Made by a program: the position numbers and the translations under genes. From Mytilisepta virgata (taxonomy: Eukaryota > Mollusca > Bivalvia > Mytilida > Mytilidae), in the NCBI GenBank assembly GCA_028015205.1, contig CM051514.1:40936150-41000149 (forward strand): a stretch of 64,000 bases of DNA, in the 5' to 3' direction. How positions within the stretch are numbered: position 1 is the first letter of the stretch; every line of letters begins with the position of its first letter. Below are positions 1 to 64,000 of the stretch, one piece after another. The notes under the pieces were generated by a model. It had not been told where the DNA came from. It did not search any database and was given only the letters and a program-made list of their open reading frames with translations.

Positions 1-584
1 CTTTGCAAGCCACAGGTAGATGATGCATGTAACTTTTCACTTAGTTTTGCAGGTTTCAGAGAAAGAAGCCAAAGTTTGGTATATCTTTAGGAGCTTTGCT
101 GATTGAAGAATGGTGAAGTATTTCAACCAAGTAATGTATGTGGCAGATTTTTTAAGAGTCCAGGTTTTCAACTTTCATCAATATCTAGTTTCATAGATGA
201 CACATCTTTACCCCGGATTCTTTTACATCCAGGAATTTATCTCTATCAGCTTATTTTTGCAGAGATGGGCAATGAATTTTTCATTTTTGGGAGAAATTGT
301 GAATATTCATATTTAGATTTTTGGCTCATCTGGTCTATATAAAATTATTGTTGTTTCTGAAACTTTTATATTACACATGAAGTGAACCCTTTAGTACCCG
401 CACATGCTGATTGTACATGAACTCGGAGCCCTTGTACTCACATGTGCAGAAAGTTTTATGTTGCATATATTTGGAGTTCTGAAACTTCTTAGGCTGGGTA
501 TATAAGAGACCAGTTGGTACCACATGTGCAATGTACATACCCAGAAGTACTGAAAGCTCCTCTTGTGTTGTTAAGTTTAGGTTT
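1..584. other. No gene recognised
   Basis: AT-rich sequence with short open frames only (up to ~108 codons) that show no motif or codon pattern I recognise. The right part (from ~360) already carries loosely related pieces of the tandem repeat that follows, such as the words 'ctgaaact' and 'gtgctgaa'. Confidence 0.5.
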
Positions 585-1012
585 GACATGTCCTGATGTG
601 CTGAACCTATTTGTTCCCCTTGTGCTGAAAAGTTTAGGTTGGTCATTTCCTGAAACTTTTTAGATAGGACATATATTGAGACTATTTGGTCCAACAAGTG
701 CTGAAACTTTTACATTTTACATGTCCTGATGTGCTGAACCGTTTTGTTCCTCTTGTGCTGAAAAGTTTAGGTTGGACATGTCCTGAACTTTTTAGATAGG
801 ACATATATTGAGACTATTTGGTCCAAGTGCTGAAACTTTTACATTTTACATGTCCTGATGTGCTGAACCGTTTTGTTCCTCTTGTTCTGAAAAGTTTAGG
901 TTGGACATGTCCTGAAACTTTTTAGTTGGGACATATATTGAAACTTTTTGGTCCAACAAGTGCTGAAACTTTTACATTTTACATATTACATGTCCTGAAG
1001 TATTGAAACTTT
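585..1012. repeat. ~130-bp tandem repeat, about 3.3 copies
   Basis: The phrase 'catgtcctgatgtgctgaac' recurs at about 587, 719 and 848, and a diverged version at about 985. Each unit also carries 'aagtttaggttggacatg' and 'aggacatatattgagact'. Copies differ by small indels and point changes. There is no coding content; this is a degenerate minisatellite. Confidence 0.8.
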
Positions 1013-1120
1013 GTTATGCGATCATTTTATTGCAATTATCCTCGTGTGCAGAATTTCTTTAGTTTTGACATTGATAAAGGCTTTCAAAAAATCATTTTCA
1101 GCTGACAGTTAATTTTCATC

Positions 1121-1338
1121 ATGAAAATTTCTGAAACTTTACAGAAATAGACAATTAGTGAACCTACGTTAATAGCTAGGCTTAAATTATTAAATTATTG
1201 GTCTGAAACTGTAAAATTTTTGGTTCAAACATGAAAATCTCTGAAACTTCATGTCAATAGACAGTGAACCTAAGTCCATAAGTTTACATTATTAAATTAT
1301 TGGTCTCACTAATGTAAAAATGTTGGTTCGAACATGAA
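1121..1338. repeat. Two-copy direct repeat, ~110 bp
   Basis: Two adjacent units each run from 'catgaaaat(t/c)tctgaaact' through 'atagaca', 'gtgaacctа'-like wording and 'ttattaaattattggtct'. They share the 'ctgaaact' word with the 585-1012 array, so both may derive from one repeat family. Confidence 0.6.
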
Positions 1339-2868
1339 TTTATGAACCACTGTTTTATCTTTTGACAAAAATATAACTATTATGTTTCATAAAATGCAGT
1401 CCAGTAGATTTTTTAACTATAATTTCCTTTGTGCATATGTCACTGTAAAGTTTAAAATATTTTGCAAAATTATCAGTTTTAACTTCAGGGTCATATATTG
1501 GCAATGGACTATTTTTTTATCTCTTTCTATTTTGCATTTTACAAAATTGGTTGAATATTTTTTTTAATGATTTGAAGTCTCAGGAAATTTTCAGTTTCAT
1601 CAGATTCTAAAGGTTTAAGCAAATGTTTCTTTTAGTATACAATAATTTAAATTCAAAAATTTTACAATTACTTTCCATTGAAGAATACTAAGATCTGTGC
1701 TACACTAATACCTGCACTTTCCCTCCAAACAATCCTACACATTTAACAGTTTAAATATAAAAAATATAAATGCAAAAATAAAACCCTTTTATAATGTAGG
1801 AATATGCAACACAAATGAAATCTAAATTTTTTTTTAAAAAAAAGAAAAAAAGAAAAGTACAAAAAAACAACAAAAAATCTTAACAATAAAAACCAAAACA
1901 AAGCAATAAATAAAAATCAAAATGCTCAGCCCAAAAATATTACTAAAATTTATGGAAAGTATTTGTAAAATACTAAAATGGGAGAAAGACTATAAAACAT
2001 GGTTTCAAATTTCAATTTTTGTTTCATAATGACATTTTACACTGATCTCATAGGTTTGAATATTTAGTTAATTGTACTCCATTGTTTAATAAATGACATT
2101 TTTTTTAACAAAACTCCTCTGAAACTGATTTTAGACAGAAATATTTTAAAATGAATATTTTTGTCCTCTAAAGAAATATTTGATTTTTTTCAGAAGCTTC
2201 AAGAAAATCCTTATTTTTATTTATTTTCTGGATGAATTTTAATTAAAAAAAAAGAAATCAACATTTCATTTTTCCAATTATAATACATTATAGCCTTTGA
2301 AACTTTCATGTACAGAAACATGCTTTGGTCATGTCAGTTGGGCATGTATGACTTGCAGAAAATGATCACATATCTTCAGATGAAGTTCGCTGTATTGTAG
2401 GTCACTAATTTGTCTAAGGACAAGGTCACTGTAACTAATTATGACAAATGATTATTTTGTGTAGTTATAAACAACTTATGTCCAATCAGTTTTGGTTATG
2501 AGTACCGGTACTTATTTTAAAATAAGTTTGTTTTTTGGTCTTCCAAATGTTTCTGTTTTAATGCTGCTGATGACAGGTAACTCCTTGAAATGTGTCGTAT
2601 TTACAGTATAGTATAAATTAACTATATCGAATATTAGTATCTTTGGATTGTTATTTTGCAAAGTTGAATATGGTTCAGTCACAAAAAAGACGGACAATAG
2701 TATAGGAAAATTGTATCAGCACCAGTACATTTCTCCAGTGTTCATTTCTATAGCATTTTACATCTAAATCCTTATATATTTATATTTTTTTTTTTATAAA
2801 ATTGGTGATTTCTGTTCTGGATAAAAAGCACATTCAGTTCAGTTAAATCCTGAAGTGAAGATACATAG
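1339..2868. other. AT-rich gap, no gene seen
   Basis: Very AT-rich with A-runs around 1830-1930. Open frames are at most 61 codons and carry no recognisable motif. I see no exon with convincing splice signals. Confidence 0.5.
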
Positions 2869-2869
2869 T

Positions 2870-3330
2870 TAAACACAATGACAGGAAAAAGGCAAATTCA
2901 TGAAATAGTGGTTTAGGGAAGTAGAGTCAACATTGGTTCTCAATGTCCCATTTAATCTGGGGAAAAAATTCCACGTGTTCGATTGTCTTAATGATGTTTT
3001 AAACCCCATATCTTTATATTTTGATAAGATTTGTTGATAATATATGTCATTCGTGGTAATAGAGCACATTACCTCATGTTAAGGGCCTTAGGAATATTGA
3101 CAGCACACTACATAAGGGAAAAGACAATTTCATGGGAAAAAGTGGTTTAGGGAAGTTACGTCTACATTTGTATGTGACAAAATTTAATAAACATTGTTAC
3201 TATCAATTGTTCTGGGTAATTGGGCAGTTCAAGCATACTTTATCCTCTATACAGTCTCTATTATAAGAAATATCATGAAAAATAGTGGTTACAAGAAGTT
3301 AATCAGCATTGATACATGTACAATTTTGCT
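2870..3330. repeat. Diverged ~200-bp direct repeat, 2-3 copies
   Basis: The wording 'tcatg(a/g)(a)aa..agtggtttagggaagt' followed by '(g)tc(t)aacatt' occurs near 2898 and 3129, and a weaker copy ('tcatgaaaaatagtggtta') near 3271. The copies are spaced irregularly and have no protein-coding content. Confidence 0.5.
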
Positions 3331-3439
3331 TGAAATTTTATAGAATTATTGAACTCAGGTCAATTTCTAAATCAGTCCTTTATGAAATATTGTAAAGAAA
3401 CTTAGATTTTATTCATTAAATCAATTTTAAAAGTGGGAT

Positions 3440-3674
3440 CTTGGTGGGCGAGTGCTAGGTAGTTTGTTGTGACTACTGATGATCACTAACCTGTCAGCAC
3501 TGAGGTCAGTTTGAATCTCACCTGTGGCAAGTGTGTTCTCAAGGATTGGCAATTTTCCTGCAGAAGGTCAGTGGTTCTCTCCTGAGGTACACTAGCTTCC
3601 TCCACCAATAAAACTGGCTGCCACGAAATAGCCAAACGTGCTGAAAACGGCATAAAACCCCAACTAAACCAAAC
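3440..3674 (+). mobile_element. tRNA-derived SINE (old copy) with target duplication
   Basis: The copy is ~235 bp. It begins with a tRNA-like A-box region (ggtgggcgagtg), then has a B-box-like stretch near 3511 (agtttgaatctca), a conserved body with 'ggttctctcc' and 'cttcctccaccaataaaa', and a 3' tail 'aaccccaactaaac'. It is flanked by a near-perfect ~18-bp direct repeat (3422-3439 and 3675-3692, one mismatch), the mark of LINE-driven insertion. The family is the same as at 55716-55988 and 60638-60903, but this copy is more diverged. Confidence 0.85.
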
Positions 3675-3699
3675 CAATTTTAAAAGTAGGATTTTTGGT

Positions 3700-4195
3700 T
3701 AATTGTTACGTATTTATTTGTTGGTGACTATTAGCTTTTTAAAATGACAGGAAATGTTTATTTTTTTTTTCTTTTATTGTTAACTGAATTTATAAAATAT
3801 ATTTTACTTGCAATGTTTTGCCCAGTATTTCTTTAGATCAGTTAAAATTGTGAAGCCGAACTTTTTTTGATAATTAAGAATGTTGATTATGGTAACAGTT
3901 TTAACATATTTTTAATGCTGCATATAAAATTGATAATTTAAAAGCACAAGTTACTTACCAGAAATTTGCCCATCTGTTTTTTTCCCTTCTTTTTGAGTAC
4001 ATCAGTTGAATATTTGTTTGGCTTTTTACAGATATTTACAATTAAAAAAACTGTGTAATGATTGAATTTTAACAATTGGTCATCTGACTTTCATTTGGAA
4101 AATTATTTTGCAATTTCATTTCTGTTTTTTTTTGTGATTTGTTTTATTATTATTTTTATTTTTTTATTTTTTCTTTTAGATTTTATTATTTTTTT
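3700..4195. other. AT-rich gap, no gene seen
   Basis: Only T-rich low-complexity sequence, for example 4120-4200. No motif recognised. Confidence 0.5.
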
Positions 4196-4199
4196 CTAG

Positions 4200-4510
4200 G
4201 TACCTGTGATGTTTCACAGGGGCTCAACACCCAGAGCTGCCTAGCGCGTCCCCAGGTGGCGGATAGGGGATGCCCTCTCATTAGAGGGTTGTCAGGTCAT
4301 AATAAGAAAAGCCTGACCGCGGACCATAGTCGGTGACGTGTTTGGAGAAAACCACATGTCCACTCCATGCACACTAAAGATCCCATCAGTAGATTTCAGG
4401 CTAAAGCCACTACAGAGGTTTAATTATCTGTCTCTACCCAACTACCCTCACATTTCTGGTCGGAGTCAAAAGATTTTGCCCTTATTTTTGTCCCACCGCA
4501 GTTTTTTCAT
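4200..4510. repeat. Dispersed GC-richer repeat fragment
   Basis: A sharp rise in GC (4215-4350, with 'cctagcgcgtccccaggtgg' and 'gcctgaccgcggaccatag') inside AT-rich surroundings suggests an inserted repeat. I recall similar wording as a dispersed mussel repeat, but I see no second copy in this window and no terminal repeats, so the family is unassigned. Confidence 0.4.
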
Positions 4511-4519
4511 TCCTTAAAT

Positions 4520-5175
4520 AAACATTGCTAAAAGAAGAAAAATCAGCAAATATTTTTTATAAATCTGCTTTTAAACTACTGAGTGTGAGTTAAGATAAAA
4601 CTCTGGGTCTGAACCATCAACAGATATGGCCATTGTTACTAAAAGTAGATAATTCTGTAAAAAAAAAAATCTTTCTACTGTAGAACTTTAATATTGCTAA
4701 CATTACTCAAAATATAAAAAATCTCGTATGAAACGAAAAAGACAATTGAAACCAAAGATGGACAAAATGGTTTGACTAACTGGTAATGTAGTCCGCTTTA
4801 AAAATTGTCTGTTGGTCCAAACGTGCGGGCTGCGACGAATACAGATACTATCACTGAACATAGAAAAATATGCAAAGATATATTAATTTTATAAGATTTA
4901 TAGGGGCAGTTGAGAGCAACCTTTGATGGTGTGGTATTTTTTTTTAAGGTTACAAACTTTTTTATTTTAATCCACCTTTTACAATCAGGCTCACATGTAC
5001 AGGTGATGTATGTGAGCGATAACAATCATAATAATGTCACAATAGTTTAACAATTACAATCTCCAAATTAAATATCAACCGTATCAAAATTCTTGTGAAA
5101 GTAAATAAATATGAAGCATAAAGTATGTAAAATTTGAGAATTAATAATTTAGTAATTTATATAAATATTATAAAT
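4520..5175. other. No gene recognised
   Basis: AT-rich sequence with no supported exon. From about 5180 a short GC-rich stretch (around 5185-5250, with 'gtctcgcctgccacgaaaag' and 'ggcgacatataggtatta') looks like a bivalve dispersed repeat fragment leading into the tandem array that follows. Confidence 0.45.
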
Positions 5176-5389
5176 GGTTTTTGTCTCGCCTGCCACGAAA
5201 AGTCGCGGAGGCGACATATAGGTATTACTTTCCGGTGGCGGCAGCGTAAATTTTTTAAAAACTTTAACAACTTTACACATGTAATGCCTACAATTAAGAT
5301 TTATGGTCCACAAGGTAGCTTATTATATAAGGTTTGCCGCAGTATACTTTTCTTGTGATCCTGTCCTCATTTTTATGGTTCACTGACTT

Positions 5390-6360
5390 CATAAACATGA
5401 ATTTAAAATCTGCGTCCCAAGTTTCGTGGTTTAATCCATTTGGTCATTAGATAGTTCTTGGTAGGTACATGTCGGTCTGACACCTGCCTTTTGACCTCAA
5501 TTTCATGCTTGAGTGACCTGAATCACATTTTCGGGTCAAGTCCATTACTCAGAAACTAGAATACTTAGAACCACCATATTTGGTCAATAGATAGTTCTTG
5601 GTGGATACATGTCAGTCTGGCTTGGTTTCTTGACCTCAATTTCATGCATGAGCGACTTTGTCACTTTTTCGTGGTTAAGTCCATTTCTCAGAAACTGTAA
5701 TACCTAGGCCAACCATATTTGGTCTATAAATAGTTCTTGGTGGGTACATGCCAGTCTGACACCTGGCTTGGAACCTTGACCTCAATTTCATCTTTGCATT
5801 ACTGTTACTTTTTCATGGTTAAGTCCATTTCTCTGCAACTAGAATACCTAGACCCACCATATTTGGTCAATAGATAGTTCTTGGTGAGTACATGTCAGTC
5901 TGAAACCTGGTTTGGGACCTTGACCTCAATTTCATGCTTCAGTGACTTTGTCACTTTTCCTTAGAAACTGTAATATCTAGAGCCACTATATTTGGTCTAT
6001 CGACTGTTCTTGGTGAGTACGTGCCAGTCTGACACTTGTCTCTGGACCTGGACCTTGACCCCAATTTCATGCTTCAGTGACTTTGTCACTTTTCAAAGTT
6101 GTCCATTTTTCAACAACTGTAATACCTAGACCTACTGTATTTGGTCTATTGACAGTTCTTGCTGGGTACATGCAAGACTGACAACTGTCTCTTGACTCTG
6201 ACCTCAATTGCATGCTTGATTAACTTTGTAACATTAGGTCAATTTCTCAGCAACTTTAATACCTAGACCCACCATATTTGGTCAATAGATAGTTCTTAGT
6301 GGATGCATGTCAGTCTGGCACCTGTCTTTTGACCTTGACCCTTAATTTCTTTTAACACAG
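5390..6360. repeat. ~140-bp tandem repeat, about seven diverged copies
   Basis: Each unit carries 'ccaccatatttggtc(a/t)ata', 'agttcttggtg(g/a)(g/a)tac', 'catgtcagtctg', 'gaccttgacctcaatttcat' and 'gtccatttctcag.aactg.aatacctag'. Copies start near 5440, 5570, 5710, 5850, 5985, 6130 and 6275. Units are clearly homologous but diverged, so this is an old array. Reading frames are not kept. Confidence 0.85.
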
Positions 6361-6364
6361 TTTC

Positions 6365-7020
6365 CTTTGACTTTTAAAATGTCGGGTATCAGATGATCAT
6401 TATTCTGTGTTCATGTGCATATTCAGGCGAAACATGTAGTGTGTCCAATCTATCAATCAGGTCTAATCTCGTACATTATCTTTTCTCAAAACTGTTTTAT
6501 ATCAAAAGGAATTTTGATGCAATGGCCGTTAATACAATGTTCCCATTTTACATAATAAGATCTTGAGAAATCACACTGTACAAATGATATATCACTCAAA
6601 AAGAGCTACAGTTTTTAGCTAAGATATCAATCTAAACATTCCAGTACGTACCCTTTTAATGATTGTCTGCAAATCTTCATCGTAATATTTTGTTTTCTTT
6701 AGAAAATTTAACTCTGTTTTAAGACTAAATTTTAAAAGGTTAAGGAATTTGACAGTTGATTGTGATATTTAATCTTATTTTGAATTTTCCATATTGACCA
6801 TTTTGACAAGTAAATAATTAGGTTTATAACTGTAAAATTATCTCCTGGTTCGTTTATTCCAAATAAAATGTGTTGCAAACAAAACTACATCCATTGCCAT
6901 TACATATTTTAATGTCATGTTCTATCTTTAGTACATCAAGCACGTGTACAATGTGAGGAACATCTCAGAATATTTAAATGTCTATATGTATATATTGTGA
7001 CATCTCTTCTTTTTTAGCTT
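6365..7020. other. No gene recognised
   Basis: AT-rich sequence with no motif, tandem structure or supported exon. Confidence 0.5.
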
Positions 7021-7029
7021 ACCTGGCAA

Positions 7030-8400
7030 GGCTATGTGAGCTATTGCCATCACTTTGCGTCTGTTGTCCGTCTGTCGTCCTCGTTAACATTTCATATTTT
7101 GATCATCTCCTCTGAAACTACTGGGCCAATTGGAACCAAACTTTGCAGGAATGATGTACTAAAGGTCCTCTGTGAAATTCCTCATTTTATTTTGATTGGA
7201 CGAAAATCATGGCCGCCATGGGCAATTCTTGTTTCTGATTGGCTGAAATGTCATCTCCTCTGAAACTACAAGTGCAAATGATTTGTAAGTTGATACAAAT
7301 GATGTTTCTGAGGTCCTGTACAAAAATTCCTCATTTTGTCTTGATCGGCAATAAACATGGCTGCCATGGCAATTCTTGTTTCTGATTGGCTGAAATTTGA
7401 AAAATCATCTCCTCTGAAACTACATTAATGCAAATGATTTGTAAGTTGATATAAATGATGTGAGGTCTTCTATGGAGATTCGTCATTTCGACTTGATCTG
7501 GCAAAAAACAAGGCCACAATGGGCAACTTTTTCACTGTTGCCATGGAAACACAAAAAAGGGAATTTTTGTTAAAACTAGAATTTGTGTCTCCCCAACTTT
7601 AGGGTTTCAGAATTTCCAAAATGGCTGCCGTTGTCATGGAAATGAAAAAAGGTTAAATTTTCAAAAATTCAAAATTTTACACCAAAATTATTTAAAGTTT
7701 ACAGTAAGGACCTTTAACGTGTGCACAAGTTTCTCTAAAAGTTTTAGGGCAAACATCGAAATAGCTGCCAGGGGCGACATCTGCTATTTCTCGCAATGCC
7801 CATAGACGTAGTCGGGACAACATATTGTTATTGTTTCGTTTCTTTGCTTTTTTTTCTTCCACCTAATATTGTTTGGATGAGTTCTCAGAGATGGCTGGAA
7901 CCATCTTTATGAAACTTCACAGTAATGATGATCACCAAGTCTAGTTGTGCATGTAACATTAAAAATTTTCAAAATGGCCACAGTTGCCATGGGAACGGAA
8001 AAAGTATGAAAATATTTGGAAAACTTAAATTTTATTTTTCTCAGTACCTGCCCAAACAATCTTTTTGAAACTTTGAAGGATAATTCCTTGCATCAAGTCA
8101 AACTCAGATTTCTGTAAAAAATCGGTTGGACAATCTTTCACTGTTGCCATGGAAACAAAAAAGGGATTTTTGTTTAAATTTGATTTTTTGCTCCAAAGGT
8201 ATTTTAAACTGCATAAAATGGATATGTACAAGTGTCTCCCCCAACTTTTGGGGTTTCAAAATTTCCAAAATGGCTGCAGTTGTCTTGGAAACCAAAAAAT
8301 TTCAAAATTTTACACCAAAATTATTTAAAACTTCACAGTAAGGACCTCTACCAGTTTAAGGGGTTCAAAATTCCATAAATGGAAAATTTGAATAATTTTT
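7030..8400. repeat. Cluster of diverged dispersed repeats
   Basis: Several repeated phrases recur at irregular spacing: 'tcatctcctctgaaactac' (7105, 7250, 7405), 'gccatggcaattcttg'/'gccatgggcaattcttg' with 'tctgattggctgaaat' (7210-7255, 7355-7395), and 'caaaatggctgc.gttgtc.tgga' (7616, 8267). The overlapping open frames of 60-75 codons come from these repeats and show no protein motif. Confidence 0.65.
7754..7792 (+). repeat. 39-bp exact direct repeat, copy 1
   Basis: This 39-bp string is repeated without a mismatch at 8695-8733, 941 bp downstream, although the DNA between and around is diverged. It contains 'gctgccaggggcgacatctg'. Confidence 0.9.
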
Positions 8401-8694
8401 ATTGCTTCAGAAGCAATGATTATTGTTTATGCATTAATTCCAAAGCACAGCAAATCAATTATTTTTGTTCCATATTATAATTTATTATACTATACAATTT
8501 CAGTATTTAATCCATTTAAGTCAGTACTTTAAATTACTATAAACTTTAGAAGTATTTATTGAACAAAACCATTGCCTTAGGTCCACAAATGTTTTTAACA
8601 GCAATCCAATCCTTTCATTTTAAAACTCAACATTGTCCGATTTCGATGAAAATTTATATGTAGGCTAATTTTGGTATGGCGAACAAGATGCAAC

Positions 8695-8733
8695 CATCGA
8701 AATAGCTGCCAGGGGCGACATCTGCTATTTCTC
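8695..8733 (+). repeat. 39-bp exact direct repeat, copy 2
   Basis: Identical to 7754-7792. The bases just outside both copies differ. Confidence 0.9.
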
Positions 8734-9039
8734 CAATGGCAATTCTAATTATTATTATTCTTTCTTTCATTCTTTCTTAGATATTTGTAAGTCCAATATC
8801 TATGAAACTTAGGGATATGTTAGATATGCATCTCTCGATGTGCAGTCAGTAATATTTTTTTCTGGGAGTCTAGTAAGGTTATATTTGTGGGGTCCAAATA
8901 GGGTTTACTATAGAAACCTATGGGGAAAACACTTTTCCAGCAACATGTTCATTACATATCAAACTTTAGGATATATTCAATATGTATCTCTAGTCGAACC
9001 CCTGCCTAATATTTTTTAAAACGGGTCTAAAAATGGGTG

Positions 9040-9830
9040 CAGAATTAATTTTGGGGCCCAAGAGGGGATACAATTCACTTCAAAATTAAACAAATGCTTT
9101 CTTTTCAGCAATTTAGAATGGGTGTATGTATACCCCCTGACCCGGCCGGGATAGGCTGGGCATGGGAAAACCCCTGCCCAAATGTTTTTAAAACGGGGTC
9201 CAAAAAAAATGTGCAGAAGATATTTTGGGGTTCAATTGGGGATATAATTCACTTGAAATTTAATAAAGAGTATAAAAAGTTTTTTTTTGTTCAAACAAAT
9301 GTTTTAATGGGATATGTTGCATATGCTTTTTCTGTAAGGAGTCTTTAAGGTTTTTTGGGTGTTTTGGGGCCCAAGAGGGGATACAATTCAGTTCAAAATG
9401 AAACAAATGCTTTGTTTTCAGCAATTTAGAAATTGGTGTATACCCCCAGTCCAAGCCAGAATAGGCTGGGCACGGAAGACCCCTGCCCAAATTGTTTTTA
9501 AAGGGGGTTCAAACAAAGGTGCAGAAGATATTTTGGGGTTCAATTGGATATAATTCACTTGAAATTAAAAAATAAATGCATTTAAGAGTATAATTTTTTT
9601 TTTTTAATTTTTCTGTTCAAACAAATGTTTTGATGGGATATGTTATATATGCTTTTTCTGTGGGGGTCTTTAAGATTGGTTTTGGGGGTCTTAGTAGAGG
9701 TGGTGTTACTATAGAATCATTTTGAAAAATTTTGTTTTCAGCAATGTAGAATTGGGCGAATACCCCCAGACCCAGCTGGGATAGGCTGGGCATGGGGAAC
9801 CTTGAATTTATTTAAAGGAGGTCCAAAAGG
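9040..9830. repeat. ~310-bp tandem repeat, about 2.5 copies
   Basis: Units start near 9050 and 9365, with a partial unit near 9725. Shared landmarks are 'ggggcccaagaggggataca', 'ttttcagcaatttagaa', 'gggataggctgggca(t/c)gg', 'cccctgcccaaat.gttttt' and 'cagaagatattttggggttc'. Open frames across it are repeat-derived. Confidence 0.85.
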
Positions 9831-9899
9831 GGTGCAGTTATCAATTTTTTTTTATGAAGACTGTTTGAAAAGGTATTTATCATCCCACAAAATCCCCAT

Positions 9900-10531
9900 T
9901 ACCGAGTTTTTTTTCAAACTTGAATGAAATAACAGAACACTGCTCATGTTTGATTTACCCTGCTACGTTGTTGAATGTCATGTTATTATGATTAAAATTG
10001 GTTATATTTTTGTTCTAGTAAATTATTCTCTCAGAATATGAGTATCTTTTTGAACAATTTCGAAGAGAAATGTATTTTTAACCACCAAATGTGCCTGTCG
10101 TGGAAGTATTAAAAAATGGGGGGGGGGGCTTTTCTGAAAATACAGAGTACAGTTCACCACCTTGTGTATCTACATTGTAAAATAATGATAATACATGAAT
10201 GTACCTCTTAAAAATAAGATTAGATACCAGAGGCTTGAGTCGCTGATGAATGGGTACAATCTTGATCCTATTGGGGAGATTTTGAGAAAGGATCCTTGCT
10301 ACATGTATGTCATTAGAACTTAGCTAAAACAATCCTGAAACACCGTTAGTTAAAAATTATATACTTCTAGTTAAAAGACAATTGAGTCTTTACAACTATA
10401 TAAAACGGTGTCAAGTCTTGAGGTTTTAGTATGTTTGTTGGTGGTCGGAATCCATGCATTTGTGGAAAGTTTTACCCAAATGTTTGTAAATTGCCATCTC
10501 CCCACATCTTCAAAATAGCGAGAGTCAACTA
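9900..10531. other. No gene recognised
   Basis: AT-rich, with an 11-bp G run near 10118. Nothing coding is supported. Confidence 0.5.
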
Positions 10532-10534
10532 TTA

Positions 10535-11349
10535 GGCCACTTTTTTTTTATTTGTTGGTTTACGGATCCGCCGACCATATTTTTCCCGATTTTGAAATAA
10601 AAAAAAAAACGATTTTTGAAGATTTTTTTAAATACCGCCGACCCTTTTCTGTTTGAAGAAGTACAAATAAAAATAAAAACATAATAAAAAAGATCGGCCT
10701 TTCTTCCTCCAGTCGGAATACCCTCGGAGTGGATTTGAAAATCCCGTGCGGTTTCCTGTTCAGTCAACGTTTCATCATGATCTAATGCGGTGAAAAGGAA
10801 CCAGTTGAAAATGGAGATCAGATAGATATAGCAGGGTTCTCACTAAGGCGCGTACATGCGTCCTGGACGCGTCATCCTTCAAAATGTAGGTCTAATCAGC
10901 TGCGTCTGGAGACCGTTATTTTCATTTAAAATCTCGAGCCGCCATTTTTTTTGTTTTCTTGGAGATCAAAGGGGGGAAGGGAAAGAAACGACAAAAAGTA
11001 AGCTAAAAATGGCGGCAATCGGAATTCTCGTGATTTTTCATTGGCCACAGTGTTTATTACAACCGGTAACAATATGTAGACCTCATTTAAAAATAAATTT
11101 AGCGGATTTTGACCTATCTATGCACAAATGGAAATTTTGTCAATATTGATCATTAAGGTGTTCAAACAATGTCAATTGGAGGATTTTAAGAGTATTTTTG
11201 AGAAAAAAAATAATAGTAAGGATTATAGATAAATAAATATTACAAAATAAAATGGCAATAATAAATAAGTTGTGTCAAAAGGTGCAAAGATTTTTGCTCA
11301 TATCTGTAACAGAAATTTTCTTCCAAGTTCGGAGCACCACTGCATAAGT

Positions 11350-11387
<38 letters not shown>

Positions 11388-12722
11388 CAAATTATATTCG
11401 TCAGTATGTTAAGGCAGCACATGATTTTAATTAAACTTTAACAATAGTACAATAGGCCTACCATGGTCAAAATCATGCAGGAGTGTACGTTAAAAAAGTG
11501 GCGATGAGTCCTGGGACTCATCAAAATCAGCTATATATCATGTAGGAAGATGTGGTATGAGTGCCAGTGAGACAACTCTCCATTCAAGTAACAATATAAA
11601 CCATTATAGGTCAAGGTACTGCCTTCAACACGGAGCATTGGCTCACACCGAACAGCAAGCTATAAAGGGCCCCAAAAATTACTAGTGTAAAACCATTCAA
11701 ACGGGAAAACCAACTGTCCAATCTATATAAAACCGAGAAACAAGAAACATGTATGAACTACATAAACAGACGACAACTACTGTAAATCAGATTCCTGACT
11801 TAGGACAGGTGCAATCATTTGCAGCGGGATTAAACGTTTTTAATGGTACCAAACCTTCTCCCTTTTCTGAAACAATAGTATAACATCACAACATAGAAAG
11901 ACACACTATAAAATATCAATTGGAAGGCTTAACTCAATCAAAAAATGTAAATTAACACACAATGAACGAATAAATTTGATCTGTGATACCTGAATGCAAA
12001 TACATAGTTAATAAAAATTATAAGGGATAAATAATTGAAGTCAAAAGTAAATAAACAGGTTTATGAACAAAGTTAAAGTATGATATACCACTGTGAAATG
12101 TTAAACAATTTTTAGAAAATCATCACTTTTGAAAAAAACCTGCGTCATATTATACACATGTATTACTGTCATAGAATGCCTGACAATATCACTTCAACAT
12201 TTATTAAAAGGGACAATCACAGGACACTTCGAGATATAAGTTAATACTTAGCAGTGTAAAATAGCATAAAAAGGACAAAAATTGTATGTTTATATGTACC
12301 ACATGTACCACATATGAAGGCATATGACATGCAGAGAGCATGATATTTCCTCAATAAGATTGTATTATGATATGAGGAATTTTGTCACTCCCCGATTTCA
12401 ATTTGATAAAAAAGAAATGCAGTTGGAAAACACACTTCCCTTTCATCAGAGACATATATATGTATCTGCTTTCATCAATCTACATTGACATTGGACTCCT
12501 TGTAACACATTCATTAAAACAGCAAGAATTAATACCAGTTCATGAAACGATCTGCATACATGGTTAGTATTATACTATAGAGTAATGTCATTGTTTGTTT
12601 CTCGATTTTTGGTTAAAAAAAAACAGTATTAATTCCAATTTTTATTTTTTTTTTTTTTCGACCTCCTACCCTTCCTTTTTTTAGAAGAATCCCGTAAACC
12701 AACTAATAAAAAAAAAGTGGCC
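10535..12722. mobile_element. 2.2-kb DNA transposon with TTA target duplication, PIF/Harbinger-like, no transposase
   Basis: The ends are inverted repeats: GGCCAC followed by a T run and 'ttgttggtttacgg' at the left, and 'ccgtaaaccaac', an A run and GTGGCC at the right. The element is bounded by the direct repeat TTA (10532-10534 and 12723-12725). A 3-bp TWA duplication and GGCC-type ends fit PIF/Harbinger. The interior has only short frames (up to 97 codons) without a DDE motif, so it is non-autonomous. It contains a 36-bp T run (11348-11383) and a separate dispersed repeat (11540-11900), so later insertions may have enlarged it. Confidence 0.75.
11540..11900 (+). repeat. Abundant mussel dispersed repeat (fragment)
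   Basis: The stretch with 'tgagtgccagtgagacaact', 'aggtcaaggtactgccttca', 'gctcacaccgaacagcaagc' and 'ttaggacaggtgcaatcatt' is wording I recognise from many mussel sequences, where it is a high-copy repeat. It has no coding frame here and no visible terminal repeats. It lies inside the 10535-12722 element. Family assignment is from memory only. Confidence 0.6.
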
Positions 12723-12765
12723 TTACAATTCTTGTATTATATTTTATACTTCTTCAGAATTTCAG

Positions 12766-12848
12766 GACAAAATAAAGCTACATGTGATTGAGTCATGTGA
12801 CTTAATGGTTGATGCAACTCAACAGTATCAGGAAAACGGGAAAGAGAA
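12766..12848 (+). CDS. Candidate internal coding exon, unrecognised gene
   Basis: A pyrimidine-rich stretch and AG (12742-12757 or the second AG at 12764-12765) precede an open frame reading DKIKLHVIESCDLMVDATQQ and onward, ending at TAG 12865-12867 if not spliced. The composition (acidic and amphipathic, few Ser/Leu runs) looks like protein rather than AT-rich noise. A GT after GAGAA (12849) could be the donor. It begins 43 bp after the transposon end at 12722. I do not recognise the protein. The exon borders are inferred. Confidence 0.35.
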
Positions 12849-13252
12849 GTTGGCTATTTTATAGTTAGAGAAGAACTACATGAAGCAAACTCCAGAGACC
12901 AGGGACTCTACGCTTCCAAAGAGGGGGGTTCAGGCCAACCCTTGACAAATCCAAGGTCACAGTGAAAGGTTTGTATATATACACATTAACGAAGTCTTCA
13001 CAAATGATTTTTTTCATGAATCTGGTATTAATAAAATTATGTTTGAATTGAACCAACCATTAAACAGTAGTGAGAATAGCTCACACATGTAACAATACAG
13101 CCAAATTTTAATTGTTTAAATTTTAATGAGCAAATCCTTCTTGTTGGTCTTTATAAGGAATTTCATCTGGCATCAACATATTATTTTTCATAGAATGAAT
13201 ATCTCAATCATATTTATGCCATTGTATTTAGATTAGAAATCCTTTTTTTCAG

Positions 13253-13365
13253 ACTATGCAAGAGGCTGGAGTAAACTGAATAAAAAAAGAATACCAGACG
13301 AAGATCAACTGAATAAAGGTGTCCCAGAAGCAGTCGGATATGCCAGGAAGAAAGTGAACAAATAA
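13253..13365 (+). CDS. Candidate terminal coding exon, unrecognised gene
   Basis: A strong acceptor (ccttttttt-cag, ending at 13252) is followed by a 36-codon frame that ends in TAA at 13363-13365. It reads YARGWSKLNKKRIP, then an acidic turn, then GVPEAVGYARKK and VNK. Such a basic, tryptophan-containing tail is unlike the surrounding AT-rich frames. AATAAA overlaps the stop. It could join 12766-12848, but the phase fits only with a downstream AG (gcaag, ~13262) or with an unseen exon between them. Function unknown. Confidence 0.4.
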
Positions 13366-13869
13366 ACGTTAAATATAAAAACAGATAATTTCATTATGGA
13401 CATGTGATAGATTTTGTAAATGGAAAAAATTAAGAAGAAATAATACTGATTTATTGTGTGGCTTTATTTCTACTGCCTAAGTAATATCTACAGTGAAAAC
13501 ATGTTGATTCCAGGAAAGGCTGTAATTTTCAATGGGAGGGGATATTTGCAAAAAATCTCACCAGTCTAAAAAAAGTATGGTCGAAATTTTCAGGCAAAGA
13601 ACCCTTTAAATGTGAAAATGCCAACTGGACTTCTTTAACAGGAGACAGCAATAGGGCCAGAGGTAAATTCTATGCAATAACTTTCATAAAATTTGACTAT
13701 TTCTCCTCAGTTGGACGGCTAACTGGTTCCATGAACAAAAATTTTGCTCAAGTTAAAAAAAAATCAAACTAAATAGATAAATGAACAAAAATGTTGAAAA
13801 GGATGGCAGGTGAGCGATACAGGCTCACCACTTGAGTCTCTAGTTCTCAGTATTTTTTCAAAAATTATT

Positions 13870-14990
13870 TCAAAGAAAAAAGAAATACAACTTGCAAGAA
13901 AACTTATTAGCACATGAATGTGTAGTCCAGTCAAACTAGCAAAAATGGACCCTTAATTGCATCACAAGAAATTAATTTTTTTTGGAGTCAGGAAATGTAA
14001 AAGGATTATTAACCAAGAAAAAATCACCATGAAATGAATGCAAGCAGATAAAATTACAGCTGAAATAAATTTCCTATGGGAATTTTTATTGAATAAGGGG
14101 GATAACTCTGTAAAAACTAATTGAAATTTGGTCAAAATCTCAACAAAATAATAACTGATTTTCCTGTATAAAATACTTTGCCAAAAAACATGTTTAGCAT
14201 TAAAAAAGGTTAAAACCAATTATTCTAACAGAGTTTTGATATTTCAATTCAAGTTTTGAATTAGATTTTTCTCCCTCAATTCCTAAAAATATAGGATATC
14301 AAGTTTATGAATTGTTAAATCTTTATGAAAATATATGTAGCACTTGCACTTTTTGTGGATTTAAAAATTCTTTTAACCAAGTTTAAATTATTGATGTATA
14401 ATAAAAAGGGAGAACCATTAACAATTATTTTAATTATTTTTTTCAAAATCGAAATATGGTTCAAAGTAAGCATTTTCTGTGATTTTAAACAGTCATTAAA
14501 ATCAAACTACAAATAAAATTATGAATATTCTTGTATCATAAATAGAAGAACATATAACAAGTTAAATTAAGCCAGTTTAGTCTATGAAAGTATCTTTCTT
14601 AACAAGCAGAAGAAGAAATTTGTTGAAAAAAAAACGTTTTAGCAAGAGTTACCTCCCCTGTTCTATTGGAAATCCAACAGTATATTTGAAAGTAGTTTTT
14701 GAAGTTTCCCATGGTCAGATTTTCATGGAATTTTATCTGTGGACATTTAAGATATAATTAAGCCATTTAGATTCCAAATACCTTTTGTTGCAATTAGTTT
14801 GGGGTCAGATTTTATTTTGACTGGACTAATATGGTTATGTTGTAACACATGTTAAAATGAATAAGGGGAAAACAGTATCTTTGGTTGCTAAGTGGATCAT
14901 CCTTCTGTCCATCCATGCGGAAAAAAATATATTTTAATAATATTTTCTGATATTATACTGAGGTGATTGTTATAAGCTTTCTTTCGGGGA
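13870..14990. other. AT-rich gap, no gene seen
   Basis: Open frames of 63-85 codons are AT-rich and hydrophobic with no motif. The stretch just before (around 13800-13855) has wording seen in mussel repeats ('gatacaggctcaccacttga'). Confidence 0.45.
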
Positions 14991-14997
14991 AAAATGC

Positions 14998-15250
14998 CTT
15001 GGTGGTCTCGTGTTAGCATGCTCGCCTTGAATGCAGAAGTTGACACATGTTCGATGCCTGGCCGGTTCCTACCAAAGACATTAAAATTGGTATTTGCTGC
15101 TTCTCCGCCTAGCACATGGCATCTAGGAACAAGAGCAAAGGACTTGTTGGCTCGAAGTCCATATAATATGTCCAGGTGGGGTGAATATGACTTCCTGCAC
15201 GTTAAAAATCTAGTTCAGCATGTCGGTCTAGCACAAGCAGGATTCATATG
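14998..15250 (+). mobile_element. tRNA-like SINE, second family
   Basis: It starts with a tRNA-like segment: an A-box-like 'tggtctcgtgttagcatgct' and a B-box-like 'tgttcgatgcctgg' about 40 bp later, spaced as in a Pol III internal promoter. A GC-richer body follows ('cttctccgcctagcacatgg', 'aggtggggtgaatatgactt') to about 15250. No target duplication was found, so the right end is approximate. The body differs from the SINE at 3440, 55716 and 60638. Confidence 0.6.
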
Positions 15251-15259
15251 AATATCATA

Positions 15260-16310
15260 TCAACATGGTCTCGTCCTAATATGCACTTCATGGTTTCCAC
15301 TAGATGTTAAACAATAATTCATCCATTTATGAAAAAACTTCATGGCTGTAAAATATTATAACCCAACTAAACTGTGAAAAAATTATGTACTAACAATAAG
15401 TAGTTTTTGAGTAATAAAATTTTTCAAATTTTATAACCAATCTGGCCAGTGTCATCAGCCAAAATATTGAGAAAATGGGTGAGGGGTACAAAGAAATGAT
15501 TTTACCAAAAATATGTACGTCCCGTATCAATGTTTTCTTTTTAAAATTGTTTAATATGCATTTTTTCAATCATTAATAACAAAGAAGTTGAAATCATATG
15601 CTCTTTGTTCTAAAAAAAATGAGAAAAATCTCAAATTTACTAAATTTACTGCATGGTCATAAATATTTTGACACAAAAAAATTTTTATAAAACTTTCTTA
15701 TATTAACACAGAGACATCGGAGTCTGTTGATTTTGTTTTTAGCTGTTAGTTTTGCGTTGGAGTCCGTTGATTTAATCTTAAGCTGTTCGTTTAACATGGT
15801 CGTAGTCCTTTAACATGTACTGCGCATTATTTTTCCATTTTTAATGTTTTCATGCTGATATTTTCATTTTTTATTTTTTTGGAATTTCGGGGCGGCACAT
15901 TGATAGTAAAACAGAAAATGAAAAATTATAAACAGCAAAATAAGTAAAAAGAAAATATCAGAAAACAAATATGAAAAGACAAATATCGCCCCTCAGGTCC
16001 TATTTTATAGGACTAAACATGGTCGATGATTTTGCTTCAGAAAACTTGCATTTGTAGGTAATTAGACTTCTGTCCCACCTTTCGAAATTTCAAAATTATC
16101 GTAGTCACGTGACATAACAAGACTTATAACAGCAATCTGTAATCTGTAGACGAAGTTCTGCCATTCAAGACTCACCTCCACTTCACATAGACAATGATAG
16201 AGGAACAGCAAATATTAAAACACAATGATGCAATAAAAGTAGTCCATTACCAACATATTTATTACACAAGGACTTCCATCACCATAAATAATTCAAATGC
16301 AAAATTTATT
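15260..16310. other. No gene recognised; one short direct repeat
   Basis: AT-rich. A ~45-bp direct repeat (around 15718 and 15760, 'ggagtc(t/c)gttgattt' plus 'agctgtt.gttt') is the only structure I see. Confidence 0.45.
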
Positions 16311-16318
16311 TGGGTTCA

Positions 16319-17024
16319 TATGGCAAAATGCTGGGTACATTATTCATGGCATTTGCATCACGTGACTTCAGCCCTTTTAAGCAAATTACCTCCCTTAGTT
16401 GTAGATCGAAAATGATAAAATTGTTTGAATTACGGATAATCGAGTCTTTTTCCGTCTCGGCTCTTAAACTAATGTCTATGAAAACTTCCTTTGGCGGATA
16501 TTTACAAATTGTTTGTTTAATTCTGAGGGGAAAGGCTTCATATTTGAAGGATTACGCTATGGGAGACTTGAAATTATCATGTTTTAAAAACATTTTGGCC
16601 GAAAAGTTATGAAAGCAGGTGAGATAAAACTTATTTCCTCATTAAATTCATCCTCCAAAGTTGTTCTCTATATGCGGACAATTTATGTATTATCTCGCCT
16701 TGTATCTGTATCTGTAGTTTGAATTTGCATTTTTAACTAATTTTTGTTAATTCATATAGCAGTTATACTACGGTTACGCTTCAGTTTTTTAAACTGAATT
16801 GGCCGAAAGTTTTCAAAGCTGACAATGTTTATTTGCACACGTAAGGAAAGCTGATATTGTGTAGAATGTACCTATATGCGGACAAATTGATTATGAGTTA
16901 TAAGAATTTGAATATTTGCATTTTTATTTTTTGGGGCGAGTTTAATGCTTTGTAATGAATGTCGTCAGAGAAATCCAAAATGGCCGCTATGCAAATTACC
17001 AAAGTACCCGCAATTTTGCCATAT
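16319..17024 (+). mobile_element. ~0.7-kb MITE, copy 1
   Basis: This 706-bp unit is a reverse-complement match, over its whole length, of 22897-23604. Its ends are inverted repeats (TATGGCAAAAT...GGGTAC and its complement) with two small mismatches. It has no transposase; the 73- and 100-codon frames inside are not conserved in copy 2. Flanks (TTCA left, GTGG right) show no target duplication, so this copy is older or was rearranged. Confidence 0.85.
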
Positions 17025-17404
17025 GTGGTATGACGGAACCAAATAAGATTTAGAGCTTCATTGGCTTATTGAAATAACAGCCCAACATGTATACCCAAAG
17101 ACACAAAAATGAAATAATTATTTGCAGGTTATATTTAGCCTTCTACTGTCCACTCTATCTAGATCAGCCAATAAAGCATGCAGTTTAAATATTAACTGTC
17201 TACACAGAGTCTCCACAAAGTTATTAACTCTATCCACAACACATTATAACTTAATGTTTAAAGATTTTTTTCTTCTTTAAAATCCTTTGATAAACAATCA
17301 ACAATGCGTTTTTTATTGACCCAGTTCCATTCAGTCAATTATTATATAAAGGCCAAGTAATCACACCGGACTGTAAACGTTTACACGAAGTTTTAAAAAA
17401 AAAA

Positions 17405-17715
17405 GATCAAAACACCTAACGTTGGCCCAACGTATGCACTATGTTGGAATATACCATATTCTTTTAAAGTTGGCCAACACTGAGTGACCAAGTATACCAT
17501 CCAAACGTATGGCCAACGTTGGGCCAAAGTTAGCATACCATCCCCAACGAATGACCAACCTAAGCATACCAACGCCAACGGATGGCCAACCTAAGCATAT
17601 CAACCACAGCGGATGGAAAACGTTGGGCCAACGTAAGAATACCAACGCTAACGGATGGCCAACGGTACAACCAATTCTCAACTTTGCCCAACGTAAGCAT
17701 GCTGTCTGGGGTATA
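17405..17715. repeat. Short-unit repeat built on GTTGGCCCAAC-like words
   Basis: Units of ~30-45 bp alternate 'aacgttgggccaacgtaag', 'ggatggccaacctaagcata' and 'accaacgc.aac'. Because the core word is almost palindromic, both strands are open for 60-100 codons; these frames are a by-product. A single related word (cggcccaacgttg) recurs at 24351, just before the 11.7-kb element. Confidence 0.75.
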
Positions 17716-17990
17716 CGGAGCAGGAACTGCTTACCCTTCCGGGGCACCTGAGTTCACTTCTGGTTTTTATAGGAGTTCGTGTTGTTCATTTTTTTTAATT
17801 TAGTTTTTTAGTTTTCAGTGTTTATTTGTTGTGCTTGTGGTTGTTCATTTGTCTTTAATGGATTACGTTTTTTGGTTTACTCCTTAGATATATTTGTCCT
17901 CTTTCAATGAATTGTGTTTAGTAAACATTATCTTTATCAACTTATCAATTTTATGTATAACACTTTCTCCAAAGTCCTTTACTTTTTTAA
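17716..17990 (+). repeat. Dispersed repeat, probable retroelement 3' fragment
   Basis: The wording 'cttccggggcacctgagttc', 'ggttttta.aggagttcgtgttg' and 'gtttactccttagatatatt' matches, from memory, a common 3' tail of mussel retroelements. No coding part is attached. The gypsy LTR begins directly after it at 17997. Confidence 0.45.
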
Positions 17991-17996
17991 CAGAAA

Positions 17997-18388
17997 TGTA
18001 GTGGTGGACGTGTAACCCCCCTTCTTTTATTAATTCATATTATTGTTGTTAGCAGCATTCCCAGTTTCCTGTTTCACCGGTTCATTTGGCGCCGGAACCG
18101 GCCGGTTTCCCGGGACTATATTAAGGAATTTCACCGGTTCTCGGGTTAGCCCGGATTTTACACAGCAGACGACGTAGAGGTCATTAAACAGCTCTACTAT
18201 ATACTTTACTAAATTGGGATTTCCGGTAAGAATTTACCGTCCATCACAGCATCATTTCTTTGTAAATGTTCATGTAAACATATCGGCTAAATAAAGCCAT
18301 TCAATCGTACATAGGATTGCTATATTAACTCAATAGATCCTGAAACCACGGGAGTAGGTGTAAATGAGATAAAATACACCCGATTACA
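17997..18388 (+). repeat. 5' LTR of the gypsy element
   Basis: The LTR is bounded by TGTAGTGG at the left and ATTACA at the right (TG...CA). Inside are a TATA-like 'actatattaagg' near 18115 and a polyadenylation signal AATAAA near 18290, in the U3-R order expected. It is followed directly by the primer-binding region. No second LTR is visible, so the boundary rests on the TG/CA ends and the adjacent binding site. Confidence 0.75.
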
Positions 18389-18411
18389 TTGGGGGCTACG
18401 TCCGCGGGATA
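18389..18411 (+). other. Primer-binding site region
   Basis: TTGGGGGCTACGTCCGCGGG directly follows the LTR end. The TTGGGGGCT..GTCCG pattern is the classic layout of a tRNA-complementary primer site in gypsy-type and retroviral elements. Which tRNA primes cannot be fixed by eye. Confidence 0.65.
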
Positions 18412-18644
18412 TTGAGAAATATCCACATAAACGGATATAAAATTAAATTTATTTCAATATTTACAAAATGTCGTCTTGGATTAACAACATAAGTACAGGA
18501 TTTTACGGGCTCAAACAATTTTTTACTCCGAGTTTCACAAGGAATCACAAACCGGAAAAAATTATTTGTAAACAAAACAGTGGACGAAAGGGAACAAACA
18601 TGTAAACAAAGAACACATAATTATGAAAATAACTTACCCTAGAC

Positions 18645-20078
18645 ATGTTAGACTCCAAACAAAATAAAGTTATCCCAGATCTGAAGCACAATATGAACAA
18701 ATGTCATCCACACGGCAATACACAATCCGCCATTGAAACTCCAAGGGATCACACTCGCACACTTAACTTCGCACAATCGTTGGATTTTACAGGCGACCAA
18801 TGCCTTCACACACTAACAGGCAATAACAGAATGCCTAGGCAACAAGTAATTATGCCATATAATGACGACGATGAGTTTTATGATTCGACATCCTTGAATT
18901 TTGAAATGGAAACCAATGACCTTGGGTCAGTTCTTCGTGATCATGACAGTTTTCTCCTGAATTTTTCGTCTCTAACCACAATAGCAAACAATTTTTACGG
19001 AATAGATGATAATCATAGCGAATCTAACACAAACACACCAAAAAAATCCATTAATGTCATGAACAAAGCGCATATTTCTGGGAAACAGTCAGACACAAAA
19101 ACGTCTGCCATTTGCATTGAACCGCGTTCAAACTTCAAAAGACCGGAATACACAACGTCAGGTCACGTGATGACGTCAATGGAAAGGGGCACCTGTTGGG
19201 TAGAAAATAAACAAAACAAGCACACAATAGGTAGAAATGGTGATTTAAAACACCATGAGTCAAAGGATCCTATTTCTAATTATCCAAACAATTGGCAAAA
19301 GCAGTTGCAACATGATCATGAGAATACATGCAATTACATGCATTGTCAAGGAAATGAAAGGAATAAATGTACGAGAGACCCTAGACCAGCTTATAACTGT
19401 GGCCAACAACCAGAAATAAAGTTTCATTGCCTAACCCCACAACCAAGAAAAATAAAAGAGCCTGCTTTATATGATGGGGACACAATAGAATGGACGGATT
19501 ACATCTGTCATTTTGAACAGGTTGCAAGATGGAATCAGTGGTCTGCGTCCGAAAAGGCTGCACAATTAGCAATGAGCCTTCGTGGTGTCGCCCAAAGGAT
19601 ACTAAGCGAATTAACGCCTAACGTTCTTGACAATTATGACGCCTTCAAAAACTCGCTGATGCAGAGATTTTGTCCCCCAGAGCGAGAGGTGTCGTATCAC
19701 TGTGAATTCCGAAACCGTAGAAGAAACCGGGATGAAACCGTAACTGATAACGGGCATGCAATAAAGCGTTTAGGAAGTAGAGCCTTTCCATTAATATCTA
19801 TAGAAATGGGAGAGAGCTTAGTCGTCGAGCAGTTTATCTCAGGCTTAAATGGCGCTGAACTTAAGCGCCACGTCCAGTTTGCTCACCCGTCAACGTTGGA
19901 CCGAGCAATATCGTTAGCCGTTGAATTTGAGGCTTTCGAGGGGACCCAAGTATCTCGACGTAAACCTAGGGAAAGCGAGCTAGCGCCCGTACTAGCTCTG
20001 ACTCGCGATAGAGACACAAAGCCAAATACGGGAACGAACTTGAGTGATTCTAGGCTAATGAAATTGAGGAAACTATAA
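18645..20078 (+). pseudogene. Gag polyprotein, 477 codons
   Basis: Gag forms the retrotransposon particle and packages its RNA. The frame starts with MLDSKQNKVIPDL. It has a long, poorly conserved polar N-terminal part (~270 residues), then a Retrotrans_gag-type domain from about residue 280 (EPALYDGDTIEWTDYICHFE) to about 435, with the usual FxxxLxxRFxP-like segment (FKNSLMQRFCPPEREV). The C-terminal basic tail stops at 20078, and the zinc knuckle lies in a shifted frame just downstream (20183). Gag and pol would normally be continuous, so a break near 20078 is likely. The long N-terminal extension is unusual for the family. Confidence 0.8.
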
Positions 20079-20083
20079 CGGAA

Positions 20084-20317
20084 ATGAAAAACTCGATTCA
20101 AGAGGTGATGAAAAACGTCGCGGCTCGCGACAATCAGCATAACAAAAGCTCCGACGTCGCAAATATGGATCCTAAAAGCACAGAATGCTTTCTCTGCGGG
20201 AAGGAGGGACACATTCGTATAGATACTGTCCCGATCGACGAAATGACAATTTTAATAAACGGCGGTACCATCAACAAAGACCGACGCAATCAAACTCATT
20301 TAAACCTGCTGATTTAA
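20084..20317 (+). pseudogene. Gag zinc-knuckle segment, frameshifted
   Basis: The CCHC zinc knuckle that binds the element's RNA is recognisable at 20183-20220 (CFLCGKEGH), but the fourth ligand is lost in this frame. One base shift after RID restores a Cys-Pro and an Arg/Asn/Gln-rich tail. The frameshift therefore falls inside the knuckle. The segment links gag (ends 20078) and the protease (20325 onward). Confidence 0.7.
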
Positions 20318-20324
20318 ACTCGAA

Positions 20325-20603
20325 ATGACTGTACTTGAGGCCGACAGTACAGTCAAACAATTTTCAGAAAATAAGGAATTGAATGAAAGGCCTGCTAAAA
20401 TACAGTTGCCCACTGTAAGGCAACATTGTTGGTTTGTATATATGTTTATTGATAAAACTTGTATAAAAATGTTAATTGACACGGGTTCCGCTGCGACACT
20501 TTTGTCTACTATAGCCGTTTTAGTTAAGAATGACGTTCCAGTAGCATCGCTACAGCCGTACCAAGAAATCTGTAAGGGTAATCTCGGTAGGTCACACACG
20601 TGA
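20325..20603 (+). pseudogene. Aspartic protease segment
   Basis: Retrotransposon aspartic protease matures gag-pol. The active-site motif is visible as LIDTGSAATLLS with the catalytic Asp codon at 20478-20480, preceded by the expected hydrophobic strand. The frame ends at 20603 before the protease C-terminal part (hydrophobic-G flap) is complete. The RT frame starts 13 bp later, so ~100 residues are deleted or scrambled compared with the family. Confidence 0.75.
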
Positions 20604-20615
20604 CAAACTGTTTTA

Positions 20616-21581
20616 TTGCCGGATCATTTAAAGCCTCTCTTGAAAGACATGTCCGATAAGTTAACGGAGAAACATCGGGAAATAGAATCGGTTTTAAGTC
20701 AGTATTCCGACATCTTCGTCGGACCGGATGGGAAAGTAGGACAAACTGACTTAGTTAAGCATCGCATAAATCTTGAAACAAATCGACCTGTTAAGGTACC
20801 ACCAAGACGGCTACCGATGAACCAACGTGAAGTCGCCGAGGCAGAAATTGACAAAATGCCCCGCGGCGGGTTAAATGATCCTAGTAACTCGCCATATGCC
20901 GCGCCTATTGTCTTAGTGAAGAAGAAAGATAACACGAGATTCTGCGTAGATTATCGCAAGCTTAATCAAATCACAATAAAAGATAGCTATCCTGTGCCTA
21001 GGATTGACGAGTCTTTGGACTCTTTATCAGGTGCAAAATTGTATTGTACTCTTGATCTCAAACAAGGATTCTTTCAAGTCAAAATGAACCCCGATGATAA
21101 TTATAAGTTCCGTGTAATGCCTTTTGGACTCGGTAATAGCCCAAAAACATTCGAGCGTCTCATGGAGCTGACTCTTTCCGGACTGCAGGGGGACCGCTGT
21201 CTAGTTTATCTGGACGACGTCATAGTGTTCGGCAAAACGGTTGATGAGACTGTCGGGAACCTAAAGTTAGTATTTTATAGGTTAAGGGACGTAAACTTAA
21301 AACTTAAACCATCTAAATGTACTTTCTTCCGTGACGAAGTCCGCTACTTAGGACATGTTGTCTCTGCAGACGGCATTAAATGTGACCCAGACAAGGTTAG
21401 CGCTGTAAAGGATTGGCCTATACCGGGGTCAGTCTCCGATGTCCGAAGTTTTCTGGGAATAGCGTCATATTATAGGAAGTTTATCGAGAATTTCTCGACC
21501 ATTGCTTTCCCCCCTGACACAGCTGACTCGGAAAAACAAGAGGTTCATTTGGACCAACGATTGCGAGAAAGCCTTTCTTAG
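20616..21581 (+). pseudogene. Reverse transcriptase domain, 321 codons
   Basis: The Ty3/gypsy RT copies the RNA genome into DNA. Motifs in order: SPYAAPIVLVKKKD and RFCVDYRKLN (fingers), LDLKQGFFQVKM with the first catalytic Asp, FRVMPFGLGNSP, and the YLDD box at 21207-21218, then FLGIASYYRKFI at the connection to RNase H. Residue 198 is the Tyr of YLDD, consistent with an intact core. The frame fails just after this point: the sequence after IENFSTIA is shifted, so RNase H is out of frame. The catalytic core looks intact; the gene as a whole is not. Confidence 0.9.
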
Positions 21582-21629
21582 CCTTAAGGATTTGTTAATG
21601 TCAGCTCCGATCCTTGAGTACCCGACAAG

Positions 21630-21990
21630 TTTGTACTAGATACGGATGATAGCAATTGCGGTGTAGGTAGCGTCCTATCGCAAATCCAAAATGGCGAGGA
21701 AAGAGTCGTTGCCTATGGGAGTAAAACGTTATCTAGAACGCAACGTGGATATTGTACCACATATAGAGAACTTCTCGCAGTGGTAACGTTCGTGAAACAA
21801 TTCCGGTACTATCTGTAGGAACTTCTTGTTACGTACTGACCATTCTTCGCTAAAATGGCTAAAGAATTTCAAAGAACCAGAGGGTATGATCGCGAGATAG
21901 TTATCCTCATTGAACACCTACGACTTTGATATAGAACATAGGCGAGGACATCTTCACGGAAACGCTGACGCGTTGTCAAGAATACCAAGA
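21630..21990 (+). pseudogene. RNase H segment, broken
   Basis: RNase H removes the RNA strand during reverse transcription. From 21630 the frame reads LDTDDSNCGVG, VVAYGSKTLSRTQRGY and TYRELLAVVTFVKQFRYYL, the usual gypsy RNase H landmarks, and then hits TAG at 21817-21819. The domain resumes in another frame (FDIEHRRGHLHGNADALSR, 21925-21981), the standard end of the domain. At least one frameshift lies near 21820-21910. Confidence 0.85.
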
Positions 21991-22258
21991 CGAAAATCCA
22001 GACGAGAAGAATGTCAACAATGCGCACCGGAACTTAGTTGCCCTTGTAACGTCATTGCCGTCACTGATTCGGACCGACCGGAACTAAATATTGATCAATC
22101 TACGGATTCCTCAGCCGACAAGGAGAATGTAGACGAATGTCTAACCGATAAAACCGATTCCAATTGGTTAAGCCAGTGGACTGTTAAGGATTTACGGGAA
22201 GCACAGACCGCCGATAAAGTCTAGGTTTTATTGGGCTGGTTTTACTCGTGATATATCG

Positions 22259-22896
22259 ATGTGGTGCAAGTCCTGTTTGTCGTGTCAGAAACGGAAACCC
22301 GGTCCGGGAATCGGAAAGTCACCTATGAGGCATAATACGGTATATGGTCCAATCGAGTGCATCGCGATAGACATTATGGGTCCTTTACCCACGACTGAGA
22401 ACGATAACAGATTTATTATGGTCGTCGGCGACTACTCGAAATGAACTGAAGCGTACGCACTAGAGAATCACACCGCACAAACCGTCGCCGATAAACTGGT
22501 CACGGAATTTATTTGCCGTTTTGGCACACCTATTCGTTTTCACAGCGACCAAGGACCAGAATTTGAATCAAATTTATTCGCAAATATTTGTACACTCCTC
22601 TCTGTTAAATCCCGCAACACACCTTATCATCCGCAATCGGACGGAATGATTGAACGTTTCAATCGAACGCTCCAACAAATGCTCGCGATGTTTGTACAAG
22701 AGAACAAAGATGACTGGGATGACCACCTTCCCTACTTATACATGGCATATCGCGCTAGCATCCAAGATACCCATTGTACCCCGAACCTTATCGTGTTCGG
22801 TAGAGAGATCAGCCTTCCGATTGATGTGATGACAGGAAATCCGACATACAGACCTGATGTCTGTTGCCCGGTCACCTCTGTTAAATGGGTCCGACA
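22259..22896 (+). pseudogene. Integrase, zinc part and catalytic core, with nonsense codon and MITE insertion
   Basis: The DDE integrase inserts the cDNA. The CxxC of the HHCC zinc domain is at the start (CKSCLSCQKRK). Catalytic residues: Asp in AIDIMGPL (22370-22372), Asp in HSDQGPEF (22547-22549), and Glu in GMIERFNRTLQ (22652-22654). A TGA at 22442-22444 replaces the Trp expected after YSK. The frame is then cut at 22896 by the MITE; after it, the frame resumes at 23605. All three catalytic residues survive, so decay came from the stop, upstream shifts and the insertion. Confidence 0.9.
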
Positions 22897-23604
22897 TATG
22901 GCAAAATTGCGGGTACTTTTGTAATTTGCATAGCGGCCATTTTGGATTTCTCTGACGACATTCTTTACAAAGCATTAAACTTTCCCCAAAAAATAAAAAT
23001 GCAAATATTCAAATTCTTATAACTCATAAGAAATTTGTCCGCATATAGGTACATTCTACACAATATTAGCTTTCCTTTCGTGTGCAAATAAACATTGTCA
23101 GCATTGAAAACTTTCGGCCAATTCAGTTTAAAAAACTGAAGCGTAACCGTAGTATAACTGCTATATGAATTAACAAAAATTTGTTAAAAATGCAAATTCA
23201 AACTACAGATACAGATACAAGGCGAGATCATACATAAATTGTCCGCATATAGAGAACAACTTTGAAGGATGAATTTAATGAGGAAATAAGTTTTATCTCA
23301 CCTGCTTTCATAACTTTTCGGCCAAAATGTTTTTAAAACATGATAATTTCAAGTCTCCCATAGCGTAATCCTTCAAATACGAAGCCTTTCCCCTCAGAAT
23401 TAAACAAACAATTTGTAAATATCCGCCAAAGGAAGTTTTCATAGACACATTAGTTTAAGAGCCGAGACGGAAAAAGACTCGATTATCCGTAATTCAAACA
23501 ATTTTATCATTTTCGATCTACAACTAAGGGAGGTAATTTGCTTAAAGGGGCTGAAGTCATGTGATGCAAATGCCATGAATAATGTACCCAGCATTTTGCC
23601 ATAT
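22897..23604 (-). mobile_element. ~0.7-kb MITE, copy 2, inside the gypsy integrase
   Basis: This 708-bp reverse-complement match to 16319-17024 has ends TATGGCAAAAT and ATTTTGCCATAT. It is flanked by the direct repeat GACA (22893-22896 and 23605-23608). Removing the MITE plus one GACA puts the integrase frame back in register across the junction, which fixes the exact ends and a 4-bp target duplication. It has no coding capacity. A 4-bp duplication does not match the TA of Tc1/mariner; the superfamily is unassigned. Confidence 0.9.
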
Positions 23605-23886
23605 GACAAGCATTGCAATCAGCCTTCAATTTCGCCCATGATACTATCGGGAAAAGTTTCCGCAGACAGAAGCAATACTACGATGCTAAGTTAAGGGTAC
23701 GGAAATTCGAAGTAGGCCAGCGAGTACTAAGATGGTACCCGCCAAAGGCCAATCAGAAACTAGGGTTAGGGTCCTTTTAAGGTGACCAGGAGAATTTCAG
23801 ACATAACATACGAAATCGAGAGATATTCAGACTCAGAACGCAAGATCGTGCACCTTGACCACTTAAAATCGCTTATTGAACCGTAA
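23605..23886 (+). pseudogene. Integrase C-terminal part and end of pol
   Basis: After the MITE the frame reads AHDTIGKSFRRQKQYYDAKL and EVGQRVLRWYPP, the usual linker plus the GPY/F-like chromatin-binding region of gypsy integrases. A one-base shift near 23775-23785 leads to ISDITYEIERYSDSE and IVHLDHLKSLIEP, then a stop at 23884-23886. This is the normal pol C-terminus. Confidence 0.8.
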
Positions 23887-24366
23887 CGTTAGAGGAAGAG
23901 AGTCAATAAGATGACTCCGCTAGAGGCGAGAACTCAGATCCTAAGGATAAAACCGTATTGTATGATTCGGAATCGACCCTGATGAAATTTTCCACGACTC
24001 CGAAACCGATCCCGTAGAACCTCAAGTCTTATCGAAATTTAGTAGGACAGGAAGACGAATTACACCGCCATCACGATTTTCTCCATAACTTCAGATATTT
24101 ACAAAATGTATTGAAAAAGATATTTTGTCCGTTGCGAAATCCACTATTCGTTTAATCCACTGATTCAATCTGACGACAAGTTCTTCAGTTCAGCTTCCAC
24201 TTATTCGTTATGCGTATAAAATGTAAGGTATAGGTTGTATATGCACATTTCATTTAACCATGGACGTGTTGCTTTCGGTGATGTGCATATACTGGGATGC
24301 CTATACAAAATTCGAGTTTTATATGGTTTGCGCTAACGTACGGCCCAACGTTGAGGCGCATGTAGC
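23887..24366 (+). other. Post-pol sequence without a recognisable 3' LTR
   Basis: No copy of the 5' LTR is found here. The last ~130 bp (24230-24366) look unrelated to the retrotransposon and carry one GTTGGCCC-type word like the 17405-17715 repeat. The right side of the retrotransposon has probably been lost. Confidence 0.5.
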
Positions 24367-24369
24367 ATC

Positions 24370-25724
24370 AGGGATATCAAGTTAGTTACTTATTCCCGTT
24401 TCCTTATTCAATAAGGAATAAGTAACTGGTTACCAGTTCCTTATTCAAAAACGGTGTGCCGGGAAAAAAGTTTGTCAACAGAATAGGAAGAAGAAATGAA
24501 CTTTTTTGTCTTTCCCTAGGCAGGAAAAAAATAAATTCTCAAACACAAAAATATTATGACTGATCTTTACCTCCTCATTTTTATATGCAATTAATGTCAG
24601 ACCACCTGTTATTAGCGTAATTTGATATATCTATTCTGGTGGAAGAATTAGTTACTTACTATATCGTTGTTATTTTTTGTTGTTTTTGTTTTTTTTTTTT
24701 TTGTTGTTTTTTTGTTTTTTTTGGGGGGGGGGGGAGGGGGTAATTTAATCTTGTAAATTGAATATTATAGAGATTCTCCTATTGATATTAAGTCTATCAA
24801 ATTCCTAAATGCTGAACCTTAATGAGTAAAATATTGATTTGAAAAATGTCATCAATTACGGATTTTTTTATAAAGAATTATTTTCTTTTTATATGATTTA
24901 AATTTTTGAATTTATTCTAAATACACCGATATTTAGTTAATAAAATTATATGTATGGTTTACTTCTTTGATATAAATTTTATAAAATTTTGATAATACTA
25001 TAAATTTGATACAACTGACACTGTAAGATTAAATTTTCAACAAAATAAATTCTATCATAATTTAAGAAGCATAACAATGACAGTCCGAGATATATTACCC
25101 GTTATTATGGGTTTCCCTGAAGGGTATATAAGCAAATGAGGTCTTTCATGTTCCACTTTGATAAAGACACATATCCTTTGAATTCTAGCATTATTTCGAT
25201 ATCACCAATTCAGTTAAATTATTTAGTCAAAACTACAAAAGAAATTACATGGTCTGGTTGAAGATAAAGTATACGTTCCATCTTGGAAGATTTTAAAGAA
25301 AACCGATGAGACATTTGCAGAGCGTTGCCTTATAAAACAAAACGTTCTTTTTGAATATTCTCCTTCTGTCAAACGAAAGGAGTTACTCTTCTTAAAAGAA
25401 AAATTGTGTGGCACAAAAATGGCGTCCACAACTTAACATTAATGAAGGGATATTACTTGTCTACCAATTTTGAACCCCAATGATATATGATTTGTCAAAA
25501 ATTTGTGTAAAAAATCGAAATCGTTTGATTGTCCTTTTACACAAAGCGAACTAAAAAATTGTATAGATAAGTTCGCACGAAAATCGTGTCCCAAAATTAA
25601 CATTAAGGCCTAAAAGATACTTCTTGTGGACCCATCCTGAGACCCAAAGATATATGATTTTTATAATTTTTTGTCATAAATCAGAATGGTATTGGACCTC
25701 TTGTCATACAAAGAGAACTAAAAC
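24370..25724 (+). repeat. Left inverted arm of the 11.7-kb element
   Basis: Reverse-complement match to 34690-36046. The tip (24385-24445) holds nested palindromes around 'ccttattcaataaggaataa' and 'taactggttaccagttcctt'. A T/G homopolymer tract (24690-24735) mirrors a C/A tract (35674-35730) in the other arm. The innermost part is a partial satellite unit in reverse orientation. Confidence 0.9.
25125..25436 (+). other. TATA-like box and exon-like open frame in the left arm
   Basis: TATATAAG (25125-25132) is followed by an ATG frame (25136) reading MRSFMFHFDKDTYPLNSS and onward to a TGA at about 25262. One base out of phase, 25227-25436 is open for 69 codons without its own ATG and reads like protein (VEDKVYVPSWKILKK, TFAERCLIKQNVLFEYSP, VKRKELLFLKEKLCG). 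TTTAG before 25227 could be a splice acceptor. Both frames are kept in the other arm (34980-35280, minus strand). This could be a frameshifted ~105-codon gene or a captured exon. Function unknown. Confidence 0.4.
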
Positions 25725-25734
25725 GTTATCACAT

Positions 25735-26416
25735 AAAATTTTAAAAAATCATTGATCATAGGGGTTCTAGAGAGTCAACAAAGACTACTACATATGCCTT
25801 AATGTTAATTTTCAAACGCCATTTTCGTGCGAACTAATCTATACAATTTTTTAGTTCTCTTTGTATGACAAGAGGGTAAAGCACAATTTCGATTTATCAC
25901 ATGAAATTTTAAAAAATCATTTATCATAGGGGTTCTAGAGGGCCAACAGGGACTATTACATATGCCTTAATGTTAATTTTCGAACGCCATTTTCGAGCGA
26001 ACTAATCTATACAATTTTTTAGTTCTCTTTGTATGACAAGAGGGTCAAACATAATTTCGATTTCTGACATAGAATTTAAAAAAATCATTTATCATAGGGG
26101 TTCTAGAGGGTCAACACGGACTAATACATATGCCTTAATGTTAATTTTCGAACGCCATTTTCGTGCGAACTAATCTATACAATTTTTTAGTTCTCTATGT
26201 ATGACAAGAGGGTCAAACACAATTTCGATTTCTGACATAAAATTTAAAAAATCATTTATCATAGGGGTTCTAGAGAGTCAACAAGGACTAATACATATGC
26301 CTTAATGTTAATTTTCGAACGCCATTTTCGTGCGAACTAATCTATACAATTGTTTAGTTCTCTTTGTATGACAAGAGGGTCAAACACAATTTCGATTTCT
26401 GACATAAAATTCAAAA
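25735..26416 (+). repeat. 168-bp satellite, left block (4 copies)
   Basis: Units begin 'cataggggttctagag' near 25757, 25926, 26092 and 26262. Landmarks per unit: 'catatgccttaatgttaat', 'cgccattttcgtgcgaacta', 'ttagttctctttgtatgaca', 'tttcgattt'. It is in the same orientation as the right block, although the arms around it are inverted. It ends abruptly at 26416, where the 5.8-kb insertion starts. Confidence 0.9.
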
Positions 26417-26699
26417 ACATAGCACTGAAGTGCTGATCTGCAGCACTGCTACTAAATTTTTCGCCCTAACCTCATTTTCCTATGCCTTATTGTTCTTTTG
26501 AGTCTTAACAGAGTTTCTGACACTAACATATAATAAATTTACTTCAAATATACCATTGTGCAATAGAATAATGGATCATTGAACAAATTCGGAGACATTT
26601 ACACTATTCCATTTAGAACGGATATCTTTAACCAGAAATTCAACTAATGGATAAGCTGAATGGTTGATGAAAGACCATCACAATCCAGGAATAACTAGA

Positions 26700-27300
26700 A
26701 CTGTGAATGACCTCACTGAGTGATACCCCATTTGCAATACTAGGAGTTACGCTTACAAACTTTAAACCTACAAGTTGGAATATCTCCCTTTGCAAGCAAC
26801 TGGCGATAATGGTCTTCTTTCATGTATATCTACATATGCTGCTCAACCTTCATATAACGTTTCATCAAAATGCATTGAACGGTTAAGGAGTTACGCTGAC
26901 AAGATTTAAATTTTTAAAACCCTTAAGTTTGATTATATCCCTTTGCAAGCATCCAGCGATAATTATCTTGCATCATAAACATCTACATATGATACCCAAA
27001 CTTCATATAAAGTTTCATCAAAATGAATTGAACGGTTTAGGAGTTGCGCTTATAAGCTTTAAACATGTAAAACCCTTAAGATGAATTATCTCCCTTTGCA
27101 AGCACCCGGTGATAATTATATTGCTTCATGCACATCTACATATGAAGTCCAACCTTCATAAAGTCTCATCAAAATCCATTGAACTGTTTAGAAGGTGTTG
27201 CGCTTACAATGTACATGGACAGAGACAGACAGACGGACAATTCCTATATACCCCCCAAAAAACCAAATACTGTGTTTGCAGGGGGTATAATAAATGCTAC
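26700..27300 (+). repeat. ~150-bp diverged tandem repeat inside the insertion
   Basis: Units share 'atctccctttgcaagca', 'gcgataat', 'cttcatataa.gttt.atcaaaatg.attgaacggtt' and 'ggagttacgct'. Starts are near 26787, 26935 and 27085. The tail reads 'gacagacagacggacaattcctatataccccc', a phrase that returns at 28640-28680. Confidence 0.75.
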
Positions 27301-27419
27301 ATTCTGACCATTTTCACTTATTCAGTAATTCACTTAAATAACTCATGTAACTGTGAAGTTGGAACAAGTAATAAAGTTCAATATTTTTTTCAAAATCAGG
27401 TAAAACTAGAACTGTGAGG

Positions 27420-27770
27420 GACCTCACTAACTATACCCCCCGCTGCTGTTAATTTAATGGACCAGGGCATCCTTATCATGGTGAATTGTCTCACAATTTC
27501 AAAGTCCAACTGGGTATAACTGAGGAAACAAAAGGGTATAAAGTTATGGTAAAGGTATTGGACCAGGACATACTACACATGCGCACATCTACGTACTAGG
27601 ATCTAACAGTATGCAAAGTTTCATTAACCTCTGATAAGGCATGTTTGAGAAACTGGGTACAAAAAAAATTGGGGGTTAGGCTGAATTTCTAAATCTAAAA
27701 GGGTATAAAATTATGGAAAAAAGTATTGGACCAGGACATACTTCGCATGCTCACATCTATGTTCTAGGAT
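27420..27770 (+). repeat. Direct repeat around 'ggaccaggacatac'
   Basis: The stretch 'attggaccaggacata', 'cacatctacgtactaggatct' and 'aacagtatgcaaagtttcat' at 27556-27650 is repeated at 27725-27773 and continues at 28572-28640 after the nested MITE. This gives an approximate view of the MITE's empty site. Confidence 0.7.
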
Positions 27771-27773
27771 CTA

Positions 27774-28569
27774 AAGCCCCCTTTACACTAAACGAAGACT
27801 GCACTACGACCATAAAAAATGTTTTCATCGTAGAACATCTTAGTGGGGTCGTACTGAGGTCTTCAAGTAGCGTAGTGTGGTCGGCATTGCGCGTGATAGG
27901 TCGTAGTAGAATCTCCAGGTGCCACGACTGTTTTGAACATGCTCAAAATTTACGTAGCGAGGTCGTCGCCACTTTTGATCGTACAGGCATCGTACCGCTG
28001 TCGTAGAGGAAGCGCAGAGACATCGTAGTGAGATCGCAGTGAGACATCGTATATAAATTCAAGCAAGAAATTGTCCTTTTATATAGTTTATTTGCTGGTC
28101 GTAGAGGAAGCGCAGAGACATCGTAGTGAGAACTAATATACATTCAAGCAAGAAATTGTCCTTTTATATAGTTTATTTGCTGATCGTGGCTAGATCGTGA
28201 GAACAACGTAGCAAGGTCGTAATACTCGTGGTAGCAGCGTAGTGACAACGTATTACGATCGTCAAGCGCGTATCGATGTCGTGTCACAATCGTGAAAGGT
28301 CGTACAACATCGGCCTAGGGGCGTCGTATGATCGTGTTATTGTCGTAGCTTGAACGTACCACAAACGCAGGCATCGTAGCGAAAACGTAGGAGAGCCTAG
28401 TAGCAACGTGAAAGATTATCGAAAAACACGTATTTTGAGCGTAGGGGTGTCGTGAATACCTTTACACTGAAGATGGTATTCCAATTTTTCCACGACCCTG
28501 CTGCGATCTTGGCGATCGTAGAGGTCGTGGAGAGCGTAGCACAGTCTTCGACCAGTGTAAAGGGGGCTT
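27774..28569. mobile_element. 0.8-kb MITE rich in CGTAG words, TA-flanked
   Basis: The ends are inverted repeats: AAGCCCCCTTTACACT at the left and AGTGTAAAGGGGGCTT at the right, extended by GAAGACTG and its complement. TA lies at both borders (27772-27773, 28570-28571). The uninterrupted relative at 27600-27615 shows the target nearly intact. The interior is packed with 'cgtag', 'tcgtag' and 'gatcgta' words and a ~95-bp internal direct repeat (27998-28095 and 28100-28190, including 'aggaagcgcagagacatcgt'). No protein is encoded. Confidence 0.8.
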
Positions 28570-28639
28570 TACAGTATGCAAAGTTTCATTAGCCTCTGAT
28601 AAGGCATGTTTGATAAACTGCGGGTAAAAAAAATTCTGG

Positions 28640-29045
28640 ACAGACAGACAGGCTGATTCTTATATACCCCCAAACTATGTTTGCAAGGGGGGGGGGGTAT
28701 AACAAAAGGCTAACAACATTTAAACTATCGTACAACATAACAAAGGGGTTATGCCAAAACCTTTTAATGACATAGCATGCACGAGGTAGATACTCCATAG
28801 GTTTTTGCATTTTTTTACATTTTTGCAACAGTATAATCTAAGTATCAGCTTCGGGTTAGTATCAAAATACTAGCAACTGAGCTGGGGATATCCTCGGGGA
28901 CTTGAAATTCACCAGCAGTGGCATATCGACTCCAATGGTAAAAATAAAATTCTTTGATACCAATTTTGATGCACAAGATGAGCACACTTCAAAAGGTTGA
29001 AGAGCAATTCAAAATCACCAAAATGACCAAAATGGTTATGCCAAA
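28640..29045. other. No gene; G run and repeat pieces
   Basis: Contains a G run (28688-28698) and, at 28970-29040, a stretch ('gttgaagagcaattcaaaat') resembling 56170-56215 next to the Penelope-like element. Nothing coding. Confidence 0.45.
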
Positions 29046-29158
29046 CGGGAGATACTATAATGAAAAGAGTTCATGTAAAACAAAGAATTAACATAGATAA
29101 TTAAATTGAGTGGCATCCAAAACATCACATGTGCAAGTAAATAAACCACCTCGCTCAC

Positions 29159-29462
29159 CTGATATTTCCATTTGTTCATCGACCTTGAGATTAACAACAT
29201 CCATGCCATGTTTGGTTTCAATCCATTCAGATATTTTCAAGAAGAAGCCGTCTGTATATATTTTCATAAGGTCCTATGTTGAACTAAGTCTTCCGCAGAA
29301 GGTCATGGATAACAGATCGGCACCAAAGTAACAACTCTTGGCCAGAACGTCATAAGGAACGTTGTTTCGTTTCAATCCATTCTGTGGTTCCCTAGATGAA
29401 GATTTTTGTATGAAATTTCCCGTAGGAGCAATCGGAATAAGTATAACGGACCGCGCAATGCC
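29159..29462 (-). pseudogene. Exon-like gene fragment with one in-frame stop
   Basis: On the minus strand the frame is open for ~60 codons (reading SVILIPIAPTGNF, NGLKRNNVPYDVLAKSC, YFGADLLSMTFCGRL), meets TAG at 29274-29276, and stays open for 38 more (DLMKIYTDGFFLKISEWIE, KHGMDVVNLKVDEQMEIS) up to a good splice donor (CAG|GTGAGC, exon end 29159). In DNA this AT-rich such an open stretch is unlikely by chance. Alternatively the AG of TAG is a splice acceptor and only the last 115 bp are an exon. I do not recognise the protein. It may be a host gene piece carried by the 5.8-kb insertion. Confidence 0.4.
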
Positions 29463-29639
29463 AAAGTTTTTTTAGAATTGCCCACCAACTATCCTATCCA
29501 CGTCGGATTGTTATTGACTTCGTTGAACGTGGGCATCCTTTTTCTGGTGAAACTTCGCTTTCACTGTGGAAAAACATGGTGGATTGTCAGCAGATCGATA
29601 TAATAAAACGGTTAAAAATTAACGTTATGGTTTCTTATT

Positions 29640-30990
29640 AACTTAATTCCAATCCTTTTCATAATTTTATAATTCTTCCTTTTGATGCAGAGGTAACTCT
29701 TAGGTGAGTTTGGGTACCTGTTTGTTTTAATTGTTTTGATTTTTTATGGTTTGTGCTTATTAATTCATCATTATATCTTAAACCGGTTTTCCAATATTTT
29801 GATCTCGAGCACTGCTGTTGAGTTGTCAGTCAACGAAATGGCCATACAGTGCATCAAATTTATTTCGGTATTTTGTGATACGTTTTATTCCTATACAATC
29901 GGGAGTGTTTTTTTACGTTCGTAATAACTGATTTGTCCAACATCAGTGTCACCTGTAGACGAGAGAATGATTGACAATAATCTTGACCGCGGTATGTCGT
30001 TTGAAGTAACGGGTCAGGGTATTATGAACTTGGTTGTGTAACATTAATTGACGGTGTCAAAGTATGTACGTGTGTCTTTGACTAGATCACAAACATCTCG
30101 TGCAAAAACTGGCGGGAAAATATATCACGGTACGATAAAATCTTCAATTAATACAATTTGGAAAAATAATTATTGTATGCCATAAAAGGGTAGACTTACG
30201 GATGTTCGGAACAAATATTGAATTTGGTTATATCGTCAACGGGAAAATTTTATATGACCTATTGCAGACCGACCAAGAACGAATGAAATGGATAATAGAT
30301 AGATTGTCAATAGTTTTTTTTTAATTGTTGTATTTGTACTTGAGGAAAATTCCAAACACATGAAACGTTACATTTTGTAAACAGACGGCAAAATTTGATT
30401 TCATCTTAGAACGAAATAAAGATTAATCAATGACATTTATTCCGTTATGTACAAAATGTATTAGTATAGGAAGCATATAAAGTGCTGTTATTACATTTTT
30501 TTTCAAAAGATAACATTTTTAATAACCAAATACGTGCAATTTGACTATATGCATTAAGAAAAAAAGTACTACAGACTAAACAAAAAAAATATCTCAATTA
30601 ATGACATTTATTTCGTAATAATTTGTAATCTAATTTGAAGAAAATAACGAAATAAAAGACAGACAGCGTTAAAAAGTTAAACGGAGAAATTTGAGGAACA
30701 GTATATTTAAGACAGTGTTTCAGAGATACACGGGAATATTTGAGGAACAGTATATAAGACATTTTCAGATTTATAAAGATCCTGAATGCATTTTTTAAAA
30801 ATATCCCCGTATTTGGGACAGGGAAAATTGACGATATAGCCTATTTTGTTTTTGCCGAGGATAAGTGAAAACGAAATTTGATAAATGTAACCAGAGACAC
30901 GTTTTATATGTCTCTGATGTAACGTCATTCCAAAATCTTTCAATAACAAATAATAATTTCAAAAACGATTGATAAGTCTTGTTCTTGGAT
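29640..30990. other. AT-rich part of the insertion, no gene recognised
   Basis: Open frames are up to 80 codons. A near-duplicate phrase ('gagaaatttgaggaacagta' and 'gaatatttgaggaacagta') is at 30685 and 30736. No motif recognised. Confidence 0.4.
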
Positions 30991-30999
30991 ATATATATC

Positions 31000-31090
31000 G
31001 TCATCCAAAACCACCCCATCGAGTCAAATGGTCGCTCCATAGGAATTTCCCATGTTCCCAGATTATCGATATTACGACCAAACACTGTTC
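31000..31090 (-). other. Possible second exon-like fragment
   Basis: On the minus strand, after an AG (ctgaacag), the frame reads FGRNIDNLGTWEIPMERPF and DSMGWFW, which looks protein-like. It is short, lacks a clear donor, and lies on the same strand as 29159-29462, so it could be from the same captured gene. Weak evidence only. Confidence 0.2.
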
Positions 31091-31099
31091 AGATAATTT

Positions 31100-32232
31100 A
31101 TATGCTCTACTAATTGTCGAAAATAGCCGAACGACCGCGTGAGGGTCAAATTAGATGAATCCAGTATGGAATCGACAAAAATAAATTGGGTCAATTAATA
31201 ATTATAAAAAACACGTGCTTTATTGATAATCCTCGTGTTCTCTCCTTAACCTTATATTGTTGTTTCTTTTATTCCATTCCGTATAAAACAGTGTACCTTT
31301 CTAAAATAAGAACGTACTGCACACTTCGCATATTTTTTCTTCTTCATATAATGAGAATTTATATTTAGACATTCTCCGTGAATTCCTGTGTACTTACTAT
31401 TTCTGAGCATGCGCGATGAATTGTCTGCGATCTGATTAAAATGCACGCCTGCAAAACCCGTCTTTAAGGCGAATTTGTTTATAATTATTTAATATAAACA
31501 CTATTTTATTCATCAAAGTTATCATGAATAAGATTGGTCAACAGGCTAAACCTATATAAGTCCTCTCCGAAAAACACTAAATAGTCTAGAAAGATGTGTA
31601 CGAACCCAGGAACTGTATATGAAGTTAGTATTATATGATCCCTGACGAACCTGATAAATTGATACCGCCCGGTTTGGGGAAACAAACAATTATTTATTTT
31701 TTGGTCATACGCAAAAATATTCGTGAAAATATTAAGGTATCAATTACTCGCAACAGCACACCTTAGCATGGGAATTCATATATGTGACGACCGATATTGA
31801 CCATGAACTTGTTTAAATTTTCAACTGGTCGATGTGACGTAGCATCAAATCGTATTAATAGATTAGGTGATGGACTTGACCTATCTTTGATACCCGCCTT
31901 CTGGATTGTAAACATCGAAATTAAAGTCTTATAAAGAGTCGTATTGTACAAGAATTATGTAATTAAATCTATTTAAAAAGAAAGAGATCAAAATGTCCCC
32001 AGGTAATGCACAAGCCTACAATTGAGACTGGTTCAGGTTGAACGGGGCCCTGATAATGGAAACTGCACTACTTTCAAACTTTGTATCAATACGCAAACAG
32101 TAAAAAATGCGGAATCATTCATAGAATGAGGTTAGATGGCTCAGTACAAAGTTATTGCCAGCGTGTTAACAATCTTACGCACAGCGTCAGCTAGATAAAC
32201 TAAAGCTTATCTTCGCTGCCGCAGCGCTGCAG
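31100..32232. other. Right end of the insertion, no gene recognised
   Basis: AT-rich with only short frames. The final 25 bp form the GC-rich hairpin-like terminus before the satellite resumes at 32233. Confidence 0.4.
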
Positions 32233-34690
32233 AAAAATCATTTATCATAGGGGTTCTAGAGGGTCAACAAGGACTATTACATATGCCTTAATGTTAATTT
32301 TCGAACGCCATTTTCGTGCGAACTAATTTATACAACTTTTTAGTTCTCTTTGTATGACAAGAGGGTCAAACACAATTTCGATTTCTGACATAAAATTTTA
32401 AAAAATTATTTATCATAGGGGTTCTAGAGGGTCAACAAGGACCATTACATATGCCTTAAAATTAATTTTCGAACGCCATTTTCGTGCGAACTAATCTATA
32501 CAAATTTTTAGTTCTCTTTGTATGACAAGAGGGTCAAACACAATTCGATTTATTAGATAAAATTTTAAGAAATCATTTATCATAGGGGTTCTAGAGGGTC
32601 AACAGGGACTATTACATATGCCTTAAAGTTAATTTTCGAACGCCATTTTCGTGCGAACTAATCTATACAATTTTTTTACTTCTCTTTGTATGACAAGAGG
32701 GTCAAACACAATTTCGATTTATCAGATAAAATTTTAAAAAATCATTTATCATAGGGGCTCTAGAGGGTTAACATGGACTATTACATATGCCTTAATGTTA
32801 ATTTGCGGACGTCATTTTCGAGCGAACTAATCGATACAATTTTTTAGTTCTCTTTGTATGACAAGAGGGTCAAATACAATTTCGATTTAACACATAAAAT
32901 TTAAATAAATCATTTATCATAGGGGTTCTAGAGGGTCAACAGAGACTAATACATATGCCTTAATGTTAATTTTCGAACGCCATTTTCGTGCGAACTAATC
33001 TATACAATTTTTTAGTTCTCTTTGTATGACAAGAGGGTCAAACACAATTTCGATTTCTGACATAGAATTTAAAAAAATCATTTATCATAGGGGTTCTAGA
33101 GGGTCAAAAATGACGATTACATTTGCCTTAATGTTAATTTTCGAACGCCATTTTCGCGCGAACTAATCTATACAATTTTTTACTTCTCTTTGTATGACAA
33201 GAAGGTCAAACACAATTTCGATTTATCAGATAAAATTTTAAAAAATCATTTATCATAGGGGCTCTAGAGGGTTAACATGGACTATTACATATGCCTTAAT
33301 GTTAATTTTCGTACGCCATTTTCGTGCGAACTAATCTATACAATTTTTTAGTTCTCTTTGTATGACAAGAGGGTGAAACATAACTTCGATTTATCACATA
33401 AAATTTTTAAAAAATCATTTATCATAGGGATTTTAGAGGGTCAACAAGGACTATTACATATGCCTTAATGTTAATTTTCGAACGCCATTTTCGTGCGAAC
33501 TAATCTATACAATTTTTTAGTTCTCTTTGTATGGCAAGAGGGTTAACACAATTTCGATTTCTGACATAAAATTTAAAAAAATCATTTATCATAGGGGTTC
33601 TAGAGGGTCAACAAGGACTGTTACATATGTCTTAATGTTAATTTTCGAACGCCATTTTCGTGCGAACTAATCTATACAATTTTTTAGTTCTCTTTGTATG
33701 ACAAGAGGGTCAAACATAACTTCGATTTATCACATAAAATTTAAAAAAATCATTTATCATAGGGGTTCTAGAGGGTCAACAAGGGCTATTACATATGCCT
33801 TAAAGTTAATTTTCGCCATTTTCGTGCGAACTAATCTATACAATTTTTTAGTTCTCTTTGTATGACAAGAGGGTCAAACACAATTTTGATTTCTGACATA
33901 AAATTTAAAAAAATCATTTATCATAGGGGTTCTAGGGGGCCAACAAGGACTATTACATATGCCTTAATGTTAATTTTCGAACGCCATTTTCGTGCGAACT
34001 AATCTATACAATTTTTTAGTTCTCTTTGTATGACAAGAGGGTCAAACACAATTTCGATTTATCACATAAAATTAAAAAAAAAACATTTATCATAGGGGTT
34101 CTAGAGGGCTAACAGGGACTATTACAGATGCCTTAATGTTAATTTTCGAACGCCATTTTCGTGCAAACTAATCTATACAAATTTTTAGTTCTCTTTGTAT
34201 GACAAGAGGGTCAAGCATAATTTCGATTTCTGACATAAAATTTAAAAAAATCTTTTATCATAGGGGTTCTAGAGGGTCAACAGCGACGAATACATATGCC
34301 TTAATGTTAATTTTCGAACGCCATTTTCGTGCGAACTAATTTATACATTTTTTTAGTTCTCTTTGTATGACAAGAGGGTCAAACACAATTTCGATTTCTG
34401 ACATAAAATTTTAAAAAAATGTTTTATCATAGGGGTTCTAGAGGGTCAAGACGGACTATTACATATGCCTTAATGTTAATTTTCGAACGCCATTTTAGTG
34501 CGAACTAATCTATACAATTTTTTAGTTCTCTTTGTATGACAAGAGAATCAAACATAACTTCGATTTATCACATAAAATTTTTAAAAAAATCATTTATCAT
34601 AGGGGTTCTAGAGGGTTAACAGGGATCATTACATATTCCTTAATGTTAATTTTCGAACGTCATTTTCATGTGAACTAATCTATACAATTT
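32233..34690 (+). repeat. 168-bp satellite, right block (about 15 copies)
   Basis: 'catagggg(t/c)tctagagg' recurs at a steady ~168-bp step, near 32245, 32416, 32581, 32749, 32920, 33089, 33257, 33425, 33592, 33760, 33926, 34093, 34260, 34430 and 34598. Copies are ~90-95% alike by eye, with variants mostly in the A-run and in 'atttct'/'atttat'. It merges into the right arm, whose inner end is a diverged satellite unit. Worth comparing with the bivalve BIV160 family, which has a similar unit length. Confidence 0.95.
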
Positions 34691-36046
34691 TTTAGTTCTC
34701 TTTGTATGACAAGAGGATCCAATACCATTCTGATTTATGACAAAAAATTATAAAAATCATATATCTTTGGGTCTCAGGATGGGTCCACAAGGAGTATCTT
34801 TTAGGCCTTAATGTTAATTTTGGGACACGATTTTCGTGCGAACTTATTTATACAATTTTTTAGTTCGCTTTGTGTAAAAGGAGGATCAAACGCGATTTCG
34901 ATTTTTTACACAAATTTTTGACAAATCATATATCATTGGGGTTCAAAATTGGTAGACAAGTAATATCCCTTCATTAATGTTAAGTTGTGGACGCCATTTT
35001 TGTGCCACACAATTTTCCTTTTAAGAAGAGTAACTCCTTTCGTTTGACAGAAGGAGAATATTCAAAAAGAACGTTTTGTTTTATAAGGCAACGCTCTGCA
35101 AATGTCTCATCGGTTTTCTTTAAAATCTTCCAAGATGGAACGTATACTTTATCTTCAACCAGACCATGTAATTTCTTTTGTAGTTTTGACTAAATAATTT
35201 AACTGAATTGGTGATATCGAAATAATGCTAGAATTCAAAGGATATGTGTCTTTATCAAAGTGGAACGTGAAAGACCTCATTTGCTTATATAACCTTCAGG
35301 GAAACCCATAATAACGGGTAATATATCTCGGACTGTCATTGTTATGCTTCTTTAATTATGATAGAATTTATTTTGTTGAAAACTTAATCTTACAGTGTCA
35401 GTTGTATCAAATTTATAGTATTATCAAAATTTTATAAACTTTATACCAAAGAAGTAAACCATACATATAATTTTATTAACTAAATATCGATGTATTTAGA
35501 ATAAATTCAAAAATTTAAATCATATAAAAAAAACATAATCCTTTATAAAAAAAATCCCTAATTGATGACATTTTTCAAATCAATATTTTACTCATTAAGG
35601 TTCAGCATTTAGGAAATTGATAAACTTAATATCAATAGGAGAATCTCTATGTTCAATTTACAAGATTAAATTACCCCCCCCCCCCCCCCCAAAAAAAAAA
35701 CAAAAACAAAAACAAAAACAAAAACAACAAAAAATAACAACGATATAGTAAGTAACTAATTCTTCCACCAGAATAGATATATCAAATTACGCTAATAACA
35801 GGTAGTCCGACATTAATTGCATATATAAAAATGAGGAGGTAAAGATCAGTCATAATATTTTTGTGTTTGAGAATTAATTTTTTTCCTGCCTAGGGAAAGA
35901 CAAAAAAGTTCATTTCTTCTTCCTATTCTGTTGACAAACTTTTTTCCCGGCACACTGTTTTCGAATAAGGAACTGGTAACCAGTTACTTATTCCTTATTG
36001 AATAAGGAAACGGGAAACGGGAATAAGTAACCAACTTGATATCCCT
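34690..36046 (-). repeat. Right inverted arm of the 11.7-kb element
   Basis: Reverse-complement of 24370-25724, including the TATA-like box and exon-like frame (here minus strand, 34980-35280). The C run (35674-35689) and (CAAAAA)n tract mirror the left arm. The tip has a 7-bp extra 'cgggaaa' repeat relative to the left. Confidence 0.9.
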
Positions 36047-36472
36047 GATTTAAATAAACACTTATGCACATATTTTAAATGTATTTTTGTTTGAAATTAC
36101 GGAAGAAGAATAAAACAAATTAAAAACATTCTCCTTCGAGTGGGTAGAGATATATTTAGACAGGTCACACGACAAATAATGTAAAAATGGATAATGGTTG
36201 GTTTTATCACTTTGTGCAAAGTAAACATCCGAGCAATCCAAAAACCAACTAAGTTAGGAATTCCTCTGAACTTTGCCTTACTTCTTCATAATCTTCAAAG
36301 TTCATAATGTTTATAGTTAGGAGAAATTGCATAATGGTAGAAAAAACAATCCTGAATACATGAAGCGGAAACATCCCACTCGAAGGAGAATGTTTTTAAT
36401 TTGTTTTATTCTTCTTCCGTAATTTCAAACAAAAATACATTTAAAATATGTGCATAATTGTTTATTTAAATC
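36047..36472. mobile_element. 426-bp foldback element
   Basis: The ends GATTTAAATAAACA and TGTTTATTTAAATC begin ~98-bp inverted repeats that match with a single mismatch, up to CTTCGAGTGGG and its complement (about 36144 and 36375). The ~230-bp loop has no coding content. The left end abuts the end of the 11.7-kb element exactly, sharing the bases GAT. Confidence 0.9.
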
Positions 36473-36479
36473 AATGTGT

Positions 36480-36795
36480 TAAAATGATGCATTCGAGAAC
36501 CTTCTAAGGGATATGTTGGGAGAATTCATACCGGAAAAGTCCATGCAAATTCCATTTGCACATAAACAAAACTGCAGTTTAAAATTTATAAATTCAGATT
36601 GTCAAATCCGATAATAACCTTTACAATCTGAACCATACATCGTTTATTTTAAACCACGCGTTTTGCCGCCTATTCGGCTAATTCGTAAATTTAGTATTAT
36701 AGATAATTAGTAATTAATAAGTAACTGGTGCTAAATTAAGCGTATTTAACACTAAGAAACATCAAAACTTGTTATCTCTGGCCAATAATCAGCCA
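36480..36795. other. No gene recognised
   Basis: AT-rich unique-looking sequence; no motif. Confidence 0.45.
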
Positions 36796-36798
36796 ATA

Positions 36799-36903
36799 GG
36801 CCCTTGGGACCAGCTAGGAATGTTTTTTTTTTAGGTTTTGTCACTATTTAATGTCATTGAATCAGTTTCTCACACAATTTAAACTTTTCTGTGTATTGTC
36901 TGA
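36799..36903 (+). mobile_element. Foldback MITE, left-arm outer part (split by the palindrome)
   Basis: This stretch ('ttctcacacaattt', 'ctgtgtattgtctga') is inverted at 51893-51993. Its continuation lies at 51378 onward on the far side of the 14.5-kb palindrome. The last eight bases (TTGTCTGA, 36896-36903) are the left copy of the target duplication. Confidence 0.85.
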
Positions 36904-36954
36904 GTAGTATGTGGGGACAGTTCAGGTCGCATTTGAGGTGGTGCTGAGGTGGTG

Positions 36955-37350
36955 CTACCGGAAGTGACGTCAACCGGAAATGACGTCACCGGAAGTGACG
37001 TGACCGGAACCGGAAGTCAGATGACCGGAACCGGAAGTGATTTTTGCGCGCATGCGCAACCGGAAGTGGGTAGTTTTCCCGCCCTTTGTTGCTGGAAGTG
37101 ACGCAAGTCACGTGCTAGGACCCGGATGTGTGTTCTGCGCATGTTCAGGAACCGGAAGTACCCGGAAGTGGTTTGCGCAACCGGAAGTAGGGTGTTTTTT
37201 CCGCCATTTGTTGACGGAAGTGACGAAAGTCACGTGGTAGGACCCGGATGTATGTTCTGCGCATGTTCGGGCGGAACCGGAAGTGGTTGGTGCAACCGGA
37301 AGTAGTGGGTTTTCTCCATTGACGGAAGTGACGCAAGTCACGGACCCGGA
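36955..37350 (+). promoter_or_regulatory. Left terminal block rich in ETS/CRE/E-box/NRF1-like motifs
   Basis: Ten exact CCGGAAGT words, two TGACGTCA, two CACGTG and one GCGCATGCGC lie within ~390 bp of GC-rich DNA, in ~120-bp tandem units (starts near 37055, 37177, 37292). These are the core words of ETS/GABP, CREB/ATF, E-box and NRF1 binding. They could serve host-factor recruitment or be transposase-binding subterminal repeats. The short frames here come from the repeats. Confidence 0.6.
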
Positions 37351-37359
37351 TGTGCCATG

Positions 37360-38100
37360 CTTGACCAGATCGAATTATCTCCCTTTCATCGGTCTGATAC
37401 CCTCACTGTTATGTCGAAGTCCGAGAGTATACGAAGTACACTATTGGATTATCTCCCCTTATCCCGCTCTTTTCATTTGGGGGTATTTTCTGTGAGGACC
37501 AACGGTAGGATTGGATTATGTCCCCTTACCTCCAAGTAATGCTGTCAACAATGGATGGGTGTCCTTAGCAACGGCGGTCCATTTCATTGCATTCACTTCT
37601 CTTCTCTTGCTCCATCCCGCTCCTCGCTGCTCTTCTCTTGCTCCGTGCTGCTCATCGCTACTCAGGCTTGTTGCTGTTCGTCATCGCTGCTCTTCTCTTG
37701 CTCTTTGCTGCTCAACGCTGCTCTGCACTGTACTCAGACCTGAAAGCACCCTAAAGACAATCGTTTACCCTAACACTAGTACCACTTCAAATTCATAAGG
37801 GATTGAGCCAGATTGAATTATCTCCCTTTTCCCGCTCTTCTCGGTCGTCTCTGGATCTTTGATTGAATTATCTCCCCTTATCCCGCTCTTTTCATCTGTG
37901 AGTGATGTTTTCTGTGAGGACTAGGATTGGATTATGTCCCCTTACCTCAAGTTGATGCTTGTCACCGCTCAATGGAGGGGTGTCCTTAGCAACGGCGGTC
38001 TATTTCATTGCTCTATGCTTCGCTTCTCTTCGCTTGCTCTTCGCTGCTCCATGCTGCTCATCGCTAATAATGACTATATTCACCTGCTGATTTAAGATTC
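37360..38100 (+). repeat. Left arm repeats between terminal block and minisatellite
   Basis: Repeated phrases 'gaattatctcccttttcccg', 'attatctccccttatcccgc' and 'tgtccttagcaacggcggtc' each occur two or more times, along with early pieces of the minisatellite word ('tcttctcttgct', 'tgctgctcatcgct'). The 60-95-codon frames are repeat-derived; no motif. Confidence 0.6.
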
Positions 38101-38149
38101 TTGGGGTTACTTGTCGGTGTTTTCGCTGCTGCTTCCGCTCCTGCTGCTT

Positions 38150-40310
38150 ATTGGTGTTCGTCATTGCTGCTCTTATCTTGTTCATCGCTGTTTTTCTCGT
38201 GCTCTTTGCTGCTCGTCGCTGTTTTTCTCTTGTTCTTTGTTGCTCATCACTGTTTTTCTCTTGCTCTTTACTGCTCATCACTGTTTTTCTCTTGTTCTTT
38301 ACTGGTCGTCACTGTTTTTCTCGTACTCTTTGCTGCTCATCGCTGTTTTTCTCTTGCTCGTTACTGCTTATCGCTGTTTTTCTCTTGGTTTTTGTAGCTC
38401 GTCGCTGTTTTTCTCGTGCTCTATGCTGCTCGTCGCTGTTTTTCTCTTGTTCTTTGCTGCTCGTCGCTGTTTTTCTCTTGTTCTTTGCTGCTCATCGCTG
38501 TTTTTCTCTTGTTTTTTGTTGCTCATCACTGTTTTTCTCTTGTTCTTTACTGCTCGTCGCTGTTTTTCTCTCGTTCTTTACTGCTCATCGCTGTTTTTCT
38601 CTTGGTCTTTACTGCTTATGGCTGTTTTTCTCTCGCTCTTTGTTGATCATCACTGTTTTTCTCGTACTCTTTGCTGCTCATCGCTGTTTTTCTCTTGTTC
38701 TTTGCTGCTCATCGCTGTTTTTCTCTTGTTCTTTACTGCTCATCACTGTTTTTTCTCTTCTTCTTTACTGCTCGTCGCTGTTTTTCTCTCGTTCTTTACT
38801 GCTCATCGCTGTTTTTCTCTTGCTCTTTACTGCTTATGGCTGTTTTTCTCTCGCTCTTTGTTGATCATCACTGTTTTTCTCGTACTCTTTGCTGCTCATC
38901 ACTGTTTTTCTCTTGTTCTTTACTGCTCGTCGCTGTTTTTCTCTCGTTCTTTACTGCTTATCGCTGTTTTTCTCTTGCTCTTTACTGCTTATGGCTGTTC
39001 TTCTCTCGCTCTTTGTTGATCATCACTGTTTTTCCTCGTACTCTTTGCTGCTTATCGCTGTTTTTCTCGTACTCTTTGCTGCTTATCGCTGTTTTTCTCT
39101 TGTTCTTTGTTGCTCATCACTGTTTTTCTCTTGCTCGTTACTGCTTATCGCTGTTTTTCTCTCGTTCTTTACTGCTCATTGCTGTTTTTCTCGTGCTCTT
39201 TGCTGCTTATGGCTGTTCTTCTCTCGCTCTTTGTTGCTCATCACTGTTTTTCTCTTGCTCTTTACTGCTCGTCGCTGTTTTTCTCGTACTCTTTGTTGCT
39301 CATCACTGTTTTTCTCTTGCTCTTTATTGCTCATCACTGTTTTTCTCTTGTTCTTTACTGGTCATCGCTGTTTTCCACGTGCTCTTTGCTGCTCATCGCT
39401 GTTTTTCTCGTGCTCTTTGCTGCTCATCGCTGTTTTTCTCTTGGTTTTTGTAGCTCGTCGCTATTTTTCTCGTGCTTTTTACTGCTCGTCGCTGTTTTTT
39501 CTCTTGTTCTTTGTTGCTCATCACTGTTTTTCTCTTGCTCTTTATTGCTCATCACTGTTTTTCTCTTGTTCTTTACTGCTTATCGCTGTTTTCCACGTGC
39601 TCTTTGCTGCTCATCGCTGTTTTTCTCGTGCTCTTTACTGCTCATCGCTGTTTTTCTCTCGCTCTTTGTTGCTCATCGCTGTTTTTCTCTTGGTTTTTGT
39701 TGCTCGTCACTGTTTTTCTCGTGCTGTTTACTGCTCGTCGCTGTTTTTTCTCTTGTTCTTTGTTGCTTATCACTGTTTTTCTCTTGCTCTTTACTGCTCA
39801 TCACTGTTTTTCTCTTGTTCTTTACTGCTTATCGCTGTTTTTCTCTTGGTTTTTGTAGCTCATCGCTGTTTGTCTCTTGCTCTTTACTGCTCATCGCTGT
39901 TTTTCTCTTGCTCTATGCTTCTCATCGCTGTTTTTCTCTTGTTTTTTGTTGCTCATCACTGTTTTTCTCTTGCTCTTTACTGCTCATCACTGTTTTTCTC
40001 TTGTTCTTTACTGGTCATCGCTGTTTTTCTCTTGCTCTTTACTGCTCATCGCTGTTTTTCTCTTGCTCTATGCTTCTCATCGCTGTTTTTTCTCTTGTTC
40101 TTTGTTGCTCATCACTGTTTTTCTCTTGCTCTTTACTGCTCATCAATTTTTTTCTCTTGTTCTTTACTGGTCATCGCTGTTTTTCTCTCGTTCTTTACTG
40201 CTCATCGCTGTTTTTCTCTTGCTCTTTACTGCTTATGGCTGTTTTTCTCTCGCTCTTTGTTGCTCATCACTGTTTTTCTCTTGTCCTTTGTTGTTCATCG
40301 CTACTCCTTA
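38150..40310 (+). repeat. 31-bp minisatellite, left arm (~70 units)
   Basis: The unit is about 'tgctcatcgctgtttttctc' plus 'ttgctctttac'. Because 31 is not a multiple of three and the unit lacks stops in any plus-strand frame, all three frames stay open, giving overlapping frames of up to 612 and 524 codons. The translations are Leu/Phe/Cys/Ser runs repeating every 31 residues. I treat them as by-products, not genes. Confidence 0.9.
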
Positions 40311-40735
40311 CCTTACTCGCGTGCTTATTTCGTTTTTTGGGGCTACTTGTCTCTGTTTTCGCTGCCACTACTGCTCCTGCTGCTTTTTGCTGTTCGTTAT
40401 CGCTGCTCTTCTCTTGCTCATCGCTTTTTTTTCTCTTGCTCATCGCTGATCCTTTCTTGTTCTTTGCTGCTCATCCCTACTCAGGGCCTTACTCGCGTGC
40501 TCATTTCTGCTCATCTCTTGCTCATCGCTGCTCACAACTGCTCTTCTCTTGCTCATTGCTGCTCATCACTGCTCATCGCTGCTCTTCTCTTGCTCTTTGC
40601 TGCTCATCCCTACTCAGGACCTTACTCGCGTGCTCATTTCGCTCCTGCTGCTGCTACGCAAGGAATGGGGTTTACTGCTGATGATCGGAAGGCCACTCGG
40701 TACTCATGTTGTCGGTTTGATTGGTAGATCAAGAC
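40310..40735 (+). repeat. Degenerate edge of the minisatellite, left arm
   Basis: Looser pieces ('ctcatcgctgctcttctctt', 'ttactcgcgtgctcatttc' twice) connect the minisatellite to the gene block. No gene of its own. Confidence 0.6.
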
Positions 40736-40803
40736 TGATCGTGGTGATTGTATACTGGGATATTTATCGACGACCAACACAAACGAAAGTTTCATATTTT
40801 ATT

Positions 40804-41322
40804 TTACATTTTTACAAAATCTACATCAGTCAATGTTTTAAGTTCTGGTTCTTTCTCTTCAAACAAAGGTATGATCTTCTTCAGTTCTTGCCATTCGTAG
40901 GAACTCAGCGTTATACCTCTCTTGGTTGGCTGTAAAGTCAGTTCTCCGTTAGGCACGAAATATTTTCTGACGTGAATGATAGGCGAGGGTGCTTTAATGA
41001 TGACATAAACATCTTCTCCCAGATGATATGTCCAGTCCACCGGTTCTTTGTCCTTGATTCTGGTGACCAAGTCGTCCACCACTTCTGTGGTACTGCACAA
41101 CATTTTCCACTGCATTAACGACAGGCTGACTCCGGTCTTGGTGGGCACCGTTTCACTTTCCCAAAATCTGAGATCTACTCTTTTACTGCCATTCCATTCT
41201 GTCAGCTCTGCATAACGTCCTCCACCCAATGGTACTTTCAAAGGAATATCGGAATCTGTCATGGCGTCTTGGACGATCTCGCTCTCGGTCTGGTCTTTGG
41301 TTTTCTTTTCTTTACGTGGCAT
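40804..41322 (-). CDS. Tandem PC4-like DNA-binding protein (left-arm copy), 172 aa
   Basis: Mirror copy of the gene at 46921-47439, with an identical translation; see that entry for the domains. Here it is on the minus strand, with TATA/initiator at 41330-41363 and AATAAA just after the stop (40798-40803). Confidence 0.8.
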   Translation of the reverse strand: MPRKEKKTKDQTESEIVQDAMTDSDIPLKVPLGGGRYAELTEWNGSKRVDLRFWESETVPTKTGVSLSLMQWKMLCSTTEVVDDLVTRIKDKEPVDWTYHLGEDVYVIIKAPSPIIHVRKYFVPNGELTLQPTKRGITLSSYEWQELKKIIPLFEEKEPELKTLTDVDFVKM

Positions 41323-41329
41323 ATCGGCT

Positions 41330-41363
41330 GACTGATTCTTCTTCTTGCTGGTCTATTTATATA
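41330..41363 (-). promoter_or_regulatory. TATA and initiator of the PC4-like gene, left arm
   Basis: Mirror of 46880-46913: TATATAAATAG and TCAGTC read on the minus strand. Confidence 0.65.
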
Positions 41364-41448
41364 CATATATTTGTGAAGATGGATTGGATTGGTTCTTATA
41401 TTATGAAACGTGAAACAGGATTGGCTATCTTTCCGACATCGTGATTGG

Positions 41449-41679
41449 TTAACTTCTCCCGTTCCGATTGGTCGAAAATCTGACATTTTCATTGGTCAAT
41501 TCCAACCGTTTCGATAGATCAACACGATGGTACACTGTCCAAATATGTGGCGCCCAATCCGGAAACTGCTCACAATAGGTACGAGTAAACGCCGACAATA
41601 CGATCAGTCTTCCTTGGTTCACCACACCGTCTTCGAACATGGCAGTGACGATTCTCTCGTATACTTGGAAGGGGTCCAT
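41449..41679 (-). CDS. Hypothetical 76-aa protein (left-arm copy)
   Basis: Mirror copy of 46564-46794, same translation (starts MDPFQVYERIV). The start is chosen at the first ATG downstream of the promoter-like element at 41685-41720. Confidence 0.5.
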   Translation of the reverse strand: MDPFQVYERIVTAMFEDGVVNQGRLIVLSAFTRTYCEQFPDWAPHIWTVYHRVDLSKRLELTNENVRFSTNRNGRS

Positions 41680-41879
41680 CGTACGAATGACTTCTCTGAC
41701 TATCTTCACTTCCTTTTATACATTTATGACATGAGACTACTCTGCATTGACAAACTTGTAACTGTCTACATATATACATGTATATATAGTGTTGCCAGAA
41801 GATCCCGATACCGGGGTTTTGTATCTGAGGCACTGGCAGTCCACCCGGACAGAGGAAAATACCGACAATCGTGTTCAGG

Positions 41880-42194
41880 ATGAACGAGATTACATCCGCC
41901 ACCTTTCCTGATATGGTTCGCCACACATTCAACCTACAAAATACGACCTTCAAGATCAACGTGTCGTTTGGATTTATACTGAGAAACGCAGAGACCGGAG
42001 AACTAAGATACTTCCATTCCAGGACGGGGACGAATGTTCTCTGTCTCGATGATGTTAGATGGACATCAAAGATGGCTGCACCCATTCTCTTGCTTTTTGC
42101 TGCTCATCGCTGTTTTTCTCTTGCTCTGCTAATGATGACCTTACCTCATTTCAGTTTTGGGGCAACTTGTCGCTGTTTTCGCCGCTGTTGCTAG
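41880..42194 (+). CDS. Hypothetical 104-aa protein, divergent gene (left-arm copy)
   Basis: It starts MNEITSATFPDMV. Residues up to ~64 read like a folded, conserved domain (INVSFGFILRNAETGELRYF, TGTNVLCLDD). I have an impression of similar wording in uncharacterised proteins of cnidarian and mollusc mobile elements but cannot name it. The C-terminal third (MAAPILLLFAAHRCFSLALL) runs into a piece of the minisatellite unit, so the frame has probably been extended by repeat DNA after losing its original end. It is divergent from the 76-aa gene (41449-41679) across ~200 bp holding a TATA-rich palindrome (41768-41788). Confidence 0.45.
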   Translation: MNEITSATFPDMVRHTFNLQNTTFKINVSFGFILRNAETGELRYFHSRTGTNVLCLDDVRWTSKMAAPILLLFAAHRCFSLALLMMTLPHFSFGATCRCFRRCC

Positions 42195-42261
42195 TGGTGG
42201 TCGATTGTCGTTAGTCAAAGATTGGATCTGTGCGAGAGCACCCTTAGATCCGGGTTATTTA

Positions 42262-42410
42262 AAAGTCCACTCTGCATTTATCCAGGCTTGTGACTGGCTA
42301 TCATAAGATAGGCTGCATTAATCCTGCTCAATTTTTTAAGGGCACTCTGCATTTGTCCAGGCTTGTGACTGGCTATATATATGTATAAACATATATAGGC
42401 TGCATTACCC
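42262..42410. repeat. Two-copy direct repeat, left arm
   Basis: 'actctgcattt.tccaggc', 'ttgtgactggctat' and 'taggctgcatta' occur at 42267-42319 and 42344-42406. The mirror is at 45835-45980. Confidence 0.75.
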
Positions 42411-42472
42411 TTCCTCCCTTTTTTTGTTATATTTTTTTCTGTTTTTCTTTGTAATATGTTCCAATTCCTCCG

Positions 42473-43040
42473 TCACATAGAGTCATTGCTGTCTTCAGCT
42501 GGAGGTGGGTCGTAGTCGTTCAATACACGGTTAAGCAGATATTTTCGTTTTTCTGCGGCCTAATCCCATGATTCTTTTGATTCGTAGTCTTCCTATTCTC
42601 TCCAGCGTTTAGCCGTTTTTCTTGATCTCTCTATGTACGGGGTCTTTATTTATGTCTTGATGCCAGGACACCAGTCCGAGGTAATGCTTTCGTATTTCGT
42701 CTCTGTATGAGTCAAACATGTCTCTATATGCTGCCAAGCGTGCCTTGTCTTCTTCCATTCCGGCTTCCACTACTTCGTTTACTGTCTGTGAGTATTCCGA
42801 TTGATGTACTTGAAATGTTATGTTCAAAACGACTTCCCATAGGGACTGTTCGCAAAGCTCTTCGGAGTCTTCGTTGGATCCATGGTCACTACTTTGTTCC
42901 GATTCATCGTTATCGGCTTCTGTGGTGGTGTCTGAAGCTGAATCACTATAGTCTGTTGAATCCTCTTCAATACCATGTGCATTCTTTTTGTGTCGCACTA
43001 GGTTAAAGTTTTGCTTGGATTGGTATCCACAGGTATACAT
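42473..43040 (-). pseudogene. Degenerate C2H2-type gene (left-arm copy)
   Basis: Mirror of 45203-45770. The 143-codon frame (42609-43040) ends where a one-base shift in an A-run breaks it; the shifted frame continues to 42473 with two TAG codons, as in the other arm. Differences from the right copy are few (for example Thr for Ala in LNITF/LNIAF). Confidence 0.6.
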
Positions 43041-43499
43041 TTAAGACGTCTTTATTTCCTGGTAGTCGATAGCAGAATGAGTTCCGGTCGTCCTGCAAGT
43101 GCTTATATTAGATACAGGTTCCTCAGCGGCTTGTTGATTCATACACAAGCGTTTGGCAAAGTATTCGTTTCGACATTGTTGCAGTTCAGATTTCACTTTT
43201 CTGATGAGGTCTCTTTTAAGTCTTTTCCACTCGTTGTCAATCCTTCTACATCCCTTGCAGATATTCATGTTTTTGTAGAAGTCCGCAAAGCTCTTGTTCG
43301 TTTGACACTTTTTACATTTCTTGTTTGGATCCACTTTATTGGGTCCTCCACTTGTGTTATCCAGCCGTTTGGTTCTCTTCACTTTGGTTAGAAGTAATTT
43401 CCTTTTCCTTTGTGGTTTTGCGTTGGTGTTAGAAAGATCCACAGGTATTAAATATCTAGCAGGAACCACTAAATCAACGAGAGGCGTTTTCGATGCCAT
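43041..43499 (-). CDS. Cys4 zinc-ribbon protein (left-arm copy), 152 aa
   Basis: Mirror of 44744-45202, differing at residue 3 (MASKTP here, MAPKTP there). See that entry. Confidence 0.6.
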   Translation of the reverse strand: MASKTPLVDLVVPARYLIPVDLSNTNAKPQRKRKLLLTKVKRTKRLDNTSGGPNKVDPNKKCKKCQTNKSFADFYKNMNICKGCRRIDNEWKRLKRDLIRKVKSELQQCRNEYFAKRLCMNQQAAEEPVSNISTCRTTGTHSAIDYQEIKTS

Positions 43500-43532
43500 T
43501 GATACGTGTGTGTTGTTTGACGGTCTTCAAAC

Positions 43533-43566
43533 AACTGACGAAATTAAACAAAACCTCTGATTATAT
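43533..43566 (-). promoter_or_regulatory. Promoter-like element of the zinc-ribbon gene, left arm
   Basis: Mirror of 44678-44710 (TATAAT-type box and TCAGTT on the minus strand). Confidence 0.45.
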
Positions 43567-43679
43567 TTTCGTTAAAAGCTTTTCATTGGTGTCATAGAGA
43601 CGAAGATTACCCCACACAGTTCGCTGTTCGTTGTTGCTATTGCTGCTGAGGAGGTGAAGGTGGGATTCTCACTGTTTCG

Positions 43680-43935
43680 TTATAAGTCACCTCTTAGTCT
43701 CGTTGATGTTTCGCTGGATACAAAAGATGGCTGCCTCCATGTAACGCGGACCTGAAAGAGAGCACCCTTATGAAATAGAAGTTTTAGAGTCTTTCCGGAC
43801 GGGAACGAATGTTCCCAGTCTCGTTGATGTTACGATGGACATCAAAGATTGCTGCGCCCAAGTAACGCGGACCTAAAAGAGAGCACCCTAATGAAACGAA
43901 AATTTCAGAGTCTTTCCGGACGGAAACGAACGTTT
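43680..43935 (+). repeat. ~125-bp direct repeat, two copies, left arm
   Basis: Units share 'agtctcgttgatgtt.cg.tgga', 'aaagat.gctgc', 'agtaacgcggacct.aaagag' and 'gagtctttccggacgg'. They are mirrored at 44310-44560. The repeats sit between the gene block and the telomere-like array. Confidence 0.8.
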
Positions 43936-43943
43936 ACGGATTT

Positions 43944-44030
43944 CAGTCCTAACCCTAACTCCAGACCTAACCCTAACCTTAACTCTAACCCTAACCCTAA
44001 CTCTAACCCTAACCCTAGTCCTGCTTCTAA
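43944..44030 (+). repeat. CCCTAA telomere-like array, left of the hinge
   Basis: About a dozen CCCTAA/TCTAAC-type units with some degenerate ones. The mirror on the other side of the hinge reads TTAGGG. Reading left to right the order is CCCTAA-hinge-TTAGGG, opposite to what a telomere-telomere fusion would give. Confidence 0.85.
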
Positions 44031-44099
44031 CCCTTATCGTAGGTCTGTCTCGTACTCCTACTCTAACCGGTCCATACCTCACGTCGTTGGATCACCTAA

Positions 44100-44137
44100 G
44101 CAAGCGTGACTGTTTGCCTCGTGTTTGTCACGCTTGC
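44100..44137. other. Palindrome hinge
   Basis: GCAAGCGTGAC (44100-44110) and GTCACGCTTGC (44127-44137) pair across a 16-bp loop (44111-44126). The next ~45 bp on either side are homologous but diverged (around 44065-44099 against 44138-44165), then the arms become nearly identical. The short diverged zone at the axis is what one expects of an old inverted duplication rather than a read-through artefact. Confidence 0.85.
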
Positions 44138-44206
44138 ACCAGTGAACCACCGGCGTGGGATATGGACCGGTTAGAGTAGGAGTACGAGACAGACCTACGA
44201 TAAGGG

Positions 44207-44300
44207 TTAGAAACAGGACTAGGGTTAGGGTTAGAGTTAGGGTTAGGGTTAGAGTTAGGGTTAGGGTTAGGGTTAGGTCTGGAGTTAGGGTTAGGACTGA
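44207..44300 (+). repeat. TTAGGG telomere-like array, right of the hinge
   Basis: Mirror of 43944-44030. Units are mostly GGGTTA with interspersed GAGTTA. Both strands give Arg/Val or Pro/Asn open frames (66-86 codons) that are repeat by-products. Confidence 0.85.
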
Positions 44301-44677
44301 AATCCGTAAACGTTCGTTTCCGTCCGGAAAGACTCTGAAATTTTCGTTTCATTAGGGTGCTCTCTTTTAGGTCCGCGTTACTTGGGCGCAGCCATCTTTG
44401 ATGTCCATCGTAACATCAACGAGACTGGGAACATTCGTTCCCGTCCGGAAAGACTCTAAAACTTCTATTTCATAAGGGTGCTCTCTTTCAGGTCCGCGTT
44501 ACATGGAGGCAGCCATCTTTTGTATCCAGCGAAACATCAACGAGACTAAGAGGTGACTTATAACGAAACAGTGAGAATCCCACCTTCACCTCCTCAGCAG
44601 CAATAGCAACAACGAACAGCGAACTGTGTGGGGTAATCTTCGTCTCTATGACACCAATGAAAAGCTTTTAACGAAAA

Positions 44678-44710
44678 TATAATCAGAGGTTTTGTTTAAT
44701 TTCGTCAGTT
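44678..44710 (+). promoter_or_regulatory. Promoter-like element of the zinc-ribbon gene
   Basis: A TATAAT-like box (44678-44683) lies 29 bp before TCAGTT (A at 44707), 37 bp upstream of the ATG at 44744. It is weaker than the two other TATA boxes of the arm but has the same spacing. Confidence 0.45.
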
Positions 44711-44743
44711 GTTTGAAGACCGTCAAACAACACACACGTATCA

Positions 44744-45202
44744 ATGGCGCCGAAAACGCCTCTCGTTGATTTAGTGGTTCCTGCTAGATATTTAATACCT
44801 GTGGATCTTTCTAACACCAACGCAAAACCACAAAGGAAAAGGAAATTACTTCTAACCAAAGTGAAGAGAACCAAACGGCTGGATAACACAAGTGGAGGAC
44901 CCAATAAAGTGGATCCAAACAAGAAATGTAAAAAGTGTCAAACGAACAAGAGCTTTGCGGACTTCTACAAAAACATGAATATCTGCAAGGGATGTAGAAG
45001 GATTGACAACGAGTGGAAAAGACTTAAAAGAGACCTCATCAGAAAAGTGAAATCTGAACTGCAACAATGTCGAAACGAATACTTTGCCAAACGCTTGTGT
45101 ATGAATCAACAAGCCGCTGAGGAACCTGTATCTAATATAAGCACTTGCAGGACGACCGGAACTCATTCTGCTATCGACTACCAGGAAATAAAGACGTCTT
45201 AA
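44744..45202 (+). CDS. Cys4 zinc-ribbon basic protein (right-arm copy), 152 aa
   Basis: The N-terminal half is very basic (QRKRK and KRTKR, residues 30-46), suggesting nuclear location or nucleic-acid binding. A Cys4 cluster follows: C62xxC65 and C81xxC84, around SFADFYKNMNICKGC, resembling the small zinc ribbons found in phage and mobile-element proteins, then a charged helix (DNEWKRLKRDLIRKVKSELQ). The stop TAA is directly followed by the ATG of the next frame (45203), so the two genes abut without spacing. The frame is intact in both arms with one residue difference. A specific function cannot be named. Confidence 0.6.
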   Translation: MAPKTPLVDLVVPARYLIPVDLSNTNAKPQRKRKLLLTKVKRTKRLDNTSGGPNKVDPNKKCKKCQTNKSFADFYKNMNICKGCRRIDNEWKRLKRDLIRKVKSELQQCRNEYFAKRLCMNQQAAEEPVSNISTCRTTGTHSAIDYQEIKTS

Positions 45203-45770
45203 ATGTATACCTGTGGATACCAATCCAAGCAAAACTTTAACCTAGTGCGACACAAAAAGAATGCACATGGTATTGAAGAGGATTCAACAGACTATAGTGA
45301 TTCAGCTTCAGACACCACCACAGAAGCCGATAACGATGAATCGGAACAAAGTAGTGACCATGGATCCAACGAAGACTCCGAAGAGCTTTGCGAACAGTCC
45401 CTATGGGAAGTCGTTTTGAACATAGCATTTCAAGTACATCAATCGGAATACTCACAGACAGTAAACGAAGTAGTGGAAGCCGGAATGGAAGAAGACAAGG
45501 CACGCTTGGCAGCATATAGAGACATGTTTGACTCATACAGAGACGAAATACGAAAGCATTACCTCGGACTGGTGTCCTGGCATCAAGACATAAATAAAGA
45601 CCCCGTACATAGAGAGATCAAGAAAAACGGCTAAACGCTGGAGAGAATAGGAAGACTACGAATCAAAAGAATCATGGGATTAGGCCGTAGAAAAACGAAA
45701 ATATCTGCTTAACCGTGTATTGAACGACTACGACCCACCTCCAGCTGAAGACAGCAATGACTCTATGTGA
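45203..45770 (+). pseudogene. Degenerate C2H2-type gene (right-arm copy)
   Basis: The first 143 codons start with half of a C2H2 finger: TCGYQSKQNFNLVRHKKNAH keeps both His and one Cys, but the first Cys would fall at the initiator Met, so the true start may be lost or spliced. An acidic linker (SDSASDTTTEADNDESEQSS) and a helical region (DKARLAAYRDMFDSYRDEI, YLGLVSWHQDINKDPVHREI) follow. A one-base shift in the A-run near 45622 then changes frame; the shifted frame resumes protein-like text (KRWRE, EDYESKESWD, AVEKRKYLLNRVLNDYDPPP) but with two TAG codons, ending at TGA 45768-45770. Both arms share these lesions. Confidence 0.6.
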
Positions 45771-45834
45771 CGGAGGAATTGGAACATATTACAAAGAAAA
45801 ACAGAAAAAAATATAACAAAAAAAGGGAAGGAGG

Positions 45835-45985
45835 GTAATGCAGCCTATATATGTTTATACATATATATAGCCAGTCACAAGCCTGGACAAATGCAGAGTG
45901 CCCTTAAAAAATTGAGCAGGATTAATGCAGCCTATCTTATGATAGCCAGTCACAAGCCTGGATAAATGCAGAGTGGACTTTTAAA
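45835..45985. repeat. Two-copy direct repeat, right arm
   Basis: Mirror of 42262-42410; contains 'tgcagcctat', 'atagccagtcacaagcctgg' and 'aaatgcagagtg' twice. Confidence 0.75.
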
Positions 45986-46048
45986 TAACCCGGATCTAAG
46001 GGTGCTCTCGCACAGATCCAATCTTTGACTAACGACAATCGACCACCA

Positions 46049-46363
46049 CTAGCAACAGCGGCGAAAACAGCGACAAGTTGCCCCAAAACTGAAATGAGGT
46101 AAGGTCATCATTAGCAGAGCAAGAGAAAAACAGCGATGAGCAGCAAAAAGCAAGAGAATGGGTGCAGCCATCTTTGATGTCCATCTAACATCATCGAGAC
46201 AGAGAACATTCGTCCCCGTCCTGGAATGGAAGTATCTTAGTTCTCCGGTCTCTGCGTTTCTCAGTATAAATCCAAACGACACGTTGATCTTGAAGGTCGT
46301 ATTTTGTAGGTTGAATGTGTGGCGAACCATATCAGGAAAGGTGGCGGATGTAATCTCGTTCAT
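46049..46363 (-). CDS. Hypothetical 104-aa protein, divergent gene (right-arm copy)
   Basis: Mirror of 41880-42194, same translation. It runs opposite to its neighbours; the ~200-bp gap to the 76-aa gene (46564) holds a TATA-rich palindrome near 46455-46475 that could serve this gene. Confidence 0.45.
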   Translation of the reverse strand: MNEITSATFPDMVRHTFNLQNTTFKINVSFGFILRNAETGELRYFHSRTGTNVLCLDDVRWTSKMAAPILLLFAAHRCFSLALLMMTLPHFSFGATCRCFRRCC

Positions 46364-46522
46364 CCTGAACACGATTGTCGGTATTTTCCTCTGTCCGGGT
46401 GGACTGCCAGTGCCTCAGATACAAAACCCCGGTATCGGGATCTTCTGGCAACACTATATATACATGTATATATGTAGACAGTTACAAGTTTGTCAATGCA
46501 GAGTAGTCTCATGTCATAAATG

Positions 46523-46558
46523 TATAAAAGGAAGTGAAGATAGTCAGAGAAGTCATTC
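46523..46558 (+). promoter_or_regulatory. TATA and initiator of the 76-aa gene
   Basis: TATAAAAG (46523-46530) is 32 bp before an initiator-like TCATTC (A at 46555). The first ATG after it is 46564. An upstream in-frame ATG (46534) would lie between TATA and start site, so 46564 is the better start. Confidence 0.6.
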
Positions 46559-46563
46559 GTACG

Positions 46564-46794
46564 ATGGACCCCTTCCAAGTATACGAGAGAATCGTCACTG
46601 CCATGTTCGAAGACGGTGTGGTGAACCAAGGAAGACTGATCGTATTGTCGGCGTTTACTCGTACCTATTGTGAGCAGTTTCCGGATTGGGCGCCACATAT
46701 TTGGACAGTGTACCATCGTGTTGATCTATCGAAACGGTTGGAATTGACCAATGAAAATGTCAGATTTTCGACCAATCGGAACGGGAGAAGTTAA
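46564..46794 (+). CDS. Hypothetical 76-aa protein with faint BH1-like motif (right-arm copy)
   Basis: It starts MDPFQVYERIV just 9 bp after a well-placed initiator. The segment AMFEDGVVNQGRLIVLSAF recalls the BH1 motif of Bcl-2 family proteins (F..DG..N.GR.....F), but has one extra residue and Gln in place of the usual Trp, and no BH2 or BH3 can be seen in 76 residues. Downstream are WAPHIWTVYHRVDLSKRLEL and a polar tail. It is identical in the two arms. The product may be real but its function is open; a Bcl-2-type role is a lead only. Confidence 0.45.
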   Translation: MDPFQVYERIVTAMFEDGVVNQGRLIVLSAFTRTYCEQFPDWAPHIWTVYHRVDLSKRLELTNENVRFSTNRNGRS

Positions 46795-46879
46795 CCAATC
46801 ACGATGTCGGAAAGATAGCCAATCCTGTTTCACGTTTCATAATATAAGAACCAATCCAATCCATCTTCACAAATATATG

Positions 46880-46913
46880 TATATAAATAGACCAGCAAGA
46901 AGAAGAATCAGTC
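46880..46913 (+). promoter_or_regulatory. TATA and initiator of the PC4-like gene
   Basis: TATATAAATAG (46880-46890) lies 30 bp before TCAGTC, an arthropod/metazoan-type initiator with A at 46910. The ATG is at 46921, giving an 11-bp leader. Spacing and sequence are textbook for a Pol II core promoter. Confidence 0.7.
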
Positions 46914-46920
46914 AGCCGAT

Positions 46921-47439
46921 ATGCCACGTAAAGAAAAGAAAACCAAAGACCAGACCGAGAGCGAGATCGTCCAAGACGCCATGACAGATTCCGATATTCC
47001 TTTGAAAGTACCATTGGGTGGAGGACGTTATGCAGAGCTGACAGAATGGAATGGCAGTAAAAGAGTAGATCTCAGATTTTGGGAAAGTGAAACGGTGCCC
47101 ACCAAGACCGGAGTCAGCCTGTCGTTAATGCAGTGGAAAATGTTGTGCAGTACCACAGAAGTGGTGGACGACTTGGTCACCAGAATCAAGGACAAAGAAC
47201 CGGTGGACTGGACATATCATCTGGGAGAAGATGTTTATGTCATCATTAAAGCACCCTCGCCTATCATTCACGTCAGAAAATATTTCGTGCCTAACGGAGA
47301 ACTGACTTTACAGCCAACCAAGAGAGGTATAACGCTGAGTTCCTACGAATGGCAAGAACTGAAGAAGATCATACCTTTGTTTGAAGAGAAAGAACCAGAA
47401 CTTAAAACATTGACTGATGTAGATTTTGTAAAAATGTAA
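46921..47439 (+). CDS. Tandem PC4-like DNA-binding protein (right-arm copy), 172 aa
   Basis: The PC4 (Sub1/p15) family binds single-stranded DNA and acts in transcription and DNA repair. Two PC4-like repeats can be seen. Residues ~29-77: a beta-rich stretch GGRYAELTEWNGSKRVDLRF, then TKTGVSLSLMQWKML. Residues ~100-155: EDVYVIIKAPSPIIHVRKYF, then TKRGITLSSYEWQELKKI. Both show the family signature: strands with a (V/I)D/HxR step, a K.G(V/I)(S/T)L turn and a QW/EW helix. The N-terminus is charged (KEKKTKD), the C-terminus acidic. It is intronless, with a strong TATA/initiator upstream and AATAAA (47440-47445) directly after the stop. Identical in both arms, which argues for recent function or homogenisation. 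Confidence 0.8.
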   Translation: MPRKEKKTKDQTESEIVQDAMTDSDIPLKVPLGGGRYAELTEWNGSKRVDLRFWESETVPTKTGVSLSLMQWKMLCSTTEVVDDLVTRIKDKEPVDWTYHLGEDVYVIIKAPSPIIHVRKYFVPNGELTLQPTKRGITLSSYEWQELKKIIPLFEEKEPELKTLTDVDFVKM

Positions 47440-47445
47440 AATAAA
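47440..47445 (+). terminator. Polyadenylation signal of the PC4-like gene
   Basis: AATAAA directly after the TAA (47437-47439), as in compact viral-style genes. Confidence 0.6.
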
Positions 47446-47507
47446 ATATGAAACTTTCGTTTGTGTTGGTCGTCGATAAATATCCCAGTATACAATCACC
47501 ACGATCA

Positions 47508-47935
47508 GTCTTGATCTACCAATCAAACCGACAACATGAGTACCGAGTGGCCTTCCGATCATCAGCAGTAAACCCCATTCCTTGCGTAGCAGCAGCAGGA
47601 GCGAAATGAGCACGCGAGTAAGGTCCTGAGTAGGGATGAGCAGCAAAGAGCAAGAGAAGAGCAGCGATGAGCAGTGATGAGCAGCAATGAGCAAGAGAAG
47701 AGCAGTTGTGAGCAGCGATGAGCAAGAGATGAGCAGAAATGAGCACGCGAGTAAGGCCCTGAGTAGGGATGAGCAGCAAAGAACAAGAAAGGATCAGCGA
47801 TGAGCAAGAGAAAAAAAAGCGATGAGCAAGAGAAGAGCAGCGATAACGAACAGCAAAAAGCAGCAGGAGCAGTAGTGGCAGCGAAAACAGAGACAAGTAG
47901 CCCCAAAAAACGAAATAAGCACGCGAGTAAGGTAA
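47508..47935 (-). repeat. Degenerate edge of the minisatellite, right arm
   Basis: Mirror of 40310-40735; contains 'gagcagcgatgagcaagaga' words and 'gagcacgcgagtaagg' three times. Confidence 0.6.
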
Positions 47936-50095
47936 GGAGTAGCGATGAACAACAAAGGACAAGAGAAAAACAGTGATGAGCAACAAAGAGCGAGAGAAAA
48001 ACAGCCATAAGCAGTAAAGAGCAAGAGAAAAACAGCGATGAGCAGTAAAGAACGAGAGAAAAACAGCGATGACCAGTAAAGAACAAGAGAAAAAAATTGA
48101 TGAGCAGTAAAGAGCAAGAGAAAAACAGTGATGAGCAACAAAGAACAAGAGAAAAAACAGCGATGAGAAGCATAGAGCAAGAGAAAAACAGCGATGAGCA
48201 GTAAAGAGCAAGAGAAAAACAGCGATGACCAGTAAAGAACAAGAGAAAAACAGTGATGAGCAGTAAAGAGCAAGAGAAAAACAGTGATGAGCAACAAAAA
48301 ACAAGAGAAAAACAGCGATGAGAAGCATAGAGCAAGAGAAAAACAGCGATGAGCAGTAAAGAGCAAGAGACAAACAGCGATGAGCTACAAAAACCAAGAG
48401 AAAAACAGCGATAAGCAGTAAAGAACAAGAGAAAAACAGTGATGAGCAGTAAAGAGCAAGAGAAAAACAGTGATAAGCAACAAAGAACAAGAGAAAAAAC
48501 AGCGACGAGCAGTAAACAGCACGAGAAAAACAGTGACGAGCAACAAAAACCAAGAGAAAAACAGCGATGAGCAACAAAGAGCGAGAGAAAAACAGCGATG
48601 AGCAGTAAAGAGCACGAGAAAAACAGCGATGAGCAGCAAAGAGCACGTGGAAAACAGCGATAAGCAGTAAAGAACAAGAGAAAAACAGTGATGAGCAATA
48701 AAAAGCAAGAGAAAAACAGTGATGAGCAACAAAGAACAAGAGAAAAAACAGCGACGAGCAGTAAAAAGCACGAGAAAAATAGCGACGAGCTACAAAAAAT
48801 AAGAGAAAAACAGCGATGAGCAGCAAAGAGCACGAGAAAAACAGCGATGAGCAGCAAAGAGCACGTGGAAAACAGCGATGACCAGTAAAGAACAAGAGAA
48901 AAACAGTGATGAGCAATAAAGAGCAAGAGAAAAACAGTGATGAGCAACAAAGAGTACGAGAAAAACAGCGACGAGCAGTAAAGAGCAAGAGAAAAACAGT
49001 GATGAGCAACAAAGAGCGAGAGAAGAACAGCCATAAGCAGCAAAGAGCACGAGAAAAACAGCAATGAGCAGTAAAGAACGAGAGAAAAACAGCGATAAGC
49101 AGTAACGAGCAAGAGAAAAACAGTGATGAGCAACAAAGAACAAGAGAAAAACAGCGATAAGCAGCAAAGAGTACGAGAAAAACAGCGATAAGCAGCAAAG
49201 AGTACGAGGAAAAACAGTGATGATCAACAAAGAGCGAGAGAAGAACAGCCATAAGCAGTAAAGAGCAAGAGAAAAACAGCGATGAGCAGTAAAGAACGAG
49301 AGAAAAACAGCGACGAGCAGTAAAGAACAAGAGAAAAACAGTGATGAGCAGCAAAGAGTACGAGAAAAACAGTGATGATCAACAAAGAGCGAGAGAAAAA
49401 CAGCCATAAGCAGTAAAGAGCAAGAGAAAAACAGCGATCAGCAGTAAAGAACGAGAGAAAAACAGCGACGAGCAGTAAAGAAGAAGAGAAAAACAGTGAT
49501 GAGCAGTAAAGAACAAGAGAAAAACAGCGATGAGCAGCAAAGAACAAGAGAAAAACAGCGATGAGCAGCAAAGAGTACGAGAAAAACAGTGATGATCAAC
49601 AAAGAGCGAGAGAAAAACAGCCATAAGCAGTAAAGACCAAGAGAAAAACAGCGATGAGCAGTAAAGAACGAGAGAAAAACAGCGACGAGCAGTAAAGAAC
49701 AAGAGAAAAACAGTGATGAGCAACAAAAAACAAGAGAAAAACAGCGATGAGCAGCAAAGAACAAGAGAAAAACAGCGACGAGCAGCAAAGAACAAGAGAA
49801 AAACAGCGACGAGCAGCATAGAGCACGAGAAAAACAGCGACGAGCTACAAAAACCAAGAGAAAAACAGCGATAAGCAGTAACGAGCAAGAGAAAAACAGC
49901 GATGAGCAGCAAAGAGTACGAGAAAAACAGTGACGACCAGTAAAGAACAAGAGAAAAACAGTGATGAGCAGTAAAGAGCAAGAGAAAAACAGTGATGAGC
50001 AACAAAGAACAAGAGAAAAACAGCGACGAGCAGCAAAGAGCACGAGAAAAACAGCGATGAACAAGATAAGAGCAGCAATGACGAACACCAATAAG
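47935..50095 (-). repeat. 31-bp minisatellite, right arm (~70 units)
   Basis: Mirror of 38150-40310. On the plus strand it is purine-rich ('agagaaaaacagcgatgagc' plus 'agtaaagaaca'). The order of unit variants is the same as in the left arm, with only a few differing units, so the arms were copied as a whole rather than expanded separately. Confidence 0.9.
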
Positions 50096-50099
50096 CAGC

Positions 50100-50925
50100 A
50101 GGAGCGGAAGCAGCAGCGAAAACACCGACAAGTAACCCCAAGAATCTTAAATCAGCAGGTGAATATAGTCATTATTAGCGATGAGCAGCATGGAGCAGCG
50201 AAGAGCAAGCGAAGAGAAGCGAAGCATAGAGCAATGAAATAGACCGCCGTTGCTAAGGACACCCCTCCATTGAGCGGTGACAAGCATCAACTTGAGGTAA
50301 GGGGACATAATCCAATCCTAGTCCTCACAGAAAACATCACTCACAGATGAAAAGAGCGGGATAAGGGGAGATAATTCAATCAAAGATCCAGAGACGACCG
50401 AGAAGAGCGGGAAAAGGGAGATAATTCAATCTGGCTCAATCCCTTATGAATTTGAAGTGGTACTAGTGTTAGGGTAAACGATTGTCTTTAGGGTGCTTTC
50501 AGGTCTGAGTACAGTGCAGAGCAGCGTTGAGCAGCAAAGAGCAAGAGAAGAGCAGCGATGACGAACAGCAACAAGCCTGAGTAGCGATGAGCAGCACGGA
50601 GCAAGAGAAGAGCAGCGAGGAGCGGGATGGAGCAAGAGAAGAGAAGTGAATGCAATGAAATGGACCGCCGTTGCTAAGGACACCCATCCATTGGTGACAG
50701 CATTACTTGGAGGTAAGGGGACATAATCCAATCCTACCGTTGGTCCTCACAGAAAATACCCCCAAATGAAAAGAGCGGGATAAGGGGAGATAATCCAATA
50801 GTGTACTTCGTATACTCTCGGACTTCGACATAACAGTGAGGGTATCAGACCGATGAAAGATCCAGAGACGACCGAGAAGTGCGGGAAAAGGGAGATAATT
50901 CGATCTGGTCAAGCATGGCACATCC
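50100..50925 (-). repeat. Right arm repeats between minisatellite and terminal block
   Basis: Mirror of 37350-38100. It holds an extra ~31-bp piece near 50855-50885 ('gatccagagacgaccgagaa'), a local duplication of 50385-50410; this is the main length difference between the arms. Confidence 0.6.
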
Positions 50926-51320
50926 GGGTCCGTGACTTGCGTCACTTCCGTCAATGGAGAAAACCCACTACTTCCGGTTGCACCAACCACTTCCGGTTCC
51001 GCCCGAACATGCGCAGAACATACATTCGGGTCCTACCACGTGACTTTCGTCACTTCCGTTAACAAATGGCGGAAAAAACACCCTACTTCCGGTTGCGCAA
51101 ACCACTTCCGGGTACTTCCGGTTCCTGAACATGCGCAGAACACACATCCGGGTCCTAGCACGTGACTTGCGTCACTTCCGGCAACAAAGGGCGGGAAAAC
51201 TACCCACTTCCGGTTGCGCATGCGCGCAAAAATCACTTCCGGTTCCGGTCACCTGACTTCCGGTTCCGGTCACGTCACTTCCGGTGACGTCATTTCCGGT
51301 TGACGTCACTTCCGGTAGCA
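50925..51320 (-). promoter_or_regulatory. Right terminal block rich in ETS/CRE/E-box/NRF1-like motifs
   Basis: Mirror of 36955-37350, with the same repeated ACTTCCGG, TGACGTCA, CACGTG and GCGCATGCGC words. Confidence 0.6.
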
Positions 51321-51377
51321 CCACCTCAGCACCACCTCAAATGCGACCTGAACTGTCCCCACATACTACTTGTCTGA

Positions 51378-51993
51378 CTAGTTCTCTGACTTAATTAATG
51401 CATTTAGTGATATGCCCAGTTTTTCATCTATCTCAGTCCTTTTCTGTGTGTTGTCGGACTTGTTCATTTAGGGAAATGACCAGTTTTTCATCTATGTTAG
51501 GGAGCAACCATTTGATTTTTAGGGGGAAGCTAGGATAAAATTTGAAATAAAAGAGGCAGGACCAGGGTTTTGGCAAATAAAAAGACAGGATCACTTTGAA
51601 ATCTTTGCATTTGTGTGAAAAAAAATGCACGTCGACCTGCCGGTGTTAACCGGGAAATTTATTGGTTTAAATGAAAATAACAATTTAGACAGCAATATTT
51701 AGCGACCGAAAAAAAAGACCCAGGACCAAAATTTCGACGAAATAATAGACAGAATAAAAATTTGATTCTAGCCCCCCCCCCCCCCCCCCCCCCCTCTAAA
51801 AATCAAATGGCTGCATGTTCCCTTAGAGAAGGAGATAGATGAAAAATTGCATGGCATATCAATAAATGCATTGAGTAAGAGCTAGGAGAACAAGTCAGAC
51901 AATACACAGAATAGTTCAAATTGTGTGAGAAAGTGACATTTTACTGACAAAATCTATAATTTTTTTTTAAATTAATTTCTGGTCCATGGCCTG
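51378..51993 (+). mobile_element. Foldback MITE, remainder after the palindrome
   Basis: This holds the inner left arm (51378-51545), a loop with a long C run (51774-51795) and the right arm (51787-51993). 'ttaggg.agcaaccatttgat' and its complement mark the inner stem. The outer stem pairs with 36799-36903. Together they make a ~0.72-kb element split by the 14.5-kb insertion. Confidence 0.85.
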
Positions 51994-51999
51994 TGCTAA

Positions 52000-52438
52000 T
52001 AATATGTATTTGTATAAATGGATTTTGAACTACAAAACTATCTAATAATTTGAATTAAAAAAAAGAACTAATAAATAAACTAACAAAGTTAAGAATAGGT
52101 GCACATTCACTTCTAATTGAGACTGGAAGATATTATAAGCCAAAAATGCCACCAGATAAAAGATTTTATAAATATTGCAGGTCGAAGATGTGAACTTCAT
52201 TTTTTAATTCAATCCCGCAGTATAGACTACTAAGACGAAAATATGAAATAACGAATATCACTTCTAACACATGCATCTAACGACTAACTAGCGTAAGTTG
52301 CTAAAATGTTAAACCCAGAAACTTTAAAAGATTTAAGATCTCTATGTAACTGAAGTTTCATAAAATAAGCCTTTGAGGAGAAAGATCACCCCACCGGTTA
52401 ACATAAGAAGTAATGGTTATTTGTACTTTAATATATAT
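52000..52438. other. No gene recognised
   Basis: AT-rich; no motif. It ends in a short (TA)n run next to the Tc1-like element. Confidence 0.45.
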
Positions 52439-52440
52439 AT

Positions 52441-53980
52441 ACTGAACCGCAAAAGAAACGTCGCACAAAATGACATGTTCACATACATTTATTTCAAAGT
52501 GACATCTATATATTTTAAATTAATTTTTACAAAATTTAATGAATGATTTACAGTCTTTTGGTTACAATGTTCACAAAAACGTCACAATTGTCGCAACGTC
52601 ACATGTTTTCAATGCTGTGCTCCCACGTCCGTTAATAACGTGTATGTCCTCCACCGGCACCAATTACTGCGGCACATCTTCGGTACATGGAGTTGATGAG
52701 CCGATTAATAAACGCCATCGGAATACGTGCCCATACTCTCTGAAACGCTTGTGAAAGTTCAGCTGCAGTTGTCGGACTTGGCTGCTCATTATTCAACCGT
52801 CTTTAAACTTCGTCCCATAAATGTTCAATATGGTTTAAATCTGGACTCAAAGCCGGCCAATCCATAACATTAATGTTACTCTGCTGTAGGAAGTCTCTTG
52901 TGGCTCTTGCGGTATGCGCACGTGCATTGTCCTGTTGGAAAGTCTTGTTTTGATGACGTGCGAAATGGGGCTGAACATGGGGTGTCAAGACTTGGTCGAT
53001 GTAACGGGCAGCTGTTACGCTATTTCCTCTGCCTGGGCCAAGGTTCTGAAAGATGACTGGACCAAGTTTAACGTTAAGGCCGATTCCACCCCATACCATG
53101 ATGCTAGGTCCTCCCCACGCGTCTGTTTCCAGAATGCAGCTGTCTTCGTAACGTTCCCCGCGTTTTCTCCACACTCTGGTTCTGCCATCGGCTGTTGAAA
53201 TGCAGTAACGGCTTTCGTCAGAGAAGATGATGTTACGCCATTGTCGATTTCGCCAATTCTGTCGCTGAGTGGCCCACTGAAGACGAGCTTGACGGTGTCG
53301 AGGAGTAAGAATAGGTCCTCTTGCTGGACGGCGACATCTCATGTTTCTAGCAGGTAATCGCCGACGAACCGTATCATCACTTATGGGTCGTCCATGTGTT
53401 CCAACAGTGTTTCTGGCAGTTTCGGCAGCTGGGGTGAACCGATTCATCAAATGGTGACGAACAATGCCTCTATTCTGTCTAGGGGTAGTGACTTGGGGTC
53501 TACCACTCCGTGGACGGTCATTTGTGCTGTTTGTTGCATTGTACCGTGTCCGTAGACGTTCAATTGTTCGAACAGCACAGTTGAAGTCGTTGGCAATAAC
53601 TCTGGCAGATTGCCCAGCATCCAATCGACCAATGGCCTGTTCTCTCTGTTGTGGAGTCAGACGTGGCATAGCTTCTGTGTCAACACTGATACTAACACTC
53701 TTTAATTTTCTCCGGCCTTTTATACCCATAAAGGAGCATGAATTTCACGAACATTTAAGATTTAAGAAAAATTACCGCCAAGTGTGTCCCACGAGCGGTT
53801 TTAGGTACGGTCGCTCTACGATATCAACTGAAAATTATTCAACCGAAAATTTAATTCACAGGTAATTTAATCTTACCTGGTGATGTAATCGTAATACTGA
53901 TTATATAAAAATCATTAATTAATATTTATTTTGAATTTTGCTAACATTTTGAAAAAGCGACGTTTCTTTTGCGGTTCAGT
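52441..53980 (-). mobile_element. Full-length Tc1-like transposon, 1540 bp
   Basis: Perfect 24-bp terminal inverted repeats (52441-52464 and 53957-53980, starting ACTGAACCGCAAAAG) are bounded by TA, the Tc1/mariner target. The transposase lies between on the minus strand. Perfect ends and a single visible lesion suggest a young copy. Confidence 0.95.
52632..53669 (-). pseudogene. Tc1-like DD34E transposase with one nonsense codon
   Basis: It cuts and pastes the element at TA sites. The start is set at MPRLTPQQREQAIGRL (53669), the usual Tc1 beginning; an upstream in-frame ATG (53729) is less likely. Domains: paired-like HTH (residues ~1-110, QSARVIANDFNCAVRTIERL, GRPQ hook), then the DDE core with D in FSDESRY, D in QQDNARAH and E in HIEHLWDE, 34 residues between the last two. 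TAA at 52803-52805 falls just after WDEV; beyond it the frame continues (QPSPTTAAELSQAFQRVWAR, GAGGGHTRY) to the natural stop at 52632-52634. Total 345 codons, normal for Tc1. Only the last ~57 residues are lost. Confidence 0.93.
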
Positions 53981-53984
53981 ATAT

Positions 53985-54955
53985 AATTACATATCTAGTC
54001 ATACTCGTGATTTTTCTTAAAAGAAAATATGTCTTTTTGATCAAATTCTATATGATTGTGATTTTCTCTGAGAGATATGCATGTTTACTTTATATATGTA
54101 TACAAGTATGTATCATTTCACTGTTTGCATCACGTCTCTTGTGTGCTCTATTTAGCATAAAAAACTCCTTAACTTTTCACTTTCAAGACTTTCATAAAAA
54201 TTAAAATTTTTAACAACAAAAAAAAAAAAAAAAAAGAATTAACTTCACCGGTTCTTTCGGTAAATGTTCCCAAAATACTTGGATATTAATTAATTGTTAT
54301 CTCAGACTTGCAAAGATTGCTAAAATATAAGGAATATTAATTGTAACTCTAGATAAATGTAGAAAAATCGTCAACTAATTTCTTTTTTAAATTTTAGTAT
54401 AATATTTCAGTAATGTAATGGACATCTGTTTGCAAACGAAAAAAGATGAGATCCATGTGCTTATTTCGAGGACATTTGAGAATAACCTCAAATTTTAGGA
54501 TGTAATGAGGGTTTTTCGTGAGAGATACAATGATGTCAGAATGTCTTTGAAATGTTATAACCGGATGCTACTATAATTAAGATTTTTGTTTTCGGGGGTA
54601 CGTAATATGTTTTTAAATTTAGATTGGTGGGTTCAAAAAAATTTGAAGTATTGTTTTAGGGATATCCCATTTACACAAATGACATTACACACACTGATCT
54701 ATCTGAGTAGTTAAATATTTATTTCAATATATATTGTGAACTACATTTAAAATGGGGGATCGAGTGTACGTGTCTTTCTTCTCATGCAATGTTCTATCAA
54801 GCTGGATTTCCTCATCAGCCAATATAATTTCATTTTCTTATATCATATTATATTCTTTAATGTACAAATGATCCAAATCACCTCCAAGGTACATTCGGAT
54901 TTCATTATTTTTTTCATGCTTTTTAAAGTCTTATTTTTAATGTATTTGATATACC
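53985..54955. other. No gene recognised
   Basis: AT-rich with an 18-bp A run near 54218. Short hydrophobic frames only. Confidence 0.45.
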
Positions 54956-55715
54956 CCCCGAGGACGTTAGCATTTATGGCATCATGATACAAGTGATTAA
55001 TATTATACTAATTATTACCACAAAATGGATAACAGGGGACGCATGACATTTTAGCGGATTTTCTGAGGGTGTGAATGGGCATTTTAGCGGGAATTTAGTG
55101 GGGATTACTGCAAAGTTTGCTGGATTTTTATCAGACCAGGATGTTAAAAAGTTTCTTCTCAAAGGTCTCAAATATCGCCCTCCTTCCAAAAAAATTGGCA
55201 AGCTTTTCAAAATACAATCAGTGCTGCTGTTAACAACTACTGTGTAAAATGAATTAAAAGAGACAGTCCTGACAAGCATGTACGGAATAAATTCAAGAAT
55301 AAAGTTCTGAGTAAACGTTAACGTACTATTAAACATGATCAAATACCCTATACAGAGGCAGGTAATAAGTTATATATACCTAGAATAAAAACCAAACTCA
55401 GTGAATTGAGTGAAAAGTTTGTCTTTGTTCCACCAGATAATGCAGCTAATTTAAAAAAAACTACTACATTAAGAGAGGAATTATATAATTCTACCACTTT
55501 CGATGAAACTAGATTCCTAGAATTACATAAAAATTCATACAAATTTCGTTTTATATCTGTTCATAGCAAATGTATCACCACTTATTTGTCTGTTCTCTTA
55601 TTTGTATATAAGAACTAAGTCTTATCATTAATTATTGTAACAAAATGTATGAAAATTCAGACGTAAATTGTTTTTGGTGTATAAAATTAAAATTCTCTCA
55701 AAGTTTGCATAAATT

Positions 55716-55988
55716 GTTTGTTTGTTTGTTTACTTGGGGTTTAACGCCGTTTTCAGCAAATTTGGCTATTTCGCGGCGGCCAGTTTTTATTGGTGGAGGA
55801 AGCCGGAGTACTCGGAGAGAACCACCGACTTTCGGTAGGAAAATTGGCAATCCTTGTCAATTTAGATCGGAGTCGAACCCACCCTGCCACAGGTGAGATT
55901 CGAACTCACAACCTCAGTGTTGACAGGCTAGTGAACATTATAGTAGTCATGATGAACTACCTAGACCACCCTCGGCCACTGAAGCCCC
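55716..55988 (-). mobile_element. tRNA-derived SINE inside the Penelope-like element
   Basis: Same family as 60638-60903, minus strand: 5' tRNA-like end at the right ('gtggccgagggtggtctagg' on the minus strand), B-box 'gagttcgaatctca', body with 'ggttctctccgagtactccg', and tail (caaa)n at the left. No clear target duplication. Confidence 0.85.
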
Positions 55989-56217
55989 TTTCTGATATAG
56001 TAAGTGATAAGCATGAGATGAAACTGATAAATTCTTTGATACATTTGTACATTTGTACATTTGTACCAATTTTGCTGGACATGTAAAAGATGTGCACATT
56101 TTGGTGATTTATAACACATCACATGTGCTCAAGGACTGAAAGGTTTAAAACAAGAACAACAATCCAAAAAGTTGAAGAGCATATTAAAAAAATCCAAAAT
56201 ATCTAAAAGGGTAAAGC

Positions 56218-56293
56218 CACAACCCCAGCGTTGACAGGCTAGTGATCATTAGTAGTCATGACGAACTACTTAGACCACTCGTCCACCGAAGCC
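56218..56293 (-). mobile_element. SINE 5' fragment
   Basis: Only the tRNA-like end of the same SINE is present ('agtagtcatgacgaactact', 'cagcgttgacaggctagtg' on the plus strand); the body is missing. Confidence 0.7.
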
Positions 56294-57059
56294 CGCTGCA
56301 TAAATTGCAAACAATAAATCATCAAGTAGCTGCTATAGACAGTTATGATTTTTTTTTACTTTATATACAACCCTTCCTCGTGATCTTATCAAAGAAAAAT
56401 TGAGTGTACTTATTAACAGGTCTTTTGAATCTTCTGGTTTAAATTATATTTGTTGTAATAGTTTTAAGGTATTTTTTCAGTAATAAAAAGTATTCAAATT
56501 ACATGCAGTTGTGGAACAAGCGGTGACATGATCAAGGCCCTACACTTCTTGCATGTCTTGCTGGACAACAGTTTTGTTCGTTTTTGCAATACTGTGTATC
56601 GACGGGTCATTTGGATTCCTATGGGTACAAACTGTGCTCCTCTTATTGTCGCTTATTTTTATATTGTTATGAACAGTCTTTCATGAAAAAACTCCTTTAG
56701 TGGAAAATACAGAGTCATGATAAATTAATTGACATTTTTAACAATAATTGCAGGTATCTTGATGATGTACTTATACTGCTGATAACCCCGAGCTAGTTTC
56801 TTAAATATGTTATTATCCAAAAGAGCTATGTTTCTTCTCGTATAATTTATTATGGCGTGATACTAAACCCCTAACGGGAGGGATTGTGGCTGGTTTTCTA
56901 TACGATAAAGACATAATCTTTCGTTTAGTTTAATTGAGGTCTGGAGCTGGCATGTCAGTAACTGATAGTAGTCCTTTGTTAATATATATTGATCATTGTC
57001 ATTTTGCCTAGTTTCTTTTGTTATTTTTTTAACATTGGACTCGGACATCTTTTGAACTG

Positions 57060-57440
57060 AGTTTTACTGTGTGTATCGCTGTGTGTTTGGTTTATTCCAC
57101 ATAGGCTAGAGGTATAGGGGGAGGGTTGAGATCTCACAAAACATATTTAACGCCGCCGCATATTTGCGCCTGTCCCAATTAGTCAGGAACATCTATCGCC
57201 TTTGTAAGTCTTGTGTGTCTTTTGAATTTTAGTTCATGTGTATGTTTCGGAGTTTAGTTTCGTCCATTTCGCTGAACTAGTATGCATTATTGTTTAGGGG
57301 CCAGCTGAAGCCCGCCTCCGGGTGCGGGATTTTTTCGCTGCGTTGAAGATCCATTCGTAGCCTTGAGCTGTTTTCTGCTCTTTGGTCGGGTTGTTGTCTC
57401 TTTGACACACTCCCCGTTTCCATTCCGGCAAAACTATGGC
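57060..57440 (+). repeat. Dispersed mussel repeat, probable retroelement 3' end
   Basis: 'aagcccgcctccgggtgcgg', 'cgctgcgttgaagatccatt' and 'ggtcgggttgttgtctcttt' followed by 'gacacactccccgtttccatt' is, from memory, a very common 3' tail in mussel genomes. It follows the Penelope-like RT and may be its 3' region. Confidence 0.55.
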
Positions 57441-57489
57441 AAGCCGTTCTCGTCAAAACTATGTTTAAACCCTTTTTTCGAAAAAATTA

Positions 57490-57695
57490 CACACTGAGAT
57501 TTAAAAACCTAAAATAACACACTGAGAAATCGAAATTACACACTGAGATTAAAAAAATGAAAAACACACATTGAGAAATTAAAATTACACACTGAGATTT
57601 TAAAAAGACACATTGAGATGAAATAAATTGGAAAACACACACTGAGAATTGTTAATTACACACTGAGATTTCAAAAATACACATTGAGATTAATA
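57490..57695 (+). repeat. Irregular ACACACTGAGA array
   Basis: About eleven copies of aca(c)ac(t/a)(c/t)tgaga(a)-like words, spaced 15-35 bp, separated by A-rich linkers. It resembles binding-site clusters more than a classic satellite, because spacing varies while the core stays fixed. It has no coding content. Confidence 0.75.
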
Positions 57696-57931
57696 TGCAA
57701 ATTACTAATGAATATTCATGAAATGAATAATTCAACAGATTAATGCCTTGGTCTCTAGAACTCTTGTCATTATAATGAAATGCGGTTCCTTCAACCAACA
57801 TTCATGATAAATTTCAAGACATATAATACATGCCGTCTCTGGCGAGGTCTCTGGTTATATTTTGTAAAGAGAGAAAGTGGGTATTTTTCTTGTTCTATTG
57901 GTCTTTTACGTTGTATTTCTAATGTATTTTA

Positions 57932-58234
57932 CAGGGGCGTTTCCGGGATATTTGAAAGGGGGCGTAGAATAAAACTTTGGCCGAGCGGAGCGAGGCGAAA
58001 ATTTTTTTGGACCTTTTTTTTTTTGCTAAAAAACATAAAATAATTGTGAAATTCACTAATGTAACGGTTCCTGACTTGCTTTAAAAAGAAATCAGAGTAT
58101 GTGTTTAATTAGTGAATATGATAAATTGCCATATTCAATACAATATATAAGCAGATTACGATAGTTTTTCTTTTTTTTTGGAAAAGGGGGGGGGTGGCGT
58201 ACGCCCATTACGCCCACACCTGGACCCGCCCCTG
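57932..58234. mobile_element. 303-bp hAT-like MITE
   Basis: The ends are CAGGGGCG(TTTCCGGG) and (CCTGGACC)CGCCCCTG, close to the CAGGGGCGG.TCCAGG ends common in animal hAT elements. Flanked by TTTTA on both sides (57927-57931, 58235-58239), a possible 5-bp duplication. No transposase. Confidence 0.75.
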
Positions 58235-58389
58235 TTTTATAAATAAAACATTTGGCGTCAGAGTGAAGGACTAACGAGTTCGGCTAAATTATATACCGTC
58301 CATTCTAATTTTCAGTTTCAGTACATAGCAAGCGGTCACTGGCCTTGTTGGTAATCATACTGTATTGTGTATTGGTTTTTATAGTGTGT

Positions 58390-58660
58390 TTTATATACAC
58401 CAGAGTGTCAGGGCAGATAAGGGGGAGAATTGGGTACCCTTAAAACCGGCTTAACCCCACCACTGTTCACTGTCTGTACCAAGTCAGACTATCCTGACTC
58501 TCTGTTGTGTTCGTGTTTGTGTTTTATACTCTTTTATGTTATTTGTTGTCCGCGGGTTCTGTCAGCTGGGTTGCTTGGATCGATTGATATGTCATTGTTG
58601 ACCTTTCCTGTTATTAATTTTGTTGTTTACTTCTTTTTTAAGCAACTGCAATGTCCAATT
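58390..58660 (+). repeat. Dispersed repeat fragment
   Basis: 'cttaaaaccggcttaacccc' and 'gtctgtaccaagtcagacta' recall another frequent mussel repeat tail. The 96-codon frame over it has no motif. Low certainty. Confidence 0.35.
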
Positions 58661-58739
58661 AAGGACCAAAGGCTACGTGTATATACATTCATCAAACATG
58701 ACAAAACATTAAACAATTAATCAATAAATTTGGCAGCAA

Positions 58740-59150
58740 TGGTTCTTAGGTAGTCCCCTTTCAGAGTTGTATCAGATCCGCCCATTATCCAAGATGGCCA
58801 CAAGATCCAAACATAGTTTAACATAGGACTTTAAGGGAAATAACAAACAGTGTACGTACTAAACAGTACATGTGAATCAAACGAAACTAGCTGTCTCCTG
58901 TCCTCAGTAATTTAAGTGACTGCTGACAACAATTAAGTAAGTATTTTAGAAATACACGGACTTCGTTCAAATATTTGGAGAAATTAGCAGGAGAGAAATT
59001 TTATGATATTTCATAGGTGGTATGAATTTGGGTGACATGTTTGACGTCCATATTTGGTTTGGTGTTCCGTAAATCGGAAGAAGATCGAGGAACATGAAAC
59101 ATGTTTATAGAAAAAAATATTCATTGCTTTCCCCTACCTAATAAGTACCC
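58740..59150. other. No gene recognised
   Basis: Unique-looking sequence; it could be the upstream region of the candidate exon at 59154. No TATA box was identified. Confidence 0.4.
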
Positions 59151-59153
59151 GAA

Positions 59154-59235
59154 ATGGAAACCGACGGTAACGATCTAGAAATCGTTAATCATTTAAGCGT
59201 TGTCGAAAGATATTATACACAAAGATATATTTTAG
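59154..59235 (+). CDS. Candidate first coding exon, unrecognised gene
   Basis: An ATG in good context (CGAAATGG) opens 27 codons reading METDGNDLEIVNHLSVV, then ERYYTQRYIL, and reaches a strong donor (TTTAG|GTAAC, 59235/59236). The sequence is charged and amphipathic, unlike nearby frames. If unspliced, it would stop a few codons later. I do not recognise it, and no second exon is evident before the window ends. Confidence 0.35.
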
Positions 59236-59406
59236 GTAACGACAGTATTTTAATTTATTAGAATAATAACTGGGTTGTTTTTTTTCTTGTTTTTATCATC
59301 ATTCGGTTAATACCAATAACTAATATAATTTGGCAATTACTAGTAATGTATGTCTGGGAAATAATAGGGTAATAACCCCAGCGGGAAAATTCTTGTCACA
59401 CCAAAC

Positions 59407-59430
59407 AAGGATTTAAATAGTAGAAGGATA
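59407..59430 (+). repeat. 24-bp inverted repeat, left copy
   Basis: A perfect reverse complement lies at 62742-62765 (word AAGGATTTAAATAGTAGAAG plus GATA), 3.3 kb away. Surrounding bases match only weakly. It could be the remains of transposon ends or a shared repeat. Confidence 0.8.
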
Positions 59431-59639
59431 CGAATCTCTGGTACTTTCTCACTTATCTCGCTACTTACATTGTATACATACCACTAACAGACTAGCTCCA
59501 CTACTATTTAAATCTCTCTCTCTCTCTTCTCCAGGTGTAAAAACTACACATAAAAAAAAGAGTTTTAAGTACTTATCAAAAACAACGCAGCCCACCACGT
59601 CAAGGTTTGTTCTATACACCATAAAGACTCTACACTACA

Positions 59640-60010
59640 CATTAACACACTTAGTATGCCGATTCCATGGAAACAAGAAAGTTTATTGATTTCTAAATAG
59701 GCCACACACGAATTTTAAACCAGAATGCCACCATTTTGACAAATGACAATAAAAAGTATTTATAACACATTTACAATGTAATGATAACTTAACAAATCAA
59801 TCATCACATCAGTTTTTATTCTATACATTTTTTACACTCTAAACTACACAATATTTTACTTTTATCTGAGCCAATTTCATGTAAACATGGAAGTTTATTG
59901 ATTTCTGAATCAGCCACCCCACCTCCGACCGTCAGAATTATTGTCAGAACAAAATAACTACAAAAGAATGCCTCCATTTTGACAAATGATGGTAAACAAT
60001 CCTCAATAAA
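59640..60010. repeat. ~190-bp direct repeat, two copies
   Basis: 'aagaaagtttattgatttct'/'atggaagtttattgatttct' followed by 'ggccacac' or 'agccaccc', then 'atgcc.ccattttgacaaatga' occurs at 59687-59745 and 59888-59990. A further piece ('aaaataactacaaaagga') is at 62842. Confidence 0.65.
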
Positions 60011-60377
60011 TACAGATAGGGAGCACTGTTTTAAAAAAAAACTCCTTCTATACATCGAAAAATATCATACTATCACAAAAATGACGACTTCACTAATCGG
60101 TAAGATGAGGGTAGAGTTTCAGAGTTTTCCCAAGAAATTTTATGAAGCATTGGGGGATTGACTGAAAGGATGGTAGTCAAGTTTTCTGAAGTATGGAGGT
60201 AAAAAATTTATATAGTATTATAAGGAATTTGAAAATTTCAAGCATGGGGGCCTGAAATTAATGCAGAGGTTCAGGGCCTCATCTAGGATTTTGAATAGGG
60301 AGAAGTGACTTCTCCTTCCAGGATCGATTAGGGAGAAGTGGTCATTTTTCTGGAGAAGTTGACTTTAATTCACCGTA

Positions 60378-60915
60378 TCAGTTGCGCTTTGTGTGTCTGT
60401 TTTCAATGAAATGGCCAAGAGCATAGGCATTGCCTTTTTTAGCGGCACGACAAATTTCACAGCGCCAAAGACCTTTTGGGTCTTCCTTATACCAATCAAA
60501 GCAATCTTGGCTCATAACTTTACAAAACTTCTTTGACTTAACATTTTGATCAGTCTCATCTGTATTTTTTCTTTTTAAGTTTGATTTTGGTGATTGAGAC
60601 TGATTTGGTTTTGGGGATTGAACCCATAACCAGTTAGGCGGGGCCTCGGTGGCCGAGTGGTCTAGGTAGTTCGTCATGACTACTACTGATCACTAGCCTG
60701 TCAATGCTGGGGTTGTGAGTTCAAATCTCATCCGTGGCGGGGTGTGTACGACTGCGATCTTAATTGACAAGGATTGCCAATTTTCCTACCGAAGGTCGGT
60801 GGTTCTCTCCGGGTACTCCGGCTTCCTCCACCAATAAAAACTGGCCGCCGCGAAATGGCCAAAATGTGCTGAAAACGGCGTTAAACCCCAACTAAACAAA
60901 CAAATAACCAGTTAG
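60378..60915 (-). pseudogene. TTF/BED-like zinc-finger reading frame interrupted by a SINE
   Basis: On the minus strand, before the SINE, the text reads MSLANWL (60904-60925); after it, NWLWVQSPKPNQSQSPKS, a Lys-rich stretch (NLKRKNTDETDQNVKSKKF) and a finger-like module: FDWYKEDPKGLWRCEICRAA, then N-A-Y-A-L-G-H, ending NRHTKRN at 60378. Cys-x2-Cys plus two His in this spacing recall the N-terminal finger of hAT-derived ZMYM/ZNF862-type proteins. The SINE (60638-60903) splits the frame. It could be one exon of a domesticated-transposase-type gene or a fragment of a hAT element. Confidence 0.5.
60638..60903 (+). mobile_element. tRNA-derived SINE with 12-bp target duplication
   Basis: Full copy, 266 bp. 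tRNA-like head with A box (ggtggccgagtggtctagg) and B box (gagttcaaatctca), body (accgaaggtcggtggttctc, ggcttcctccaccaataaaa), and tail 'ctaaacaaacaa'. The direct repeat ATAACCAGTTAG flanks it exactly (60626-60637 and 60904-60915). It is the best preserved of the family here (others: 3440-3674, 55716-55988, 56218-56293). Confidence 0.95.
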
Positions 60916-60919
60916 CCAA

Positions 60920-62455
60920 AGACATAATATTGCCAAAAGCAGTTTAATTTAATTATGTTGTCAGTGTTAACAGAATTTTGAATTTGATAAACTATAAAAA
61001 ATTAGGACAGTTATATACAGTTTGATTTTCTTTTAATCTATTAATTTTGAGTACTTGAGTAATTTAATTTTCACAGCTTACCAATATATTTTATTATCAA
61101 AGGATAAGTTGTCAAAACATTGTGTCAATGTAACTCGAGATTCTCATACTCAATGTCACCCAAGCCAACTTTCAATCACATAATTAACCTATTGACGGCT
61201 AATTATCTTTCATCATAGGTGTTTCATTGTAATCCTAACTGTAGAACAAAACAACATCGCTGATCATGTTTTGTTATCGTGCATTCCTCTGGTAACCAAA
61301 CTATTTGTCAGATGTTCTTTCCCTTCAAAATTCGAATTTGAATACAAGTTACAAAAAAAAGCCGTTTAAAAATTTCCTACACCTCTCAGCCGATCAAAAA
61401 TTACGTGTTGTAGTAAAAATATAAAATAAGTTGACTTTGTGATTACGCAACATCGTCCTGACGCCATGCATCTTCAATTCATAACAAACGAATGAAACGA
61501 TATTTCGATTTCCCTTAAATAGTTTTGAATATAAAATTCAAATAGGTTTAAAGTCGCCGTTGTATTTATTTCAATCAAACATTCACAATTTAAGTCAGAG
61601 CCACTTCAAAATTTTGATTCTTCTTGATGGTCGCCATTTTGTTTCAAAAATTTACCTGTGCTAAAAATAGTTAACCTAAAAATCCAAAAATTTCATGAGT
61701 TATCTCCCATATACTGATATTTCAATAGCGACTTCACTTCGCTAAGAAATGAATAGGCCGGCGAGATTTAGCAATTTGAAAATTCTTTGGCGACTTAAAT
61801 CGTCATTTCGCCGGCAAGATTATGGCCTGGAGGTACCACTATGCATAAACCCTCTAGGGAAAACACTGAGTTTGAATTTTAAATTAGTGTCGCAACTGCC
61901 AATTATAGGCAGGATTATGAAGGTCAAAAGGGCAAACCGATTAATATTAATTGTTAATGAAATACGTGTGTAATATCCACAACACAAAAATTTAGGGCAA
62001 ATATTTTCACTTTATACCTGTAATTATGTTTTTTTATCATACATTTAGCATTAAATACAGTCATTTTGTATATATGATAAAGCACCAGATGTTCCATCCG
62101 TATTACATACATTCTCGGTCAACCTTTATCACATACCCTTTATCGCATGTCTAAATCTGTATCGCACCACCTTTATGGCATGGCCCAACCTGTATCGCGC
62201 TCCAATTCAGACTTCTTGAATGTTTTCATATGGAACCTCTCGGGCAGGTACTTTAATTTACTTCAGCAGACGAAGCGTCATTGTCTTTGTTTTTTGTGTT
62301 GAAAAACACATGATTTCTGTGCTGTAACATCAGTTCTAGTAAAACAAAGAAGCATTTATTTGTTGATAGTTAAACACACATTAATTGCAACAATGTATTC
62401 CTTTCAGACTAAACATTCTTCACCACTGTTAAAATGTATGATAAAGCATTTAAAA
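60920..62455. other. No gene recognised
   Basis: AT-rich; a GC-richer stretch at 61750-61860 ('ggccggcgagatttag', 'tcgccggcaagattatgg') holds two copies of a short word but no supported exon. Confidence 0.4.
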
Positions 62456-62460
62456 CATGT

Positions 62461-62576
62461 CAAAATCCGTATCACATGCAGTATGATTATAACCCCTCGA
62501 TCAATATCATCAGCCCGAGGGACCCTCGGGCTGATATTGAAATTTCAGGGTGATACCGCATGTGATATGGATTTTG
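62461..62576. repeat. ~116-bp imperfect palindrome
   Basis: CAGCCCGAGGG and CCCTCGGGCTG form a perfect inner stem around 2 bases (near 62511-62534), extended by ATATCA/TGATAT, and an outer stem CAAAATCC.TATCACATGC pairs with its complement at 62556-62576. It may be a foldback MITE or a transcribed hairpin. Confidence 0.8.
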
Positions 62577-62741
62577 CTATGTATTATTCTCTATATATAC
62601 TTACAAATACTGGTATCAAATGTTGAAGCAGTGAAATATTCAACCATTTTGCATCGTCAACAAATTGCACTATGGGTTATCTCAATTCTCAACCCATGCA
62701 ACATATTTAGATACACTCTGTGTAAAATATCGCAACATTCA

Positions 62742-62765
62742 TATCCTTCTACTATTTAAATCCTT
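62742..62765 (-). repeat. 24-bp inverted repeat, right copy
   Basis: Perfect reverse complement of 59407-59430. Confidence 0.8.
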
Positions 62766-62869
62766 GCACCAAATAAATCTTGCAGGAACCGATTGACTTG
62801 GTTGATTTAAACATATATCACATGTATATGTTATTGTGAGAATAAAATAACTACAAAAGGATCAGGCAC

Positions 62870-64000
62870 AAGTTCTACAATCATATTACATGTACTTGGT
62901 GTCAGGGTGCATTTTGGGGAGTAACACAACCTCCGACTACCATTAGGTCACTCTGACCGACTTACTGTGCTTCATCGACTTAGGTTAAGTTTTACATCTG
63001 AGTTCAGTTCTCTGATAGCAAGCGACCTACAATCATTACTTAATGTAAGGGAGCATCTTGGGGAACTACACAGCCACACACAAAAATTATTGGGGGAACG
63101 AGGCGAACTTTATCGTAGATTTCTGGTTCAAATATTGGGACCTTATATTAATTAATCCATGTGATCTTTATCTCCCTCTTTTCCATAGTCATCAACCTAA
63201 TAATTTTGATACCTAGCTATGAATAGTTTTTACTTCGCCTCAACAAAGTTCAGGGGGCTATTGGAATCACCCCAGCATCCACGTCCGCGTCCACGTCCAC
63301 AGCCAGTCCTCAGTTGCTAGTTGACATAGGGTCATATATTTTTTTGTGCAGGTGCATCATGAAGAGACTGACCATGTGACACAAGATGAAGGTCACATGA
63401 CCCATATTACACGGTTGACTTGCCTTTAAGTTTTATGTAAAAAATCAGTTTTGATATACAAAGTGACCTACAACCATATTACTTGGTGTCAGGGTGCATC
63501 TCAGGGAACAACACAGCTTCCTACCAAAATTAGGTCACTCTGACCTTCTTATCGCGCATCATTGACTTAGGTTAAGTTTGACGTCCGAGTTCAGTTCTCT
63601 GATACCAAGGGACCTTCAATCATATTACTTGATCTGAGGATGTATCTCAGGGAGTAACACAGCCTCCCACCAAAATAAGGTCACTCTGACCTACTTATCA
63701 TGCTTCATTGACTTAGGTTTTACGTCCGAGTTCAGTTCTCTGATACCAAGGACCTACAATCATATAACTTGGTGTGAGGATGCATCTCAGGATGTAGCAC
63801 AGCCTCCTACCAAAAGTAGGTCACTCTGACCTACTTATTGCTCTATATTGACATAGGTTAAGTTTTACGTCCTAGTTGAGTTCTCCGATACCAAGGAACC
63901 TACAATCATATAACTTGGTGTGAGGAAGCATCTCAGATAGTAACACAGCCTCCCACCAATATTAAGGGACCTACAGTCATATTATTTGGTATAATGGTGC
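62870..64000. repeat. ~140-bp tandem repeat, running off the window end
   Basis: Units share 'gacctacaatcatat.acttg', 'gtgcatctcaggga.taacac', 'agcctcc.accaaaattaggtc', 'actctgacctacttat' and 'gacttaggttaagttttacg' plus 'agttcagttctctgatacca'. Starts are near 62876, 63021, 63465, 63610, 63743, 63895 and 63968; 63160-63440 is less regular. In length and style it resembles the 5390-6360 array but the sequence differs. Confidence 0.85.

What the first reader, a model, noticed from the sequence alone, without database searches (positions are those of the whole stretch)
36904..51369. 14.47-kb nearly perfect palindrome behaving as one mobile element
Seen: two ~7.2-kb arms, reverse complements with few substitutions, a hinge loop of ~16 bp, and an 8-bp direct repeat (TTGTCTGA) at both outer ends. 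Known: DNA transposons with long inverted repeats exist, but I know of no described animal element whose whole body is a gene-bearing hairpin like this. Inference: it moved as a unit, and as a single strand it would fold into a 7-kb hairpin, suggesting replication via a snap-back linear intermediate or hairpin-end resolution.
Basis: partly seen in the sequence, partly recalled or inferred. Interest (0 to 1): 0.93.

Follow-up and report, generated by a model that had tools for sequence, protein, structure and literature searches.

The report
Mirror-image satellites of Maverick transposons
The 14.5-kb mirror-image DNA is one of many mobile copies that are cut-down, hairpin-shaped relatives of a virus-like transposon (a Maverick/Polinton); their two halves stay nearly identical, as if each new copy were made through a folded-back DNA strand.

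Summary
The palindrome is real: 36903-51370, arms about 7.2 kb with 28 substitutions, 16-nt hinge loop. It is one of many. The flanking duplication is 6 bp, not 8 (13 of 13 copies with both ends readable), and the ends are AGTAGT...ACTACT: published Maverick/Polinton hallmarks. Two non-palindromic copies with the same ends carry PolB-like, integrase, capsid-like, and weakly ATPase- and protease-like genes: the Maverick parent family. Two palindrome types appear among best-scored places: PolB pairs (23) and PC4 pairs like the window (42). None of these 65 spans holds a listed integrase match, so they should move in trans. Arms of a copy differ by 0-0.42%, copies by up to 13%; at 237 sites copies differ while arms agree, and no site differs between arms in two copies. 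So both arms are matched to each other again and again. Unit length (14.3-15.1 kb, two copies corrected for one-arm changes) is close to the parent's (14.7 and 15.2), suggesting packaging. Best reading: heritable snap-back satellite genomes of a Maverick. Replication through a hairpin is inferred, not shown; in-genome gene conversion is the main rival.

The parts
36897..36902 (.). 6-bp target-site duplication, left copy (TGTCTG)
36903..44110 (.). left arm of the palindrome (starts AGTAGTATG)
44111..44126 (.). 16-nt hinge loop between CAAGCGTGAC and GTCACGCTTG; single-strand fold of 44050-44180 z = -11.3
44127..51370 (.). right arm of the palindrome (ends CATACTACT)
51371..51376 (.). 6-bp target-site duplication, right copy (TGTCTG)
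50462..51370 (.). outer end, about 90% identical to the left end of the non-palindromic Maverick (L047 600-1470); mirrored in the left arm
47941..50060 (.). 31-bp tandem array, 68 copies, mirrored at 38182-40302; unit resembles L047 1343-1415
46921..47439 (+). PC4-domain ORF, 172 aa, mirrored at 40804-41322 (-)
   Evidence: PF02229, E 1.9e-18; lies in a segment 94% identical to L047
46528..46791 (+). stop-to-stop frame with weak Bcl-2 similarity (below the Pfam cut-off); mirrored
   Evidence: PF00452, E 0.0011; same frame in the Maverick parent E 0.00052, also below the cut-off
46221..46454 (-). fragment similar to the 5' part of the Maverick PolB gene (81% nt)
44744..45202 (+). hinge-side ORF, 152 aa, cysteine pairs (CKKC...CKGC), no Pfam match; mirrored at 43041-43499 (-)
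45203..45634 (+). hinge-side ORF, 143 aa, only sub-threshold C2H2 similarity; mirrored at 42609-43040 (-)
44220..44295 (+). TTAGGG-like repeats beside the hinge; CCCTAA-like mirror at 43948-44017
44309..44547 (.). two 121-bp hinge-side repeats; similar DNA (84-92%) on the hinge side of the five PolB-type palindromes; mirror at 43696-43934

Best explanation
It is a non-autonomous, palindromic (self-complementary) derivative of a Maverick/Polinton, one of a large family in this genome. Shown: same ends, 6-bp duplications and shared segments as two non-palindromic Mavericks; two palindrome types (one with PolB in each arm, one with PC4 in each arm, like the window); no integrase match in the 65 paired loci; arms match within a copy and differ between copies. 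Inferred: during protein-primed, strand-displacing replication by a Maverick polymerase, a displaced strand of such a genome folds into one long hairpin whose paired end looks like a normal genome end. Copying or mismatch repair in that hairpin makes both arms alike in every cycle and spares the unpaired loop. The product is integrated, and perhaps packaged, by proteins supplied in trans. The first palindromes probably arose by snap-back synthesis at a natural hairpin, like the strong one near the parent's end.
For: Ends and duplication: AGTAGT/ACTACT and 6/6 bp in 13 of 13 copies with both ends readable, matching the (AGT)2//(ACT)2 ends and 6-bp duplications of vertebrate Mavericks (PMC8097293, passages, section 7). 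Parent: L047 has a 1404-aa ORF with PolB motifs (motif meaning recalled), L041 one of the same length; L047/L048 have PC4, rve + Chromo integrase (6.2e-6 under the cut-off, 5.1e-10), weak Peptidase_C5 and Pox_A32/FtsK matches and a capsid-like protein. PolB-type arms are about 97% collinear with it over 6.0-6.3 kb; the window shares an end at 90-95% and the PC4 segment at 94%. Census of best-scored places: 23 PolB +/- pairs and 42 PC4 -/+ pairs, none of the opposite polarity, no same-strand neighbours within 10 kb; integrase in 0 of 23 and 0 of 42 (150 of 152 rows checked), but downstream of 30 of 40 unpaired PolB genes. Arms: within-copy 0-0.42%; 237 sites differ between copies with arms agreeing, 41 differ between arms, 40 of them private to one arm, 0 in two copies (eight copies). 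Trees pair the arms in 5 of 5 PolB-type copies (bootstrap 86-100) and 3 of 3 window-type copies. E4's out-of-frame stretch in PolB and E10's two PC4 stops (same codons) are in both arms. The asymmetric loop is shared by E1, E5, E10. PolB-part dN/dS is 0.17-0.30 in all 6 palindrome-palindrome pairs read in frame.
Against: No replication intermediate, particle or transcript was seen. Concerted arms are also what in-genome gene conversion gives. Loop sharing shows inheritance of the palindrome, not how it replicates. Length matching rests on eight palindromes, two of them corrected by me for one-arm changes and one lacking its left terminus. E5-E10 PC4 shows 5.5 nonsynonymous to 0.5 synonymous changes and E10 has stops, so selection on recent window-type copies is not shown. 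Pfam found no polymerase family in the 1404-aa ORF. The order of segments on the hinge side is not explained by one simple snap-back step, and the window's hinge shares only 21 bp with the parent's hairpin region. E12's arms group with the autonomous copies, not with other palindromes, so recombination or repeated origin must be added.
Confidence: 0.72

Rival explanations
1. The elements are Maverick-derived palindromes, but the arms are kept alike after integration by ordinary gene conversion between the two arms in the chromosome, as in mammalian Y-chromosome palindromes (recalled), not by replication.
For: The same pattern of symmetric differences is expected. The unpaired loop would also be spared.
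Against: One-arm changes persist: E12 has a Tc1-like insertion in the left arm only and a 1.84-kb insertion in the right arm only; E2 lacks about 1.55 kb in one arm only; arrays differ 78 against 73 copies in E5; 40 of 41 arm-difference sites are private to one arm. Hinge-side DNA shown as 100% identical between several loci points to recent spread as palindromes. None of this excludes slow conversion.
Confidence: 0.2
2. Assembly or sequencing artefact (fold-back reads or collapsed inverted duplication).
For: Large palindromes are a known assembly hazard (general knowledge); raw reads not available here.
Against: Perfect 6-bp duplications at 13 of 13 readable sites, seven of them around palindromes with two long arms (E1, E2, E3, E4, E5, E8, E12); arms carry private differences and private insertions; one polarity per gene over 65 paired loci.
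Confidence: 0.02
3. Foldback (FB/TU) or Mutator-like element with long inverted repeats and 8- to 9-bp duplications.
For: Long inverted arms with a 31-bp tandem array recall Drosophila FB elements (recalled); 8-bp match at the window site and 4 others.
Against: Duplication is 6 bp in 13 of 13; ends, PC4 segment and PolB arms belong to a Maverick.
Confidence: 0.01
4. Two neighbouring insertions head to head, or a local inverted duplication after insertion, gave the palindrome at each locus.
For: Would give mirrored arms.
Against: One duplication brackets the whole pair; hinge-side DNA recurs as mirrored pairs at many loci (16 pairs, 32 of 41 rows) and the loop is shared; only one polarity per gene.
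Confidence: 0.03

Closest known systems
Maverick/Polinton (vertebrate set of PMC8097293)
   Same: 6-bp target-site duplication, (AGT)2//(ACT)2 ends, size class, and in the non-palindromic relatives PolB-like, integrase, capsid-like, protease-like, ATPase-like genes
   Different: Published intact vertebrate elements have inverted repeats of 46-1,447 bp; here the inverted repeats are the whole element (about 7.2 kb) and integrase is absent
Snapback genomes of adeno-associated virus (PMC8235507)
   Same: Self-complementary subgenomes made of either the left (replication gene) or the right half of the parent, dependent on helper functions (passages read)
   Different: AAV is a parvovirus with hairpin telomeres (recalled) and these are particle populations; here the forms are integrated in a chromosome-scale assembly, at tens of loci, with shared loops and long divergence
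Palindromic defective adenovirus genomes (symmetric recombinants; recalled; the search listed one unrelated paper)
   Same: Protein-primed genome duplicated about a hinge, with the same end on both sides
   Different: Laboratory passages, not heritable chromosomal families; not tested here
Drosophila FB / sea urchin TU foldback elements (recalled)
   Same: Long inverted arms with short tandem repeats
   Different: Longer duplications and no Maverick genes

Membership tests
Maverick/Polinton | 6-bp target-site duplication | tested here: met
   13 of 13 copies with both ends readable, window included
Maverick/Polinton | Short direct repeats at the termini, (AGT)2//(ACT)2 | tested here: met
   AGTAGT...ACTACT in those 13 copies against section 7 of PMC8097293
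Maverick/Polinton | Terminal inverted repeats of hundreds of bp | tested here: not met
   About 7.2 kb, the whole element; published range 46-1,447 bp
Maverick/Polinton | Protein-primed PolB | tested here: not met
   Window copy holds only a fragment similar to the PolB gene; PolB-type palindromes and non-palindromic copies hold the ORF
Maverick/Polinton | Retrovirus-like integrase | tested here: not met
   No listed integrase match in the window element or in any of 42 and 23 paired loci; downstream of 30 of 40 unpaired PolB genes
Maverick/Polinton | Capsid, protease and ATPase genes | tested here: not met
   The window arm has no DNA match to those parts of L047/L048; present or weakly matched in L047/L048
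Derivative of a Maverick (what it is filed under) | Shared internal sequence and ends with a complete Maverick of the same genome | tested here: met
   1,063 columns at 94% and 923 at 90% to L047; 459 at 95% to L048
Snapback (self-complementary) replicating genome | Self-complementary molecule with one parental half in each arm | tested here: met
   PolB-type arms equal the parent's left 6.0-6.3 kb. For the window type only an end and the PC4 segment are parental
Snapback (self-complementary) replicating genome | Replicates through a hairpin strand | not testable with these tools
   Only the expected trace, concerted arms, was seen
FB/TU foldback or Mutator-like element | 8- to 9-bp duplication | tested here: not met
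   8-bp frame perfect in 5 of 13, 6-bp in 13 of 13
FB/TU foldback or Mutator-like element | Mutator-type transposase | tested here: inconclusive
   No such Pfam match among the eight frames scanned; not every short frame was scanned

The most novel reading that the evidence does not exclude
Palindromic Mavericks are a self-perpetuating satellite class: mirror genomes inherited for a long time (arms 99.9% alike in a subfamily whose PolB gene is 7-8% diverged), replicated each cycle as a single 7-kb hairpin that erases arm differences, size-matched to the Maverick capsid by stuffer arrays, and spread by helper Mavericks as virus satellites that live in the germline.
Probability: 0.45. Interest if true: 0.9.

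Novelty: new variant of a known kind. Interest (0 to 1): 0.82.

Why it matters
Maverick particles have not been observed (abstract of PMC8097293, listed), and their replication is inferred from genes. A natural family of mirror genomes that depends on them in trans gives a readable trace of strand displacement, hairpin copying and perhaps size-limited packaging in an animal genome. It would join snap-back subgenomes, seen in virus stocks, with heritable transposons, and it offers a test: arm differences may act as a clock since the last replication. It also warns that long palindromes in assemblies need not be errors.

Tried and rejected
Rejected: 8-bp duplication; foldback/Mutator element; artefact; neighbouring double insertion. 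Telomere fusion at the hinge: the TTAGGG-like repeats point the wrong way for two chromosome ends joined together, and a few such repeats lie in the parent's subterminal region. Empty-site check by a relative of the right flank: the alignment covered 31 bases and did not reach the junction, so it says nothing. IMG/VR scans with PC4, hinge ORF, PolB and integrase pieces: no relatives in 4 of 4. Rfam: no match in 36000-52000. Literature: the listings (6 of 6 papers listed; 20 of 44; 20 of 105; 12 of 22; 2 of 2; 15 of 29) show, by title and start of abstract, no paper on palindromic Mavericks/Polintons; (adintovirus with Bcl-2) found none. on adenovirus palindromes listed 15 of 801 and 1 of 1, none on symmetric recombinants by title. 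Opened: PMC8097293 (passages, section 7, part 1 of section 14), PMC8235507 and PMC12220804 (passages). The library lacks most subscription papers.

Dropped rows and mended numbers: in the PolB dN/dS table the six pairs with E4 (of 21) are out of frame and were not used. In one search one arm-difference site of the inner PolB segment was not private. Census pairs rest on best-scored places only (86 of 984, 150 of 1043 and 40 of 1729 candidates; for integrase 150 of 2016 scored, 152 rows). One search used 93 integrase rows; one search added the other 57 listed, with no match in a palindrome. One search printed 14,546 for E12 without its insertions from a wrong right end; one search gives 18,367 in all, and 15,021 without the two insertions.
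Full report
1. The observation. The window holds a palindrome at 36903-51370. Aligning the two arms gives 28 substitutions and five gap blocks besides the hinge, 9 of the substitutions at 44077-44099 beside the loop. BLAST gives 99.44% over 13,485 columns. The centre is a stem with a 16-nt loop; the strand 44050-44180 folds far better than its shuffles (z -11.3). Chance is not an issue at this length.

2. The ends. In the ten other copies first read, an 8-bp match holds in some only, while a 6-bp match appears if the element is taken as AGTAGTATG...CATACTACT. Of 14 copies examined, 13 have both ends readable; in 13 of 13 the 6-bp duplication is perfect, and an 8-bp reading is perfect in 5. E10 has lost its left terminus. 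AGT doubled at one end, ACT doubled at the other, and 6-bp duplications are what PMC8097293 reports for vertebrate Mavericks (passages; section 7). That section also gives inverted repeats of 46-1,447 bp and a mean size of 16,862 bp.

3. The relatives. One outer end (470 bp) gave 40 scored matches out of 2,906 candidates; 24 of the 40 form 12 inverted pairs, the window included, 12.1-20.7 kb apart. Ten of the other eleven pairs were fetched (E9 was not), and two unpaired places later. Three forms share the ends. Type A, like the window (E1): E5 (L037/L038) and E10 (L045/L046), with 31-bp arrays and PC4. Type B: E2, E3, E4, E8, E12, with an ORF of up to 1,404 aa. Type C, not palindromic: E7 (L041/L042) and E11 (L047/L048), with inverted repeats of roughly 1.1 and 0.4 kb. 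E6 (L039/L040), U1 (L051/L052) and U2 (L053/L054) are unequal-armed. U1 has lost the centre and inner left arm; U2 keeps the hinge with short stretches of the left arm. E6 has 0.9-kb inverted ends and an array on one side; its interior matched none of the sequences tried.

4. The parent is a Maverick. E11 carries the 1,404-aa ORF with C2H2 fingers and PolB-like motifs GFNTGKYD, GNSSYGKT, DTDSAY (motif meaning recalled; Pfam gave only zinc fingers), an integrase piece (rve 6.2e-6, under the cut-off; Chromo 5.1e-10), PC4, an ATPase-like ORF (Pox_A32 1.5e-4, under the cut-off), an adenovirus-protease-like ORF (3.4e-3, under the cut-off) and a CARD + PC4 ORF. A 524-aa ORF has 2,239 relatives, some named F54H12.2-like in Mizuhopecten, Pecten and Apostichopus. 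Of three of these relatives scanned, one, P0175, matches the double jelly-roll family PF21738 at 1.5e-7 and two match nothing.

5. How the palindromes relate to it. Type B arms are collinear with the left 6.0-6.3 kb of E11 at about 97% in 5 of 5 copies. The window shares 923 columns of end (90%; 459 at 95% with the right end) and a 1,063-column PC4 segment (94%); its 31-bp unit resembles E11 1343-1415. PolB genes of type B point to the hinge, PC4 genes of type A point outwards. Among best-scored places, 46 of 86 PolB matches form 23 +/- pairs (3.8-7.2 kb apart) and 84 of 150 PC4 matches form 42 -/+ pairs (1.6-6.8 kb apart); there are no pairs of the other polarity and no same-strand neighbours within 10 kb. 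Hinge-side DNA gave 41 rows, 32 of them in 16 -/+ pairs 670-819 bp apart. Integrase lies in none of the 42 or 23 spans, but downstream of 30 of 40 unpaired PolB genes; 28 of the 40 have PC4 downstream. Unpaired does not mean non-palindromic: E2 is unpaired here because one arm lost part of PolB. Counts are lower bounds.

6. Concerted arms. In four segments from eight palindromic copies the arms of one copy differ by 0-0.42%, while copies differ by 0.16-13.4%. There are 67, 7, 29 and 134 sites at which copies differ but arms agree in every copy; 16, 8, 13 and 4 sites at which arms differ, of which 16, 7, 13 and 4 are private to one arm; and none at which arms differ in two copies. Trees put the two arms together in 5 of 5 type B copies with bootstrap 86-100, and in 3 of 3 type A copies. 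An out-of-frame stretch in E4's PolB and two stops in E10's PC4, at the same codons, are in both arms. A divergent subfamily (L055, PolB region 92-93% to E4) has arms 99.86% alike over 2,093 bp around a TTAGGG-like loop of about 940 bp. So the palindrome is inherited as such, and its arms are matched again and again.

7. Replication or conversion. After integration the arms drift apart: E12 has a 1.5-kb Tc1-like insertion in one arm and a 1.84-kb insertion in the other, E2 lacks about 1.55 kb in one arm, and array lengths differ in E5. This favours matching at the time of replication without excluding slow conversion. A displaced palindromic strand would fold into a hairpin with a normal-looking duplex end; copying or repair in it would equalise the arms and spare the loop. 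The loop is in fact asymmetric and shared by E1, E5 and E10. This step is inference.

8. Origin of the hinge. E11 1432-1578 folds into a strong hairpin (z -9.3). DNA at the hinge loops of E2 and E3 matches it at 81%, L055 likewise; E4's hinge side matched it only in short pieces. Snap-back at such a hairpin is a plausible start for type B. The window's own hinge shares only 21 bp with that region, and the order of segments beside the type B hinge does not follow from one simple step.

9. Size. Palindromes measure 14,468 (E1), 15,080 (E3), 14,645 (E4), 14,853 (E5), 14,898 (E8), 14,383 without the lost left terminus (E10), 18,367 (E12; 15,021 without its two insertions) and 12,789 (E2; about 14.3 kb with the one-arm deletion counted). 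The Mavericks E7 and E11 are 14,737 and 15,152. E6, U1 and U2 are shorter (12,096, 11,434, 7,286). PMC8097293 argues that Maverick size is constrained, by analogy with adenovirus capsids. Packaging of the palindromes is therefore plausible but unproven; the 31-bp arrays (66-78 copies per arm in E1, E5, E10) may be stuffer.

10. Selection. In the 6 pairs between type B palindromes read in frame, PolB-part dN/dS is 0.17-0.30; in all 15 in-frame pairs 0.15-0.39. For PC4, lineages differ at 0.21-0.36, but E5-E10 shows no constraint on few changes.

11. Place among known things. It works like the snapback genomes of AAV, which hold either the left or the right half of the parent in self-complementary form (PMC8235507, passages). 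It is not a member of that family. It is a Maverick derivative, not a complete Maverick. The listings seen in the held library show nothing on palindromic Mavericks (several lists were cut).

Noticed in passing
G000:C7:40824567-40830807 and C7:41093563-41100232: A PolB + PC4 + integrase layout lies about 105 kb upstream of the window and another PC4 pair about 93 kb downstream, on the same contig.
   Followed up: no
window 24367-26417 and 32233-36049: Two 168-bp satellite arrays sit beside a 1.36-kb segment that occurs in inverted orientation (96% identical), perhaps another satellite-bearing mobile element.
   Followed up: no
integrase matches in G000: Many integrase copies about 95-96% identical to the query have one in-frame TGA; this may be a subfamily with a shorter C-terminus or a shared defect.
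   Followed up: no
L049 6940-8450: Tc1-like element (DDE_3 2.1e-15) inserted in one arm of the E12 palindrome.
   Followed up: partly
L048 4020-5000: ORF with CARD (1.9e-6) and a PC4-like stretch (under the cut-off) in the non-palindromic Maverick; with the weak Bcl-2-like frame it hints at cell-death-related accessory genes.
   Followed up: no
P0137: A Maverick capsid-like protein is filed under a Bathymodiolus gill symbiont, probably host DNA in a symbiont record.
   Followed up: no
E12 (L049/L050): Palindromic copy whose PolB arms group with the autonomous copies E7/E11 rather than with the other palindromes, while its hinge side matches the others.
   Followed up: partly
E6 (L039/L040): Copy with the family's ends and a one-sided 31-bp array but an interior that matched neither the window, E11 nor E4.
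   Followed up: no
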